From positions 14,081,501 through 14,145,500 of the forward strand of contig CM072339.1 of NCBI GenBank assembly GCA_036874045.1: a stretch of DNA of 64,000 nt. Direction: 5' to 3'. The notes below the pieces were generated by a model that did not search any database, was not told the DNA's origin, and was given only the letters and a program-made list of their open reading frames with translations. Source of the stretch: Cymodocea nodosa. Its lineage: Eukaryota; Streptophyta; Magnoliopsida; Alismatales; Cymodoceaceae. Positions 1 through 64,000 of the stretch are shown here, in pieces (position 1 is the first letter of the stretch; every line of letters begins with the position of its first letter). Made by a program: the position numbers and the translations under genes.

Positions 1-450
1 GACCGCTCAAAAGCTTGCCGACTGCTCAAAGCTCACCGACCGCTTGAAGCTTGCCAACTGCTCGAAGCTCGCGGACCACTCGAAGCTCGCCGATTGCTCG
101 AAAGCTCGCGGACCGCTTGCCAACTGCTCGAAAGCTCCTGGACTGCTCAAAGCTCGCGGACCACTCGAAGCTCACCGACTGCTCAAAAGCTCACCGACCG
201 CTCGAAGCTCGTCGACTGCTTGAAATCTCGCCGACTGCTCAAAGCTCACCGACTGCTTGAAGCTCGCGAATACCTCGAAGCTCGTCGACTGCTCGAAAGC
301 TCGCCGACCGCTTGAAGCTCGCCGACCGCTCGAAAGCTCACCGACCGCTCAAAGCTCGCCGACCGCTCGAAGCTCGTCGACCGCTCCAAGCTCGCCGACT
401 GCTCCAAGCTTGTCGATTGCTCGAAGCTCACCGACTGCTCGAAGCTAATA
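1..450. repeat. GC-rich minisatellite, about 18-bp unit
   Basis: About 25 imperfect copies of a unit like GCTCGCCGACCGCTCGAA stand head to tail, with 17- and 19-base variants. The array runs off the left edge of the window and ends near 450. Most differences between copies are C/T or G/A changes, many at CG steps, as expected of old methylated repeats. Short open frames on both strands here are products of the repeat and are not genes. Confidence 0.95.
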
Positions 451-1400
451 ATTTCATGAAACTTTTGCATAGTTTATTTCTTGCAGTTAGAAGAATACTA
501 ACAAATATTATTACCTATGCATGTCGGCGAGCCACTATTCCTGGTTTACTGCGTTCAAAATTTCATTTTTGTCGTTACAAGAACAAATAAGCAGGGACAT
601 ATAGTGGAAACTAATAGGGGTAGATGTAGAGCTTTCCGAGCAAACACTCTTATCTTATCTACCAAAGTTTAAATTGAGTAACTTTTTATTTCATCCATTC
701 ATCACCTCTAATAATTTCTGTTGTTTGCGGTGGAATTTATTTTGTATCAATCATTTGAACTTATTTACAAGGTAACATTTGTAAAATATGTATTTTGTTA
801 ATAAGAGTTAGAAGTTCATATCATGTTTATATGGTTAGTGGAGATTAATGAGAAGAGGAAAATTGAAAAAACAAGAAGCAAGATCTTTTGCAAGAACTAA
901 GGTTGTTGAAGATTTAAGATTTTGTTAATATGACTCAATATTTTATGTTGTGATCAATATGACTCAATTTGCATTAATGAGGTCCTACATTATTTGGATT
1001 TTGCTTTAGACAAGGAGGGACTACGTTGGCCTTGCATTAGCAACAAAGCATGCCTGGACTTAAGCAATCTTAATGTAGGCTATGTGTTAATTCTTGAATA
1101 TCTTTTGCTGTTGTTCTTACTTCATTTGCTTCCCTTTTCATGATATCCAACTTATTTCTTTAGTTATATTTTGATTACAAATCCAACGAAAAAAAGTATG
1201 AAATTCTTATGTATGCCATTTCATATGTGTTATGAATGACTAGTAACTTATTTAAGTTATTCATTCTTATCCATTTTTAATGCATATTGTCATTGAATGA
1301 ATAATAACTTATTTAATTTTTATGTTAATGATTGATGTTGTCATAGTCATCCATATTTCAATGATGTGTTTTTCATTTATATATATGTTTTGCAAATTAG
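451..1400. other. AT-rich stretch without recognised gene
   Basis: This is ordinary AT-rich non-coding DNA between the minisatellite and the Harbinger ORF1. The left end of Harbinger element A should lie here or nearby. I could not find a counterpart of its right terminal sequence, so that end may be deleted or too diverged to see. Confidence 0.5.
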
Positions 1401-1402
1401 AT

Positions 1403-2446
1403 ATGGCTACTACAGATAATATAGTACCAAGTAGACAAAGATCTTATACTAGTTGGAATGCAAAAGTAGATGCGACATTTTTGGGTATATTAGAAGATGT
1501 TTTAAATGAAGGGAATGGAAAAACACATGATGGAAAAGTTAAAATTGAAACATGGAATAAGGTAATAGAGAAGTACAATAATGACACAAATGCAGGTACC
1601 ACAAAGAAAAATGTTGACAATCGAATTAAAACATGGCGACAGATGTATCATAACTACACAAAAATTATGTCTCAAAGTGGTTGGGGATGGAATTGCATAC
1701 AAGGTCATACTGATATTTCAGATGAAGTTTGGAATGAATTTATTAAGGTACTATTTTTGAATGTGTTAATATAATTTGTACGTTCTGTATATACTAACAT
1801 ATTTTTAATCATGCAGAAACACCCAGATTGTGCCCCCCTCAAAGGTAAACCATGTCCTATTTATGATCAACTGCAATTGTTATTTGAAAGTAATATGGCT
1901 ATAGAGAATGTCAGTAGAGACCTTGAAACAATTACTCAGAATAAAAGAGACATACCTATGAATGAACCAAATGAAATGACACCTCCACTAAATCATTTTC
2001 AATATTTCACACCACTAAGTGATAGTCCAATGGATACAGATGGTACCCAACTTCAATCTCCAATGTCTTCATCAAGAAGGTTCAATGAGGTGAAAAAGGG
2101 AAAACGTCCAAGACCACATGCAGAGTCAACACAACTAATGGCATCTTCATTTAAAGAAGCTACATCTGCTATTATGTCATTATGTGAAAAAGAAGAGGAT
2201 AAAATTAAAGCTCAACAAGAATATTATGATAATGTAACAAACATACAGAAAGAACAACTTCAGATCTAGAAAGAGGAACTTCAGATCTAGAAACAACAAG
2301 TGCAAGAGCAAATGCTACATTTCAAAGTGAAACAAGGAAGTCTTACAGCACAAGCTATAGAAGCATTATTGCAAATTGAAAGTCTTACCAATAGTGAGAA
2401 ATTCAAAGCAATGGCTTTATTAGAAAGAAAAGAACTAGCAGAGTAA
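1403..2446 (+). pseudogene. Harbinger ORF1, Myb/SANT-like DNA-binding protein (broken)
   Basis: Two exons are clear: 1403-1747 and 1817-2446, separated by a short intron (GT at 1748, AG at 1815-1816) that keeps phase 0. The N-terminal part (SYTSWNAKVDATFLGILEDV ... NVDNRIKTWRQMYHNY ... GWGWN) is the Myb/SANT-like domain of plant Harbinger ORF1 proteins, which work with the transposase by binding DNA. The C-terminal part is charged and glutamine-rich, with a probable coiled coil. Two in-frame TAG codons (2267-2269 and 2288-2290) sit where neighbouring repeats read LQIQK, so each is probably a CAG changed to TAG. Beyond them the frame stays open to a TAA at 2444-2446. A homologue lies on the minus strand at 44681-45419. 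Confidence 0.85.
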
Positions 2447-2751
2447 TTTCTTAGCATCCCAACAGATATGAGGGTAGAATGGATTAAGTATCACAACTTA
2501 TGAATGTACTTTTCTATTGTTGAGTAATGTTGATGGATGTGATGAACTTTATTATTGTGGTGAATAATGTGTAATGTTGAATTTTAGACAATGATGATGA
2601 CTATTGATTTTCATATGTGAATGCTTTATTACTTGATATTTTATATAAATATTGTTATGTAAAATAAATGTTTTTATTATTGTTGAAGATTCTTATATAT
2701 TTTTAGGAAAATGTGTACTAATCTCATTACTTCTTGTAGGTAATAATTATC

Positions 2752-4135
2752 ATGAATGGTATGGATGGTTTGGAATTGTTAAAGAATATGCTTGAGGAAG
2801 AAGAGGAAGAAGCGGAAAGACGACGAACGTTACTTCTTTCACTATGGAACTTCCTTGCAGGTGTTGCATGTATGTCAAGTACATTGACTAATATTACACA
2901 TCACATTTATAGTAGAGAAGGGCATGACTACATTAGAAGGTTATTAGATCCATCATTACCACATCAAGCATATAATTGTCAAAAAATATATAGAATGAGT
3001 CACATGTATTTCTTGACTTCTGTAATTTGTTACGAAGAGAAGGTGGCATGGGAAATACAAGCAATGTTAGTGTCGAAGAGAAGTTTGCAATCTTTCTTGT
3101 CACTGTTGGTCAAAACCAACGATATGGAGTAACAAGGGAGCGCTTCTCTCGGTCTACATGGACTGTTAGTACGTACTTCAATGAAGTACTTAATGCAATT
3201 TTGAACTTGCATAAACAACTTCTTGCAATGCCTCCAACATCAACTCCAAGTAGAATACTGAATGATTCAAATGTGTATCCCTATTTTTAGGTAAATATAT
3301 ATTTTCATATGAAATTGATTTGTATATTATTTTTTTCTCATTTTCTTATTCATATGTTAACAGAATTGCATTGGTGCTATTGATGGAACACATATTAAGG
3401 CAACTATTTATAGATGACAAACAGCAAGATTTAGAAATAGAAAAGGAGAGTTAAGTCAAAATGTTATGGCCGCATGTAATTTTGATATGGAATTTATATA
3501 TATTCTTAGTGGTTGGGAAGGATCAGCTTCAGACGTAAGAATCCTTCAAGATGCCGTCACAAGACATCATCCATTCAAGGTTCCATCAGGTATAAAATGA
3601 CATTATTGAATATATATTTTTTATTTACACTAATTTTTAATTATTTACAGGAAAGTTTTACTTGGTTGATGCTGGTTATCCTAATCGACCTGAATTTATT
3701 TGTCCATATCGAGGAGTGAGATATCATCTATCTGAATATGAAAATAATAGAGTTCCAGAAAATACAGTCGAAAACTTCAATTACAGACATTCACAATTAA
3801 GATTAGTGATTGAGCGATCATTTGGAGTTGTTAAACATCATTTTGCAATCTTACGAGAACATATGTCGTATCCTTATGATACACAAACGAAGATTGTGAT
3901 GACTTGCTTCCTATTACATAATTTTATACGTAAAGCTAATAGAGCAGATTTATTAGAAGATCTAGAAGATGAGTTAGCTGAATTTGATCTAGAAAATGAA
4001 GAAATTAGAATTACTGAAGATGAGCTTTCACAGATAGATAGTACATTAGAAATGACACAAGAACAAAGAAAACAAATAGCAGATGAAATGCATGACAACA
4101 TGAAGACTACCATGTGGGATGGATGTGACTTTTAA
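2752..4135 (+). pseudogene. Harbinger DDE transposase (broken)
   Basis: Three exons can be followed: about 2752-3290, 3364-3589 and 3651-4135, with introns at 3291-3363 and 3590-3650. The DDE nuclease core is visible: D in CIGAIDGTHIKA, D in GWEGSASDVRIL, and E in RLVIERSFGVVKHHF, followed by CFLLHNFIR. These are hallmarks of the PIF/Harbinger (HARBI1-like) nuclease. The copy is dead: there is a frameshift near 3006-3015, a TAG at the end of exon 1 (3288-3290) and a TGA just after the first catalytic aspartate. The C-terminus is acidic and ends in MWDGCDF. A related broken copy is at 42933-44122 on the minus strand. Confidence 0.9.
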
Positions 4136-4241
4136 ATTATTTCATATGTAACTTTGTCAAATTGTTATGTTACAATATTTGAATATTTGTATGTTGACAA
4201 TTTATATTTATGTTGTGAATTTTATTTATATAATGGATGTT

Positions 4242-4355
4242 AGTTAACAATTTTGAAAAGTAATTGTTTGTGATATGTTATGTTCAAATAGGTAATACAC
4301 AATACAGCTTTTCTTCAATTTGTTCAAATTGATATTATTAATAAATATAAATAAG
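4242..4355 (+). repeat. Direct repeat, left copy (Harbinger A)
   Basis: A block of about 110 bp begins TTAGTTAACAATTTTGAAAA and continues through GTTCAAATAGGTAATACACA. It recurs at 5947-6055 with about 10% differences. Together the two copies bracket the palindromic and tandem arrays of 4.4-5.7 kb. Confidence 0.85.
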
Positions 4356-4429
4356 AAGACTTAATATTTTTTCTTAAAATATAAGTTTCCTTTTTCTTTT
4401 ATTTTTTTTCCGATCAAACTGTTAGACCA

Positions 4430-5190
4430 CCTTCAGTGCGATCGGTAAAATTTTCTTCATTCTTATTTTTCTTCGGTTCAACACTCCGACTAATTGAAGT
4501 GTTTTTTGTTTTTTCCTTCGGTCAAACTGAAGTCTAAACTTCGATCTAACCGAAGTTTTTAAGTTTTTTATTTTTTTTCGGTTAGACCGAATTTTTTCCT
4601 TCGGTCCGACTGAAGTTTTATAGTTTTTTTACTTTTTTTTCGGTCAGACCGAATTTCTTCCTTCGGTCCAACCGAAGTTTTTTCGTTTTTTTACTTTTTT
4701 TTCGGTTAGACCGAATTTTTTAATTCGGTCCGATCGAAGTTTTTTATTTTTTTTAGTTAGATCGAATTATTTCCTTTGATCTAACCAAAGTTTTATAGTT
4801 TTTTTACTTTTTTTTCGGTCAGACCGAATTTCTTCCTTCGATCCGACCGAAGTTTTTTCATTTTTTTACTTTTTTTCGATCAAACTGAATTTTTTCCTTC
4901 GGTCCGACTGAAGTTTTTTATTTTTTTTTAGTCAAATCAAATTTTTTCCTTCAGTCTGACTGAAGTCTTTTAATTTTTTTCGATTTGATCGAGCTTTGGT
5001 CTGATCGTTATTTTTTTCTTTTATTTATTTTTTCAATCTGACTAACTAAAACTTTTTTATTTTTTTATATTTTTCTTCAGTCAGACCAAAGCTCAATCTT
5101 CGATCAAACATAAGTTTTTCAATTTTTTATTTTTTTCGGTCAGACCGAATCTCAACTTTGATCCAATTGAAGTTTTTGATTTTTTATATT
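4430..5190. repeat. Array of TTCGGTCAGACCGAA-type palindromes
   Basis: Roughly ten copies of a short palindrome (TTCGGTCAGACCGAA, TTCGGTCCGACCGAA and decayed forms) alternate with T-rich spacers. A loose higher-order period of about 85-100 bp is visible. It lies 3' of the Harbinger transposase. A similar sequence (TTCGATTGTACCGAAG) occurs near 11,380. Subterminal palindromes could bind the transposase or ORF1 protein; that is inference. Confidence 0.85.
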
Positions 5191-5700
5191 TATTTTTTTG
5201 ATTTTAAATTAAAATAAAAAGAAAAAAATTTACAACATTTTCAATAGTCAATTCATCATTCAAACATATTATTTTATTTATAAATAAATTTATTAATTTT
5301 CAATTGTTAATTTTTTATATTTATTTTTTTAATTTTAAATTAAAATAAAAATTAAAAAATTTACAACGTTTTCGATAATCAATTCATCATTCAAACACAT
5401 TATTTTATTTATAAATACATTTATTAATTTTCAATTATTAATTTTTATATTTATTTTTTTGATTTTAAATTAAAATAAAAATAAAAAAATTTACAACGTT
5501 TCTAGTAATCAATTCATCATTCAAACACATTATTTTATTTATAAATAAACTTATTAATTTTCATCAGCTGATTTTTTATATTTATTTTCTTTATTTTAAA
5601 TTAAAATAAAAATAAATAAATTTACAACGTTTTCGATAATCAATTCATCATTCAAACACATTATTTTATTTATAAATACATTTATTAATTTTCAATTGTT
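5180..5700. repeat. Tandem array, about 128-bp unit, four copies
   Basis: Copies start near 5180, 5320, 5440 and 5571. Each contains TTTATATTTATTTTTTT, then TTAAATTAAAATAAAAA, ACAACGTTTTCGATAATCAA, TTCATCATTCAAACACATTA and TTTATAAATA. The unit is very AT-rich and has no coding content. Confidence 0.9.
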
Positions 5701-5946
5701 ACATCAAGTTCTATGTTTAAACAAGTTTGTATTACATTTATTAATTTTTTAACAACTTTTACTTTAACATTTATTAATTTTGTATATTTACATTTATTAA
5801 TGTATATAAGAGAGGTATCATATTCTATTTTCTATTTTTTATTTTACGTTAGATTTCAACTAGGCCCGAATTGGCCCACGGGCCAGCCTAGGCCTAGCCC
5901 GAACCAACCCACGGACCAGCCTAGCCTGGCCGAATAATATATTTAC

Positions 5947-6055
5947 GTTAGTTAACAATTTCGAAAGGTAATTGGTTGTGATATGGTATGTTCAAATAAG
6001 TAATACACAATACAACTTTTGTTCAATTTGTTTATGATATTATTAATAAATAAAT
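5947..6055 (+). repeat. Direct repeat, right copy (Harbinger A)
   Basis: Second copy of the block at 4242-4355, beginning TTAGTTAACAATTTCGAAAG. The two copies suggest that the arrays between them arose by insertion or by a local duplication of the 3' flank of the transposase. Confidence 0.85.
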
Positions 6056-6179
6056 ATTTTTATTTTTGATATTTTTTTTAAAAAAATGTAAGTATTATGA
6101 TGTGAAGAAATAGAGTAAATTAAAATTAATTATTAGAATTCTTTGATTAAAAAAATATATTTCAATTCTGAACATTCCA

Positions 6180-6337
6180 TCTAGCACAAACCCCACTATG
6201 GGAATCTTAACTTTCCTAAGTTTCTGAGATGTGCACAAATAGCCCTTCATTTCTCAAGAATTTAGACTTTCTAATTCACAGGAATCTGAACTTTCCATTT
6301 TCTTCATTTTTGAACTTTCCAACATGCACAAACACCC
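6180..6337. repeat. Iterated terminal motif, right end of Harbinger A
   Basis: Three diverged copies of one module follow each other: CTAGCACAAACCCC near 6180, ATGTGCACAAATAGCCC near 6230 and CATGCACAAACACCCCC near 6310. Each lies close to CTTTCC-type sequence. The outermost is followed by TTA, so it is taken as the transposon end. Modules with the same GTGCAC core occur at the ends of the 40,518-49,240 element. Confidence 0.7.
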
Positions 6338-6389
6338 CCTTACATGAGAATTAAAATTCTTTCTAGGATTACAAATTCATTAATTACAA

Positions 6390-7145
6390 CATAGAATTTT
6401 CCTGAACCAAGAAAAATTTTATAAAGAGATTCTCTTAAAATTTGGCTCACACACCTATGAATTCAAATGAAAAATTTGATAAAGATATCTTTGGTATTTC
6501 TATAGATCAAAAGAAATACAAAGGCATGATTAGATCACTTCTGTATTTAATAGTTAGTAGACCAGACATAATGTTTAGTGTATGTGCATGTACAAGATAT
6601 CAAGCCTCTTCTAAAGCATCACATTTAAAAGTAGTTAAACGAATCTTTAAATACCTACAGGGTACAAAAGATTTTGATTTATTTTACTCCTCATAGAATC
6701 TATTAATTTTAAATGGTTATAGTAATGTAGATTATGTAGGATGCAAGTTAGACAAGAAAAGCACGAGTGCCACTTGCCAATTGCTTGGTCACTCTTTAGT
6801 ATCATAGTTTAGTAGAAAATAAAACTTTGTAGTTTTATCTACCATTGAAGTAGAATATATTGTAGTAGGATTATGCTATGCTCAGATTTTATGGATACAA
6901 CAAACACTAGTCGATTATAAACTTAAATTTCAAAATACAATCATTTACTATGATAGTAGTGTCATAAATCTCTCCAAAAATACAGTGCTACACTTAAGAG
7001 CAAAGCATATTGAGATTAGGCACCACTTTCTAAGGGATCATGTTGACAAATGTCATATTTCTTTAGAATATGTCTCTACTAAAGAACAATTAGTAGACAT
7101 TTTCACTAAACCACTATCTGAATATGCATTTAATCACATTAGATG
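6390..7145 (+). pseudogene. Ty1/copia RT end and RNase H (broken)
   Basis: The frame around 6442-6696 reads TPMNSNEKFDKD, YKGMIRSLLYLIVSRPDIMF and HLKVVKRIFKYLQGTKDF, the standard link from copia reverse transcriptase to RNase H. After a stop at 6694-6696 the RNase H continues with GCKLDKKSTSATCQLLGHSL and, near the end, DIFTKPLSEY (about 7100-7130), the normal C-terminus of a copia polyprotein. The upstream gag, protease, integrase and most of RT are absent. Confidence 0.85.
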
Positions 7146-8544
7146 AAATCTAGGGATCTGCTCTTTTTATGATTTATAATCAATGCTCTTTTATGATTAT
7201 TCTCCTCACTCTCCAAGCTCATGAACAAGAGCTTGTTCTCTGCTAATATTTTATATTACAAAAACTTAGTCAATCTCAAGATAGGAAAGATCAAGTGTAG
7301 TTATAATTGCAACTCTTTTTGACCAATGACAAGATAGAGGGAGAAGAACACAACATTATCACTACAAGTAGTACAGAAATAGGAGTAAACTTAAAAAAAT
7401 AGGGGGAGAAAACTTAGACAACTTATTCTCATTTTTCTTCTTTCGTTCTTTGTGAGTTTATTTGTATAGCTATATAGAGTGAAATACATGGAAAATTTTA
7501 TAAGGTTTTTGCCATTATCAAAAAAAGTGAGATTGAAAGGACCTCTAGATTTTGATAATGCAAAAATCAATATGAGGAATCATCTATTACATTTCATAGG
7601 TTGATAGATAAACAGTTATAGACAGTCATAAGTAATGCATTCAAAGCTGATAGATAAAAGCAAGAGGTTTGGACAATTCACAAGCTTAAGTATTTGGAAG
7701 AGGTGGATTTTCGGAAGGTTAACAATTTAAGTATCTAAAAGATCACTTAAAGGTAGCAAGAAAGCTCTTCGGAAAGTTACATGGCTAACTATCCGAAAAT
7801 AAGAAGGCTTTTGGAAAGTTAGATAAAGGCTTGAATTCTTCAAAAAGTTAGAAAAACTAATTATCTAAAAAATGAGAAGTTTCAGAATGTTGCAGATTTA
7901 ACTATCTGAACTTAAGTTATTCAAATACACACGTGCAGAAATCAAAAAACTAGTAGTCGAAAGCTTAAAAGAATTTTTGAAAAGTTAAGAAAGCTAACTA
8001 TCCGAAAAACAAGAAGGTTCGAAAGGTTGCAGATTTAACTATCCGAACTTAAGTCCAAGCACGTGCTTAAGTACTCATGTGATACAAGTAGAAAGATCTG
8101 TTTGGATATTCCAAGAGTTACAAGAATATTTCCAGAGAGTTACGAAAAGTTAAGAAAGCTAACTATCTGAAATTTCAAAATTATCGGAAGGTTAAGTATT
8201 ACTGTTCACTCAACGGTAACTTACCAAAATTAGGTCTGCTAGAACAGTAAGTATAGCAGGAAGAAACTATTAGAAAGGAATATGATCATTATACTTCTTG
8301 ATATAAATACAAATAGTAATCAAGAGAAGAAAATAATAGAACATACACATTTATACATTGAACTCCACGAAAATTATAGAATACATTCAAGATCAAACTC
8401 TTAACAAAGTACAAAACTCAAGTCAAAAACTCACTATGTGAATAATATTTGATCTTTTCAAGCTAGTGGTTTGCTAAAGTTTTCTAATTGAAAACTTCAC
8501 AAATAGGTTGATTGGAGCTTGTTTGGGATTATTAAGTCACATCA

Positions 8545-10600
8545 TAAACTTGTTTGATTTTTTTTTTATGCTTGTATAAATAAATTCTCTTAGAAGTAAA
8601 CAAATAACCTTTCACACAAATTAGATATTAAGTCCAATTTGTATTTTAACTGCAAGTGTATAGTGTATATTGTATTTGTGTGCAAGTGCAGGTCGATCCC
8701 ATAGAGATTGAGTAAGAATTGTGTACTGTGCTAATTTTTATATTGGAGTTTATATGTGTTCAGTTAAACACTCCGTTGAGTTATAGTTAACACAACAGAC
8801 TTAGTTCGTAGAGTTATAGTTAACTCAACGGACTAACCTCTTAGACTTAAGTTAACTCCACGAGCCTATCTTTCCAGTTAAAAATTGTTATTTACAAAAG
8901 AATTCGACCAACCATTGGGCAGTTCCACAGAATGTAAATAACATCAATTAAGCTCTTTAATGTTAGTTAATATTAGATTTGTCATTAAGCAATACTAACA
9001 TTTAGATATTTCAAACAATAACCATTAAAAGCTTTAAGTATTTGGGATGATTCAATTTCAGTAAACTGTAAAAACTATTTTCTATTTTCTAAATCAAACA
9101 AATATGAAACATTCACATACTGACAATAATAACATTAATTACGATACAAAACAAACAATACAATACTTTAATACTAAATGTAAACATATATAATTTGTTG
9201 TTTTTGGTATTTTTATTTTGATATGTTCCTGAATATGAGTGAAAGGTGAAATGTAAAAATCTCTATTGACAATAAAAACTTCTATCACTATATGCGATGC
9301 AATTACACCACTAAAAACTTAATCACTTACAATTTTGCCTCCTCTCCTCATAGAATCGCAAATCAAGAATTGTAAGATGATCTCCTCTTCAACATACTAG
9401 CATCAACCTGAAACCAAGGCTAGAAGTTTTACGATCTCCTAAGATATGAGTCGGTGCTTGATGAAAATGACTTCCTTTTCTATGACGCGATCACTCCTTA
9501 CAGTGGTTGTCAGTCATCATGTTTGGCTTGGAATCGACTTGACATCTAGAAAGTATCCTCATATACCTCCAATGGTTGGTGATTTTGGTGGTGTGTAGCT
9601 TTAAGGAACTTCTGACGCTTCCTGCAGTTAGTGCGGTTCTCCACCTACACATACACTTCTTTGTCTTTTTTCTCTTCTTTTATATTTCTTTCAATAATAA
9701 CTACTTTTGCATAAATGATTGGTTGAATTTCCTTCATTTATATCAATGATGGTGATTTCTTCTTCATCCCACGAGTGAATTTTTACGTGATACGTGCAAT
9801 TGTGGTTTTTCTTCGAATTCCCTGTTTTTGCAATTGTTATAGTGGCATATTAGAAAATAAATGATCTGTAGAGTTAATGTAACTCAACAGACTTACTTCA
9901 TTGATTTAACTATAAAACATGTGTAATAAAGAAATAACTTATAAGCTTATAAAACTAACACAACGTGTTATCTTAGTGTATATTCAAATAACTCAACGCG
10001 TATAGTTATACTAACTTAACGAGTTAAACATGTGCAACTCACATGACATAATAAAGCATTTAAATTCAACACGTGCATAAACCTAACTTAACGAGTTCAA
10101 ATATTTCAAATACTTACAAACCTAACTATCCGATGCTTAGATACATTTCAAATAGTTAGTAGATAACTTACCGAACATTCACTTAAGTCATGCATTAAGG
10201 TTACAACACGTGTACTCTAGGAAATAATAAAATATTCTTTAAACGTTTAAAACATAACTATCTAGTACATTAAGTATAACTCTTCGAAATAACAGAAAAT
10301 TCGGAGACTTAGGAATTAAAAAGCATGTAATTCACCGATAGTTTAGAAATACACTTAATCAACGCTAATTTCCTGAAATTATGTAGATTCTTTCATTAAA
10401 GCATATAATAGTGCAATTACAACATAATGACATAATTCTCATATGATAAGCTAAATATTATCCAATTAACTATCATTTAATCGTTAATATTATGCATTTT
10501 TTCATTCTAAACAGAGCTACGACTAGAAAGCTTAGATCATTTAATCGTTAATATTATGCATTTTTTCATTCTAAACAGAGCTACGACTAGAAAGCTTAGA
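8545..10600. mobile_element. Unclassified insertion inside the copia LTR
   Basis: This 2-kb AT-rich block interrupts the LTR. Its first 575 bases (8545-9120) are repeated at 61403-61950, including ACACAAATTAGATATTAAGT and GTCGATCCCATAGAGATTGA. The later part carries several copies of AACTTAACGAGTT-like motifs. I see no coding domain and cannot assign it to a known class. Confidence 0.55.
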
Positions 10601-10601
10601 T
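10474..10601. repeat. Perfect tandem duplication, 64-bp unit
   Basis: A 64-base unit containing CATTTAATCGTTAATATTAT and CAGAGCTACGACTAGAAAGC is present twice in a row without visible differences (starts at 10474 and 10538). It lies at the junction between the unclassified insertion and the resumed copia LTR and must be recent. Confidence 0.95.
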
Positions 10602-10883
10602 CGATTAATTGGTTCTTGCTTTGACCATAAAGTAAGTGTTTCGTAAGTTTAGAAAAGTTAGTGAAGCTCAAGTAACCATTGGGGATAGATTAGTCGTTAG
10701 TGGTAAATCACCTAAAAATTCTTATGTGTATTATCTTCATTTACTTTGTGCTTTCACTAGAAAAATTATTTTATGTTTGTTGAAATTTGACTAAAAATCA
10801 ACTAATGTAAAGTCTTGAAATTACTTAGAAATCATTAAATCTTATCATTCACCCCCTCTCTAATAAGCTATTAGATCCTAACA

Positions 10884-11846
10884 AAAAGCTTACTTGTATT
10901 TGTGGATAATAACAACAAGATGACTTTATTAATGAATTTATAAATTTAAATATTTTAATGTAATATATACATTAAATGTAAAAATATTTGATGTAATTAT
11001 AAAAATAATGTATTTTTAATTTTAATTTAGAAATAAAATAAATATTTTAACTTTATGACTAATGTTTAAATGTGTTGATGTTTATTTATGATGAGTTGAT
11101 GTTTTGATATTGATGTTAATGTATTCATGTATATGTACTTATAAATAAAATATTTTATTCCTTTATAAATAAAATCTCAACGTTACAAAATTTGAACATT
11201 GAAGGCTAAATAAATTCAAACATTGTAAAATTCAAATGATGAATAATGTTGCATTTTTTTTTTAATATAGAAAAATAATAAAAAGATATATTTAATATAA
11301 AAATTTTGATTAACTAAAGTAGAACTTCCATTTAATATAAAAATTTTGATTAAATATATATATAATATTATATATAAATTTCGATTGTACCGAAGTTTTG
11401 ACTAAAGTAGATCTTTCATCCAATCGTAACTTTTTAAAAAAAAATATTATATATAAACTTCTGTCTAACCAAAGAAGATGTTTGATGTGATCCAAGTTTA
11501 TATAATATTAATGTATTATTATACCTTTTACAAAACTTTAATTAGATTAAAATATATTAAATATATATTTTTAACATAATTTTATATTAAATATATAAAA
11601 ATCTTTGATTCAACTGAAATTATGATAAATCAAAGCTTTTATACATTTTTTTTAAATAATATATAAAAACGTGGCTTGAGTCTAATCTGTATGAGCTGAG
11701 ACTACGAACCAGTCCGACCTATTGATATCTTTAGATAAATGCCAAGAATTAAATTTTAATATTTACTAAATGTACAAATGTCGTCTAAATAGAAAAAGAA
11801 AATCGTTGTTTTTTTTCTCGTTTTCCCATGTACAAATTTAACCTTA
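10884..11846. other. AT-rich stretch without recognised gene
   Basis: No coding content was found. Between about 11300 and 11660 there are decayed repeats (AAATTTTGATTAA, TTCGATTGTACCGAAG) resembling the palindromic array at 4430-5190. They may be the remnant of another Harbinger-related array. Confidence 0.5.
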
Positions 11847-12856
11847 GGATCTGTTAGTATATGATGTAAAATTCTAACGTAAATGAAAATGAAAATTTTA
11901 ACGGAAAGGAAATGAAAAATTTATAACAGAAATGAAAAAGAAAATTCTGAGAGGGGTTTAGTGTAGGACAGAAAATTTTGATGAAAATTGTGACAAAAGT
12001 TTATTACAACTAATATTCGAAAAATACAAATACATGAAGGGGTAATATCCTAATATTATTATTTTAATTTCAAAATTATTTTCATCTATATTCCTATTTC
12101 ATCTATGTGAAGGGGTAATATCCTAATATTATTATATGGAAACTGATCAAAACATATCTAAAAACAAATAGTATTGCTGAAAACTCTGATTAAACAAAAC
12201 TATTATGTATGGATGTTGGAATACTGAGCGTTCGGATGCAGCGGTAGCGGCAACGGCGGTGGATGCGAGCGACAGCAGCCGATGCGGCGGCAGCGACCGT
12301 GATCCACGACTATGATGGTTATGAGCGTTAGCGATGGTTGCGAGCTTCGGATGCGGCAGCAGCGACGGATGTGGGGGCAACGACCGTGAGTGACGACTAC
12401 GACGGTTGCGAGCGGTCGCGACGAATGTGATGGTTGCGAGCTTCGAATGTGACGGCATCGGCAGATGTAGGGGTAGCGACCGTGAGTAACGACTGCGACG
12501 GTTGCGAGCGTGAGCAGCGTGAGTGACGACTACGAGTGTGAAGAGGGGGTGACGAGTGATGGATGCGGGCGACGACCGTGAGCGACGACGGATGCAGGCA
12601 ACGAAAGACCGTTAAGAGGGAGATTGAAAAATTTTTGGACTTAGGAAGTCGAAAATGACGAAAATGTAAAGGTAAATTTACATATTTATATGTCGATAAA
12701 TTTATAATTTTTTTTTCATTTAATATTATACACACTAATAATTTTTTTATAAAATTCAATAATTTTAATTTCCGTCAACTGAATTTCATTAGATACTAAC
12801 CTCTCTTGACAATTTTACTTTTTATCACCTGAATTACATCAGTCACTAACCCCCTC
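11847..12856. mobile_element. Non-autonomous Harbinger-like element next to the gene
   Basis: The left end reads GGATCTGTTAGTATATGATG after a TTA. The right end, read on the minus strand, is GAGGGGGTTAGTGACTGATG. Inside each end the module repeats once more (AGGGGTTTAGTGTAGGACAG on the left, GAGAGGTTAGTATCTAATG on the right). No transposase is present; the middle holds a GC-rich minisatellite. The right flank reads GGTA rather than TTA, so the target duplication is not clean. The element ends about 18 bases before the first in-frame ATG of the CCCH gene, so promoter or 5' UTR sequence may lie inside it. Confidence 0.65.
12225..12610. repeat. GC-rich minisatellite within the Harbinger-like element
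   Basis: Degenerate repeats of GCAGCGACCGTGAGTGACGA and GACTACGACGGTTGCGAGC give a sharp GC-rich island inside an AT-rich element. Both strands show long low-complexity open frames rich in Arg, His, Ser and Pro, which are artefacts of the repeat. Confidence 0.85.
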
Positions 12857-12991
12857 GGTAGATTGAAATTCAATATGCGCTCGCCCGCCGTCAAAGATCG
12901 TAGCCGAACTGATTTATTTATACAGGCAGAAAGCCAGCCACTAATTCCCAATTCTCCTCCCCATCCCTGCTGGTGTCAAAACGTTCCAAAG

Positions 12992-15900
12992 ATGGATCCT
13001 CGTCGTCGCCACTTACATCACTACCGGCCACCGTCACCTTCCTTCCTCTCCTCTTCCATCATGACCACATCCCGCAGATACAACAACGCCCCTCCTCCTC
13101 CACCACTTGCCCCTCGCTTCATCGATCCCTACTACTTCCACCGTTCCCACCCAATCGCTCATCCTTTCTCCTCTCCTCGGCCTCATCACCGCCCTGACCA
13201 ACACCAGAACAACCTCTGTCTGTCTTCTTCTCCCGATCATGCCCGCCGCAAATACCTCCTCGAGGCGGCGGAGATGGAGGACCGGAGACGGGTCGAGAGA
13301 TTGCTCTATGATTCCAGTGTGAAAGAAGAAGAAAGGGATAGGTTGCATTTCATCAATCATTCCCAGATCGTCCCCAATCCCAGGGTTTCCAACCGCATCG
13401 CCTTCCCTGGTGGTCTTCAGGACGGGGCGGCTTCCATGGCGCCTCATCGAGGTGGAATGATGGTCAGGGGAAACCCAGGGGATCTTGCTATCGTTGGTGA
13501 TCATGTCGATGATGGCAGTTTTAGGGTTAGGGTTCCTCCCTCGGATCTTCAACGCGGACTTCCTGGAAGGTACGAAGAGGGGATGGAGTCTCGGCATGTG
13601 ATATTGGAGAGCGGAGGTGACGTTATTGGGAGGAAGAGAACTAGGAGGGAGGAGGAAGTTGTTTATTCGGATGCCGTTTTTTTGGAGGAAAGTCATGACT
13701 TGAGAGGACGGAGGAAGGCGGGGTTCTGGGGCGGTCGCCGTGGTGGCTCTCGCCATCAAGACATGCCTTTTGAACGGGAGCCATCCGAAGCATCCTCTCA
13801 CGGTCATGCCCCTTTCCAGACTCAACATCCGGCGGGATTCGTGTTCGGCAGAAATCAACATCCAGTTGATGATTCTAGGGATTCGGAGAAAAGCAGGTTC
13901 TTATTCAACGTGGAAAGTAGCCATGATTTGCCGGGTGATCATCAATCTGCAGGGAAAGGAAAGAGGGTTTTGTTTGGGAATGAAAATACCCAAGAAGTTG
14001 GTGGTGGTAGAAAACCCAGCGTTCTTAGCAGAATCCAGCATTCACAGCCTGTTTGGAATAGGTTAGAGGAACAGAGGCACGTGCCATTATCATCGTCTGT
14101 ACATTCTGATACAGCTGTACAGAGCAATCCACCTGAACTTAAGGTTGGATACAAATCTAATGTTTTGGTACCTAAGGTTATCTTACCTTCCTCACTATCA
14201 GGTGATTTGCAGAATACTGATGGAAGAAATGGTAAGGAAAGAAATCCCAAGATAAAATTGGCAATTGGGGAAGATATCAACAGGAAGGCATCTATTGCTA
14301 CCACTGCTGCTGCTACCGAAACAGTAGAGTCACACAAAAGTACTATGAAGGAGATCCCTGTTTATGTGAGACCACAAGCAAATAAAAAATCTGAGGGAAG
14401 GGTCATTAAACTTAACAGATCAAAAAAAACTCTTATTGTTGGAACCTCGGACTCCAGTAATGCTACACTGAAGTCTAATGAGAAAGCCTTGGTATCTGGC
14501 ATCAGCATTGGCATTTCAAAAGATCAACGAAAGAATAAACTGAAGGAGAGCTTTGATAAGATTAAAATGAAAGAAGGTTCTGTTTCCTGTATACCAAATC
14601 CTGTCAAGAAGGTTACAACTGTTGCTTCCCCCAAATTGGAAGTGCAAAAGGGTGCCTGTGATGCCCATGCCCTGAGTTGCTCTGATGGTGAAAAACATTC
14701 ACTTGTCACCTCTAAGGAGAAAGTAGTAAGCAAACCAACAGATTTGCATTGCCATGTTGTAAAATCTTCTGATGGAAATGCTACTGTTGAAGGTGTCTGC
14801 ACAGATTTAAATACTTCATCATCAATAGATCCCCCTACAGATTCAACGTTTGAAAATGTATTTTCTCCTGTTAGTGCCGCCATGGTGAAGTCAGGTGAGA
14901 ATGCTAAGAATATAAATGATTCTGTTCTTGCTAATAATGGAAAGACTACTGAAACAGATTTTTTAGAATATGAAAGAACTAACAATTCTTTGGTCTCCCA
15001 TAAAGTGGATTTAACAAATTCTGATGGTAATATTTGTGACCTAGAGACATTCAAGAAGGTACAGACTGAGAACACATTAGATGCCCCTGGAGCAACACTT
15101 GCTCCAAAGGATATGAAAGAAGTAAGTTCATGGAAGGTATTAACTTCTCCAAGCACTTGTATTTCAGATACACAAACAGAAGTTACCCCAGTGCATCATC
15201 TTAAGGAAGAAGTTTGGAAGGACACTTTGTTTTCCCCTGACACACACCAACTAAAATTTGGTCAAACCATTGAACCAGTAAATATAGACAGGGAGGAGGT
15301 GCAAGAAGAGCTGCGAGAAAAGGGCATGATAGATTGTAACAGAGAAAATGCCTCAGACAGAAATTCCAATGAGAAAGCTTCCCAAGAGAGAGTATCGCTT
15401 CCATGTTCTGCAGTTTCCAGAAAGAATACCAGAGAAGTAAAGGCTGAGCTTGAAGAGCCAGTTGTTACCACAATGACTACCCCAGTAAGTCCCATTAACA
15501 AAGTTACCACTGCAGAGTCATTGTTAATAAGAGAAACTGATGAAGTTTTGGCACCAATCACTTCAGCTCCAATATTGAATCTATCTTTCAGTAATAATAA
15601 GGTCAAAGAGAATTTGTTTTCACTTGGCTCTCCCACAATTAGTAATGAAAATGTTGGCAGTTCAACAAAAACACAAAGGAATAGGAAGCAAAAGAGTAAG
15701 GAAAAAACTAGCAATCCCATGGTTCTATCGAGTCTTGGTTCTACACATGAACTTTGCAAGACATTAGGGTCCAGTGATCTTACCAAGGATCTCACTTCCA
15801 CATTTTCAAAAGAAGCACAAGTGCTGCCAACTAAAAAGAAGAGAAGAAAGAAGAGGAAGTATTGCAATCCTCCTGTACCACCATTGCCAAGTTTGAATCA

Positions 15901-18101
15901 AACCAAAGAAAATTGCATTATCATCAGCTACATGAGTGATGACAAGTTTTCTTTATCTTCTGGAAAGTCTTGTAAGAAACCTAATCAGTTGGAGAAAGTC
16001 ATTCCTAGCAGTGACCCCAAATGTTTGGAAAATGCACAGAATCTGCTAGCATTATCAAGTCCATGTGAGGATCTAGATGAGTCCAAACTCTCAGGGAAAA
16101 CAAGTTTAAGGTTTGTTAGCAACAACATTTCAATGGAAAAGAACATAGCGGAATTGACTATGGAGGAAAATCTCTTCTGCCCAAAAGTAATAGTATCTAT
16201 AGACAACAATCTCTTCTGCCCAACTATTGAGGATGTTAGAAACTGCATATCACCCAAGCATTGTAGCAAGGAAAATCTCATATTCCATCAGGATGATGTC
16301 AGGGATGGTAAATCCCACTCTGGAGGTTTTCTACCAGGACCAGGTGATAGTGAACAGCTTGCTGGTGGAGTTGCGCTTGCTAAATCCTTTCATGATGGTG
16401 GTGCTGCGACCAATATGGTGGGGTCTTCTAGCATAAAAGCTGGTGAAGATATGGAGAATTTAGCTGTTAATAATTTGGTAGAGAAACCAGTACATGTACA
16501 TGACATTAGTAGTAGGGAAAGAGAGATTGAACAAGATATACTAGTTCCATCAAATTCATGTACAAAACCAGAAGTTCCTATAGTTGATATGGGAAGCATT
16601 ATTACAAATGCTAACATGGAAATTGTGCATGCAGGGGAAGAAGGCAAAAAAAATCAGCAAGTACCAATCCTTTTGACTTCAGAAACCCAGGTTTCTGTTG
16701 ATGATGTCCCTGTCACTGTTGAAAGTAAATGTAATCATCTAAATTTGCTGCTGCAGGGTGGCTCCACACTTTCTAATAGTTCAGAGCTTGAAAAAGCAGG
16801 TTTGCTGTGTTCATCTACATCTGATTGTAATAGTACATTGACAAAGCATTCTTTGGGTACACAAGTTCCCCAACTAGATTCACAAAAACCAGATGAAAAT
16901 GTTCCAGAAGTAATGTACCCTGTACAGATATACCAGCAAAATGATATCTTCTGTGGTAATAATCTTACTAATGGAGAAGATTCTTATAAAGGATCTTTAA
17001 AAAGTCCAATCAAGCGTTCTGCCTCAGAACCTCAACTGGGGTTAGAATTGGATAAAACATCCAATAATGATCGTTTGTTTCATGAGGGCAAAATGTCACA
17101 ATTATTACCGGAAAGAAAAATACACTTCAATTGTTCTAATATTTTAGCAAAAAGAACATCAACTGTTGTGAAGGATTGTAATAACTATTTACTACCTCCT
17201 GTACTCCCTCATCGGGCTAGTTTTGCTGCAAAGCCACAGGCAAACTTGACTTCTAGCCAAAATGGGAGACACAGAACATGGTGCCGAACAAATTCTTCTT
17301 GTGCTTCCTCACAATCAACTAGACAGCAGTTTCAACTGAAACATGCTAATTTGAGTTCTTTTCAGAGGCACTTACCCAGGAAAATTGGGAAGCAACAGGG
17401 CTCATATGTTCGTAAGGGTAATAGCCTCATAAGAAAATCTAGCACAGCTGCCCCGCTTCAACAATCTAATGATCTGGGTGCCATATTTCAGGCTGATAGA
17501 AATGTGACAAGTAATTCAACTACCTCTGTGAATAAGATTGAAAATGTCAATGATATGACCTGTTCTACATTTGGAGGGATAAGCCCTAATATTGAGAGAC
17601 CCAGGACACCACCTGTAGCTCCTAGTTCCAAGCAAATGAGCTGCACCTCTGATCCTCTTACTTTCATTCATCCAGGATTACTTTACCCTTCTCAAGAAGT
17701 TGATTCAGAAGTTCAAACTCTTTCTGCTAAGAGCAGGAATTTTGGCTTGGGAAGCCCAGAGCATCATAGTTTCCCAAGTACTGAAGAAAACAAAAAGTAC
17801 ACTTCTAAACCAATGGTATATGTAAAGCACAGGTCCAACCAGTTAGTTGCCACAACTGAGATTGAGACTGGAAATTTGTCTTCTCATTTGACTGAGAGAG
17901 ATTGTGCAGTTTCTTCTTCATTATCTGATGCTTATTTCACAAGGAAGAAGAGCCAGCTAGTTCGTGATACCACTTTGTTGAATAGGCATCTCAAGCAAGT
18001 AGATCTTACTGATAATTCAAAACCGGAAAGCCAAAATATTTCTAAAACTTCAATACTAGAAGAAAAGCACAGAGTTCCATGTAAAAGAAAGTCAGGGAAA
18101 G
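12992..18101 (+). CDS. C3H7: C3H7 exon 1 (N-terminal 1,703 residues)
   Basis: One open frame with no stops. It starts with a Pro/His/Ser/Arg-rich segment (MDPRRRHLHHYRPPSP), followed by a charged helix-like piece (ARRKYLLEAAEMEDRRRVER). The rest is a long Ser/Thr/Lys-rich region with no recognised fold, probably disordered. The basic cluster KKKRRKKRK is near residue 947. The donor after CAGGGAAAG is GTTTGT at 18102, leaving phase 1. Without splicing, the frame would run 27 more codons to a stop at 18182. The open frame continues upstream to 12863, with an alternative ATG at 12875. Confidence 0.88.
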
Positions 18102-21100
18102 GTTTGTGTCTTTATGCTTTTCTTTCTAAAAATTTCTTGCTTGTTTGTATAGGTTGTCCATTGATTCTTAGATCTAGTGGGTAAAATGGATCGACATGTC
18201 AGGTTCAGATTCAACTCATTTACAATTTGACTTGTTTATGGTCAACTCTAACTAAGCATGCATACATTTAATGTTACCCACAGGTGGCCATTATCCAACC
18301 CAAATTGAGCAAGGTAATAGCTGACCCAATTATAAGTTGGGTTTATTGACAATTAATTGTCAATATGTTGGGTCAGTTACCAAAATTATAAGTCAGTTAT
18401 CTATTTTGTTCTTTTATCCACTTTTTTCATAATAATATTATAGATTTGTGTATAATTGTGTTTGAAGGGGGATTGATTCATATGATAAAGATTAAGTTGA
18501 ATTCATTGTGGTTTATGTAATTACCAATTACTAGTTGGTATCACCACATGCAACTAAGAAGTTAGCCAATTATTTGTTGGATTTGTTAATACAATGAATT
18601 CTATTATTTTGTCAGGTTATATAATATCTATTTGGATTTGACCTGCATGTTCTAATATAGGTCCTAATATTTAGTCATTGAGACAACCCTAATATGACTT
18701 GTTTATTAAATGAATTTACTTATTAGTGTGTTTAATCAATTAACCTAGTTAAATAGGTTAGCGTGTGACTTATTTAATGTTTAATAAATTAGTGGTTTTT
18801 GGTAAAAAATTGATTAATCATATAAATTTAAATAAAAATTAAACTTAAAATATTAAAATACATATCCATAACAACTAGAGAGGTACAAGCTTATAAAAAG
18901 GAATGCTAAGAAAATTATCAATGAAATTAAAAATCAAGTCTATAAGGAATTATATGATGGTTTGAACATAAAAAAAGAAGAAAATAGAAAATATAAATTA
19001 GTTAAGGCTAGAGAAAGAAAATTTAGAGATTTGACTCAAGTAAAGCGTATCAAGGATGAAGATGGTGGAACTTTAGTTAAATAAAATGAAAGAAAAGATA
19101 AATAGTTTAAGTATTTTAGTAAACTTTTTGATGAATTTACCATAGAAAACTCTTACATGCAAAATTTGGTTGGTAGTGCAAAGACTATAGATTATAGTTA
19201 TTTTAGAAGAATTAGTAGTTTGGTGGTAAAAAAAGCCATTAAGAAAATGCAATATGGGAAAATTATTGGATTAGATGTTATTCCTATTGAAGAGTGGAAG
19301 TGCATGAATGAAGTAGTACAAAGGATATAAACTATAATTATAAACTACAATTAACAAAGTTTTTGTATATAACTTTAAAGACAAAGAAGATGTCATAGGA
19401 ATGGAGAAATAATTCTTTAATATTTATATTTAAGAATAAGGGAGACATACAAAATTGTAATTATTGGGGTATTAAGTTAATAAGTTATATCATGAAATTA
19501 TAGGAAAAGTTAATTGAGCAAAGACTAAGGTATGCAACTAAAATCATAGAAAATCAATTTGGGTTTATGTTCAGCAGGTCAATAATGAAAGCTATTCATT
19601 TACTTAGATGATTAATAGATAATTTTAGAGTTTAAAAAAAAATCTCCACATGGTTTTCATTGATTTAGAGAAAATTTATTATAAAGTATTTAGAAACCTA
19701 TTGTGGAAGGTGTTAGAAAACATGTATAAAAGTGTAGTTACCAGTGTTAAAACTATAAAAGGAGAAACTAGGGAATTTTTAATATACATTGGTTTACACT
19801 AATGTTTTCTCTAAGTTTGTACTTTGTTTTAATTATGGATGAAATAACTAAGGAAATCCAAGGACAAATACCTTGGTATGTGTTATTTATTGAGGTGTAG
19901 TCTTGCTTGATAAAAGTAAGGCATAAATTAGTTTTAAATTAGAATTATCAAAATTTACTTTATAGTTTAAAGGATTTAGATTGAATAGGTCAAAAATTGA
20001 ATATATAAAGTGTAGGTTTAACAAAAATAGAAATAATGATGAAATATACAATTAGATGGCTATGAGATTTAGGAAAGCAAGACTTTTAAATACTTAGGAT
20101 CTATAAAAGCAGCAATGAAAAAATTGTAGAGGATGTTATTAATGAGATTAAGCTAGGGTAGATGAAGTGGAGAAATGCTTTTGAAGTATTAGGTGATAGG
20201 AGGATATCCTTAAAATTAAAAAGAAAATTTTATGAAACTATTATTTGTCTAATTATGCTTTATGGTTTAGAATGCTAGGTTGTAAAATGTGAATATGTGC
20301 AAAACTTAGTGTTGTTGAGATGCAAATGTTTAAATGGATAAGTGGTTTAATATTATAAGGGATAAGTTAAAAAATGATTTTATTAGGAATATAGTAGGAG
20401 TTGCGCCAATTTTATATTTTAGAGAAAATTGGTTTAAATATTTTGGTCATATCTTTCGGTGGTCAAAGAATACATCAATTAGGAGGAGGGGATTAATTAG
20501 TGTTGAATAAAATTAACAGAAGTAGGGGAAGGTTTAAAATCACTCAGGCATTGTGAAAAAAGATTTAAATTTATGGAATTTTACTGAAGATTTAACCATT
20601 GATAGTAATATATGGAAGAAAATAATTCATGTGACCAATCTCACATAGTGGGATTATGGCATGGGTTGTTTTCCTTTGGCTTTTGCTTCAAGAGTTTCTG
20701 CTGAAATTGTTGTTTGAGAGCAGAATAAAGTATCAATTATCTTTGCTTCTGTTTCCCTGAGAGTCAAATGCTTTGGAAAAGCCTATTGCCATTGGCTGTT
20801 CAAAAGTTTCTAGCATTCCAGAACATAGCCAAGTTTCAGTTTAAGTTCAAGTGGAAGGGAAATTTTCCAAAGGCAAAGAAGTGTTTTCTTCAGCTGATCC
20901 ATTGGATTTTCTGGGCATTGTGGGCTGTGGCATTATAGGAACCTGATTGTTTTTAAGGTGGTTACCTGGTGTTTTTAAGTCATAGCTGAGTTGGCAAATA
21001 CTCTATGGGATTTTTATGAAGTTTTGTAATCTCTTAGTGCTTATTGTATTTTTTTATTTTCTTAGTTTACTGTTATGGTAAACCCTTTCCTTTTCCTATT

Positions 21101-24100
21101 TTTGACGCAAGTATCTAATTTATTTTTTGATTAATGAGTTTCACCTTTCTTCATTTAAAAATTCCTTTTGTGACTGCCCTCAAGAAGGTTAGGTTTGCAC
21201 CATACATCTTTGTGCATGCTTTTCCCCAGCTTATTATAATGATCCTATACCCATTTATTGCATGAGTTATTCATATTGTGATCCTTATTTTTGGTTATTA
21301 TCCTAGACAAACTCTATTTTCTTCTTCAATATATTGCAGTTAGAAAGTTCTCGGCAGTTTGGAGACTAGATAATGGTCTGAACACACCAGGTAAAGTAAT
21401 TCACACTATAAATAACATATTGCCATGCATCTTCCCATGGAAAAGGGCAATGTATTGGAGGCCATCAGCAAATAATATTTCCAGAACACGCACCATAGCA
21501 TTGATCAGGTTTACCAGATGATTAAAAATTCTATATATTCCTTTTGTTTTCTTATTATTTTTGTTTATGTGAATCATCTTCCTATGCATGGGATGCTTAT
21601 GAATTGTGTATGCTACTTTGAATTCAGTAAAAAGTTGCAACTCTCTAGAAAGAGAGATACTTTGTATACAGTTTCAAAAGGTGGATTTTCTCTTCGGAAG
21701 TCTGGTGTTTTAAGTATTGGAAGGTCTAATTTGACTTGGTCAAAATCTATTGAGAGGCGCTCAAAGAAGGTTAATGAGGTTAGCTCATCCAAGAATGACT
21801 TTATACTTATAAGCTCAAGCTTAATTTTTCCTTTGTTGCTAAATAATATTCCTTTCACAAATAGCAAAATTCAAAATTATTTATTAGCTTTATCACATCT
21901 AGGTTGTTTGGCTTGACAAAATTCAATTAGGTTGCTCAGTTTGGAAGTTATCACATCTAGATTGCCAACATCGTATACTTTCCATTGCCAACATCTCGGT
22001 GTTGTTTGAGACATCTATGTTTGGCAAATGGTCATCTAGTAGAGATCCAGTTTGTTGGGAAGATTGAATATACAATAGCTTGAATGGAGTGCCACCATCC
22101 ATGTTTTTTCTAATAAAATCCCTTCATACCCAGACAACAAACCTCAAATTTGAAGGGCTTGGGCTCCCATTCAATGTTTAATGCTCACCATAAGGCGGAC
22201 ACTAGAGAAGGAATTTTAGTATGGATCATACCTATCAGCTCCCACGAAGATGCAATTAAGGCTTGCCATCATAGAGTTTGCTTGGAAGTTGGACAAAGTG
22301 AAGGACTCATTGCCAATCAACAGTTTCACCCATTCCAACTCACAAATGATATCATTGTATTTGTGCATCTCAGCTGTCAGTCCTGTGTTCCATAGCCTAT
22401 CTGATGTGAATCTGGTGATATTGAAGTCCCTTCCCACTACCAACTGTTGATAATGGTGCTGTCCCACTTTACGAAGGTCATCTCAAAGCTCATGATGGAG
22501 ACTTTAATCACACAGCCCGTAAACACTGAGGATGCACCACTACATGTTTGAATTCTTGTCTTTCAGACTCATGCAGATGGCAAATGTCAATATTTACTGA
22601 TCCACCAATACCAATGGAGTCTAATATTGTTACAATGCCTTAAGTGGCCCCAGCTGTATTTTTCACACAAGCTTTCAAATCTATTACCTGAAATTGCTTT
22701 GACATGCAACAATCCATATTGTTGAGTTTCATTTCTTGAAGATACATTGTTGTTGGTTTGAATTTTATAATCATGGACTAAACCATTTTTGTTTGCTTAC
22801 TTGGCCCAGCCTTTCTTATATTACTTAAAATTCAGTCTTCATTGCTGATAAATTTTACCCCTTGACAATGCTAGAGCTGTCATTGCCCCTCTTTGAGGGC
22901 CTTCTAGCAGTCAAACAAGTTTATAGTGAAGCTACATGTTGTCACTATCCACATGTTGCTTATTATATGCTACCGTTACTATGCTACAACTACCATTCTT
23001 GCATGCCTTGTACCTATTACTACTATCCAATTCTGTTTTAAGTTATTTCTTTGTTTGTAGTTGTATTTGGTGTTGTTATAAGCTTGTTGCTCTAGCTTGA
23101 GGCAAAGTCTTAAAGTTATTAGGATTATTGTCTTAATAATGAGGTCATGGTGCTATATCAGAATTCATGTATCTTAAATGCAATTAGTCCATTATGTAAC
23201 CTCTATTTATGGAGGTTTAGTAATAGTCAATGAGAACATCTTCTACCTCTCTCATTGTGACAATTCAAGCATTTGCTGTGACACTTTGATGTTTAGTGTT
23301 CAGATTAGGCCATTCTACGTGAAAAATTCAAGCACATAGGTGCAGGCATTTGGGAGCCCATGCCAGACTAGTCATTTGATGACAAATCTTGATTGTTTGA
23401 AGAATTTGAATTTGAACCTTCAAATGGAGGGGTCATGTGATGTGCCATATATGCACGGAAACCTTAAGAGATAAGCTAATGGAATATTGATTTTGATGAA
23501 TTCCAAATGTGTCTTAATGGTGGAAAACCCACAATTTTCCAAGGTTTTGCAATAGACTCAATGATTGCATCCTTTGAAAGTTTCATTTGATTAATAGCTC
23601 AAATGTGGGTAAAATGTGACATGTGAGTACTTATTGGAAAGAAGACTTAAAGAGGAAGATTGAAAGCATGAGAATGCTCTATTGATGTAACATTTGAAAG
23701 ATATTCATTTGAGAAGATAGATGCTGTTCTTAGCATTAATATCTTAGGATCGTGTCAACCCCTCTCACCTAAAGATGAAGGGAGAGGGTTCTACCACTTG
23801 GAAATGTAAGGAACATGTTTTAGTAAGTGTGAATGGCTTTGTGAGCTTGAGGATTGACTTGTGGTGCCCAGACATTATAAGTTTATGGGCCATTTTTGAA
23901 GTCGGATATGCACAAGGTCTAGTCAATTGTGCTAGTCCTTCATAATTCCATTTAGCAATAAAGAGAGTTACATTATTTTTCTTGCCAAATTTGTGTTCCC
24001 ACATGTCATTTAAGGAGAGGAGAGGTTGAGTGCATACGCCCTACTCTTTTTACATGTCATCCCTCACTTCCCTTTCAGAAAGTGTACTCCTACATCTTTA

Positions 24101-27100
24101 CCACCCAAATCTTAAGTCCTAGTCTCCTCCACCTCTTGAGTCTTTCAACTCTTGAAGGGGAGTGACTTATGGATCACTTGGTTTTAGAGTTTAGATCCAA
24201 AGGTTGATGTTGGGCATGAGATCCACAAGGTCAACCGTAGGTGAAGCTTTCATCCAAATTGAGTCAGAGAGAAGGTCCCATTTGACCATTGACATGAGTG
24301 CTCAAAAAGGAGAGGAGATGCCCTCATCATGGCAAGAGGGAAGCATTGTTGCTAACCTCAGGGTGCTCATTGAAGGCATACAATCCTTGTTGGATAGCAT
24401 GAACACAAGATTGAAGTGCTTGAGACATGAGGAGAAGGTTTAAGTCAAGGACTGGAGGTGAGCAAAAAAGAATAGCAAGGAGAGGAAGGCATCATCAAAC
24501 CTCTCAACCAAGTAAGTTGGCCTTTTAAGATTGAAGCTAGGATAAATCTTTTTGATTTTGATGGATTTATCAATGTGGAATGACTTGATTTGTGGTTTAC
24601 TCAATTAGAGATGCACGTCTCCTTGTATGGTTACAAGGATAAGGATAAAGTGGTTTTTTTCCTATTTAAAACTAACCCACCCAACCTTGTTGTGGTGGAA
24701 TAGTGTTTGGCCCATCTTGAGGTGATGAAACTCTCATGGATAAGCTTTAAGTAAATGCTTTTGGAGGAGTTTTATTTGATGGGATACCTCCAAGGATGTT
24801 GGACTAAGTGGTATGCACTTTGCCAATAAAGAGGCCAAATAGTGCAAAAGTACACTTCAGAATTTTGGCATTTAGCCATCTATTTTGGAGTTGCTATCAA
24901 CAATGAGGAAGTTATTCAAAAGCATATTGCCAGATTACATTCATAGATTTGGAGGGAGCATATTGAAGGCATTCACAAGGGCCATGGCAATAGAGTTGAA
25001 GAACACCACTTCAACTCAACAAAGCAAGAGGAGCTACCCTCTCCATTTGGCAAGACTTCCTTAAGTAAGAAGGAAAATGGAGAGTTTTCTTGTTCCTCCT
25101 TGAAGGAAACCTTATATTATAAACATTATAAGGTTAATTGCCATAGCAAGGAGAGATGCTAGGTTCTTCATTCAAAACTCAAACCTAAGTCCAAGAACAA
25201 GGATAAGGGCAAGTGTGTGACCATTGCTTATGATGTAGAAGAGAAGTCAGAAGAATTAGAGGGAGTTTAGACTATTAATTCAACCCTCAACTTGATAACC
25301 CAGGAAGACAACTAAGATGGTTGTGCTGAGTTGTTTACCTTCACCATTCAAGTGAAACATGATGTGGTGGACACACTTACAGACCTTGAGTGTCAAAAGA
25401 ATTTGGTCTCTGAAGAGATTGTATGTAAGCTTGGATTGGAAACCATACCCCATTTGAAGCCTTATCCTTTAGGGTGGAATATATAAGGTGCTGGACAACA
25501 AGTCACATGGCAATGCTAGTTGAAGTTTGCAATCACTATTCATTACATTAACAAAGTGGTATGTGATGTGGTACCTTTTGATGTGTGCTAAGTGATATTT
25601 GGTATCCATTGTTTATGGTAATGTAATGGTCAATATCATAGGAGACATACAAGCTTTTCAAGGATGGACGTAGATTCATCTTTAGGTGACATCCTTGGAA
25701 GAAGCTCCAAAATGAGAAGATTACAATTCTCATGGTGCAGAATATGCAACTAGCTCTAGTTTATTTTTGAAATATGTTGAAGTAGTATGGACATCCACTT
25801 ACTAACCCAACCACCAGTCAAGACAAGTAGATTTGAGTTGTTTAGCAGGGATAACATCTATCTCAAAAGAGGTGGATTACCAATGGTAGTGAGGGAATTG
25901 TCACAAAGGAGATACCTTGAAAGGAAGGAAGGTTGATTAGAGTTGCAATTTTAGAGATGAATAACACAACTATCCAGTGTGGAGTCAAGAAGGTATATTG
26001 CATAAGGTATAAAGGGAAGCATATTGTGCTGCTAAGTGGTACATCAAAGAACTTATGAAGTACAAGTTCCACTATTTGAAGTTCTAATACTTTAAGAGCT
26101 TCATCTTTCTCATAAGAAGGGGGACAAAATGATTTGTGGTTAAAAGGGCTAACCTAATTATGAAAGATTCTATGAGTAAAGGAAATTAAGAATGATGTGC
26201 TTTTAACTCAAGTAATGAGAGTAGAGAAGTGCAATTAAGATTTTGGAAGAGATTTGACTTTCTTACAAGAAAGGGACAAAGTGATCCATAATTGATGGAA
26301 GATCACCTAGTTTATAGAAATATGTGGAAAGGAGGTGCACACATGGCAACCCAATGAGTGTATATGCTACAACCCAAAGAGGTGCACATGTGGCACCAAG
26401 GAGGTGTAGATGTGGCACCAAGGAGGTGCATATGTGGCATCCAAGGGGGAACGCTCTCCAATTTCATTCGTAAAGGTAAAATGGTAAATTATAGTCCTAG
26501 GTAGACTTTTTCCCTTTAAGGGTAAAACAAGTATTTCATTAGCTAAGGAAAGCTTGAAGCCCAATCAAGGGTAAAATTGAAATTTTACCAGTCTAAGTCA
26601 CCCATCATTTAGCTAGCCAGCTAGGCTAATGTCCATATAAGTAAATAGGTCACTTGGTTCATTGACTGACAGTTAACCTTAGAAGTAGGCCAACAAATTT
26701 CACCAACCAATAAAGTCATCAAGTTTTGCTAATGAGTTAGTGAGATAGGTTAGTGACACTTTGCCACCTATTAGTGACTTTTGCTAATGAGGATTCAAGA
26801 GATGATAAGCAAAAGATTTGGACACTTTAGGTTTGGCTGCTTGGAAGAAAGGTTCAAGCATCTGATGGACAAATTCAGGCATTCAGTGATCATGCATAGT
26901 CATTAAGAACTCGGCCAATAGATTGAGTGCCTATTGTGACAATTTGAGTGTCTACTATGACACATTGACATTTAGCATTTGGATTAGGCCATTTGGCATG
27001 AAAAATTCATCCACCTAGTGTAGGTGTTCGGGTGCCCATGCTAGACTAGTCATTTAATGATAGATTTTGACCATTGGAAGAATTTAAATTTGAGCCTTCA

Positions 27101-30100
27101 AATGGAGGGGCCATGTGATGTGCCACATATACATGAAAACCTTAGAGATAAGCTAACAAACTATGGAGTTTTGATGAATTTTGAATGTGTCATTGTGGAG
27201 TAAAACTCACATTTTTGCAAGGTATCCCAAAAAACTTGGTGATTGCATCCTTTGAAAGTTTCATTCAGTTAATGGCTCAAATGTGGGTGGAATGTGATAT
27301 GTGAGTACTTGTTGAAAAGAAGACTTAAAGAGGAAGACTAGAAGTACAAGAGGATCTCCTGTTGATGTGGCATTTGAAAGATTCATCTGAGAAGATTGTT
27401 ACTGTTCTTGGCATCAATATCTTAGGACTATGTTAACTCCTTTCACTTAAATGTAAAGGGAGAGAGTTCCACCACTTGGAAATGTGGGGAACGTGATTTA
27501 ATGGGTGTGAGTGGCCTTGTAAGCCTTAGCATTGACCTTTAGTTCTCGGGTATTATATGTTTATGAGCCATTTTCAAAGTTGGATATCCACAAGGTCAAG
27601 TTTTAGTCAATTGTGTAAGTACTTTGTAAATCCATTTAGCAATAAAGAGAGTTATGTTTTTTTCTTGCCAAATTCACGTTCCCACGTGTCATTTAAGGAG
27701 AGAAGAGGCTAAGTGCATATGTCCTACTCTTCCATACACGCCTAATGATTCAAATACTGTATTGATGATCGATCTTTTGAAAAAGGAAATGTATTGAGGA
27801 TTGAGAATTGTATCTGTGAAAAAATCATACTTTTGTGGAAATGGCTAAAATATATTAAATTTCAAATTGAAACTTAGAAATAAGATGAAATAAGCTATGA
27901 TAAGCATATAAAAACATAGATAAATTTTCTAGGTAATTATCAAACATAAAATATCAATTAGATAGAGATATAATAGTTGAAGGCATAAGAAAAGTTTTAG
28001 ATCATGTACAAATAATAGAAAAAACTTATAATAACAAATGATTTAAAATTCAAGTTATTGTTTAACATATTTTAGGCTATATTTGAGTAGTAATCATACT
28101 ACATTTCAATATATATTAGATTACATTTTAATAGAATCTATGTTATAATTTAATATTTATTAGATTACATTTCAGTAGAATTCTTATATTCATACAATTA
28201 AAATATATTTTTTAATACATTTTAATAGTAAATTATAATTTTTTATTCTTGTAATGTAATTAGTATATTTTTAAAAAAATCTTGCATTAATTAATTAAAA
28301 AAATAGAAAATAAAGTTTGTGAAAGTTAGAAGAGAAATGTTATTCACAAGCAAACATAATTTTTAAAAAAAATTAAAACAATAGAATGTTTTGTGATTTT
28401 TTTTGATACTTTCATTTTTTAACATAATTTTTATATAATAATGCTTTCATTTTTTTTCTTTTCTTTTCTCTTCCCTTCTCTTTTTTTCTTTTTCTTCTTT
28501 CTCTTCCCCCTTTTTTTACACATGTTTCTTTTTTCTCTTTTTTATTTTCAAATATCTTTTCATTTCTTTTTTTTTTCTTTCACATGTGCCGCCCACGTTC
28601 ATTGTCTTCCTTCCACATTTGTCGTTTGTCTCCCCACCTGTAAAACCCTAATGGGTTTCAATGGAGGGTAGTGGTGATTAGCTGCTCTAGCGAAGACTCT
28701 AATGCTTGGCAGAGGCTTTAGTGGTCCATGGAGAAGTTCTTAGTGACAGTGATAGTGAACCCATCTCTAGATCTTGATTAATCCTTTCAACAGATTGATT
28801 GATCTGTCCTTGGAAAGTTGAAAAAAGGGCTAAATCCTAATGATCCATCAATTTGTAACTAATCTTAGATGTGGGATCATTCAAACCATGGTATTTTTGA
28901 AAATAGAAATTGACCAAATCAAACATTGATCTGGGTCAGTGATGTTTTGCTGATCTGGATTGATTTTTTAATCCATGTATATGCCATCCCTCACTTCTCT
29001 TTTGGAAAGTGCACTCCTACATCTCTATCACCCAAATCATAAGTCCTAGTCTTCTCCACCTCTTGAGTCCTTGAATTCTTAAAGGGGATTGAGCTATGGA
29101 TCACAAAGCATTTACAAACACGTGCCCATGCTAAAAAAATTAATAGAGATGCAATTAGAGACCAAAAAATAGAAACAAATCCTATTAACTAAAATCACAA
29201 GAAAATCAGGTCTGATTTAAAAAAGGGAATCTAATAATGCAATGATTGATGATAGTCACTCAAAATAGAGGGTCATAAACAAAATTCAATTCATGTATTA
29301 CATACAGTTGACATGTATCATTTAGTTTTTTTTGATATAGGGTAAAGTTATATCTTATTAGATAAGATCATAAGATTAATCAAAATACAATGAGATGGTT
29401 TAAAGATCAACCATAGGGGAAGATTGCCAGCAAATGAAGGAAATTTAGGACCTGATAAACAGTTTTTCCCTGACTGACGTTTTCATCATTAAAGAGATGA
29501 TCCTTCCTAGTAAGCTAGATCCACCAGCAGGTAGCATGGATGTATTGGAGAAGATGATGCTGATATTGAGTTTTTGTCCCTTTTATTGAGTTAGAGATCC
29601 AGTTTAAGAGTAGTAATCTGGACTGTTGGCTAATCACTTCAATTTCCTTGGTGCAAAATGTGCATGCAGTATTAGCATCAGGTACCAATTTTCTCCTAAA
29701 ATGATTGGTAACCGGCCTTCCATGTACAAGCAACCATTTAAATGCATGAATTTTTTGGGCAATGCAGCTGGCCAGACTAGCTTGAAGTATGGCCAGCTAG
29801 GGTATAAAGAAGGTCTTCACTGAAAAAGCAGTACTATTCATCAATTTCCAAGATGGAATATCATCCCCTTCCTGATCCAGTGATAGGCTTGTTGCCAGTG
29901 AATCCAGTAGCTCTGTTGCTGCTTAGCTCCTTCCATGATCTCCTTGGGTACATGTTACATTTTCTGCCATCCTTGTCTTCATTGTACACCTCAGGCACTT
30001 TAGCCCAAAGTTTCTGAGTAAGTGCAAATGTAGAAGGGAAGATTTCTGCCAAAACCTCCTGTTATTAACAATAGTCATGTCAGAATAAAGTCCTGCTTCC

Positions 30101-33100
30101 AGAATGAATTTGGTAAAAGGCAGGACTTTCTTGTAAAGTGCTGATGTTGTAAAATAACCATCCAGAAGTGGGAATCCTTCAGTTTCTTTTGCAGTGGGCC
30201 ACAATGATCTCTAGCATCCCCATATTTTCTGTTGGGAATACTTGCCCATATACCCTTATCATTGTTAAACCTTCTCCACCACCGTTTACACAATAAGGTG
30301 ATGCTAAGATCTACCAACTTACATATGCCTAGTCCTCCCTGAGATAAAGGACAACACAGTTAAACAATCAATAAGGTGGTTCCCCTTGTTGATGTTGCCT
30401 TTCCAGAGCCATTGTCTGTACTTTGCTTAGATTGCATTGATGATGCCCTATGGCAGCTTGAATCTTGACTTATGAAATTGAAGAATACTCAAGAGCACAG
30501 ATTTTAGGACAATTCTACCTACTAAACTCAAACATCTTCTCCTAAAGTTATATTGTTTATTGTGTTATTTATATTGTTTATTTGTGTTTTTATTTATTCT
30601 TGTTCTTTTCTTGTAGCAAGCTACACGAGCTGTTGCTGAGGTTGAGAGGAAGAAAAGAGAACTAAAGGAACCATGCCATCTTAATGGAGGAAAGAGTGAT
30701 CATCACCTTTCAAGTAAGTTACAAGTTTCTAATGATGTAACAAGCACAATGTGAAAACAATTTTTGCTTATGTTCTTTGGTAGTTAGTAAAATTATATGG
30801 GAGTTTAATGACACAACAAAGTTTGTTAGTATTAGATGTAAGAATTAAAACATGGAAGAAAAAGATTAAAATACATAGAAATACAAAAATTAGTTGGTGG
30901 AATCTAAAAGTTGAAATACAAATGATTTTAAGAAAAGATTTTAAAAGATGGAAGGTAGGAACTAGATGGAAAAGTAAATCATCTTTGGAACGAAATAAAC
31001 ACTTGTTTTAAAAAAATTGTCAAGAAGATTTTAGAAGAGTTTAATTAAAGGAATATAAGTACTACATAAAGAAACTTGATGGTGGAATAAAGATATACAA
31101 AACTAATAGAAGTAAAGTAAGAATGTTATAAAATCTATCATAAATATAAAAACATTGAATTTTTTGAAAAGTATATAAGTGGACAAAAAGGTCAACAAAA
31201 AAGTGTAGCTAAACATTAGGGTTATAATGGGTGTCCAAGGCATCTTGCCTATCCAAACACCTTGACACCTAAAATAACTTTGTGATTGCCTCACTTTAGT
31301 TGTGGCATTGCCTTGCCTTTAGTTTCTTACCTTAGGCATCTTCGATGGTGTCACCTTAAGATTGCCTTTTACCTTAATTGCCTCAAGTAGGAAATAGTTT
31401 TAATTTATAATTATGGAGAGGTTCCTTGGAATCCAAAGGATTTACACTAAAATGGAGTGTAAGCATGGTAATGACAGGAATAATGTTGAAAGAATAAACT
31501 TAGATGACCATAAAATTCCTGAAAAATAATAGTTTTAGATGCTTAAGATCTATTATAAGATAGTGTAAAGAAATTACAAAGGATGTTCATAGAATTACAG
31601 TAAGATGTTGAAGTGGTGAAACACCTAAAATAACAATGTTATCACCTTAGTTGTGGCATCACCTTGCCTTTTAGTCTCTCACCATAGGCATCTTCAAGGG
31701 GATCACCTTGAGATTGCCTTTCACCTTAATTGTTTTAGGTTGTATGTTGAAGAGTAAAATTAGATGGTCATAAAATATCTAAAACTAATAACTTTAGATG
31801 CTTAAGATCTATTATAAGAAAGAATGAAGAAGCTATAAAGCATGTTCATAAAATTAAAGTAGAATGGTTAAGATGGACAAATACTTTAAAAGTTTAGAAG
31901 TGTATCTTGAAAATGTTATATGTCATCTATTAATCTAGATAATGTATGGTTTAGACTGTTGGATTGCTAAGCATACAACGGCAAGAAAACAACTTATGCT
32001 ATAATCCCATCATGTGGGGTTAGTCATATGAATTCTTTTCTTTTTTTATATTTTTATATATGTTCAAATCTTCAGTTACATAAATTTAAGTCTATTCTTA
32101 CAATTCCTAAGTAATGTTAGATTTTCCATTACTTTTCTTAGTTTCTTTTATACTAATTAATTCTTGTCTCCTATCTTATCTTATAGTTGATTTTCCTTTA
32201 TCTTATCTTTGATTGGTGCAACTTTTAGTATATTCTCAATAAAAACAATTTTTAATTTATCTCTTATGGTATAATCAATGATCTATTTAAACATCTGTAT
32301 TTCTGTAATACTACTTTTTTGTAAATAGTTATGCTTTACAATTCAATAATCTAAGTCAAAATATGGTTGAACAAATAACAATTTTATAGAATTTTTCTTT
32401 TAATTTTTAATAGTTTGTGACTAGTTGTGTAAGTGTTAATCTCCATAGGTGAACTTTGGACTGTTAAATAGTTATGCTTTACAATTCAATAATCTAAGTC
32501 AAAATATGGTTGAACAAATAACAATTTTATAGAAATTTTCTTTTAATTTTTAATAGTTTGTGACTAGCTGTGTAAGTGTTAATCTCCATAGGTGAACTTT
32601 GGACTGTTAAACCTGTACATATGAAAAATTAGTATTACAGTAATGAAATCTTCAAGAGGGATGGCTGTATTATATAGATGATGTTTTTGTCGAAAATAAG
32701 ATGGAAGTTGGACTTATTAATGATTAAATAATAGAATATTATCTTAGATGGTTTGATTATATGAGCCATAGAAAGCTTATAGATGCACATATAAAGAAAG
32801 GAGAACTAGCTTATTTAGGTTAAACTAAAATATGTACAGAAAGATCATATAGATTATTTGATAAGTGGAGAACCCATCACTGGATCAATTGATCCTTTAA
32901 ATGGATTAATTGATCCATCCTTTAGTAAGTCAAAAACTTAGCCACATCGAATGATTCATTGATCCAGCACTGGTCTCAAACAACAGATATTTTGATATAT
33001 AGTATTTTTGATAATACCTAAGGTTTTGGGATCAAGAATGTCAAAAACCAACCTAAATCAGTGAAATATGATCAATTTTTTAAATCCTTGCATGTAAATT

Positions 33101-36100
33101 GAATGAAGACAAACTAGTGGCATTGGTGGTGATGACTTGGGTAGGGCTAGTGGTGGAGTGGTTGGGAGGAGGGCGGTGGCTAGGATTTCTCTTCTCCTTA
33201 TTTGGATTTTTCACAATTTCTAAACTCTTAAGCTTGGATATTATGTGAGAACACAAGAAATAGGTGGAAGTAGATTGATGCATTAGCAAACATAAGAGTC
33301 TCTTTATATATAAAGGTTACATAAGGGAAACAAACACAACTCTGCTAATATGAGATTAAACCCACACAGCTAAAACTGTCATACATTATTTTCTTCAAAA
33401 TGGATTCATCTAAAAGAAGTCTGATTAGGATCCTAGGTAAGCATGTGTTCTTTCTTGTTTATAAACCTGTTTGTAATGTATGTTCGATTTTTGGTTACAC
33501 AGATGTTACATATTTTCTTAGAATGTTATTAAGAAGTTAAGATGTGACATATTTTACTAGAAAATTAATAACAATGGGGACAATTATTTTTTCTTCCTTT
33601 TCTTTCCTTTTGAAGCTTCAATATCTAATAAGATTTAATGGACATGATGGTGGTTGCATCCATTTGGTTCTCTTATGTGGTTGGGCTTTGCAAAAATTTG
33701 GATTATATTATGGGATACCATGTTTGGGATATTGTAAATATAGGATACAAATATGTTTGTATATGATAAATGAAAGGTAAAAAAATGATATTTGACATTT
33801 GGAAAGTGGAAACGAAGCATGAGACTTGAGTTGGTGTGAACCAAGGATTTAAAAGTCAAGATGGATCAGTGAAATTTCACTTATCCGTCTCGGATTTTAT
33901 TTTTACCAAACTCAATATCCCATGCATTCTTGAAAATATGATGGATTGAGCAATCTATCATTGAGAATTGGTGCTAGATTTATAGGTTGTTTGATCCAAT
34001 GCATTTTTTAAGTGAGGTTGGATCGATCAATTTGATGAAAGAATCGGTTGATCATACTAAGCCGTTGTGACTGCCAACCATTGAAGTCTTCACCAACTAC
34101 TAAAGCCTCCACCACTGACTGTTGAAGCTTCCTCTTTGCCCAACATTAGAACCCATTAGGGTTTTTAGGTGGGTGGTGGAGAGGGTTGAAGGAGGGAGGG
34201 GATGATGATGTGAAAAAGAAAAAGAAAGAAAGGGAAGAATGTGAGAAAAGAAAGAAGAAAAGAAAAAAAAGAAAAAAGAGAAAAAAGGAGAGATCAAACA
34301 AAGAGAAAAAAAGGAGAGAAGTGTACTTCTCAAAACTTTATTTTCTATTTTTAAATTAATTCAAGTGAACTTTTTAAAAAAAGATATTAACTATATTATA
34401 GGAATAAAAATTTATAATTTACTCTAAAATCTGATAATTGATAAAATTTTTAATTATGGAGATTAGGAAGGGCAATAACAAAAAGAAAAAAAAGGAAAAG
34501 AGAAGAAAAAATGAAAAAATTTATTGCATAAAAAATGATGGAAGTGTTAAAAAAATCACAAAAATACTAATAAATTTTGAATTTTTTTTAAAAATTATGT
34601 TTGCAAGTGAATAATGTTCCTCTTCTACCTATCAATTATATTCACACAAAGTTTATTTTCTATTCTTATTAATTCATGTAAGATTTTTTTTAAAGATGTT
34701 AACTACATTATAGGAATAAAAAATTATAATTTACCATAAAATCTTATAATCGATAAAAATTTTAATTATGGTGACTATGAAAATTCTTTTGTACCATGCA
34801 TAATCTTAGGCTGCATTTGTTAACGGGCTTGAGCAGTGTTAGAGCAATGTAGAATGACACTATACATGTGTTGTGAGGGAGGATTTAGAAAACTGCTCCC
34901 CAAATGCACTGTTACCATTCTTTAATGAATAGTAACAATAATTAAGGTCTACGCCTTCTACTGTGCATTGTGATAGCATTCATTGGGCGGAGTAGGTACA
35001 ACTGTGCCCAGTGGATGGAGCAACATAGAGCATTAACAAACACATCCTTATTAATTTGTGTTTCATGTATGAAATATAGCCTGAATTCTATTGGAATGTA
35101 ACTTCATAAATATTGAACTATAATCTAGATTCTATTGAAACATAATTTGGTTTCTATTAAAATATAATATGAAATATATTGATTTGTAACTTAGATTATA
35201 TTCAACTGTACTTTGGATTTTATTAAAATATAACTTGAATTTTAAATCATTTGTTTTTTTTAGTTATTTGTATATGATTTAAGAATCCTCATACATGCCA
35301 CTACTATATCTCTTTCTAAGTGATATTTTAAGCAAGATAATTGCTTAAAAAATTTATTTAGATGTTTAGATATACTTATTGTAACTTGTTTTATCATATC
35401 CCTGAGTTTTAAGTTGGAATCTAGAGGTTTTTAGCCATTTTCACAAAAGTGTTGCATTTTCATTGATATGATCCTTGATCTTCAATACATTTCTTTTTCT
35501 CAGAGGATCAATCCTCTATACAATATTGATATTTGGAACCTTGGTGTGAATTGTGAAGATGATTAAGAGTTTAGGTAAGTGATTTTTGAACGATAAGCAT
35601 GCTACAGTTTGATTGATGTCACAATTGGTTTTTCCTGGAGCTGTCGTCAGAAACAAGAGCTGAAATAGAAAAGCTAATAGGTATTAGAATGATTAGGAAA
35701 ACAAATAAGATTAGTTGAGTCATAAGTGCTTAGATTTTTCCTTAATTTTTGGCAATCACTGTTGTGCATTATCATAAGATGTCACATAATTAAATACTTA
35801 AGCAAGCCTTATTCCATGTACTACAGGTTTGCTTTCATCTCCTACAAATCAGCAGTCAGAAAATGGCATTCCAAATTCTTTCAATCCTAGAAGACTGTTA
35901 ATTGGACATGATGAGTAAGGATGTATTTCATATGTTTAAAATCATCATAAATTCAAGTTTAATATATGTTGGGAATGACCATAAATTCTAATGCAAGTTT
36001 AACACAGGGTTGTACTTTTGGTTTTGGCTTTTGGAATACAGATATATTCGAATAGGGAATGGCAATAAGCTTGTTCGAGATCCAAAAAAACTTGTTCGCA

Positions 36101-39100
36101 TGTTGGCAAGTGAAAAAATTCGATGGAGCTTGCACACTGCTAGAAAACGACTAGCCAGAAAACAGGAATATTGTCAGTTCTTTACAAGATTTGGAAAGTG
36201 CAATAAAGAGGCTGGGAAATGTCCATATATTCATGATCCTGGCAAGGTGGCAATATGTACAAAGTTTCTGAAAGGCATATGCTTTGGCACCAACTGCAGA
36301 TTAACACACAAGGTGAAGGCTCCTTTCATTGATTGAAAATTCTTAATTACAAGTAATGCATATGCTGGGTAGCTTTTTGATAAACTAGCTTGTTTCAGGT
36401 GATTCCTGAAAGAATGCCAGACTGTTCATATTTCTTGCAAGGTGGGCCTTTTTTGCACATGATTTTATATTTTTTAGGGAACATAAAACATAAAGGCACA
36501 TGTTGCTGCAGGCCTTTGCACCAACATCGGCTGTCCCTACAGGCATGTAAATGTACATCCTAAGTCTTCCATCTGTGAAGGGTTCCTAAAGGGTTATTGT
36601 GCTGATGGTGATGAGGTATGCATTGTATTCTGTATGCATGGCACGTATAATTTCTGATGGTATTACAAGAACTATTATAATAAAAGAAAAGTGACTTCCT
36701 CGTTTGGTTTTTATATAATTTTAAAAAGTATTGTATATTTTATTACAGCTTTACCAAAACATAAAATACCAAGCGTTTATAAAATGAAAATACCAACTAA
36801 ATAATTTAAATTGTGTCTAACACCACTTCATAATCTCTCTCTCCAATTCTCTTTCTTTAATTTTTTTTTCTTCCCTTGTAATACTCATCCATGATACTAC
36901 TACCATAGATTTAAAAATTGTAATGGATCAGTGAATTTTGGATTTCATTTGTGTCAATCCTGATATCCCATGTATTCTCAAAAATACTATGGATTGGATG
37001 ATTTTTCATCAAGGATCAATGGATTATTTGATCCAATATATTTTTTGAGTTGTTGGAGGCCAAATTGATCAATCAAGTGAAGCATTAGTCGATCCAAAGA
37101 ATGTTCTCTATCACCTTTGCTGATTGCCAATTGTCGAAGCTTTCACCAAAGTATTTTTCACTGACCGTTGAAGCCTTTGTTGTTGATCATTGAAGTCTCC
37201 TTTTACATAGATTGTAGGAATCTATGAAGGTTTTTAGGTGGTTGGGGAGGATAGAAGGAGGGAGGGGGTGAGTTACTCATGTGAGAAAAAAAGAATAAAA
37301 AAGAGAAAGGGAAGAAAGAGAGAATGAGAAACTAGAAAAGAAAGAAGAAAAGAAGAAAGAAGAAAGGAAAATGGAAGAGAGAAGTAATAACAAATATTAC
37401 ATAAAAAATTATATTTAAGAAATGGTGAAAGTGTTAAAAAATTATAAAAATTCTGATTTTTTAAAAATTATATTTTTTAATGAATAATGTTGGATAACAT
37501 AGTCACACCTTGGAAGTGATGTGTTTGAACCTAGGCCTAATAACATTGTGCCCCTATTTTCTTACTGTCAATTAGTTTTGAGGTGAATTTTAAAATAACC
37601 TTCGTGAGTCTAATTTGTGCATGTCACTTGTAAAACACTCGTAAGTTAAGACAAAGTCACAAATGCGGAAGAATGTTGGACAACATATCCTACATTGATA
37701 TTATTAAGAGTTGGAATATCACCACCTAAGGGTTTGATGACGTGATTTATAAGGAATGCAGTAGAAAGAACATTTGACCAAAGATGCTTGAGAATATTCA
37801 TTTGAATAATAAATGTACGGTCCACATTGAGGATATGCTAATGCTGACATTGTTGTACCATTATATTGAGAAGTGTGTGGATAAGCTGTTTGATAAATAA
37901 TCCCAAGCAAAGCACAAATATTTTGCATATCTTGTTGAACAAACTCATGAGCATTATCAATATATGAGATTTTAGGAATGGTTCAACTAAAAAATTTGAG
38001 TACATCAATAACATTATGATGATTTTTCAGCAAGTATACTTATGAAACACCAGATTAATCTTCAGCAAAAATCAAATAATAATGATGTCCCAAAATAGAA
38101 GTGATACAACTTAGATCCCAACATCACAATGGATAATATCAAAAAAACTCTTGCTAGACACAAGGCAAGGTGTTGAAAAGAAGTATAAGTATGTTTACTC
38201 AACTAACATGACTCACAATTAAAAGTAGAAATGGAAAGTCATGGTAGAGCTTGTTGAAGCTTTGATAGAGAGGTGTCCTAATGTCAAAGAATTGATAGTT
38301 GTTGTAGACATTAGAGTTGTCAAACAACTTAGTACATTGTTGTGTACAAGTAGGTATACCCCATTGCTATGTCTATGGTCTAAACCAATCCTCTTTCCTA
38401 TTTATAAATCTTGAAAATTACAATGGAAAGGAAAAAAGGTTATTGAATATTGCAAGTGGATAATAATAGCACTAATGAATAATAAATTTATAGGAAAGTT
38501 ATGTACATATAGGACATTGTTGAGTCTAATTTGGAAAGAGGCTTGAATGCCCCATTGTTTAGATATAGAACAAGAACAATCATTAACAATGGTAACTTTG
38601 GATATATTAGAAATAGAGGATATCTTTTAGAAAAGGCTTGATGTACCTGACATATGAGAAGAGACATTAGAATTTGACTAAGGAGTTATTTATGGAAGTG
38701 AGGAGGGCAACATGGGTGGTATTACTTGAAGTTTGAGCACTCATGATTATGGAACTTGATTCCTATGATTGATAGGGATGATCATATTACTCTTGAGAGA
38801 TGGTGACAACACTAGAGTAGTTGAAGGTTGAGATGACGTTGTAACAACATGGGTCTATTGAGGTTTGCTACCAACTTTGTCCTAACATTTTTCTAAATTG
38901 TGACTAGTCTTATCATAGCGTTGACAATGTATGAATTGTTTGCTCTTGTAGCTTCCACCTCCTTATCTATGACCATGTAAAGAAGTTGCAAACATTGTTG
39001 ATCTATGATTGAGGGTTATGATTTCATTGAGATCCTTATAACCTTTGTAAATGTCTCTTCTAGATCAAGCATTTGATTAGCACTAAGAATTTAGACTACA

Positions 39101-41496
39101 TATTTGTGAAGACACTTCATGATTTAAACTAGACAAATATGCTGCAACAGTTAACTCCTTATATTGTGTATCTTTGTGATATTTGCAATAGGTGGCTGGT
39201 AGATATCTAACTCAATCAATCCTTGTATAATGTTGTAATAGTTTTGTGGTGTTTGATCATATTGCTTGAATGTAAAAAGTTGTTTATACACTTGAAGTGT
39301 CTTTGCAATGTTCTTTTCATATTTATAAGTCTTTCAGAGTAAGCCCTTGGATGGATCATTTTAACTTCATAAGCCACAAAAGGCTTCATATTAGCAGGCA
39401 TCCATGAAGTAATTGTAGTGTTATCTACAACCAATCTGCATAAATTGAATTCTTTACTTCTAATGGATCTTTAGTGAGGTGATTTAACATATGATGAACA
39501 ACCACAATTGTTTTAAAACTTCATGCCTATAATATGTAATTCTTTTTGTTCAATTTTTTTGTAGTTACCATGAAACCCTTGAAAAGTGTCATAGGTAGCT
39601 ATGCCATGTTACAATACAAATAGTCCACAACTTCAATATATGTTTTTTTATAATAGCACCTTTTTTTTTTGTAGTTAACTTTAGTGTAATCATGAATGGT
39701 TCTCAAATAGTTCACAATAGCACCACTAGACCCAAGCATATGCCACAATATAGGTGGCAAAACCAGAAATCATAGACAGCACAACTTCACAAATTGAAGA
39801 TGGCCCATAGATGGCAAATTGAAACTAGGATGACCTAGGGCACAAGCACCATAGATAGTTGTGAGAACAACAAAACTTCATGGACAATGTAAAATGACTG
39901 TCCACATGAATAGTAGCCATTGGTGGCACAAGAAAACAACAAATGGCTTGCCATCCCTTACACAACCAATTTGTGGCCCAAGCACACACCAACATGAGAA
40001 AAACATGTGGAAATCATAGTCACATGCATGAACGACAAAGGCAACAAACTAGGGCATCTCTATGGTCAATGTTGTGGCTGTTGATGATGTTGACCACATG
40101 GGGAAGGAAGTTTGTTGTGGTTTGGTCAAACTAGGGTAAATAATAGTAGCATTGGAGAAGCTTAGATGTTTTAGAGAAGATGTGGAAGGAGATGGAGGCG
40201 TAATTCTGTCTAATGGGGAGAAGGAAAAGATGTAGTGAAGGGGGTGGTCGTGCAACCTGAATGCTTTGATATCAAGTTACACAAGAAGGAAAAACATGTT
40301 CATTCATCGTAGGGTTACAATGAGATATATAGGGTAAAAACCCTATTACAGTGAAAAGACCAAAATACCCATAACAAAAATATTGGTCACACTTTTCTTC
40401 CTTCTCTTGTATGTCAATTATATCTTAAAAATGTTTTACACATTCCTAGAGCTACTAAGAATCTTCTTTCAGTTGGTAAGTTTACAAACAATAATGCTTT
40501 CTTTGAATTTCACCTTAAAGGCTTGTTAATGCACATTGGAAAGTTTAGACGGAAAGAAAATGGAAAGTTTAGAAGGAAAGAAAATAAAATGTTTGGAATG
40601 TTAGAATTCCTGTAGGGGTTTAGTGCACCTACTAGAAAGTTTAAAAAGTTACAATTCCCATAGGATTTTAGTGCACACCAGAATATTCAAAAATTGAAAA
40701 AGTAATGAAATAAATTGTAAAACACTACATAAAATTGTGTAATTGATACATCAATCTGTAATTTAATATTTAAAAATAAAAATAATATTAATGAATTGAA
40801 AATAATATTAATTTATTTCATGTTCAAATATAATTATGTACATTAAATGTAAAAATATTGTACATTAGGAAATATAATGGCTCAATATAGAATAACAATC
40901 ATTAAAATGCAAAAGGTATATAAAAGATAAGCATGCTTTTTAGTATTAAAAATCTACATCCTAATTTTTTTTTGTAATTTTAATTTTATTTTATTATTAT
41001 TATTAATTATTGAATATATATTTCTAATATTATTCTCTCTTTCTCTTAAATTATTTTATATAATTATATTTATTTTATTTTATTTTATGTGTATTTATAA
41101 TTTAAAAAAAATAATTTAAAGATGTTATATCATTATTAATCCATTGTTTACCATTATTATTTTAATATATATGTATGTATATTTATTTAACTTGGTAAAT
41201 CAAAAATATCTTGGTTGAGAAAAAAACAAAATATTTACTAATATATTATTATTATTTACATATTTATTTATTGGAGAACGATTGAATCGTAAATATATTG
41301 GTTGAATCGATAGATTATAAATTATTAATAGTTATTAATATTGGAAACGGTTGAATTGATGATCTTTTGGTTCAATCGATAATTATGTTATATATATATA
41401 TATTAATCGGTTGAATGGATGGCTTAGTAAATTTGTATTTTTTTATGATATTTTTAAACTGGTTGAATCGATTTCATTTCAGTTCAATCAATAGTT

Positions 41497-41531
<35 letters not shown>

Positions 41532-44500
41532 TTATATATATCTTGAATTGATTGAAAATATCACTTAGTTCAATCGATATTTAATTGGTTGAATCTAAAT
41601 CTCAATAAATTGATATTTTTTTAAGGTGTTTTTGAATTGGTTGAATCAATTTCATTTTGGTTCAATTGATAATTTAAATATATATATATTGTTTTATATA
41701 TATCTTGAATTGATTGAAAGTATCACTCGATTCAATCGATATTTAATTGGTTGAATTGAAATCTCAATAAATTGGTATTTTTTTATGATGTTTTTGAATT
41801 GGTTGAATCAATTTCATTTCGGTTCAACTGATAGTTTAAATATATATATATATTGTTTTATATATATCTTAAATTGATTGAAAGTATCACTCAGTTCAAC
41901 TAATAGGTTCAACTAATATTTAATTGGTTGAACTAAAATTTCAATAAATTGGTATTTTTTTATGATGTTTTTGAATTGGTTGAACCGATTTTATTTTGAT
42001 TCAATCGATACTTTAAATATATATATATATATATATATTTTGAATTGGTTTAACTGATCATCTTTCAGTTCAATTGATACTTTAAATATATATTATATTT
42101 TAAATATTTAATTTAATTGAATTACTTAATTTAATATATTCATATATATATTTTTTGTTATATTATATTATATATATATATATATTGAATTGGTTTAACT
42201 GATCATCTTTTGGTTCAATCGATACTTTAAATATATATTATATTTTAAGTATTTAATTTAATTGAATTAATTTAATATATTCATATATGTTTTTTTGTTA
42301 TATTATATTATTATTATTTTTGTTTTTATATATTCATATTTTTTATTATATTATTAATATATGTTATATTTTTTTTGTTTATATTATACATATAAACTAA
42401 ATTACCATTTTAAACATTAATATAATAATAATAATTTATAATCTATAATTTGAACCAATATATTTAAGGTTTAAATCGAAATAAATTGTAAAACATTACT
42501 TAAAATTGTGTAACTGATTTTATAATCTCATATTTAAAAATGAAAATAATATTAATGAATTGAAAAAGTAACACGTTCAAATTATTACAACATAAATTTA
42601 AAAAGTAGTTTAAAATACAAAGCATTCAAAGTATTACAACATGAATGTAAACAAAAGTCTAATGATACAAAGCATTCTACTTATTACAATATCAATATAA
42701 TAAATAATTCAAAGGTATAACACAAATAGACTTAAATAGTCTTTCCATCCCACATTATCATCATTATATACTCACGTATCTTATCAGCTACCTATTTTCG
42801 TTATTCTTGACTTGTTCCAGCCTGTGAATATCTATCCATATGTACTTTTCCTATTGGTTGTATATCATTAGTAATATTTAATTCTTTTAACTCATCTTAC
42901 AAATCTTTAAGTAAATTTTTTTTGTCAATCATTCAAATGAAATTATGAAGTAAAAAACATGCAATCACAATCTTCACTTGTGTTTGATATAGATATGACA
43001 TCTGACCTTGCAAGATTGAAAAACGATGTTTCACAAATTCAAATGTGTGCTCAATAACTATTCTTAGTTGTGAATCTCTGTAGTTAAAATTTTCTATAGC
43101 ATTACTAGGAAGTATGTTATTAATGTAATCAGATAAGTGATAGTGTATACTTTGAAATGGGCAAATATATTTTGGTTGATTGAGATATTCAACATCTGTC
43201 AAGTAAAACTTACCTATATAAGAATAGAAATTAGTATGATAATGTACTTATTACTTGAAAATATACTAATTGTATTTACTTAGAGGAACTTGGAAACCAT
43301 TAGGTCTAGTAACTACATCTTGAAAGATACAAACATCAGCTGCTAATCCAAGCTAAAATATATGTAAATCTCATATCAAAATTATATGTTGCCATCACAT
43401 TTTGAGACAATTCACCTTTCCTATTTCTAAATCTAGCTATTTGTTGTTCAAAAATAGTTGTTATTTGTATATGAATACCATCAATAGCTTTAATGCAATC
43501 TTGTACATGTTAAACATCATTTAATCTTATTTTAAATAATGTAAAAAAAAGGAAGGACATTACAAAAGTGAATACATATCTTAAAATAAGGATAGTTATT
43601 TGCATCATCTGCAATTTGACTTCGTGTTTATGATGAAGGTTTTGCTATAAACACATAATTTAGACGTAATATAGCATTTAATATTTCATTCAAGTATTTG
43701 CTAACACTTCAACTTGAACGGCTTAATCGCTCAATTGTTACTTCGTATCTTTGATTTTGCCTTGTTGTAACAAAGAACATGACAAATTTCTCCTTTACAT
43801 TGATGTTGGTATTAGTAATAACTCCATTTCTCATTAAAGTACAAAAATTTTTAAACATACTTTGACTCATTTTGTAAATCTTTCGACAATTGTAAACTTG
43901 ATGAGGTTGGGAAGGATTTAGTAATCTCTTGATGTAATTTGCACCTTCTTTACTATATATACGGCTTGTGTTATTGTAAAGTAATGGTGACGTATTTGTC
44001 GTTTTTGCTAAAATTATCTGTGATGTGAATAGATGTAGTTGCCTTTTATCTACTTCATCTACTAGAAATGAAATTGTATTATCAATTGTAGTAGTAAATA
44101 TGGTACTAGGAATCATCCTCACCTATAAGATAACAAGAATATTAAGAATTTATCATTTAACATTTTAATATATAAAAGACATTCGACGTTTCAAAATATA
44201 ACAAACATTCACATTTCATAATGATAAGTCATTTCACATTTCAATATATAATATCTATTTTATATTTCATCCATATATGACCTTCCACAAAAAGATTTCA
44301 TCCACGAAAAATTTCATCCAAAAAAGATTACATTCATAAAAATACTTCATAAGTGCAACAAGTTCTAGATTGGAAAAAAAGTGAGTTCATACACAAAGAT
44401 TTCATCCATTGTAACCACATGCTCACTTCCTAAACTCTAATCATCCATAATACATTTCTGTTAGTAAACCTAAAAATAATTTACAAAATTCTGGCTTTTG

Positions 44501-47500
44501 GAATAGTTATATAGTTTCATATTGTTCATCTGTAGAAAGACCTTCAATTTAAAGTAATGTTATAACAGCATGATCTAAATAGTTTTCAGTCTTTTTATTA
44601 ATATCGACCAACTTTATAATTCAACCAATTTTTTTGTGTTTCAACCAAATCTTTAAATAGCTTGATTTTGTTGTCTTGTTTCACACATGTATAATGGCTT
44701 TTGATGTATATTTAAATGATTCTATTATGATTTGATGAGATATTGCATAAGGTATTGCTCGTTTCTTCCTCTTCTCAATTAGCACTCTTGAACTTCCTTC
44801 TGATGAAAGAGGTAAATCAGAATCAATATCCATTGTTTCTTGAGTGTTATCTACAATGTTGAGTTCCACATCTTGTATATTTGGTACGACCTTCACATCA
44901 TCATTTTGTCTAGTCATATTTTCAATAATCATACTGACTTCAAATATTTTTTGCAATTGCTCAAATATTAAGTATGATTTTCTTTTACAGTTTTCACACT
45001 TTAGATGTGCCTATAAAAAAAAAAGTAGTCAAAAGATAAAGATTATAATATCTTACAAGTTACAAGTAAACTAACCTGCATGAATTCCTTTCATATTTCA
45101 TCATCAATGTCAGTGTAGCTTTGGATAAATTCCAACCCCATTCACTCTAGTTAGGAATTTTGGAATAATTTTGATACATTTGTTGTCAAGTTTTTAAGCA
45201 ACTTTTTACATTCTTTCTTATGATATCTATGTTTCTTTTAGTATTATATTTTTCAATTACTTCATCTCAAGTGTTATATTTTATTTTTCCATCATGAGTT
45301 ATTTTATTTTCTTCGTTTAATACTTTTGCTAAAATATCTAAAAAATATGCATCTGCTTCAACATTCCAACTAATGCAACTTCTACCTCCACCTGCCTTTC
45401 TCCTATTAGGAGTACTCATATTCTACATAAGCACAATTTTAACAAATAGAATAAAACATATGGAATAACAATACAACAATAAAGACATTCATATGCATTT
45501 GCTAAAACCATTACATTCATAATTTTAAAAAATTAACATAACCCATTTTAAAAAAACATCAATGGTAGAAAAGACAAAAAATCCAATAGAACATGAAAAT
45601 GATGTAATCAAGCAAAGGTCTATTTCTCCTTTTAAAGAAGTAAGTTATCACATCTTTGGAGGGTTAGTGTACATCAGAATTGACGAAAAGGAAAGGAAAG
45701 TTTAACTTTCTATTTGGTTGTTGTTAGTAGACATGGGAAATGGTGAAAAGGAATTTATAAAAATTTCGTCCATATATAAAATGAACTTTCCATTTTCGCC
45801 AATGTCTTTCCAAGCCCACCCCTTTCAAATCACACCGTATCGACCCCTTTTTTGAACTTTCGTGGTTTGCTTCCGTCACTACTTTCGTCATCGCCATTTT
45901 CTTTATCGTTGCTTCGGTCGTTGCTTTTGTCATCATTACTTCCATCGTCGTCATTTTTGTCATTGTTGCTTTCATCGTCATTACTTTTGTTGTCGCTTCC
46001 GTCATCATCTTTCAAAGCTTCTCCCTTTTGAAAAGTCGACTATTGATCGTATAAAGGCCCTTGATTCTGCGACTCCCCCGACTTCCATTGTGGTTGCTTC
46101 CGTTGTCATTGTCGGGTTCCCTAACTCAAAAACCCTAAAAGGTATATTCCTTCCTTTTTGTCGTTGTCATCGCTTCTGTATCACTTTTGTTTCTCTTTAT
46201 TGGATATATTATCATTATAAGAAGTGACATTATGATCTTTTGGTTTAACTCTTCGTTGTTTGAAGTAATGCCTATTTACATTTTTCTCATCAGTGATTTA
46301 ACTCTTTGTTGTCTAAGGTAATAATGTCTGAACTACTATTCCATGGGCACAACCAAGAACAGTTTTTTTCCTTTGTATTTTAATTTATTTGTGGTATTTA
46401 AACTTGAGGTGCATTTGTTTGCAGATATAGTTGATTGTTAATTTATGTTTTTATTCATTTATTTTTCTTGTTTTGTATAATATGTAAAAGTTGTGTACAT
46501 CATTTTTTACATTAAATTTAAATTTATCTTACAGTATCAAAAGTTTATTAGATATTTTATATATTAGAGAAGAAAAGACTCCAAGTATAAGTTACTACAA
46601 TAAATAATTCTTACTGAAAAAACAAGTTAATTTAAAGTAATTAATATCAATATTTTAAAGTATAAAGATTAATAATTATATTAATATATTATCAACAAAA
46701 TGGATTTACAACGAATTTGAGGTAGCATGGATATTTTTATACATTTTACTTTATATTACATATTGAATTGGAAGCATGGGATTTATAAATAATTAAGATA
46801 TTTCTAGTTCTTTTGTTATAATTTTGCTCATATCATTTTTATGGTTTTAAATTTTATTATTAAAATATTTAAAAATTAAAATTTATTTATATTCATTCAC
46901 AATACATGCAGAACTATTAGTAAATACTAATTTGGCAATCTAACGAAAACATATGCAAGTATAAGAGACCTATTCTAAATTTTGTAATCAGAATTAGAAC
47001 TATGTTCTTCATTTGTTACCTTTGCTCTTTGCATATGGTTGATAAATCCTACTAGACCAGTTTTAATCATTTAGCTATTAGTTACAACTCTCAAATTACT
47101 TTAATTTTACTAGTAGCATTTTTAAAAATCATATGGAATTATTAGGACATGAAAATGATGTAATCAAGCATATGTCTATTTTTCCTTTTAAAAAGCAAGT
47201 GATCACATCTATGGAGGGTTAGTGTACACCAGAATTGACAGAAAGGAAAGAAAAGTTTTAACTTTCTATTTGGTTGCTGTTAGCAGACATGAGAAATGGT
47301 GGAAAGGAATTTATAAAAATTCTATCCATATATAAGATGAACTTTCCATTTCCGCCAATGTCTTTTCAAACCCGCCCATCCGAATCGTGTCAAATCAACC
47401 ACTTTTCTAAACTTTTGTGGTTCGCTTCCGTCGTTGCTTTCATCACTACCATTTTCTCTATCGTTGCTTCGATTGTTGCTTTTGTCGTCATTATTTCCAT

Positions 47501-50500
47501 CATCGTTGCTTCTATCATTGTTGCTTCCATCGTTGTTGCTTTTGTCATTGTCACTTTCGTCGTCATTTTTCAAAGCTTCTCCCTTCTGAAAAGTCAACTG
47601 TCGATTGCACGAAGGTCCTTGATTCTATGACTCCCTTGACTTCCATTGTAGTTACGTCGTTGTCTGGTTTATCAACTTAAAAACCTTAAAAGGTATATTC
47701 CCTTCCTTTCATCATTATCATCGCTTCCATATCACTTTTGTTTCTCTTCATTAGATATATTATTGTAAAAGGAGAAATAGACCTATGCTTGATTACATCA
47801 TTTTCAAGTTCTTTTGTATATTCCTTGAAATCAGTTCAATCAATTCAAAAACAACATAAAAAAATAGTAATTTATTGAGATTTCCGTTCAACCAATTAAA
47901 TATCGGTTGAACCAATATTTTCAATCAATTTAAGATATATATAAAACAATATATATATATATACATATATATATTTAAACTATCAGTTGAATTGAAATAA
48001 AATGGTTCAACCAATTCAAAAATATCATAAAAAAATACCAATTTATTGAGATTTTGGTTCAACTAATTAAATATTGGTTGAATCGAGTGATACTTTCAAT
48101 TAATTCAAGATATATATAATATATATATATATATTTAAACTATCGATTGAATCGAAATGAAATCGGTTCAACCAATTCAAAAATATCTTAAAAAAATATC
48201 AATTTATTGAGATTTCGATTCAACCAATTAAATATCGATTGAACCAAGTGATACTTTCAATCAATTCATGATATATATAAAACAATATATATATATTTAA
48301 ACTATTGGTTGAATCAAAATGAAATCGGTTCAACCAATTCAAAAACATCATAAAAAAATACAAATTTATTGAGCCATCCATTCAACCAATTAAAAAAATA
48401 TATATATAACATAAATTATCGATTGAATTGAAAGATCATTGAATTCAATCATTTCCAATATTAATAAATATTAATAATTTATAATCTATTGGTTCAACCA
48501 ATATATTTACGGTTCAATCATTTTCCAATAAATAAATATGTAAATAATAATAATATATTAGTAAATATTTTGTTTTTATGTTCACCCAAGACATTCTTGA
48601 TTTGGCCAAGTTAAGTAAATATACATACATATATATTAAAATAATAATGGTAAACAATGGATTAATAATGATATAACATCTTTAAATTATAAATACACAT
48701 AAAATAAAATAAATATAATTATATAAAAAAATTTAAGAGAAAGAGAGAATAATATTAGAAATATATATATTCAATAATTAATAATAATAATAAAATAAAA
48801 TTAAAATTACAAAAAAAAAATTAGGATGTAGATTTTTAATATTAAAAGATGCTTATCTTTTATGGACCTTTTGCATTTTGATGATTGTTATTCTATATTG
48901 AGTCACTATATTTCCTAATGTACAATATTTTTACATTTAATGTACATAATTATATTTGAACATGAAATAAATTAATATTATTTTTAATTCATTAATATTA
49001 TTTTTATTTTTAAATATTAAATTACAGATTGATGTATCAATTACACAATTTTATGTAGTGTTTTACAATTTATTTCATTACTTTTTCAATTTTTGAATAT
49101 TTTGACATACACTAAAATCCTATGGGAATTATAACTTTTTGAACTTTCTGGTAGGTGCACTAAACCCTTATGAGAATTCTGAGATTCAAGACATTCTATT
49201 TCCTTTCCATTTGAACTCTTAAGTGTGCACTAACAAGCTCTTAGAGTAACATTGAACAAAAATAAAAGATATGGTACCTTTGGTTATCGAGAGGATCTAA
49301 AATTATATTTTACATTAATTAGGTTATTTCGTTTTCATTTGGTAAAAGGTTTGTTTGGAAAAAAAATTGGTCACAAGTAACGAAATATAGTTTCAGATGA
49401 TTTCTAAAAATGCTACTAGTAAAATTAAGGTAGTTTAAGAGTTGTAACTAATAGCTAGATGATTAAAAATGGTTTGGTAGGATTTATCAACCAAATATAG
49501 AGAGTAATTGAAGACAACAAATGAAGAACATAGTTCTAGTTCTGTTTACAAAATTTAGAATAGGTCTCTTATACTTGTATATGTTTTCATTTGATTGTCA
49601 AATTAGTATTTATTAGTAGTTTTGCATGTATTGTGAATGAATATAAATAAATTTTAATTTTTAAATATTTTAATAATAAAATTTAAAACCAATAAAAATG
49701 ATATGAGCAAAATTATAACAAAAGAACTAGAAATGTCTTAATTATTTGTAAATCCCTTGCTTCCAATTTAGTGTGTAATATAAAGTAAAATGTATAAAAA
49801 TATTCATGTTGCCTAAAATTCATTGTAAATCCATTTTGTTGATAATATATTAATATAATTATTAATCTTTATACTTTAAAATATTGATATTACTTACTTT
49901 AAAAGAACTTGTTTTTTTAAATAAGAATTATTTATTGTAGTAACTTGTACTTAGAGTCTTTTCTTCTCTAATATATGAAATATCTAATAAACTTTTGATA
50001 CTGTACGATAAATTTAAATTTAATGTAAAAAATGACATACACAACTTTTACATATTATACAAAACAAGAAAAATAAATGAACAAAAATATAAATTAACAA
50101 TCAACTATATCTGCAAACAAATGCACCTCAAGTTTAAATGCCACCGACAAATTAAAATACAAAGGGAAAAAACTATTTTTGGTTGTGCTCATGGAATAGT
50201 AGTTTAAACGTTATTACCTTAGACAATGAAGAGTTAAACCAAAATGTAAACAGACATTACTTTAGACAACGAAGAGTTAAACCAAAAGATCATAATGCTA
50301 CTTCTTATAACGATAATATATCTAATGAAGAGGAACAAAAGTGATACAGAAGCGATGGCAACGACGAAAGGGAGGAAATATATCTTTTAGGGTTTTTGAG
50401 TTGGGGAACATGACAATGACAATGGAAGCAATTACAATGGAAGTCGAGGGAGTCACAGAATCAGGGGCTTTTATGCGATCGATAGTCGACTTTTCAGAAG

Positions 50501-53500
50501 GGAGAAGTTTTGAAAGATGACGATGGAAGTGACGATGACAAAAGTAACAATGATGGAAGCAATAATGAGAGAAGCGACGATGATGGAAGCAACGACGACA
50601 AAAGCAACAATAGAGAAAATGGCGACGATGAAAGTAGGGATGGAAGCAAACCACGAAAGTTTGGAAAAGGGGTTGATGCAATGCGATTCAGAAGGGACAG
50701 GCTTGGAAAAACATTGGTGGAAATGGAAAGTTCATCTTATATTTGGACGGAATTTTTATAAATTCCTTTCCACCATTTCCCATGTCTGCTAACAGCAAAC
50801 AAACTAAAATTTAAAACTTTTCTTTTCTTTCCATCAATTCTGATATGCACTAACCCCCCATAGATTGTATATATTTCTTAGTTTAAGCCCCAACCATTCT
50901 ACCTTGAAGTGTTTTGATCCAATGTCTTCTAAACTTCTTATCTCTCATCATGTAACCTTTGATGAATGCTTGTTTTCACTTCCACTTCTACAAATCAACC
51001 TTCAACTATAACCTCCATTCCCCCTTTCCCCTTTCAACGCTAACAATCAACCTCCTGACCTCTATCACTACCTTCTACCAATGTTCTACTTTCTTCTCGA
51101 ACTCATACTATGATCACTTTTGCTATGCATGGCATAATCAAGAAATGAGCATATACTGCCTCTCTTCATCCTCTTCCTGACAGTTTTTTTTCTTGGTTTA
51201 AACCATCCACTTTCAAACAAGTCAGTGCCTCTCCTTTTTGGCATGCTGCTATGGAAAAAGAATTTAACACATTGATTGCAAATTGCACATGGACGTTGGT
51301 TCATTGAACACTTGATATGAATGTCATGGAGTACAAATGGTTTTATAAGATAAGAAGGAAAGTTGATGGCACAATTGATAGTTATAAAGCTCATTTAGTA
51401 GCTATGGCATTCACCAATGAGAAGGCTTTGATTTTCATGATACATTTAGTCTTGTTATCAAAACCACAATATTAGAATAGTAAGTGTGGTTCTTGCTAAT
51501 GGTTGGACAATGCAACAACTTGATATTTAGAATGGTTTTCTTCATGGGAACCTTGATAATGAAATTGACATGGTTCAATTGCAAGGTTTTGTGGATGTTT
51601 CCCTACCCAATTATGTATGCAAGCTTCACAAGTTGTATGGGCTGAAACAAGTTCCTTGGGCTTGGTTTCACCACTTTGTTAACTTCTTGTTTGACTATGG
51701 GTTTCATGCTTCTTATACTGATCTCTTCCTCTTCATTTTTGACCGTGATGATACTACTATTTATTTTTTGGTCTATGTTGATGACTTGCTCCTTGTTGAT
51801 TATAAACCCGATGCTATTGCAGCTTTTCTTTGTGCATTAAGTGATGCATTTCCAGTCAAAGACATGGGGATCCCCCATTACTTGGAATTGAATTTTAGTA
51901 CACTAATTCGGGACCCTATCTTTCACAGCAATGGTATATTTGCTAATCCATTACGAAAGATGAAGATGGATGGGGCATGCCCTGTTTCAACCCAAGACTC
52001 TAGGGCGTATCACAGTATTGTGGGAGGCTCTTCAACTCAATTGCTGCATTTTTTGTTAATAAGCATGCCCAAATGATGCATAATCTAACTGTGGATCATT
52101 GGAAAGCCTTGAAACACTTTTTATGATATCTAAAAGGTTCAATCAATCTGTCTCCACTACTCAAACTGCATCACCCTTGTGTTTTCAAGCCTTCTTTGAT
52201 GCTGATTGGTCCAGCAACAAAGATGATTGTAAGTCTACAGGGGAGTATGTTGTCGATCTTGTTGGCAATCTTGTCTTATGGTAAAGTAAAAAAGTAGTCT
52301 ACCATAGCTTGCTCAAGTACAGAATCTGAATACAAAGCAATTGTTGATGCTGTTGCTGAGATTACATGGATTCAGTCCCTTCTATTTGAGCTTGGAGTCT
52401 TATCTTTCGATACCATCTATGTTGTTCTTTGTAATCTTAGTGCTAGTTTTATGTCTTCCAATTCAATATTCCATTCTTGCATAAAGCATGTTGAAGTGGA
52501 TTTTAATTTTGTTTGTGATAAGGTCTTTCATAGTCAGCTGTAAGTTCTTTGTACTCCATTAGGAAGTCAAATTATAGACATATTGATTAAGTTCTCTCCA
52601 AAGAACTTTTCTAATGTAGACACCCTAGTTTTAGGCTTTTCACTTAGAAAAAATGTTGATGCCTCAATTGCATCAGTTGAGGTAATCCTAGGCTGAGAGA
52701 ATGTTTGGTCACACCAAAAGAATATCCTAACTCCTTCAAGAGCATCATAGGAGTCATCCCAAGCAAATTGACAAATGAAACCTGCATGATGGCACCTCCA
52801 ATAACTCCTTTGGTGATTTGGTGACCTGTAGTGGTTTTTGACAAGGTCTGTAATGGAATTTTAGCTTGTCACTGTCCCTTTGGTGGCCTTTTTTGATCGA
52901 CGAGTGTTGGAATTAGTATGTTGTTGCCCAACAACATTCCTTCAGTGACTCCTTTGATGGACTTGCATGGGCAAATCTTGATTGTTCGATCCAAGATTAA
53001 CAATCAATTAGGTATCTCTTCACATTATAATTTGAGATGTTGATTTTAATCTATGAGATTTTATGACTATGATTCGTCTAACTTAACTCAGATCGATCTT
53101 GACCCTATGATTTTCATCTAATGGTCTAGATCATACCATGATCCAATGGTCCTTAAATTTTATGATATGATTGGATGGTCACTATCCCATTTACCCCTTC
53201 GTCAATCCAATAGTTTAGATCAATTTGATCAGATGACTATGATCATTCCCCCTTTTTTTTTCCTTGGCCTATCCTTTGTCTCTAGCACTAGTGGCTCTGG
53301 CCATTAGTGATGATGATCTTCATAGGCTTCTCGAGGCACCCTTTGTTGACAACTCCTTGACTTCTTCACTGGATGATGCATATTCATGGCATTAGATTGT
53401 CTAACTTCAATGTGTGACTCTTCAACTTCTTTATAGCCATCACTTACTATCAATGTTGCAATTGGTTGTTGTTGATGACTCAATTTCTTCACCAAGCGGT

Positions 53501-56145
53501 GCACATTCAATGTATTGAGTTGTTTGCATCGGCCTTACATGTTGATGCATTCAAACTATAGCCCTCTTTATGTGCCTCTCCTGTGTTTTGAGGACAATGA
53601 CCCTTCTCTTGAGATGGTCCTTTGATCTTTATCTAGTAGTTATGTCACCTTCCAGCCCATGGATGAGCATAGCTTGACATTGATGCTGTGCACTCCATTT
53701 TTGAATGTGCATTCAATGCGTAGATTTTGCCTTGTCAATTGGAATACCCTTGCGACCTCAACATGATGATTCAACTCTCGAGGACGATGGTCCCTTAGCT
53801 TCTCCATAGTTGGTTGCTCACCACCTGCATTATTGTTTCACCTCCCCATCTGCATGGCTATAGAAGGTTACTTCTACTTGTCAACTAGGGGCAGACATGG
53901 AGACAAAGATCTAGGGATCTTGGAGAGCTTAAATGCTTTGATCTACAATCAAGAAGCTCGTTTGCTTTGACTCCACTATGTCCAACCAATGCCTCTATTG
54001 TGCCCAATCAACTCCTCTATTGCTCCTTTGAAGTTGCCACCAAGTTTTGCTCGCTTTGTCGAAGCTTCTACCTAGACCATGGACACTTTCATTGAAACCT
54101 TTCATTAAGCTTTAGACACTTCCATTGAAACCTTTCATTGAACTCTAAACACTTTCATCGAACCTTTTGCTGAACTTTGGATACTTCCACCAAAGCTTCT
54201 ATAGACTTCTGCTAAAGCCTTTGTCGAGTCATTACGAGCTTCATCATTGCCTCTATTGCCAAGTCAATTGGAACTATCATTGCTAGCCATTGGACAAATC
54301 GTTGACTCATCAAAACTATTGTCATCAAGTGCCAGACAAGCAATTGGACCCATTGAAATCATCAAACAAGCCGTCAGACTGTTGCCTTTGCCATTGGAAA
54401 ATTGCCATCATCATTGGATCTCACCTAAAGATCCTACATTTCTCCCAAGTTAAGTATATACTTATAAATGCCCTCACTTGCATCTTTTTAGCATTTATTG
54501 TGCATGCATGCGCTAGATAAGCTTTGCATCAGATGTGGATTTGTCTTGATAACTTTATCTTGTGACCTTGCCTCAATAGGTTAGTGAGAGGTTTGCAACC
54601 CCCTTAGCAATATACAACCCTAGGCTTGTTAAGGGCCTATGGTAGCCTAACTCTCTCAACACTTAAGATTAGTCTCCTAGCATCCTTGCACTCTATTGGC
54701 TAGAATTATACACCTTCATACATAATTTACTAACCTTGTCACCAATAGGTGGCAATGTGGTCAATTGCATTGCCTGATCAACCTTAGACTTCAATATGTT
54801 AGAACTAAGTCCATGTAATCTAAGGCATATTTAAGGTCCATCCTTACACATATCGACTATCTCATAGGTTCTTAGCACTTTTCATCTTGGGCCTATGAGT
54901 CCGCTTCCTTTTAGGTTCATTAGCCTAAGCTTCATTTTCTTATTGTATAAATAGATGAACCTGCATCTACACACACATATATTAGTATCTATTAGGTATA
55001 TGAGAGACCAACCTTTAGTCAGATGTATGGGATACCTAACACCTTCCTCATACATAATTGAAAAGTTTATCCAAACTTCATCTCCTTTGTAAGATATAAA
55101 TGTCACTTATATGTATTATCTTGCATTGCACCTTAAGATTTTCCTAATTTACCTTTTCAATAAACTTAGCGGTGACTTTTTCCTTCAAGAGATTTCCTAA
55201 GCGTTTGAGTTGAGATGTCAGTTGATATAAATTTTTCCACAAACTAATGCTCACCTTTAAAGAATTAGTTTGAGGGAGATTTTAGTGTAGAGTCTGTTAA
55301 GTTAGTTAAAGATAGTTAAGTTAATGTCTGCAGAGTCTGTTAGTCATTGTGCCCTATGATTTGATGAAAGTGCGTCATGGTTACATTCTTCCTCTATATT
55401 GGGGTGACTGTTTTCTTATTCTTGTAGTTATATTTTTCTTTTGTTGTGAGTTGCAGCCTCACCTTCTCTCTCTCTTCTCTTCTTCCAGAGATTGTTTAAC
55501 AAAAGCAATTGATGACATCATTTGACAAGAAAACCATGTAGCATATTTATTTTTGGCATGTTTTTGACATCCACATAGGTCCATATTTTTTTTGTGGCCT
55601 CCATTATTTTTCATTCTTAGCCATTCATGCAAATATATGTTGTGGGATTTGTGGTTGTAAATAAACCATTTTAACTACTAATGATATCTACATCCTAGTG
55701 ATAGAACTTGGGTATGATTCTTTCTCTTCTCTTAATACAGTGTCGGAAGAAGCACAGCTACGTGTGCCCTGATTTTGAGGCAACCGGGAAGTGTTTGGAA
55801 GGATCTTCTTGCAAGCTTCATCACCCAAAGCAACAAAACAAATCCAGAAAGAGGAAAAGTAATACTGAACAGGTACCTAGGAAAGGTCGTTACTTCGTTT
55901 CCAGCATCACTGAGGTGTGTCAACAATGTGATTCAAGGTTGAACATCAGGGAGAGGAGTGGAGATTCTTTCTTATCTGAAGGGCATTTTGCAGAGTACAT
56001 AAGGCTTGATCCAGACAGTGAAGATGATGGTAAGAATGGCCCAATGTATTCTCGTCCATTAAAGGAGGTTGCTTACGAATCACCTGACAAATGGTTAGAT
56101 GATCTTTCTTCCCTCACCAAGCCCATCCGGATCATGTCTTTATAG
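12992..56145 (+). CDS. C3H7: Five-finger CCCH zinc-finger protein (C3H7/ZC3H3 type), nine exons
   Basis: Join of 12992-18101, 21340-21508, 21628-21778, 30617-30713, 35827-35914, 36042-36312, 36399-36441, 36512-36615 and 55741-56145. It totals 6,438 nt, an exact multiple of three, for 2,145 residues plus TAA-type stop at 56143-56145. Five CCCH fingers lie near residues 1916-1936 (CX8CX6CX3H), 1944-1961 (CX7CX4CX3H), 1971-1988 (CX7CX4CX3H), 1998-2016 (CX7CX5CX3H) and 2020-2039 (CX8CX5CX3H). Family knowledge: Arabidopsis C3H7, animal ZC3H3 and fission-yeast Red5 share this five-finger block; ZC3H3 and Red5 act in the nucleus in poly(A) RNA processing, export and exosome-linked surveillance. By inference this protein is nuclear and binds RNA. 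A basic stretch KKKRRKKRK near residue 947 could be a nuclear signal. The ATG at 12992 (AAAGATGG) has a good context; an in-frame ATG at 12875 would add 39 residues. A 39-nt exon at 33398-33436 seems lost. Confidence 0.9.
18184..18860. other. Intron 1, unrecognised part
   Basis: AT-rich intronic sequence with decayed repeats of GGGTCAG/GGGTTTATTGAC type between 18280 and 18400. No gene or clear element is seen. Confidence 0.45.
18870..20660 (+). mobile_element. RTE-type LINE reverse transcriptase remnant in intron 1
   Basis: Several frames together spell a plant RTE-clade LINE: KYKLVKARERKFRDLTQVKR, IKDEDGGTLVK and KKAIKKMQYGKIIGLDVIPI, then ENQFGFMFSRSIMKAIHLLR, and a tail reading LNLWNFTEDLTIDSNIWKKI shortly before the 3' end. 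There are many stops and indels. It lies in the sense direction of the host gene. Confidence 0.8.
20661..21339. other. Intron 1, unrecognised 3' part
   Basis: Moderately AT-rich sequence without recognised coding or repeat features. It ends in the acceptor ATATTGCAG at 21339. Confidence 0.5.
21340..21508 (+). CDS. C3H7: C3H7 exon 2
   Basis: Acceptor AG at 21338-21339, donor GT at 21509; it enters in phase 1 and leaves in phase 2. It reads VRKFSAVWRLDNGLNTPG ... ILPCIFPWKRAMYWRP. The FPWKRA-YWR motif is conserved in plant members of this family, which supports the junction with exon 1. Intron 2, which follows, is only 119 bases. Confidence 0.88.
21628..21778 (+). CDS. C3H7: C3H7 exon 3
   Basis: Acceptor AATTCAG at 21627, donor GTTAGC at 21779; phase 2 in, phase 0 out. 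It contains SRKRDTLYTVSKGGFSLRKS followed by GVLSIGRSNLTWSKSIERRS, the most conserved block before the fingers in plant homologues. Intron 3 after it is 8.8 kb. Confidence 0.9.
22140..22900 (-). mobile_element. L1-type LINE endonuclease fragment
   Basis: On the minus strand 22216-22467 reads VVGRDFNITRFTSDRLWNTG and MHKYNDIICELEWVKLLI, the end of the AP-like endonuclease domain of plant L1 LINEs (normal form GGDFN-xR). The rest of the interval gives only short frames. It is a dead fragment, antisense to the host gene. Confidence 0.7.
22901..23253. other. Intron 3, unrecognised part
   Basis: No coding or repeat assignment was possible. Confidence 0.4.
23257..24176 (+). repeat. LTR-like repeat, left copy (gypsy)
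   Basis: It starts TGTGACAATTCAAGCATTTG and ends TTATGGATCA. The same sequence, diverged, begins again at 26936 and ends at 29103. Between the copies lie gag- and protease-like frames, so they are taken as LTRs. An internal AAATGGAGGGG stretch followed by TGTGATGTGCCA is shared by both copies. No clear target duplication was found. Confidence 0.65.
24180..26130 (+). pseudogene. Ty3/gypsy gag and protease remnant
   Basis: With several stops removed by eye, the plus strand shows a gag-like part (INLFDFDGFINVE, LEMHVSLYGYKDKDKVVF, EEFYLMGYLQGCWTKWY). A decayed zinc-knuckle follows (YKHYKVNCHSKERC at about 25120-25160), then a protease to RT junction (ECQKNLVSEEIVCKLGLETI, PHLKPYPLGW at about 25390-25480). 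The order gag, knuckle, protease fits a gypsy element. RT, RNase H and integrase are missing. Confidence 0.7.
26334..26445. repeat. Short tandem repeat, about 24-bp unit
   Basis: Four to five copies of GAGGTGCACATGTGGCACCA with small changes (for example GAGGTGTAGATGTGGCACCA) stand in a row inside the gypsy remnant. Confidence 0.85.
26936..29103 (+). repeat. LTR-like repeat, right copy, with a nested insertion
   Basis: Homologous to 23257-24176: 26936-27736 matches the first part and 28974-29103 the last part (ACCTCTTGAGTCC ... CTATGGATCA). The 1.24 kb between is a Mutator-like insertion listed separately. Confidence 0.65.
27737..28973 (-). mobile_element. Mutator-like non-autonomous element, copy 1
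   Basis: It interrupts the right gypsy LTR. Read on the minus strand it matches the 33840-35540 element from end to end, including TGGATTAAAAAATC at the start, a polypurine stretch (28441-28600 as T/C on the plus strand), a GGGTTTTAC-containing block and AAAGATCGATCATCAATACA near the end. The flanks ATACACGCC and GTATATGCC may be a decayed 9-bp target duplication. Confidence 0.7.
29340..30540 (-). mobile_element. L1-type LINE 3' part with RT zinc-binding domain
   Basis: Minus-strand frames give LPYGIINAI, MVDLSITLLCKRWWRRFNND, KGIWASIPNRKYGD and, downstream, LVHGRPVTNHFRRKL with CTFC. These are the connection and reverse-transcriptase zinc-binding regions of plant L1 elements. Frameshifts and stops separate them. 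It is antisense to the host gene and lies just upstream of exon 4. Confidence 0.75.
30617..30713 (+). CDS. C3H7: C3H7 exon 4
   Basis: Acceptor CTTGTAG at 30616, consensus donor GTAAGT at 30714; phase 0 in, phase 1 out. It reads QATRAVAEVERKKRELKEP. With exon 3 it gives KKVNE-QATRAVAEVERKKRE, a continuous charged helix typical of the family. Introns of 8.8 kb and 5.1 kb flank this 97-base exon. Confidence 0.88.
30830..32060 (+). mobile_element. RTE-type LINE remnants in intron 4
   Basis: Weak but repeated matches to the thumb region of RTE LINE reverse transcriptase occur: MECKHGNDRNNVERINLDDH near 31450, then a second diverged copy LDGHKI ... RCLRSIIRKNEEAI near 31760-31830. The tail ends with TCCCATCATGTGGGGTTAGT, a usual RTE-LINE 3' sequence. 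It is heavily mutated. Confidence 0.6.
32323..32608. repeat. Tandem duplication, 143-bp unit
   Basis: A unit starting AAATAGTTATGCTTTACAAT and ending GAACTTTGGACTGTT is present at 32323-32465 and again at 32466-32608 with only one or two differences, so the duplication is recent. Confidence 0.95.
32609..32868 (+). mobile_element. RTE-type LINE C-terminal fragment
   Basis: The frame near 32710-32820 reads YYLRWFDYMSHRKLIDAHIK, matching the LRWFGHV-type C-terminal motif of RTE LINE proteins. No other domain is visible. Confidence 0.6.
32870..33100 (-). mobile_element. Mutator-like element end, copy 4 (fragment)
   Basis: On the minus strand it reads CAAGGATTTAAAAAATTGAT at 33095, then GGATCAATTGATCC repeats, resembling the first 250 bases of the 33840-35540 element. 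The rest of the element is missing. Confidence 0.55.
33398..33436 (+). pseudogene. Disabled 39-nt exon of the CCCH gene
   Basis: The frame reads KMDSSKRSLIRIL followed by a consensus donor GTAAGC at 33437. This matches the KMDSSRRTLQRI motif that I recall from plant homologues, directly before the part encoded by exon 5. It would enter in phase 1 and leave in phase 1, exactly as needed between exons 4 and 5. But the sequence before it is TTATTTTCTTCA with no G: the AG acceptor is missing one base. The only nearby AG (33368-33369) gives a wrong frame and an early stop. Skipping keeps the protein in frame. A base missing from the assembly would look the same. Confidence 0.65.
33840..35540 (+). 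mobile_element. Mutator-like non-autonomous element, copy 2, with intact target duplication
   Basis: The element starts ACCAAGGATTTAAAAGTC and ends ATATTTGGAACC. Both flanks carry TTGGTGTGA (33831-33839 and 35541-35549), a perfect 9-bp duplication typical of Mutator-like elements. Terminal inverted repeats are poor, as in non-TIR MULEs. Inside are a G-rich block (GGTGGGTGGTGGAGAGGGTT), a long purine stretch (34200-34320) and AT-rich DNA. No transposase is seen. It sits in intron 4 about 290 bases before exon 5. Confidence 0.8.
35827..35914 (+). CDS. C3H7: C3H7 exon 5
   Basis: Acceptor TACTACAG at 35826, donor GTAAGG at 35915; phase 1 in, phase 2 out. It encodes LLSSPTNQQSENGIPNSF then NPRRLLIGHDE. 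The RRLLIGHDE-YIRIGNGN junction with exon 6 matches the conserved RRLVIGNDE-YVRIGNGN of the family. Confidence 0.85.
36042..36312 (+). CDS. C3H7: C3H7 exon 6 (CCCH fingers 1 and 2)
   Basis: Acceptor GAATACAG at 36041, donor GTGAAG at 36313; phase 2 in, phase 0 out. It encodes YIRIGNGNKLVRDPKKL, a basic helix (RWSLHTARKRLARKQEY), finger 1 (C-x8-C-x6-C-x3-H, CQFFTRFGKC to CPYIH) and finger 2 (C-x7-C-x4-C-x3-H, CTKFLKGIC to CRLTH). All zinc ligands are present. Confidence 0.95.
36399..36441 (+). CDS. C3H7: C3H7 exon 7 (start of finger 3)
   Basis: Acceptor TGTTTCAG at 36398, donor GTGGGC at 36442; phase 0 in, phase 1 out. It encodes VIPERMPDCSYFLQ, the invariant linker and first cysteine of finger 3. 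Introns of 86 and 70 bases flank this exon of 43 bases. Confidence 0.95.
36512..36615 (+). CDS. C3H7: C3H7 exon 8 (rest of finger 3, first half of finger 4)
   Basis: Acceptor GTTGCTGCAG at 36511, donor GTATGC at 36616; phase 1 in, phase 0 out. It encodes GLCTNIGCPYRH, closing finger 3, then SSICEGFLKGYCADGDE, which supplies the first two cysteines of finger 4. If intron 8 were read through, the frame would add 13 residues and stop at TGA, giving a protein with only three full fingers. Confidence 0.95.
36616..36899. other. Start of intron 8, unrecognised
   Basis: AT-rich sequence with no assignable element. Confidence 0.4.
36900..37490 (+). mobile_element. Mutator-like element, copy 3 (truncated)
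   Basis: It is homologous to 33840-34600: ATAGATTTAAAAATTG, ATGGATCAGTGAATTTTGG, ATATCCCATGTATTCTCAAA, then the GGTTTTTAGGTGGTTGGGGA block and the purine tract near 37280-37380. The distal half is absent. Confidence 0.65.
37640..40275 (-). mobile_element. Ty1/copia gag to integrase remnant, minus strand
   Basis: Read on the minus strand the order is a primer-binding-like site (40263-40275), a gag N-terminus near 40255-40050, a UBN2-type gag (ITSWMPANMKPFVAYEVKMI, 39434-39216) and a zinc-knuckle (CQRYDKTSHNLEKC, about 38930-38880). Integrase follows: YLIFAEDYSGVSYVYLLKNH near 38090-38030, DNAHEFVQQ near 37950 and YPHTSQYNG near 37870. There are many stops. RT and RNase H are missing. The element is antisense within intron 8. 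Confidence 0.75.
40263..40275 (-). promoter_or_regulatory. Retrotransposon primer-binding site
   Basis: On the minus strand it reads TTGATATCAAAGC, two mismatches from TGGTATCAGAGC, the complement of the initiator methionine tRNA end used by copia elements. The LTR remnant would then begin at 40276 and run to higher coordinates; it contains a TATATATC box (minus strand). Confidence 0.6.
40390..40517 (+). pseudogene. Ty1/copia pre-integrase fragment, plus strand
   Basis: The frame reads YLKNVLHIP-like sequence then RATKNLLSVGKFTNNNAFFE, the conserved copia segment ahead of integrase. It is cut at 40515-40517 (TTA), where the Harbinger terminal sequence starts. The copia frame at 50880 may be the other side of the same element, but the integrase core is missing between them. 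Confidence 0.7.
40518..42000. repeat. Left arm of the long inverted repeat (Harbinger B)
   Basis: Matches 47816-49240 in reverse: terminal modules (40521-40690), TGTAAAACACTACATAAAAT, AATTGATACATCAATCTGTA, a TTATTATTATT-rich stretch and the GGTTGAATCGAT array. Confidence 0.85.
40704..40800 (+). repeat. Direct repeat, outer copy (Harbinger B)
   Basis: The block GAAATAAATTGTAAAACACT through AATAATATTAATGAATTG recurs at 42478-42573. The two copies bracket the GGTTGAATCGAT array, like the arrangement 3' of transposase A. Confidence 0.8.
41270..42250. repeat. GGTTGAATCGAT / ATCGATTGAACC array
   Basis: Units of about 160-178 bases start near 41461, 41639, 41801 and 41978. Each has GGTTGAATCGATTTCATTTC, then a GGTTCAATCGAT-type inverted partner, a TA dinucleotide run (longest 41500-41527) and TTGAATTGATTGAAA. 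The array lies 3' of transposase B and is repeated inverted at 47830-48540. Confidence 0.85.
42478..42573 (+). repeat. Direct repeat, inner copy (Harbinger B)
   Basis: Second copy of 40704-40800, beginning GAAATAAATTGTAAAACATT. It lies between the palindromic array and the 3' end of the transposase. Confidence 0.8.
42930..44122 (-). pseudogene. Harbinger DDE transposase, minus strand (broken)
   Basis: The N-terminal part (44122-43709) reads YIKRLLNPSQPHQVYNCRKI and FFVTTRQNQRYEVTIERLSR. The middle (about 43500-43300) keeps AIDGIHIQ with the first catalytic aspartate and ARFRNRKGELSQNVMA; the second is disturbed by an indel. The C-terminal part (43202-42933) reads YICPFQSIHYHLSDY and RIVIEHTFEFVKHRFSIL with the catalytic glutamate. 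It is homologous to transposase A at 2752-4135 but lacks the acidic C-terminal tail. Stops and frameshifts make it inactive. Confidence 0.85.
44681..45419 (-). pseudogene. Harbinger ORF1 Myb/SANT-like protein, minus strand (broken)
   Basis: From an ATG at 45419 the frame reads MSTPNRRKAGGG, CISWNVEADAYFLDILAKVL and THDGKIKYNT, then meets TGA where ORF1 of element A has tryptophan (TGG to TGA). Further on it keeps KNVKSCLKT and WGWN-like sequence. The C-terminal portion (44956-44681) reads MIIENMTRQND ... ESFKYTSKAIIHV. It is clearly the partner of the transposase just downstream. Confidence 0.8.
45585..45655 (+). repeat. Short repeat p, first copy
   Basis: CATGAAAATGATGTAATCAA through CTTTTAAAGAAGTAAGTTAT. 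It recurs in the same direction at 47149-47213 and reversed at 47766-47815, each time beside the terminal module GGAGGGTTAGTGTACA or its interior. Confidence 0.8.
45850..46020. repeat. Triplet-like array in the left arm of X
   Basis: Runs of CGTTGCTTC, GTCGTCATTTTTGTC and TTCCGTC alternate and produce long low-complexity frames (Asp/Ser/Asn or His/Arg/Cys). The same array occurs at 47420-47570 and reversed at 50510-50640. Confidence 0.85.
47149..47815. repeat. Copy of the X end between inverted p repeats
   Basis: 47149-47213 is a second copy of p, 47214-47765 repeats the first 560 bases of X (45656-46215) in the same direction, and 47766-47815 is p reversed. The block directly joins the inverted Harbinger B arm. 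Confidence 0.75.
47816..49240. repeat. Right arm of the long inverted repeat (Harbinger B)
   Basis: Reverse-complement match to 40518 to about 42000. It includes GGTTCAACCAATTCAAAAA units with about 150-base period (47870-48380), the ATATGTAAATAATAATAATA region, the TTTTTACATTTAATGTACAT region and three terminal GTGCAC modules. Confidence 0.85.
50880..52620 (+). pseudogene. Ty1/copia reverse transcriptase and RNase H (broken)
   Basis: It begins LKCFDPMSSKLLISHHVTFD (end of integrase/linker) and goes on with PFWHAAMEKEFNTLIANCTW (RT start, about 51220). The long frame 51570-52076 gives KLHKLYGLKQVPWAWFHHF, then LVYVDDLLLV with the RT active site YVDD. RNase H follows: FFDADWSSNKDDCKSTGEYV (about 52190-52250), then KHVEVDFNFVCDKVF and a decayed C-terminus near 52600. 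Stops and frameshifts are frequent. It is in sense orientation inside intron 8. Confidence 0.85.
52621..54480. other. Intron 8, unclassified low-conservation stretch
   Basis: Less AT-rich than the surroundings. Loose internal repeats are visible (53360-53530: two diverged copies around TTCTTCACTGGATGATGCA and TTCTTCACCAAGCGGTGCA; 54060-54200: repeats around CACTTTCATTGAAACCTTTC). It may be the 5' part of the LTR fragment that follows. No coding domain was recognised. Confidence 0.4.
54481..55200 (+). repeat. Probable Ty3/gypsy (Tat-like) LTR fragment
   Basis: It contains a TATA box (TATAAATAG at 54946-54954) and GTATGGGATACCTAACACCT then TCCTCATACATAATTG, a sequence characteristic of LTR ends of Tat-type gypsy elements. 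A downstream AACTTAGCGGTGACTTTTT resembles the region just after such LTRs. No pair was found in the window. Confidence 0.5.
55200..55501 (+). mobile_element. Copia 3' end and short LTR
   Basis: A remnant reading FHKLMLTF (decayed FTKPL-type polyprotein end) is followed by the polypurine tract TTTGAGGGAGAT (about 55269-55280). An LTR of 216 bases follows, from TGTAGAGTCTGTTAAG (55286) to GTTTAACA (55501), with CTTCTCTCTCTCTTCTCTTC near its end. It ends 239 bases before exon 9. Confidence 0.65.
55741..56145 (+). CDS. C3H7: C3H7 exon 9 (end of finger 4, finger 5, C-terminus)
   Basis: Acceptor CTTAATACAG at 55740. The exon begins CRKKHSYVCPDFEATGKC: the first Cys and His complete finger 4, and finger 5 is C-x8-C-x5-C-x3-H ending in CKLHHP. 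Next comes a basic stretch (KSRKRK) and an acidic, probably disordered tail ending KPIRIMSL and a stop at 56143-56145. ADGDE from exon 8 joined to CRKKHSY is the conserved family sequence, which strongly supports splicing across 19,125 bases. Confidence 0.93.
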   Translation, partial: CRKKHSYVCPDFEATGKCLEGSSCKLHHPKQQNKSRKRKSNTEQVPRKGRYFVSSITEVCQQCDSRLNIRERSGDSFLSEGHFAEYIRLDPDSEDDGKNGPMYSRPLKEVAYESPDKWLDDLSSLTKPIRIMSL

Positions 56146-57400
56146 GAAACAAATAGGGAACTTACATGCTTGAAAAGAATTGAATATCTGATGTAAATTT
56201 CTTCCTTTCCTTCTCTATAGCTCCAGCAGCGGTTTGTAAGCATAACCGATTTTCCTTTTCCCTTGAAAAGCAAAGAGATCACTGAGAATATTGCTGATGT
56301 TTCTTTTTATTCCATTTTTTGAAACTCTTCCAGTATTGTTTTTTGATATTAATTAGCCTTTCCCATTAATTATTGCATATATGGTTCGATTTAGTTGTAG
56401 CTTTTTTAGCCTTTCGTAGAAAAATCAACCAACATCAAAATCTCATCATCGGTGCATTCGAAAAGCCTAAGAAAAATACTTTTCTAATTATGGTGAATAA
56501 GATGTTTCAAATTCTTTTTTCCCTATTCTTTTCTGGGGCTTCTATTCGAAGTACTCTAATTTTATATCTCATAATATTACTCTTTCCCAACTGATATATG
56601 TGATAGACAGGAGGGATGACTGTAGGCACGGATATTTGCAAAGATTTTTCTTTTGTGATATGGTTAAATTCCATTGGAGGACGGTTAAAAGATGTCATTT
56701 CTAATGAATTTGTAGATTCAACCTGTGATTAGTTTTTCAGTTGTGTTTTATTTGAATTTGAATCTAAAGTTCTTTTTCAGGCCTTTTAAAATAGATCAAT
56801 TGTATAATCTGTTATTCGGTGGACTCAATCTGTGATTCAATTTGCCTTTTATATAATAGAGATTTAAATATTATAAGATAGATGATTAAGTTCTTTGTTA
56901 ATACTTTAACTTTATTCAATTTTTTTTGCATTCTACGTTCAACATTAATAAATTCCTGAAGTTGACCTCCAATTACTAGTCGACAAATGCCTTCCATACC
57001 ATTTTATTTGAGGATGGGACATAATGAAAGTGGTGCAAAAAATTTTCACTTATCCAGTTATCCTTTCAATTTTCCTATCCTCTACACACATTCTTCTTCG
57101 ATACTCTCGTACTTCCCTTTGTTCCCATTGTTATTGTTTGGTTACTCTTGAAAGTTTTGAACAGTGGCAATTTCTAGATCCATCTCTCTGTCCGTCCGTG
57201 AAGATTAAGTTATTCTTCAAGTCATGAAATGCACACGCACACTTCCATCTCTCACAGGCTCTCAATAATAAGTCTCACCCTGCTCTCGTTTCCTCTCGCC
57301 CTCTCCCTCTCGCCACCTATGCCCCCCTTTATCTCCTTCCATCCCTTCTTTTTTGGTCTCTTATTGAAGGTCTTCGATAGGCTGTGATCTCTCCCTCTTC
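56146..57400. other. Region after the CCCH gene, likely with its 3' UTR
   Basis: The 3' UTR should start here. I could not choose a polyadenylation site. No further coding sequence was recognised. The C/T-rich part at 57250-57400 has many CTCTC runs. Confidence 0.5.
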
Positions 57401-57402
57401 CT

Positions 57403-57423
57403 TCTCTCTCTCTCTCTCTCTCT
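57403..57423. repeat. (CT)n microsatellite
   Basis: About ten CT dinucleotides without interruption. Confidence 0.95.
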
Positions 57424-57479
57424 ATTAAGTTTTCTTTTGTACTTTCATATTTTGATAAATTTATTTCATTAGGTTGTAG

Positions 57480-58300
57480 AGAGAAACACCAGTTTTGGTA
57501 TGAACAAGTTGGATTTTTTTAGTGATTTTTTTTTTATCCTTTAGAAGTATCTATAGAGGTGATAAAATGTGAGTCTTAATAGACACTTAAAAATGACTTG
57601 ATATACATTAGGAGTATCTAAAGATGTGAATGTTTGTAGGAGGCATTGCTAGGCAGTTAACTCTAGAGTTCTTATAGGAGTGAGTGTTTGGTAGTAGGTG
57701 TAAATGTACCTAATAAGTTGGATTTGAGATAGAACTTCTAGTGTTAAGAGTGATTTTACACTTATAGTATTTTATCAAGTTGATGCTAACTTGAAAATAA
57801 AATGATTGGTTGAGGTGTTCGATTACAAACACCTAGAATTGGTGCTAGACCACAAGATAATATGATTGATTACGGTGTTTGACCTTAAAACACCTAAGTT
57901 GGTTGAGGTGTTCAACTACAAACACCTAAGACTAGTGCTAAACTTGTAAGATAGCATGGTTGGTTGAAATGTTCAACCATAAACACATGAAAAAAGTTGA
58001 GTGTTGAATTTGGAAGAACACTAGATACAAATGTTGAGTGTTTAACTTATAAAAATATTGGATTTAGTGGAAGACTAAGTTTGAGAGCTTGTGGAGTGAA
58101 TGTGTTCAGTTTGAAAAACTATTATAGAAGTTCTTGTGTCTTATTATGGTTTAATTTTGATTTCTTATTGTTTATTTGCTTGCATATCATTTTTGTATCA
58201 AATAGTTTTCATATAAAGTGTTTGATCGATTATTTTTATTGAAACATTTTTAAATAATTAAAATGCATTATTCACCCATTCTAGTGAAGCAAATTGATAC
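57480..58300 (+). repeat. Probable copia LTR fragment
   Basis: It ends with AATGCATTATTCACCCATTC then TAGTG, resembling a copia LTR end (TTATTCACCCCCCTCTAGTG). At 57750-57990 it holds three copies of an imperfect palindrome, GGTGTTCGATTACAAACACC and variants, spaced about 80 bases. The LTR start and internal region were not identified. Confidence 0.5.
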
Positions 58301-58802
58301 TAACACTAGTATCATGTTATATTTTTTTGTTAAGATCCTATTCACATATTGCTTATATACACTCATATTGAGGCCATCAAATCCTATACACCTGTCATGT
58401 TCCTTGCTGCACTTTCACAAATTTTTCTCTAGCATTCACCTCCATTTAGTCCATTCATTCACTATTCATGTGTAGTAATCCTTCTACAACTTACACTCAC
58501 ATTGGAGTTAATATTTGCATGCCTTCTACATCCATATTTACACATTTACATATCACTTACACACTCATAATCTTGATCTACACACTCATATTACATATAC
58601 ATGCATACCTTATACACTTCCCTTACACATACATGCATATACATGAGACATACATGCATACTTCATTTACTTGTATAGATATGCACATTCTTGCTTATAT
58701 TCATGTACAACTTGTTTATGCATACTTGTACTTATGCTTTTACACTTGCTCTGTATTACTTACATTTATTAGACTAACTAGTTACTCACACACTGTGACT
58801 AG
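58301..58802. other. Low-complexity ACACAT/ACATGCAT stretch
   Basis: It is rich in CACTCATAT, TACACATACATGCATA and similar words. No coding meaning is seen; the long open frame is a repeat artefact. Confidence 0.6.
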
Positions 58803-60821
58803 TGTAGGATCGTAAGTATCATAAGAAGGAGGTGAATTGTATCTTTAAAAAATTAATAATTATTCTAGTAGATAAAATAAAAGCACAAATTCACACAAAT
58901 TTTGTAAAGCACAACTTTATTGAGAAAGCAACACTTTACAGACTTTTATGCACAAACCCCCTATTTGTTGGTTTAGATATAAATTTTACTTTACACAAAT
59001 TAATACTTGAAAATTATTTTATCTTATTTTAACCTTGAGTGAATTTGACTTTCAAACATGAGCTTTACACAAAGCTTTTAATTTCCTCGAATTGCTTTGC
59101 TTTTGTATCTCTATGTTCCTTTCTTTAATTCTTGACTTGGAATCTCTAGGATTGCTCTGAGATAGCTTTTCCTTTGTTTTTACTAGAATTCCTTATATCA
59201 AATGAGATGAGATTATTGAAATACAACTTGTACCCTTTATTTATAGTAGTCGAATTGAAGTTTTACATTTAACACATTTATCCACTTAATCCATAATTCT
59301 ATGATCTCATGTCTTTTTGAATTTCAAAATATCCATGTTCATCATGTTCTTTTTGAATTTGCATGCTCTCCTATCGTAGATCCATCAAGAATGTTTTTTT
59401 TGGAGAATTATAGAATTTTTTGTTGGGGTTCTTGTGCATAAACCCCCACTATCCTCACATGTGTTCATGTCAGAATCTGGAACAATATCTGGAAGTCAGT
59501 TTGTCTATTTGAAACAATATCCGGAAGCTGGTTCGTCTATTTAGAACAATATTCAGAATCTAGTTTAGTCACCATGGAACCACAAATGTCTCACGAATGA
59601 TAGTAATCGGTGAGGTCTCCTCTCGCCCTTTGTAGAAGCTATCGAGTTAGGTTGGTCTCTCGAAGATCAGCACATTCTCTCCTACGTGCTCACACACATA
59701 CAATTGCGGAATACTCAAGCACACCAATAGAACATGAGAGATATATGTGGTTTGGCATTGTGCTTACATCCACGGGCGACTATAAATCTATTGCATGGAA
59801 ACTCATGAAAAACAAAGGATTACAAGTATCGGCTTACCAACTGTGACACTATAGCTTGAGTGCTCCTTACACTCAGCACTCCCTTCAACTTTGTTCTCTC
59901 CATCACATTTTTACAAAGTTACAATATGCCCCTACTTATAGGTGGTAGTACAAACCCTAATCTTGGTAATTACTAGTTTGCCACTAATGGTTCCTCTCCC
60001 TCACCTAGGGAGTTCCTCATCAATCTTAAACCATCGCACGCCTCTACTAGCTCATGTAGTCTGCCTCCGTCAAGGTTAGCATCCACTGTAGTCTGCCTCT
60101 TGCATTGCATGACTCCTCTAGTGTCTTCCGCCACTGATTTGTTGGATGCACCAGCTCATCCACCACTAGTAGGATATCCATATGGTAGTACCATCCTCAT
60201 TTGGTGAATCAATTGGATTTTGGCTCTCTCTCTAAGCTATTGATTAGGTGACTTGTTTCACCCTATCTAGTGTTGCACCTAGATTCCAAATCTTGGCTAC
60301 TAACAACATGAATTGCCCACTTAGATTCTAGTGCATTTCCTGAACCTCAAGTCAGGATCCACACTTGCAAATCCTAACATTTATCTTCTAAGTCATTGCT
60401 TTAGTCAAACACTTATCCTTTAATGCTTATAAAAATGCTAACACTTATTTGATAACTCTTCGAACTTTTCACTTGCAAAGTACGTGACTAAGAAATAGAA
60501 AACTTAAAATCATGTTAGTCACTTATAAAACTCGAACAGTTATCTAATTCATGCGTAAAACATGAATAATTATCTAACATTTCAATTTTCTTTAAAGAAT
60601 ACACATAGAAAACACGTGAAAACTTAAGATATTAAAAATACACGTGTAGATAATTATAACTATACGAGTTTTTAATATAACTCTTCGACTTACTCAAAAC
60701 ATTAACCATAACTATATGACTTTTCAAAACTTGTTAATGCCTAACTATATGATTAAGGTAAAAACTTAGACTTATATTTAGACTTAGTAAAATACACATC
60801 ATCAAAACAAAATTCCTAACA
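58803..60821 (-). repeat. Copia 3' LTR, minus strand
   Basis: On the minus strand it starts TGTTAGGAATTTTGTTTTGA, right after a polypurine tract (60824-60835 on the plus strand as CTCTCCCTTTTT), and ends AATTCACCTCCTTCTTATGA ... TACGATCCTACA. The length is about 2.0 kb. It shares both ends with the LTR at 62307-63973. The partner LTR is not in the window. Confidence 0.75.
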
Positions 60822-61402
60822 ATCTCTCCCTTTTTAATGATGACAAAACCTAATAAGTCTAATTTTCAAAAAAATCATTCCCCCCCTTTTTGTCATTAAA
60901 CAAAAAATCATGTGAGGGATAAAATAGGCTAAGTATAAAATTCAAAAAATCATAAAAATGATTTTCATTAAAACTCAAAAATGTGGATATACAAAATTGT
61001 TTCAATAAATACAGAATTGAATCACAAAACAATTATTACAATTTTTTTCAACAAATTACATAAAATGTTTCTGTTAATACATAATTTGTCTTGCATCAAT
61101 CACAAGTCTCTATGTATTCTTAAAATATCTAACAAAATTTTTGAGCAATTTCGACGCCAACTTTGTTAACTTGATCAATGATTTCTTGATCTAAATCTGT
61201 GGTCCTAACTTGTGGAGGTTGCTATGACTAATCTATAACATTTATTGGTATATGACTTTCTACTTATTGTTGGTGGTGGTGTGACTATTGCCGTTCCTAC
61301 TCTTACTGTTGTTTCTATTCCTATTTTTGTTGTTGCTTTTGATGCTATTCTTGTTACTATGCATGCTATATGGTTGTAAAAAGTTAAATCAGAACTTGTC
61401 TA
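60822..61402 (-). mobile_element. Copia internal 3' remnant, minus strand
   Basis: It follows the LTR on its internal side and contains a second purine-rich stretch (minus strand, near 60885: AAAAAGGGGGGAATG). No coding domain could be followed. It is broken by the repeat at 61403. Confidence 0.45.
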
Positions 61403-61950
61403 TTTAGAGAACTTGTTTGATTTGTTTGTATGCATATATTAATAAATTCTTTTAAGGTAAACAAATAACTTTTCACACAAATTAGATATTAAGTCCAATT
61501 TGTATTTTTAACTACAAGTGCATAATATATATTGTATTTGTGTGTAAGTATAGGTCAATCCCACAGTGATTGAGTAAGAATTATATACTATTTTGACTTT
61601 TATACTAGAGTTTATATGTGTTCAATTAAGCTCTCCATTGATTTATAGTTAACTCAATGGATGTAGTTCGTAGAGTTACAGTTAACTCCCTAAGCCTACT
61701 TAGTAACTTCTAGTTAAATGCTACTATTCACAAAGGAATTCGACCATCCATTGGGCGATTCCACAGAATGTAAATAACATCAATTAAGCTTTTTAATGTT
61801 AGTTAATCTGAGATTTATCGTTAATCAATACTAACATTCAGATATTTTGAATAATAACCATTAAGATTTTTTTTAGCATTCTATACGAATCAATTTCAAT
61901 AATTTATAAAATGATTTTCTATTTTCTGAATCAACTAAATATAAAACATT
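61403..61950. repeat. Second copy of the 8.5-kb unclassified repeat
   Basis: Matches 8545-9120 with scattered differences, including ACACAAATTAGATATTAAGT, TGTAAGTATAGGTCAATCCC and TTGGGCGATTCCACAGAATG. It ends abruptly next to copia RNase H. Confidence 0.8.
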
Positions 61951-61964
61951 CACAATACAAAATA

Positions 61965-62306
61965 AAATAACTAGTAGACCAGATATTATGTTTGTTGTGT
62001 GTGCTTGTGCTAGATTTCAATCTAATCCTAAAGAATCACACTCAACTATTGTTAAGAGAATATTTAGATATATATAAGGAACTAAAAATTTCAGACTGTA
62101 TTATTCTAAGGATAGTTCAATAGATCTTATAAGATATACTAAAGTTGATTACGTAGGATCTAAATCTGATAGAAAGAGTACTAGTGGCACATGTCTTTTA
62201 TTGGGAAATAATTTAGTATCATGGTTTAGTAAAAAGCAAAACTGTTTTGCACTTTCAACCACTGAAGCTGAATATGTTGCTGCTGTATTGTGTTGCACTC
62301 AGATTC
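61965..62306 (+). pseudogene. Ty1/copia RNase H fragment, plus strand
   Basis: It reads TSRPDIMFVVCACARFQSNP, STIVKRIFRY, DYVGSKSDRKSTSGTCLLLG, NNLVSWFSKKQNCFALSTTE and AEYVAAVLCCTQIL. The RNase H motifs are well kept. It starts abruptly after the 61403 repeat and is cut at 62306 by the next LTR. Confidence 0.9.
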
Positions 62307-63973
62307 TATAGGATCGTATGGCTACACAAGAGGGGGGTGAATTGTGTTTTTCAACATTTTCGATTATAATTGAAACTTTAAAACTCAAAAACAAGTCGAG
62401 ACACTATTTTCATAAAATCATTTTTATTCAATGTTTCAATTCTCCTCAGAAATTGTAGATGTAATTATATATCGATACCATGTTTCATCTATACAATTTC
62501 ATAACTACAAATAGAGAAAACTAATTTGCGGAATTTAAAACATTTCTCCCTGTTTGAGATCTTTCTTCTTCTTCTTCTCTTTCTTCTTTAGCAATTCTTC
62601 AATGACGAATATCTAGTCTTTCTCTACTTCACCGAATTTGCTTTCTTTTGATAATTCAAATCTTCAGTGACATAAATCTGACATTTTTTGCTTCATTGAA
62701 TTTTCTTCCATCTGATACTTCAAACCTTCAGTGACATATATCTCACGTTTTTCTACTTCATTAAATTTTCTTCCACCTAAGAGCTTTTCCCCAAAGAGGT
62801 GTTTTTGATCCCTAAAAGGATTTTTCATTTGGTGTGTAGGGATAATTGATCAATGAGAATTCTATGTCTTTTATACTGTATCTTCATTTCATGCATATCC
62901 TCCACGTTTAATCACTATCAGTCTTCCACTTCTTCACGTCTTTTCTTTTTCCTTCATTGAAATACACACATTCTGACTTACGTTTACATTTCAAATTTTC
63001 TTTAATCATCAATCCTAGATCTCTGAAAAATTTCTTGCAAAATAAACTCTCATCCAAAATCTTTCATCAAGTGTAATAAGAAGTCGTTATTTTAATGTTA
63101 ACTAAACGAGTAAATAAGTAGATATGTAACTTAACGTTTCTAACTTAACGAGTTCCTCATGTACCAACTCACATGACAAGTACTGTAACTAACTCAACGA
63201 ACTAAGTTTGTGGTATTACGCTAACTCAACGAACCATCTCCGTGGTGTTACGATAACTCAACAAACCATCTCTGTTGTGTTACAAATAACTCAACAAACC
63301 AGTAATAAACAAATGTTTTTATAATAAGAATTTTACCACGTGCAAAAATAACAACTTAAGTTTTATAACGTTAACCTAACGCATTGTCTTAGTGTTCAAT
63401 ATAGCAACTCAATGCATTTAGTTATGTTAATTTAACGAGTTAAACATGTGCACCTCATGTGATACAATATAACATTCATAACTTTTAATTTCACCATGTG
63501 TACAACACTAACTTAACGAGTTCGTCTCTTCTTTTACTCACTAACTTAACGAGTTCTCACGTGACCTATTTTAACCTTTAAGCCTTTAACTTAACGAGTT
63601 CTCACGTGATCTTTATACAAATAATACTCTAACTTAACGAGTTCTCACGTGATCTTTATACAAATAATACTCTAACTTAACGAGTTGTCTAAACATGCAT
63701 TGTTCATGATACAGAAGATATAACTTTAAAACATATCATACTTTTCAATAAAAACACATGTTAACTTAACGTTTAATTAAATGAGAAATTAATGCAATGA
63801 AACGACTAGTTATTTAACTTAGTATAATTTCAGATCTAATACAGATAAGTATTTATATCAGTAAACTTTTTCTGTATTAATTGATGTACTTAATTTCCTT
63901 TCACAAGTAATAGTAATTGAGCAAATATGATTATTTTCATTCAGCACACATCATCAAAACAAAATACTCAACA
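62307..63973 (-). repeat. Copia LTR inserted into RNase H, minus strand
   Basis: On the minus strand it starts TGTTGAGTATTTTGTTTTGA and ends CACAATTCACCCCCCTCTTG ... CATACGATCCTATA. The canonical terminal CA reads TA here. Length is about 1.67 kb. The polypurine tract lies just outside at 63976-63986. The rest of the element is beyond the window. The LTR is packed with AACTTAACGAGTT motifs. Confidence 0.8.
63587..63686. repeat. Tandem repeat, 43-bp unit
   Basis: A unit beginning TAACTTAACGAGTTCTCACG and containing GATCTTTATACAAATAATAC occurs at 63587 and 63630 without visible change, with a partial third copy at 63673. Confidence 0.95.
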
Positions 63974-64000
63974 ATCTCCCCCTTTTTGATGATGACAAAA
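63974..64000 (-). mobile_element. Copia polypurine tract at the window edge
   Basis: On the minus strand it reads TTTGTCATCATCAAAAAGGG then GGAGATTG, the usual copia sequence just before the 3' LTR. The internal region of the element continues past the right edge. Confidence 0.75.

Follow-up and report, generated by a model that had tools for sequence, protein, structure and literature searches.

Arabidopsis SOP1 is At1g21580 (formerly At1g21570/AtC3H7 plus At1g21580), and the kin of SOP1/DCM1 proteins include ZC3H3 and S. pombe Red5. Insertions of transposable elements that abolish a splice site and lead to exon skipping are a known kind of event. According to two reports, SOP1 is a cofactor of the nuclear exosome in Arabidopsis, its rice homologue has been named DCM1, and both proteins carry five CCCH fingers in their C-terminal part (PMC4735120, PMC6258382). 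In the window, by which we mean the whole 64-kb stretch of DNA analysed, the host gene appears to be of this SOP1/DCM1 type and would encode a plant RNA quality-control protein. We consider it likely, judging from the sequence, that the insertion of a long terminal repeat (LTR) retroelement beheaded one exon of this gene and that its transcripts now skip the remnant.

Joining exons 3 to 9 (Table 1) produced a spliced model whose translation of 385 residues contains no internal stop; all exons have AG acceptors and GT donors, and exon 9 closes at the stop codon. Five CCCH units can be read by eye in the C-terminal part of the joined exons, as in plant SOP1 and rice DCM1. The Pfam model zf-CCCH matched the joined exons with 27.6 bits (cut-off 20.5, E 2.6e-06) while five other finger or related models remained under their own cut-offs, and the exons taken singly gave only weak finger matches, under cut-off. 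A search of solved structures returned seven CPSF30-type chains that aligned across the fingers only, with zero coverage of the 13 extra residues considered below. Upstream of the finger exons and on the same strand lies an ORF of 1783 codons (12833-18181) without a Pfam match. It fits as a candidate for the large N-terminal part of a SOP1-type gene. The gene may differ from SOP1 and DCM1 in that a short segment ahead of the fingers is apparently absent from the spliced frame.

Table 1. Features of the SOP1/DCM1-type gene and of the repeats next to the 39-nt stretch (window positions)
Feature	Position	Strand	Remarks
Exon 3	21628..21778	+	SOP1-like, ..SIERRSKKVNE
Exon 4	30617..30713	+	QATRAVAEVERKKREL.., ends in phase 1
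Second repeat, truncated copy	32871..33090		beyond the LTR fragment; right end ~33090 by eye
Leader fragment, same element as LTR	33095..33243	-	leftmost match begins at 33095
LTR of old retroelement, 157 nt	33244..33400	- (antisense to gene)	outer end adjoins putative exon remnant
TATATATAA, TATA-like	33305..33313		inside LTR; basis of the alternative-first-exon explanation
In-frame TAA	33346..33348	+	blocks in-frame extension upstream of the 39-nt stretch
Leading 3 nt of the 39-nt stretch	33398..33400	+	LTR terminal bases by alignment
36-nt host stretch	33401..33436	+	with the A at 33400 reads MDSSKRSLIRIL
Donor-like GTAAGC	33437..33442	+	directly 3′ of the 39-nt stretch
Exon 5	35827..35914	+	LLSSPTNQQ..RRLLIGHD, starts in phase 1
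Exon 6	36042..36312	+	first CCCH fingers
Exon 7	36399..36441	+	
Exon 8	36512..36615	+	CCCH fingers
Exon 9 (last)	55741..56145	+	fifth finger and stop; preceding intron ~19 kb

An earlier note on this DNA had described a short exon between exons 4 and 5, apparently disabled by the loss of one base at its 3′ splice site. Reading the sequence confirmed that 33398-33436 comprises 39 open nucleotides in phase 1 at either side, with a GTAAGC donor and preceded by TTCTTCA (33391-33397), i.e. without AG. The claim that skipping these 39 nt keeps the frame also holds: the exon 4-exon 5 join has no internal stop, its translation reads ..DHHLS-S-LLSS.., and the downstream part looks intact. The path that includes the 39 nt is likewise free of internal stops (..DHHLS-KMDSSKRSLIRIL-G-LLSS.. 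in translation), and the two splice paths differ by 13 residues. The absence of a frame-keeping acceptor was borne out as well. Between the in-frame TAA and 33397, AG occurs at 33353 and 33368 only, giving exon lengths of 3n+1, and the AGs at 33415, 33418 and 33427 give lengths of 3n+2. Rescue of the stretch by a nearby AG was rejected since all AG-derived lengths are of these two kinds; from the TAA to the donor at 33437 there is no frame-keeping AG acceptor, and the stretch could not be spliced in as an internal exon at an AG without shifting the frame. As a separate observation, the sequence AG/GTAAGC (33435-33442) at the end of the remnant could represent a zero-length, recursive-splice-like exon; its pyrimidine tract is poor.

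The origin of the sequence just upstream was examined by a search of the genome (374.6 Mb, 28 contigs; probably a plant's, to judge from its genes) with 33100-33450 as query. Scoring covered 40 of the 471 candidates from the first look, which makes the resulting counts lower bounds: at least 42 matches were listed including the window itself, at least 41 of them non-self. Among the 41 non-self matches listed, 26 end at query positions 289-302 (33388-33401), 15 stop earlier, by query 274, and no match reaches beyond query 302 (33401), even with a query extending to 33450. The commonest BLAST stop is 33394, shared by 13 of the 26 edge-reaching matches. Twenty copies, selected for reaching the edge (the 15 earlier-stopping matches are outside the column count), were fetched and aligned with the window LTR in 21 rows over the 157 nt corresponding to 33244-33400. 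These 20 rows represent fewer elements, three pairs being taken as the two LTRs of one element each. Column conservation holds through 33400, where A is found in 18/20 copies, and is lost from 33401: at 33401-33407 the window base is present in 1 to 6 of 20 copies. Farther out, A-rich columns common to many copies (33417, 11/20; 33424, 13/20) are read as composition. In rows L020, L022, L027, L030 and L034 the edge is followed by C-rich bases which, by eye, look like element interior and not host. We therefore think that 33244-33400 most plausibly represents an old LTR, which runs antisense to the gene and has 33400 as its outer terminus.

The last columns of this alignment deserve a closer look. 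The window base is common to 18 to 20 of 20 copies throughout 33385-33394, and to 19, 18 and 18 copies at 33397, 33398 and 33400, respectively; the corresponding figures for 33395, 33396 and 33399 are 4/20, 1/20 and 2/20. The LTR of the window ends in ..CATTATTTTCTTCAAAA and most copies in ..CATTATTTTCTCTAACA or near it, with final bases ..TTTTCTTCAAAA in the window compared to ..TTTTCTCTAACA or near it in most copies. The window copy starts with TG and finishes with AA; in the sister LTRs the last-but-one column holds C in 11, T in 7 and A in 2 of 20, and the last column is the A mentioned above. The LTR bases 33395-33400 were assigned by ungapped columns, beyond the commonest BLAST stop, and part of them may be of host origin since three of the last six columns deviate and the BLAST stops lie mostly at 33394.

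The same columns bear on the proposal that a single G was lost from an otherwise intact acceptor. It is true that TTATTTTCTTCA ahead of the stretch resembles a pyrimidine tract with a truncated acceptor. However, this tract is situated within the LTR columns, including the highly shared 33385-33394, TTCTTCA aligns with the end of the LTR, and an AG at 33395-33400 is absent from all 20 copies, which makes the loss of one base from a host acceptor highly improbable. An assembly or base-calling error, put forward in the earlier note as the main alternative, is next to negligible: the sequence upstream is a 157-nt diverged copy of a genome-wide repeat and not a single-base anomaly. The earlier description of the 39 nt is confirmed in part: the stretch is open and followed by GTAAGC, but its first three bases are LTR by alignment. 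Since both the G-less acceptor and these first three bases align with the LTR, an insertion explains the missing splice site better than a one-base loss.

Many copies with a common end, together with two LTRs in sister pairs, support reading the repeat as an LTR retroelement. The window copy retains one LTR and a leader piece, in which a decayed primer-binding-like site, TAATATCC (minus strand), adjoins the LTR. By eye, 4/20 copies have TGGTATYA on the element strand beside the inner edge of the LTR, a motif that resembles a primer-binding site. Among the sister copies there are three neighbouring same-strand LTR pairs, spaced 1.3-1.5 kb start to start, with identities within pairs of 73, 76 and 80% (K2P 0.35, 0.30 and 0.24); the terminal branch of the window LTR corresponds to 0.143 substitutions per site. 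The element comes closest to TRIM-like, that is, small non-autonomous plant LTR retroelements. It shares with TRIMs an LTR of ~157 nt, paired LTRs in three sister pairs and primer-site-like bases in some copies. The sister elements, at 1.4-1.6 kb in all, are longer than classical TRIMs, and the window copy departs from TRIM-like elements in consisting of a single LTR plus a leader fragment only.

On the far side, the leader ends at ~33095 and abuts the truncated second repeat (32871-33090), which has three matches of 76-78% within 32866-33058. A second LTR upstream was not found when the window was compared by BLAST (E 1e-5) with the fetched loci. No target duplication was found either, and the left part of the element was not seen in the window. 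That neither a target duplication nor the old AG was found can be ascribed to the far side of the element being gone. With a few typed patterns no ancestral acceptor or exon start was accepted in 26001-33396. The single pattern match, AAATGGAT at 32899, lies inside the second repeat and was dismissed as chance because the one sister copy compared there (L011) reads otherwise. Six motif patterns for a possibly longer ancestral exon were also scanned over 26000-35826: three matched the 39-nt stretch itself only, one matched three other places without interpretable context, and two had no match.

Repeats are also seen in other parts of the window. The stretches 27997-28579, 34327-34808 and 35047-35286, all in introns of the gene, match the second-repeat locus L011 in both orientations. 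In intron 4, a tandem duplication of 143 nt at 32322-32607, whose units are 99% identical, is recent and stands beside old repeats. ORFs at 1301-4132 and 42936-45010 (minus strand) look by eye like a PIF/Harbinger-type transposase and its Myb-like partner. The ~19 kb intron ahead of the last exon (36616-55740) contains more mobile-element-like ORFs, with a copia-like stretch, by eye, at ~51531-52073.

As to the 36 nt that remain beyond the LTR, we regard 33401-33436 as the probable 3′ remnant of an exon. With the A at 33400 it encodes MDSSKRSLIRI, close to the MDSSRRTLQRI of an MDSS-type exon that plant homologues probably carry between exons 4 and 5. The exon identity of 33401-33436 depends on this plant motif, which was brought forward in the earlier note. 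The 36 nt could instead never have been an exon, and simply be a chance open stretch before GTAAGC, next to where an LTR ends within an intron rich in repeats. In keeping with this, a run of 13 stop-free codons in this phase is found at 25/50 plus-strand and 23/50 minus-strand GTAAGN sites of the 64-kb window, so that the structure of the stretch by itself is not unusual, and no homologues turned up in the viral and prokaryote contig collections. On the other hand, if plant homologues do have this motif there, the position in the gene combined with the likeness of MDSSKRSLIRI to MDSSRRTLQRI renders chance very unlikely. On balance we find it unlikely that the stretch was never exonic. Its preservation needs no continued constraint, since in a neutral simulation with 0.143 changes/site the open frame and the GT both survived in 66% of the runs.

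The remnant could also serve today as an alternative first exon, with sense transcripts driven by the LTR, translation starting at the ATG at 33400 and the donor at 33437 joined to exon 5. The TATA-like TATATATAA lies ~90 nt upstream of this ATG, the frame is open into exon 5, and the start context AAAATGG is plant-like. However, TATA-like bases occur at the same place in most copies, where one would expect them to act on the opposite strand, and a short upstream ORF (ATG 33350 to TAA 33373) may intervene. We consider such a use very unlikely; for the fuller version, in which an internal exon, once beheaded, would have become an alternative first exon through the LTR, whose own last base would supply the A of the ATG, the chance seems slim indeed. 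If the first-exon reading were true, the gene would give rise to a short SOP1 isoform with all five zinc fingers but without the large N-terminal part.

As for an insertion that beheaded the exon, its simplest history would be that it pushed the acceptor away and that the far side disappeared afterwards. If 33401-33436 was an exon, the insertion junction lies inside it or at its edge. An LTR retroelement in antisense orientation would have landed in a short in-frame exon, or right at its 5′ border. The original acceptor, together with whatever exon sequence lay 5′ of the insertion, would thereby have come to lie beyond the element. The far side would later have been deleted or overwritten by another repeat, and the acceptor lost with it. 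Splicing would now run from exon 4 directly to exon 5 and skip the remnant, and the protein would be without ~13 residues ahead of RRLLIGHD while keeping its five zinc fingers. The remnant would still look tidy because neutral drift has yet to break its frame and its donor.

More generally, what looks like a one-base splice lesion can turn out to be the place where an old repeat ends, and its history is then one of insertion and later loss instead of a point change. Should the exon be confirmed in relatives, the locus would record the loss of a short segment from a nuclear-exosome cofactor and raise the question of how dispensable that segment is. We see here genome decay of a known type, of which the locus is a new instance, with its cause corrected. 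Compared to typical exon skipping caused by transposable elements, the case is old and decayed, concerns a plant RNA-surveillance gene, and has its skipping deduced from the sequence. What it has in common with such events is that the end of the element abuts the putative exon remnant, that the acceptor is gone, and that skipping keeps the frame.
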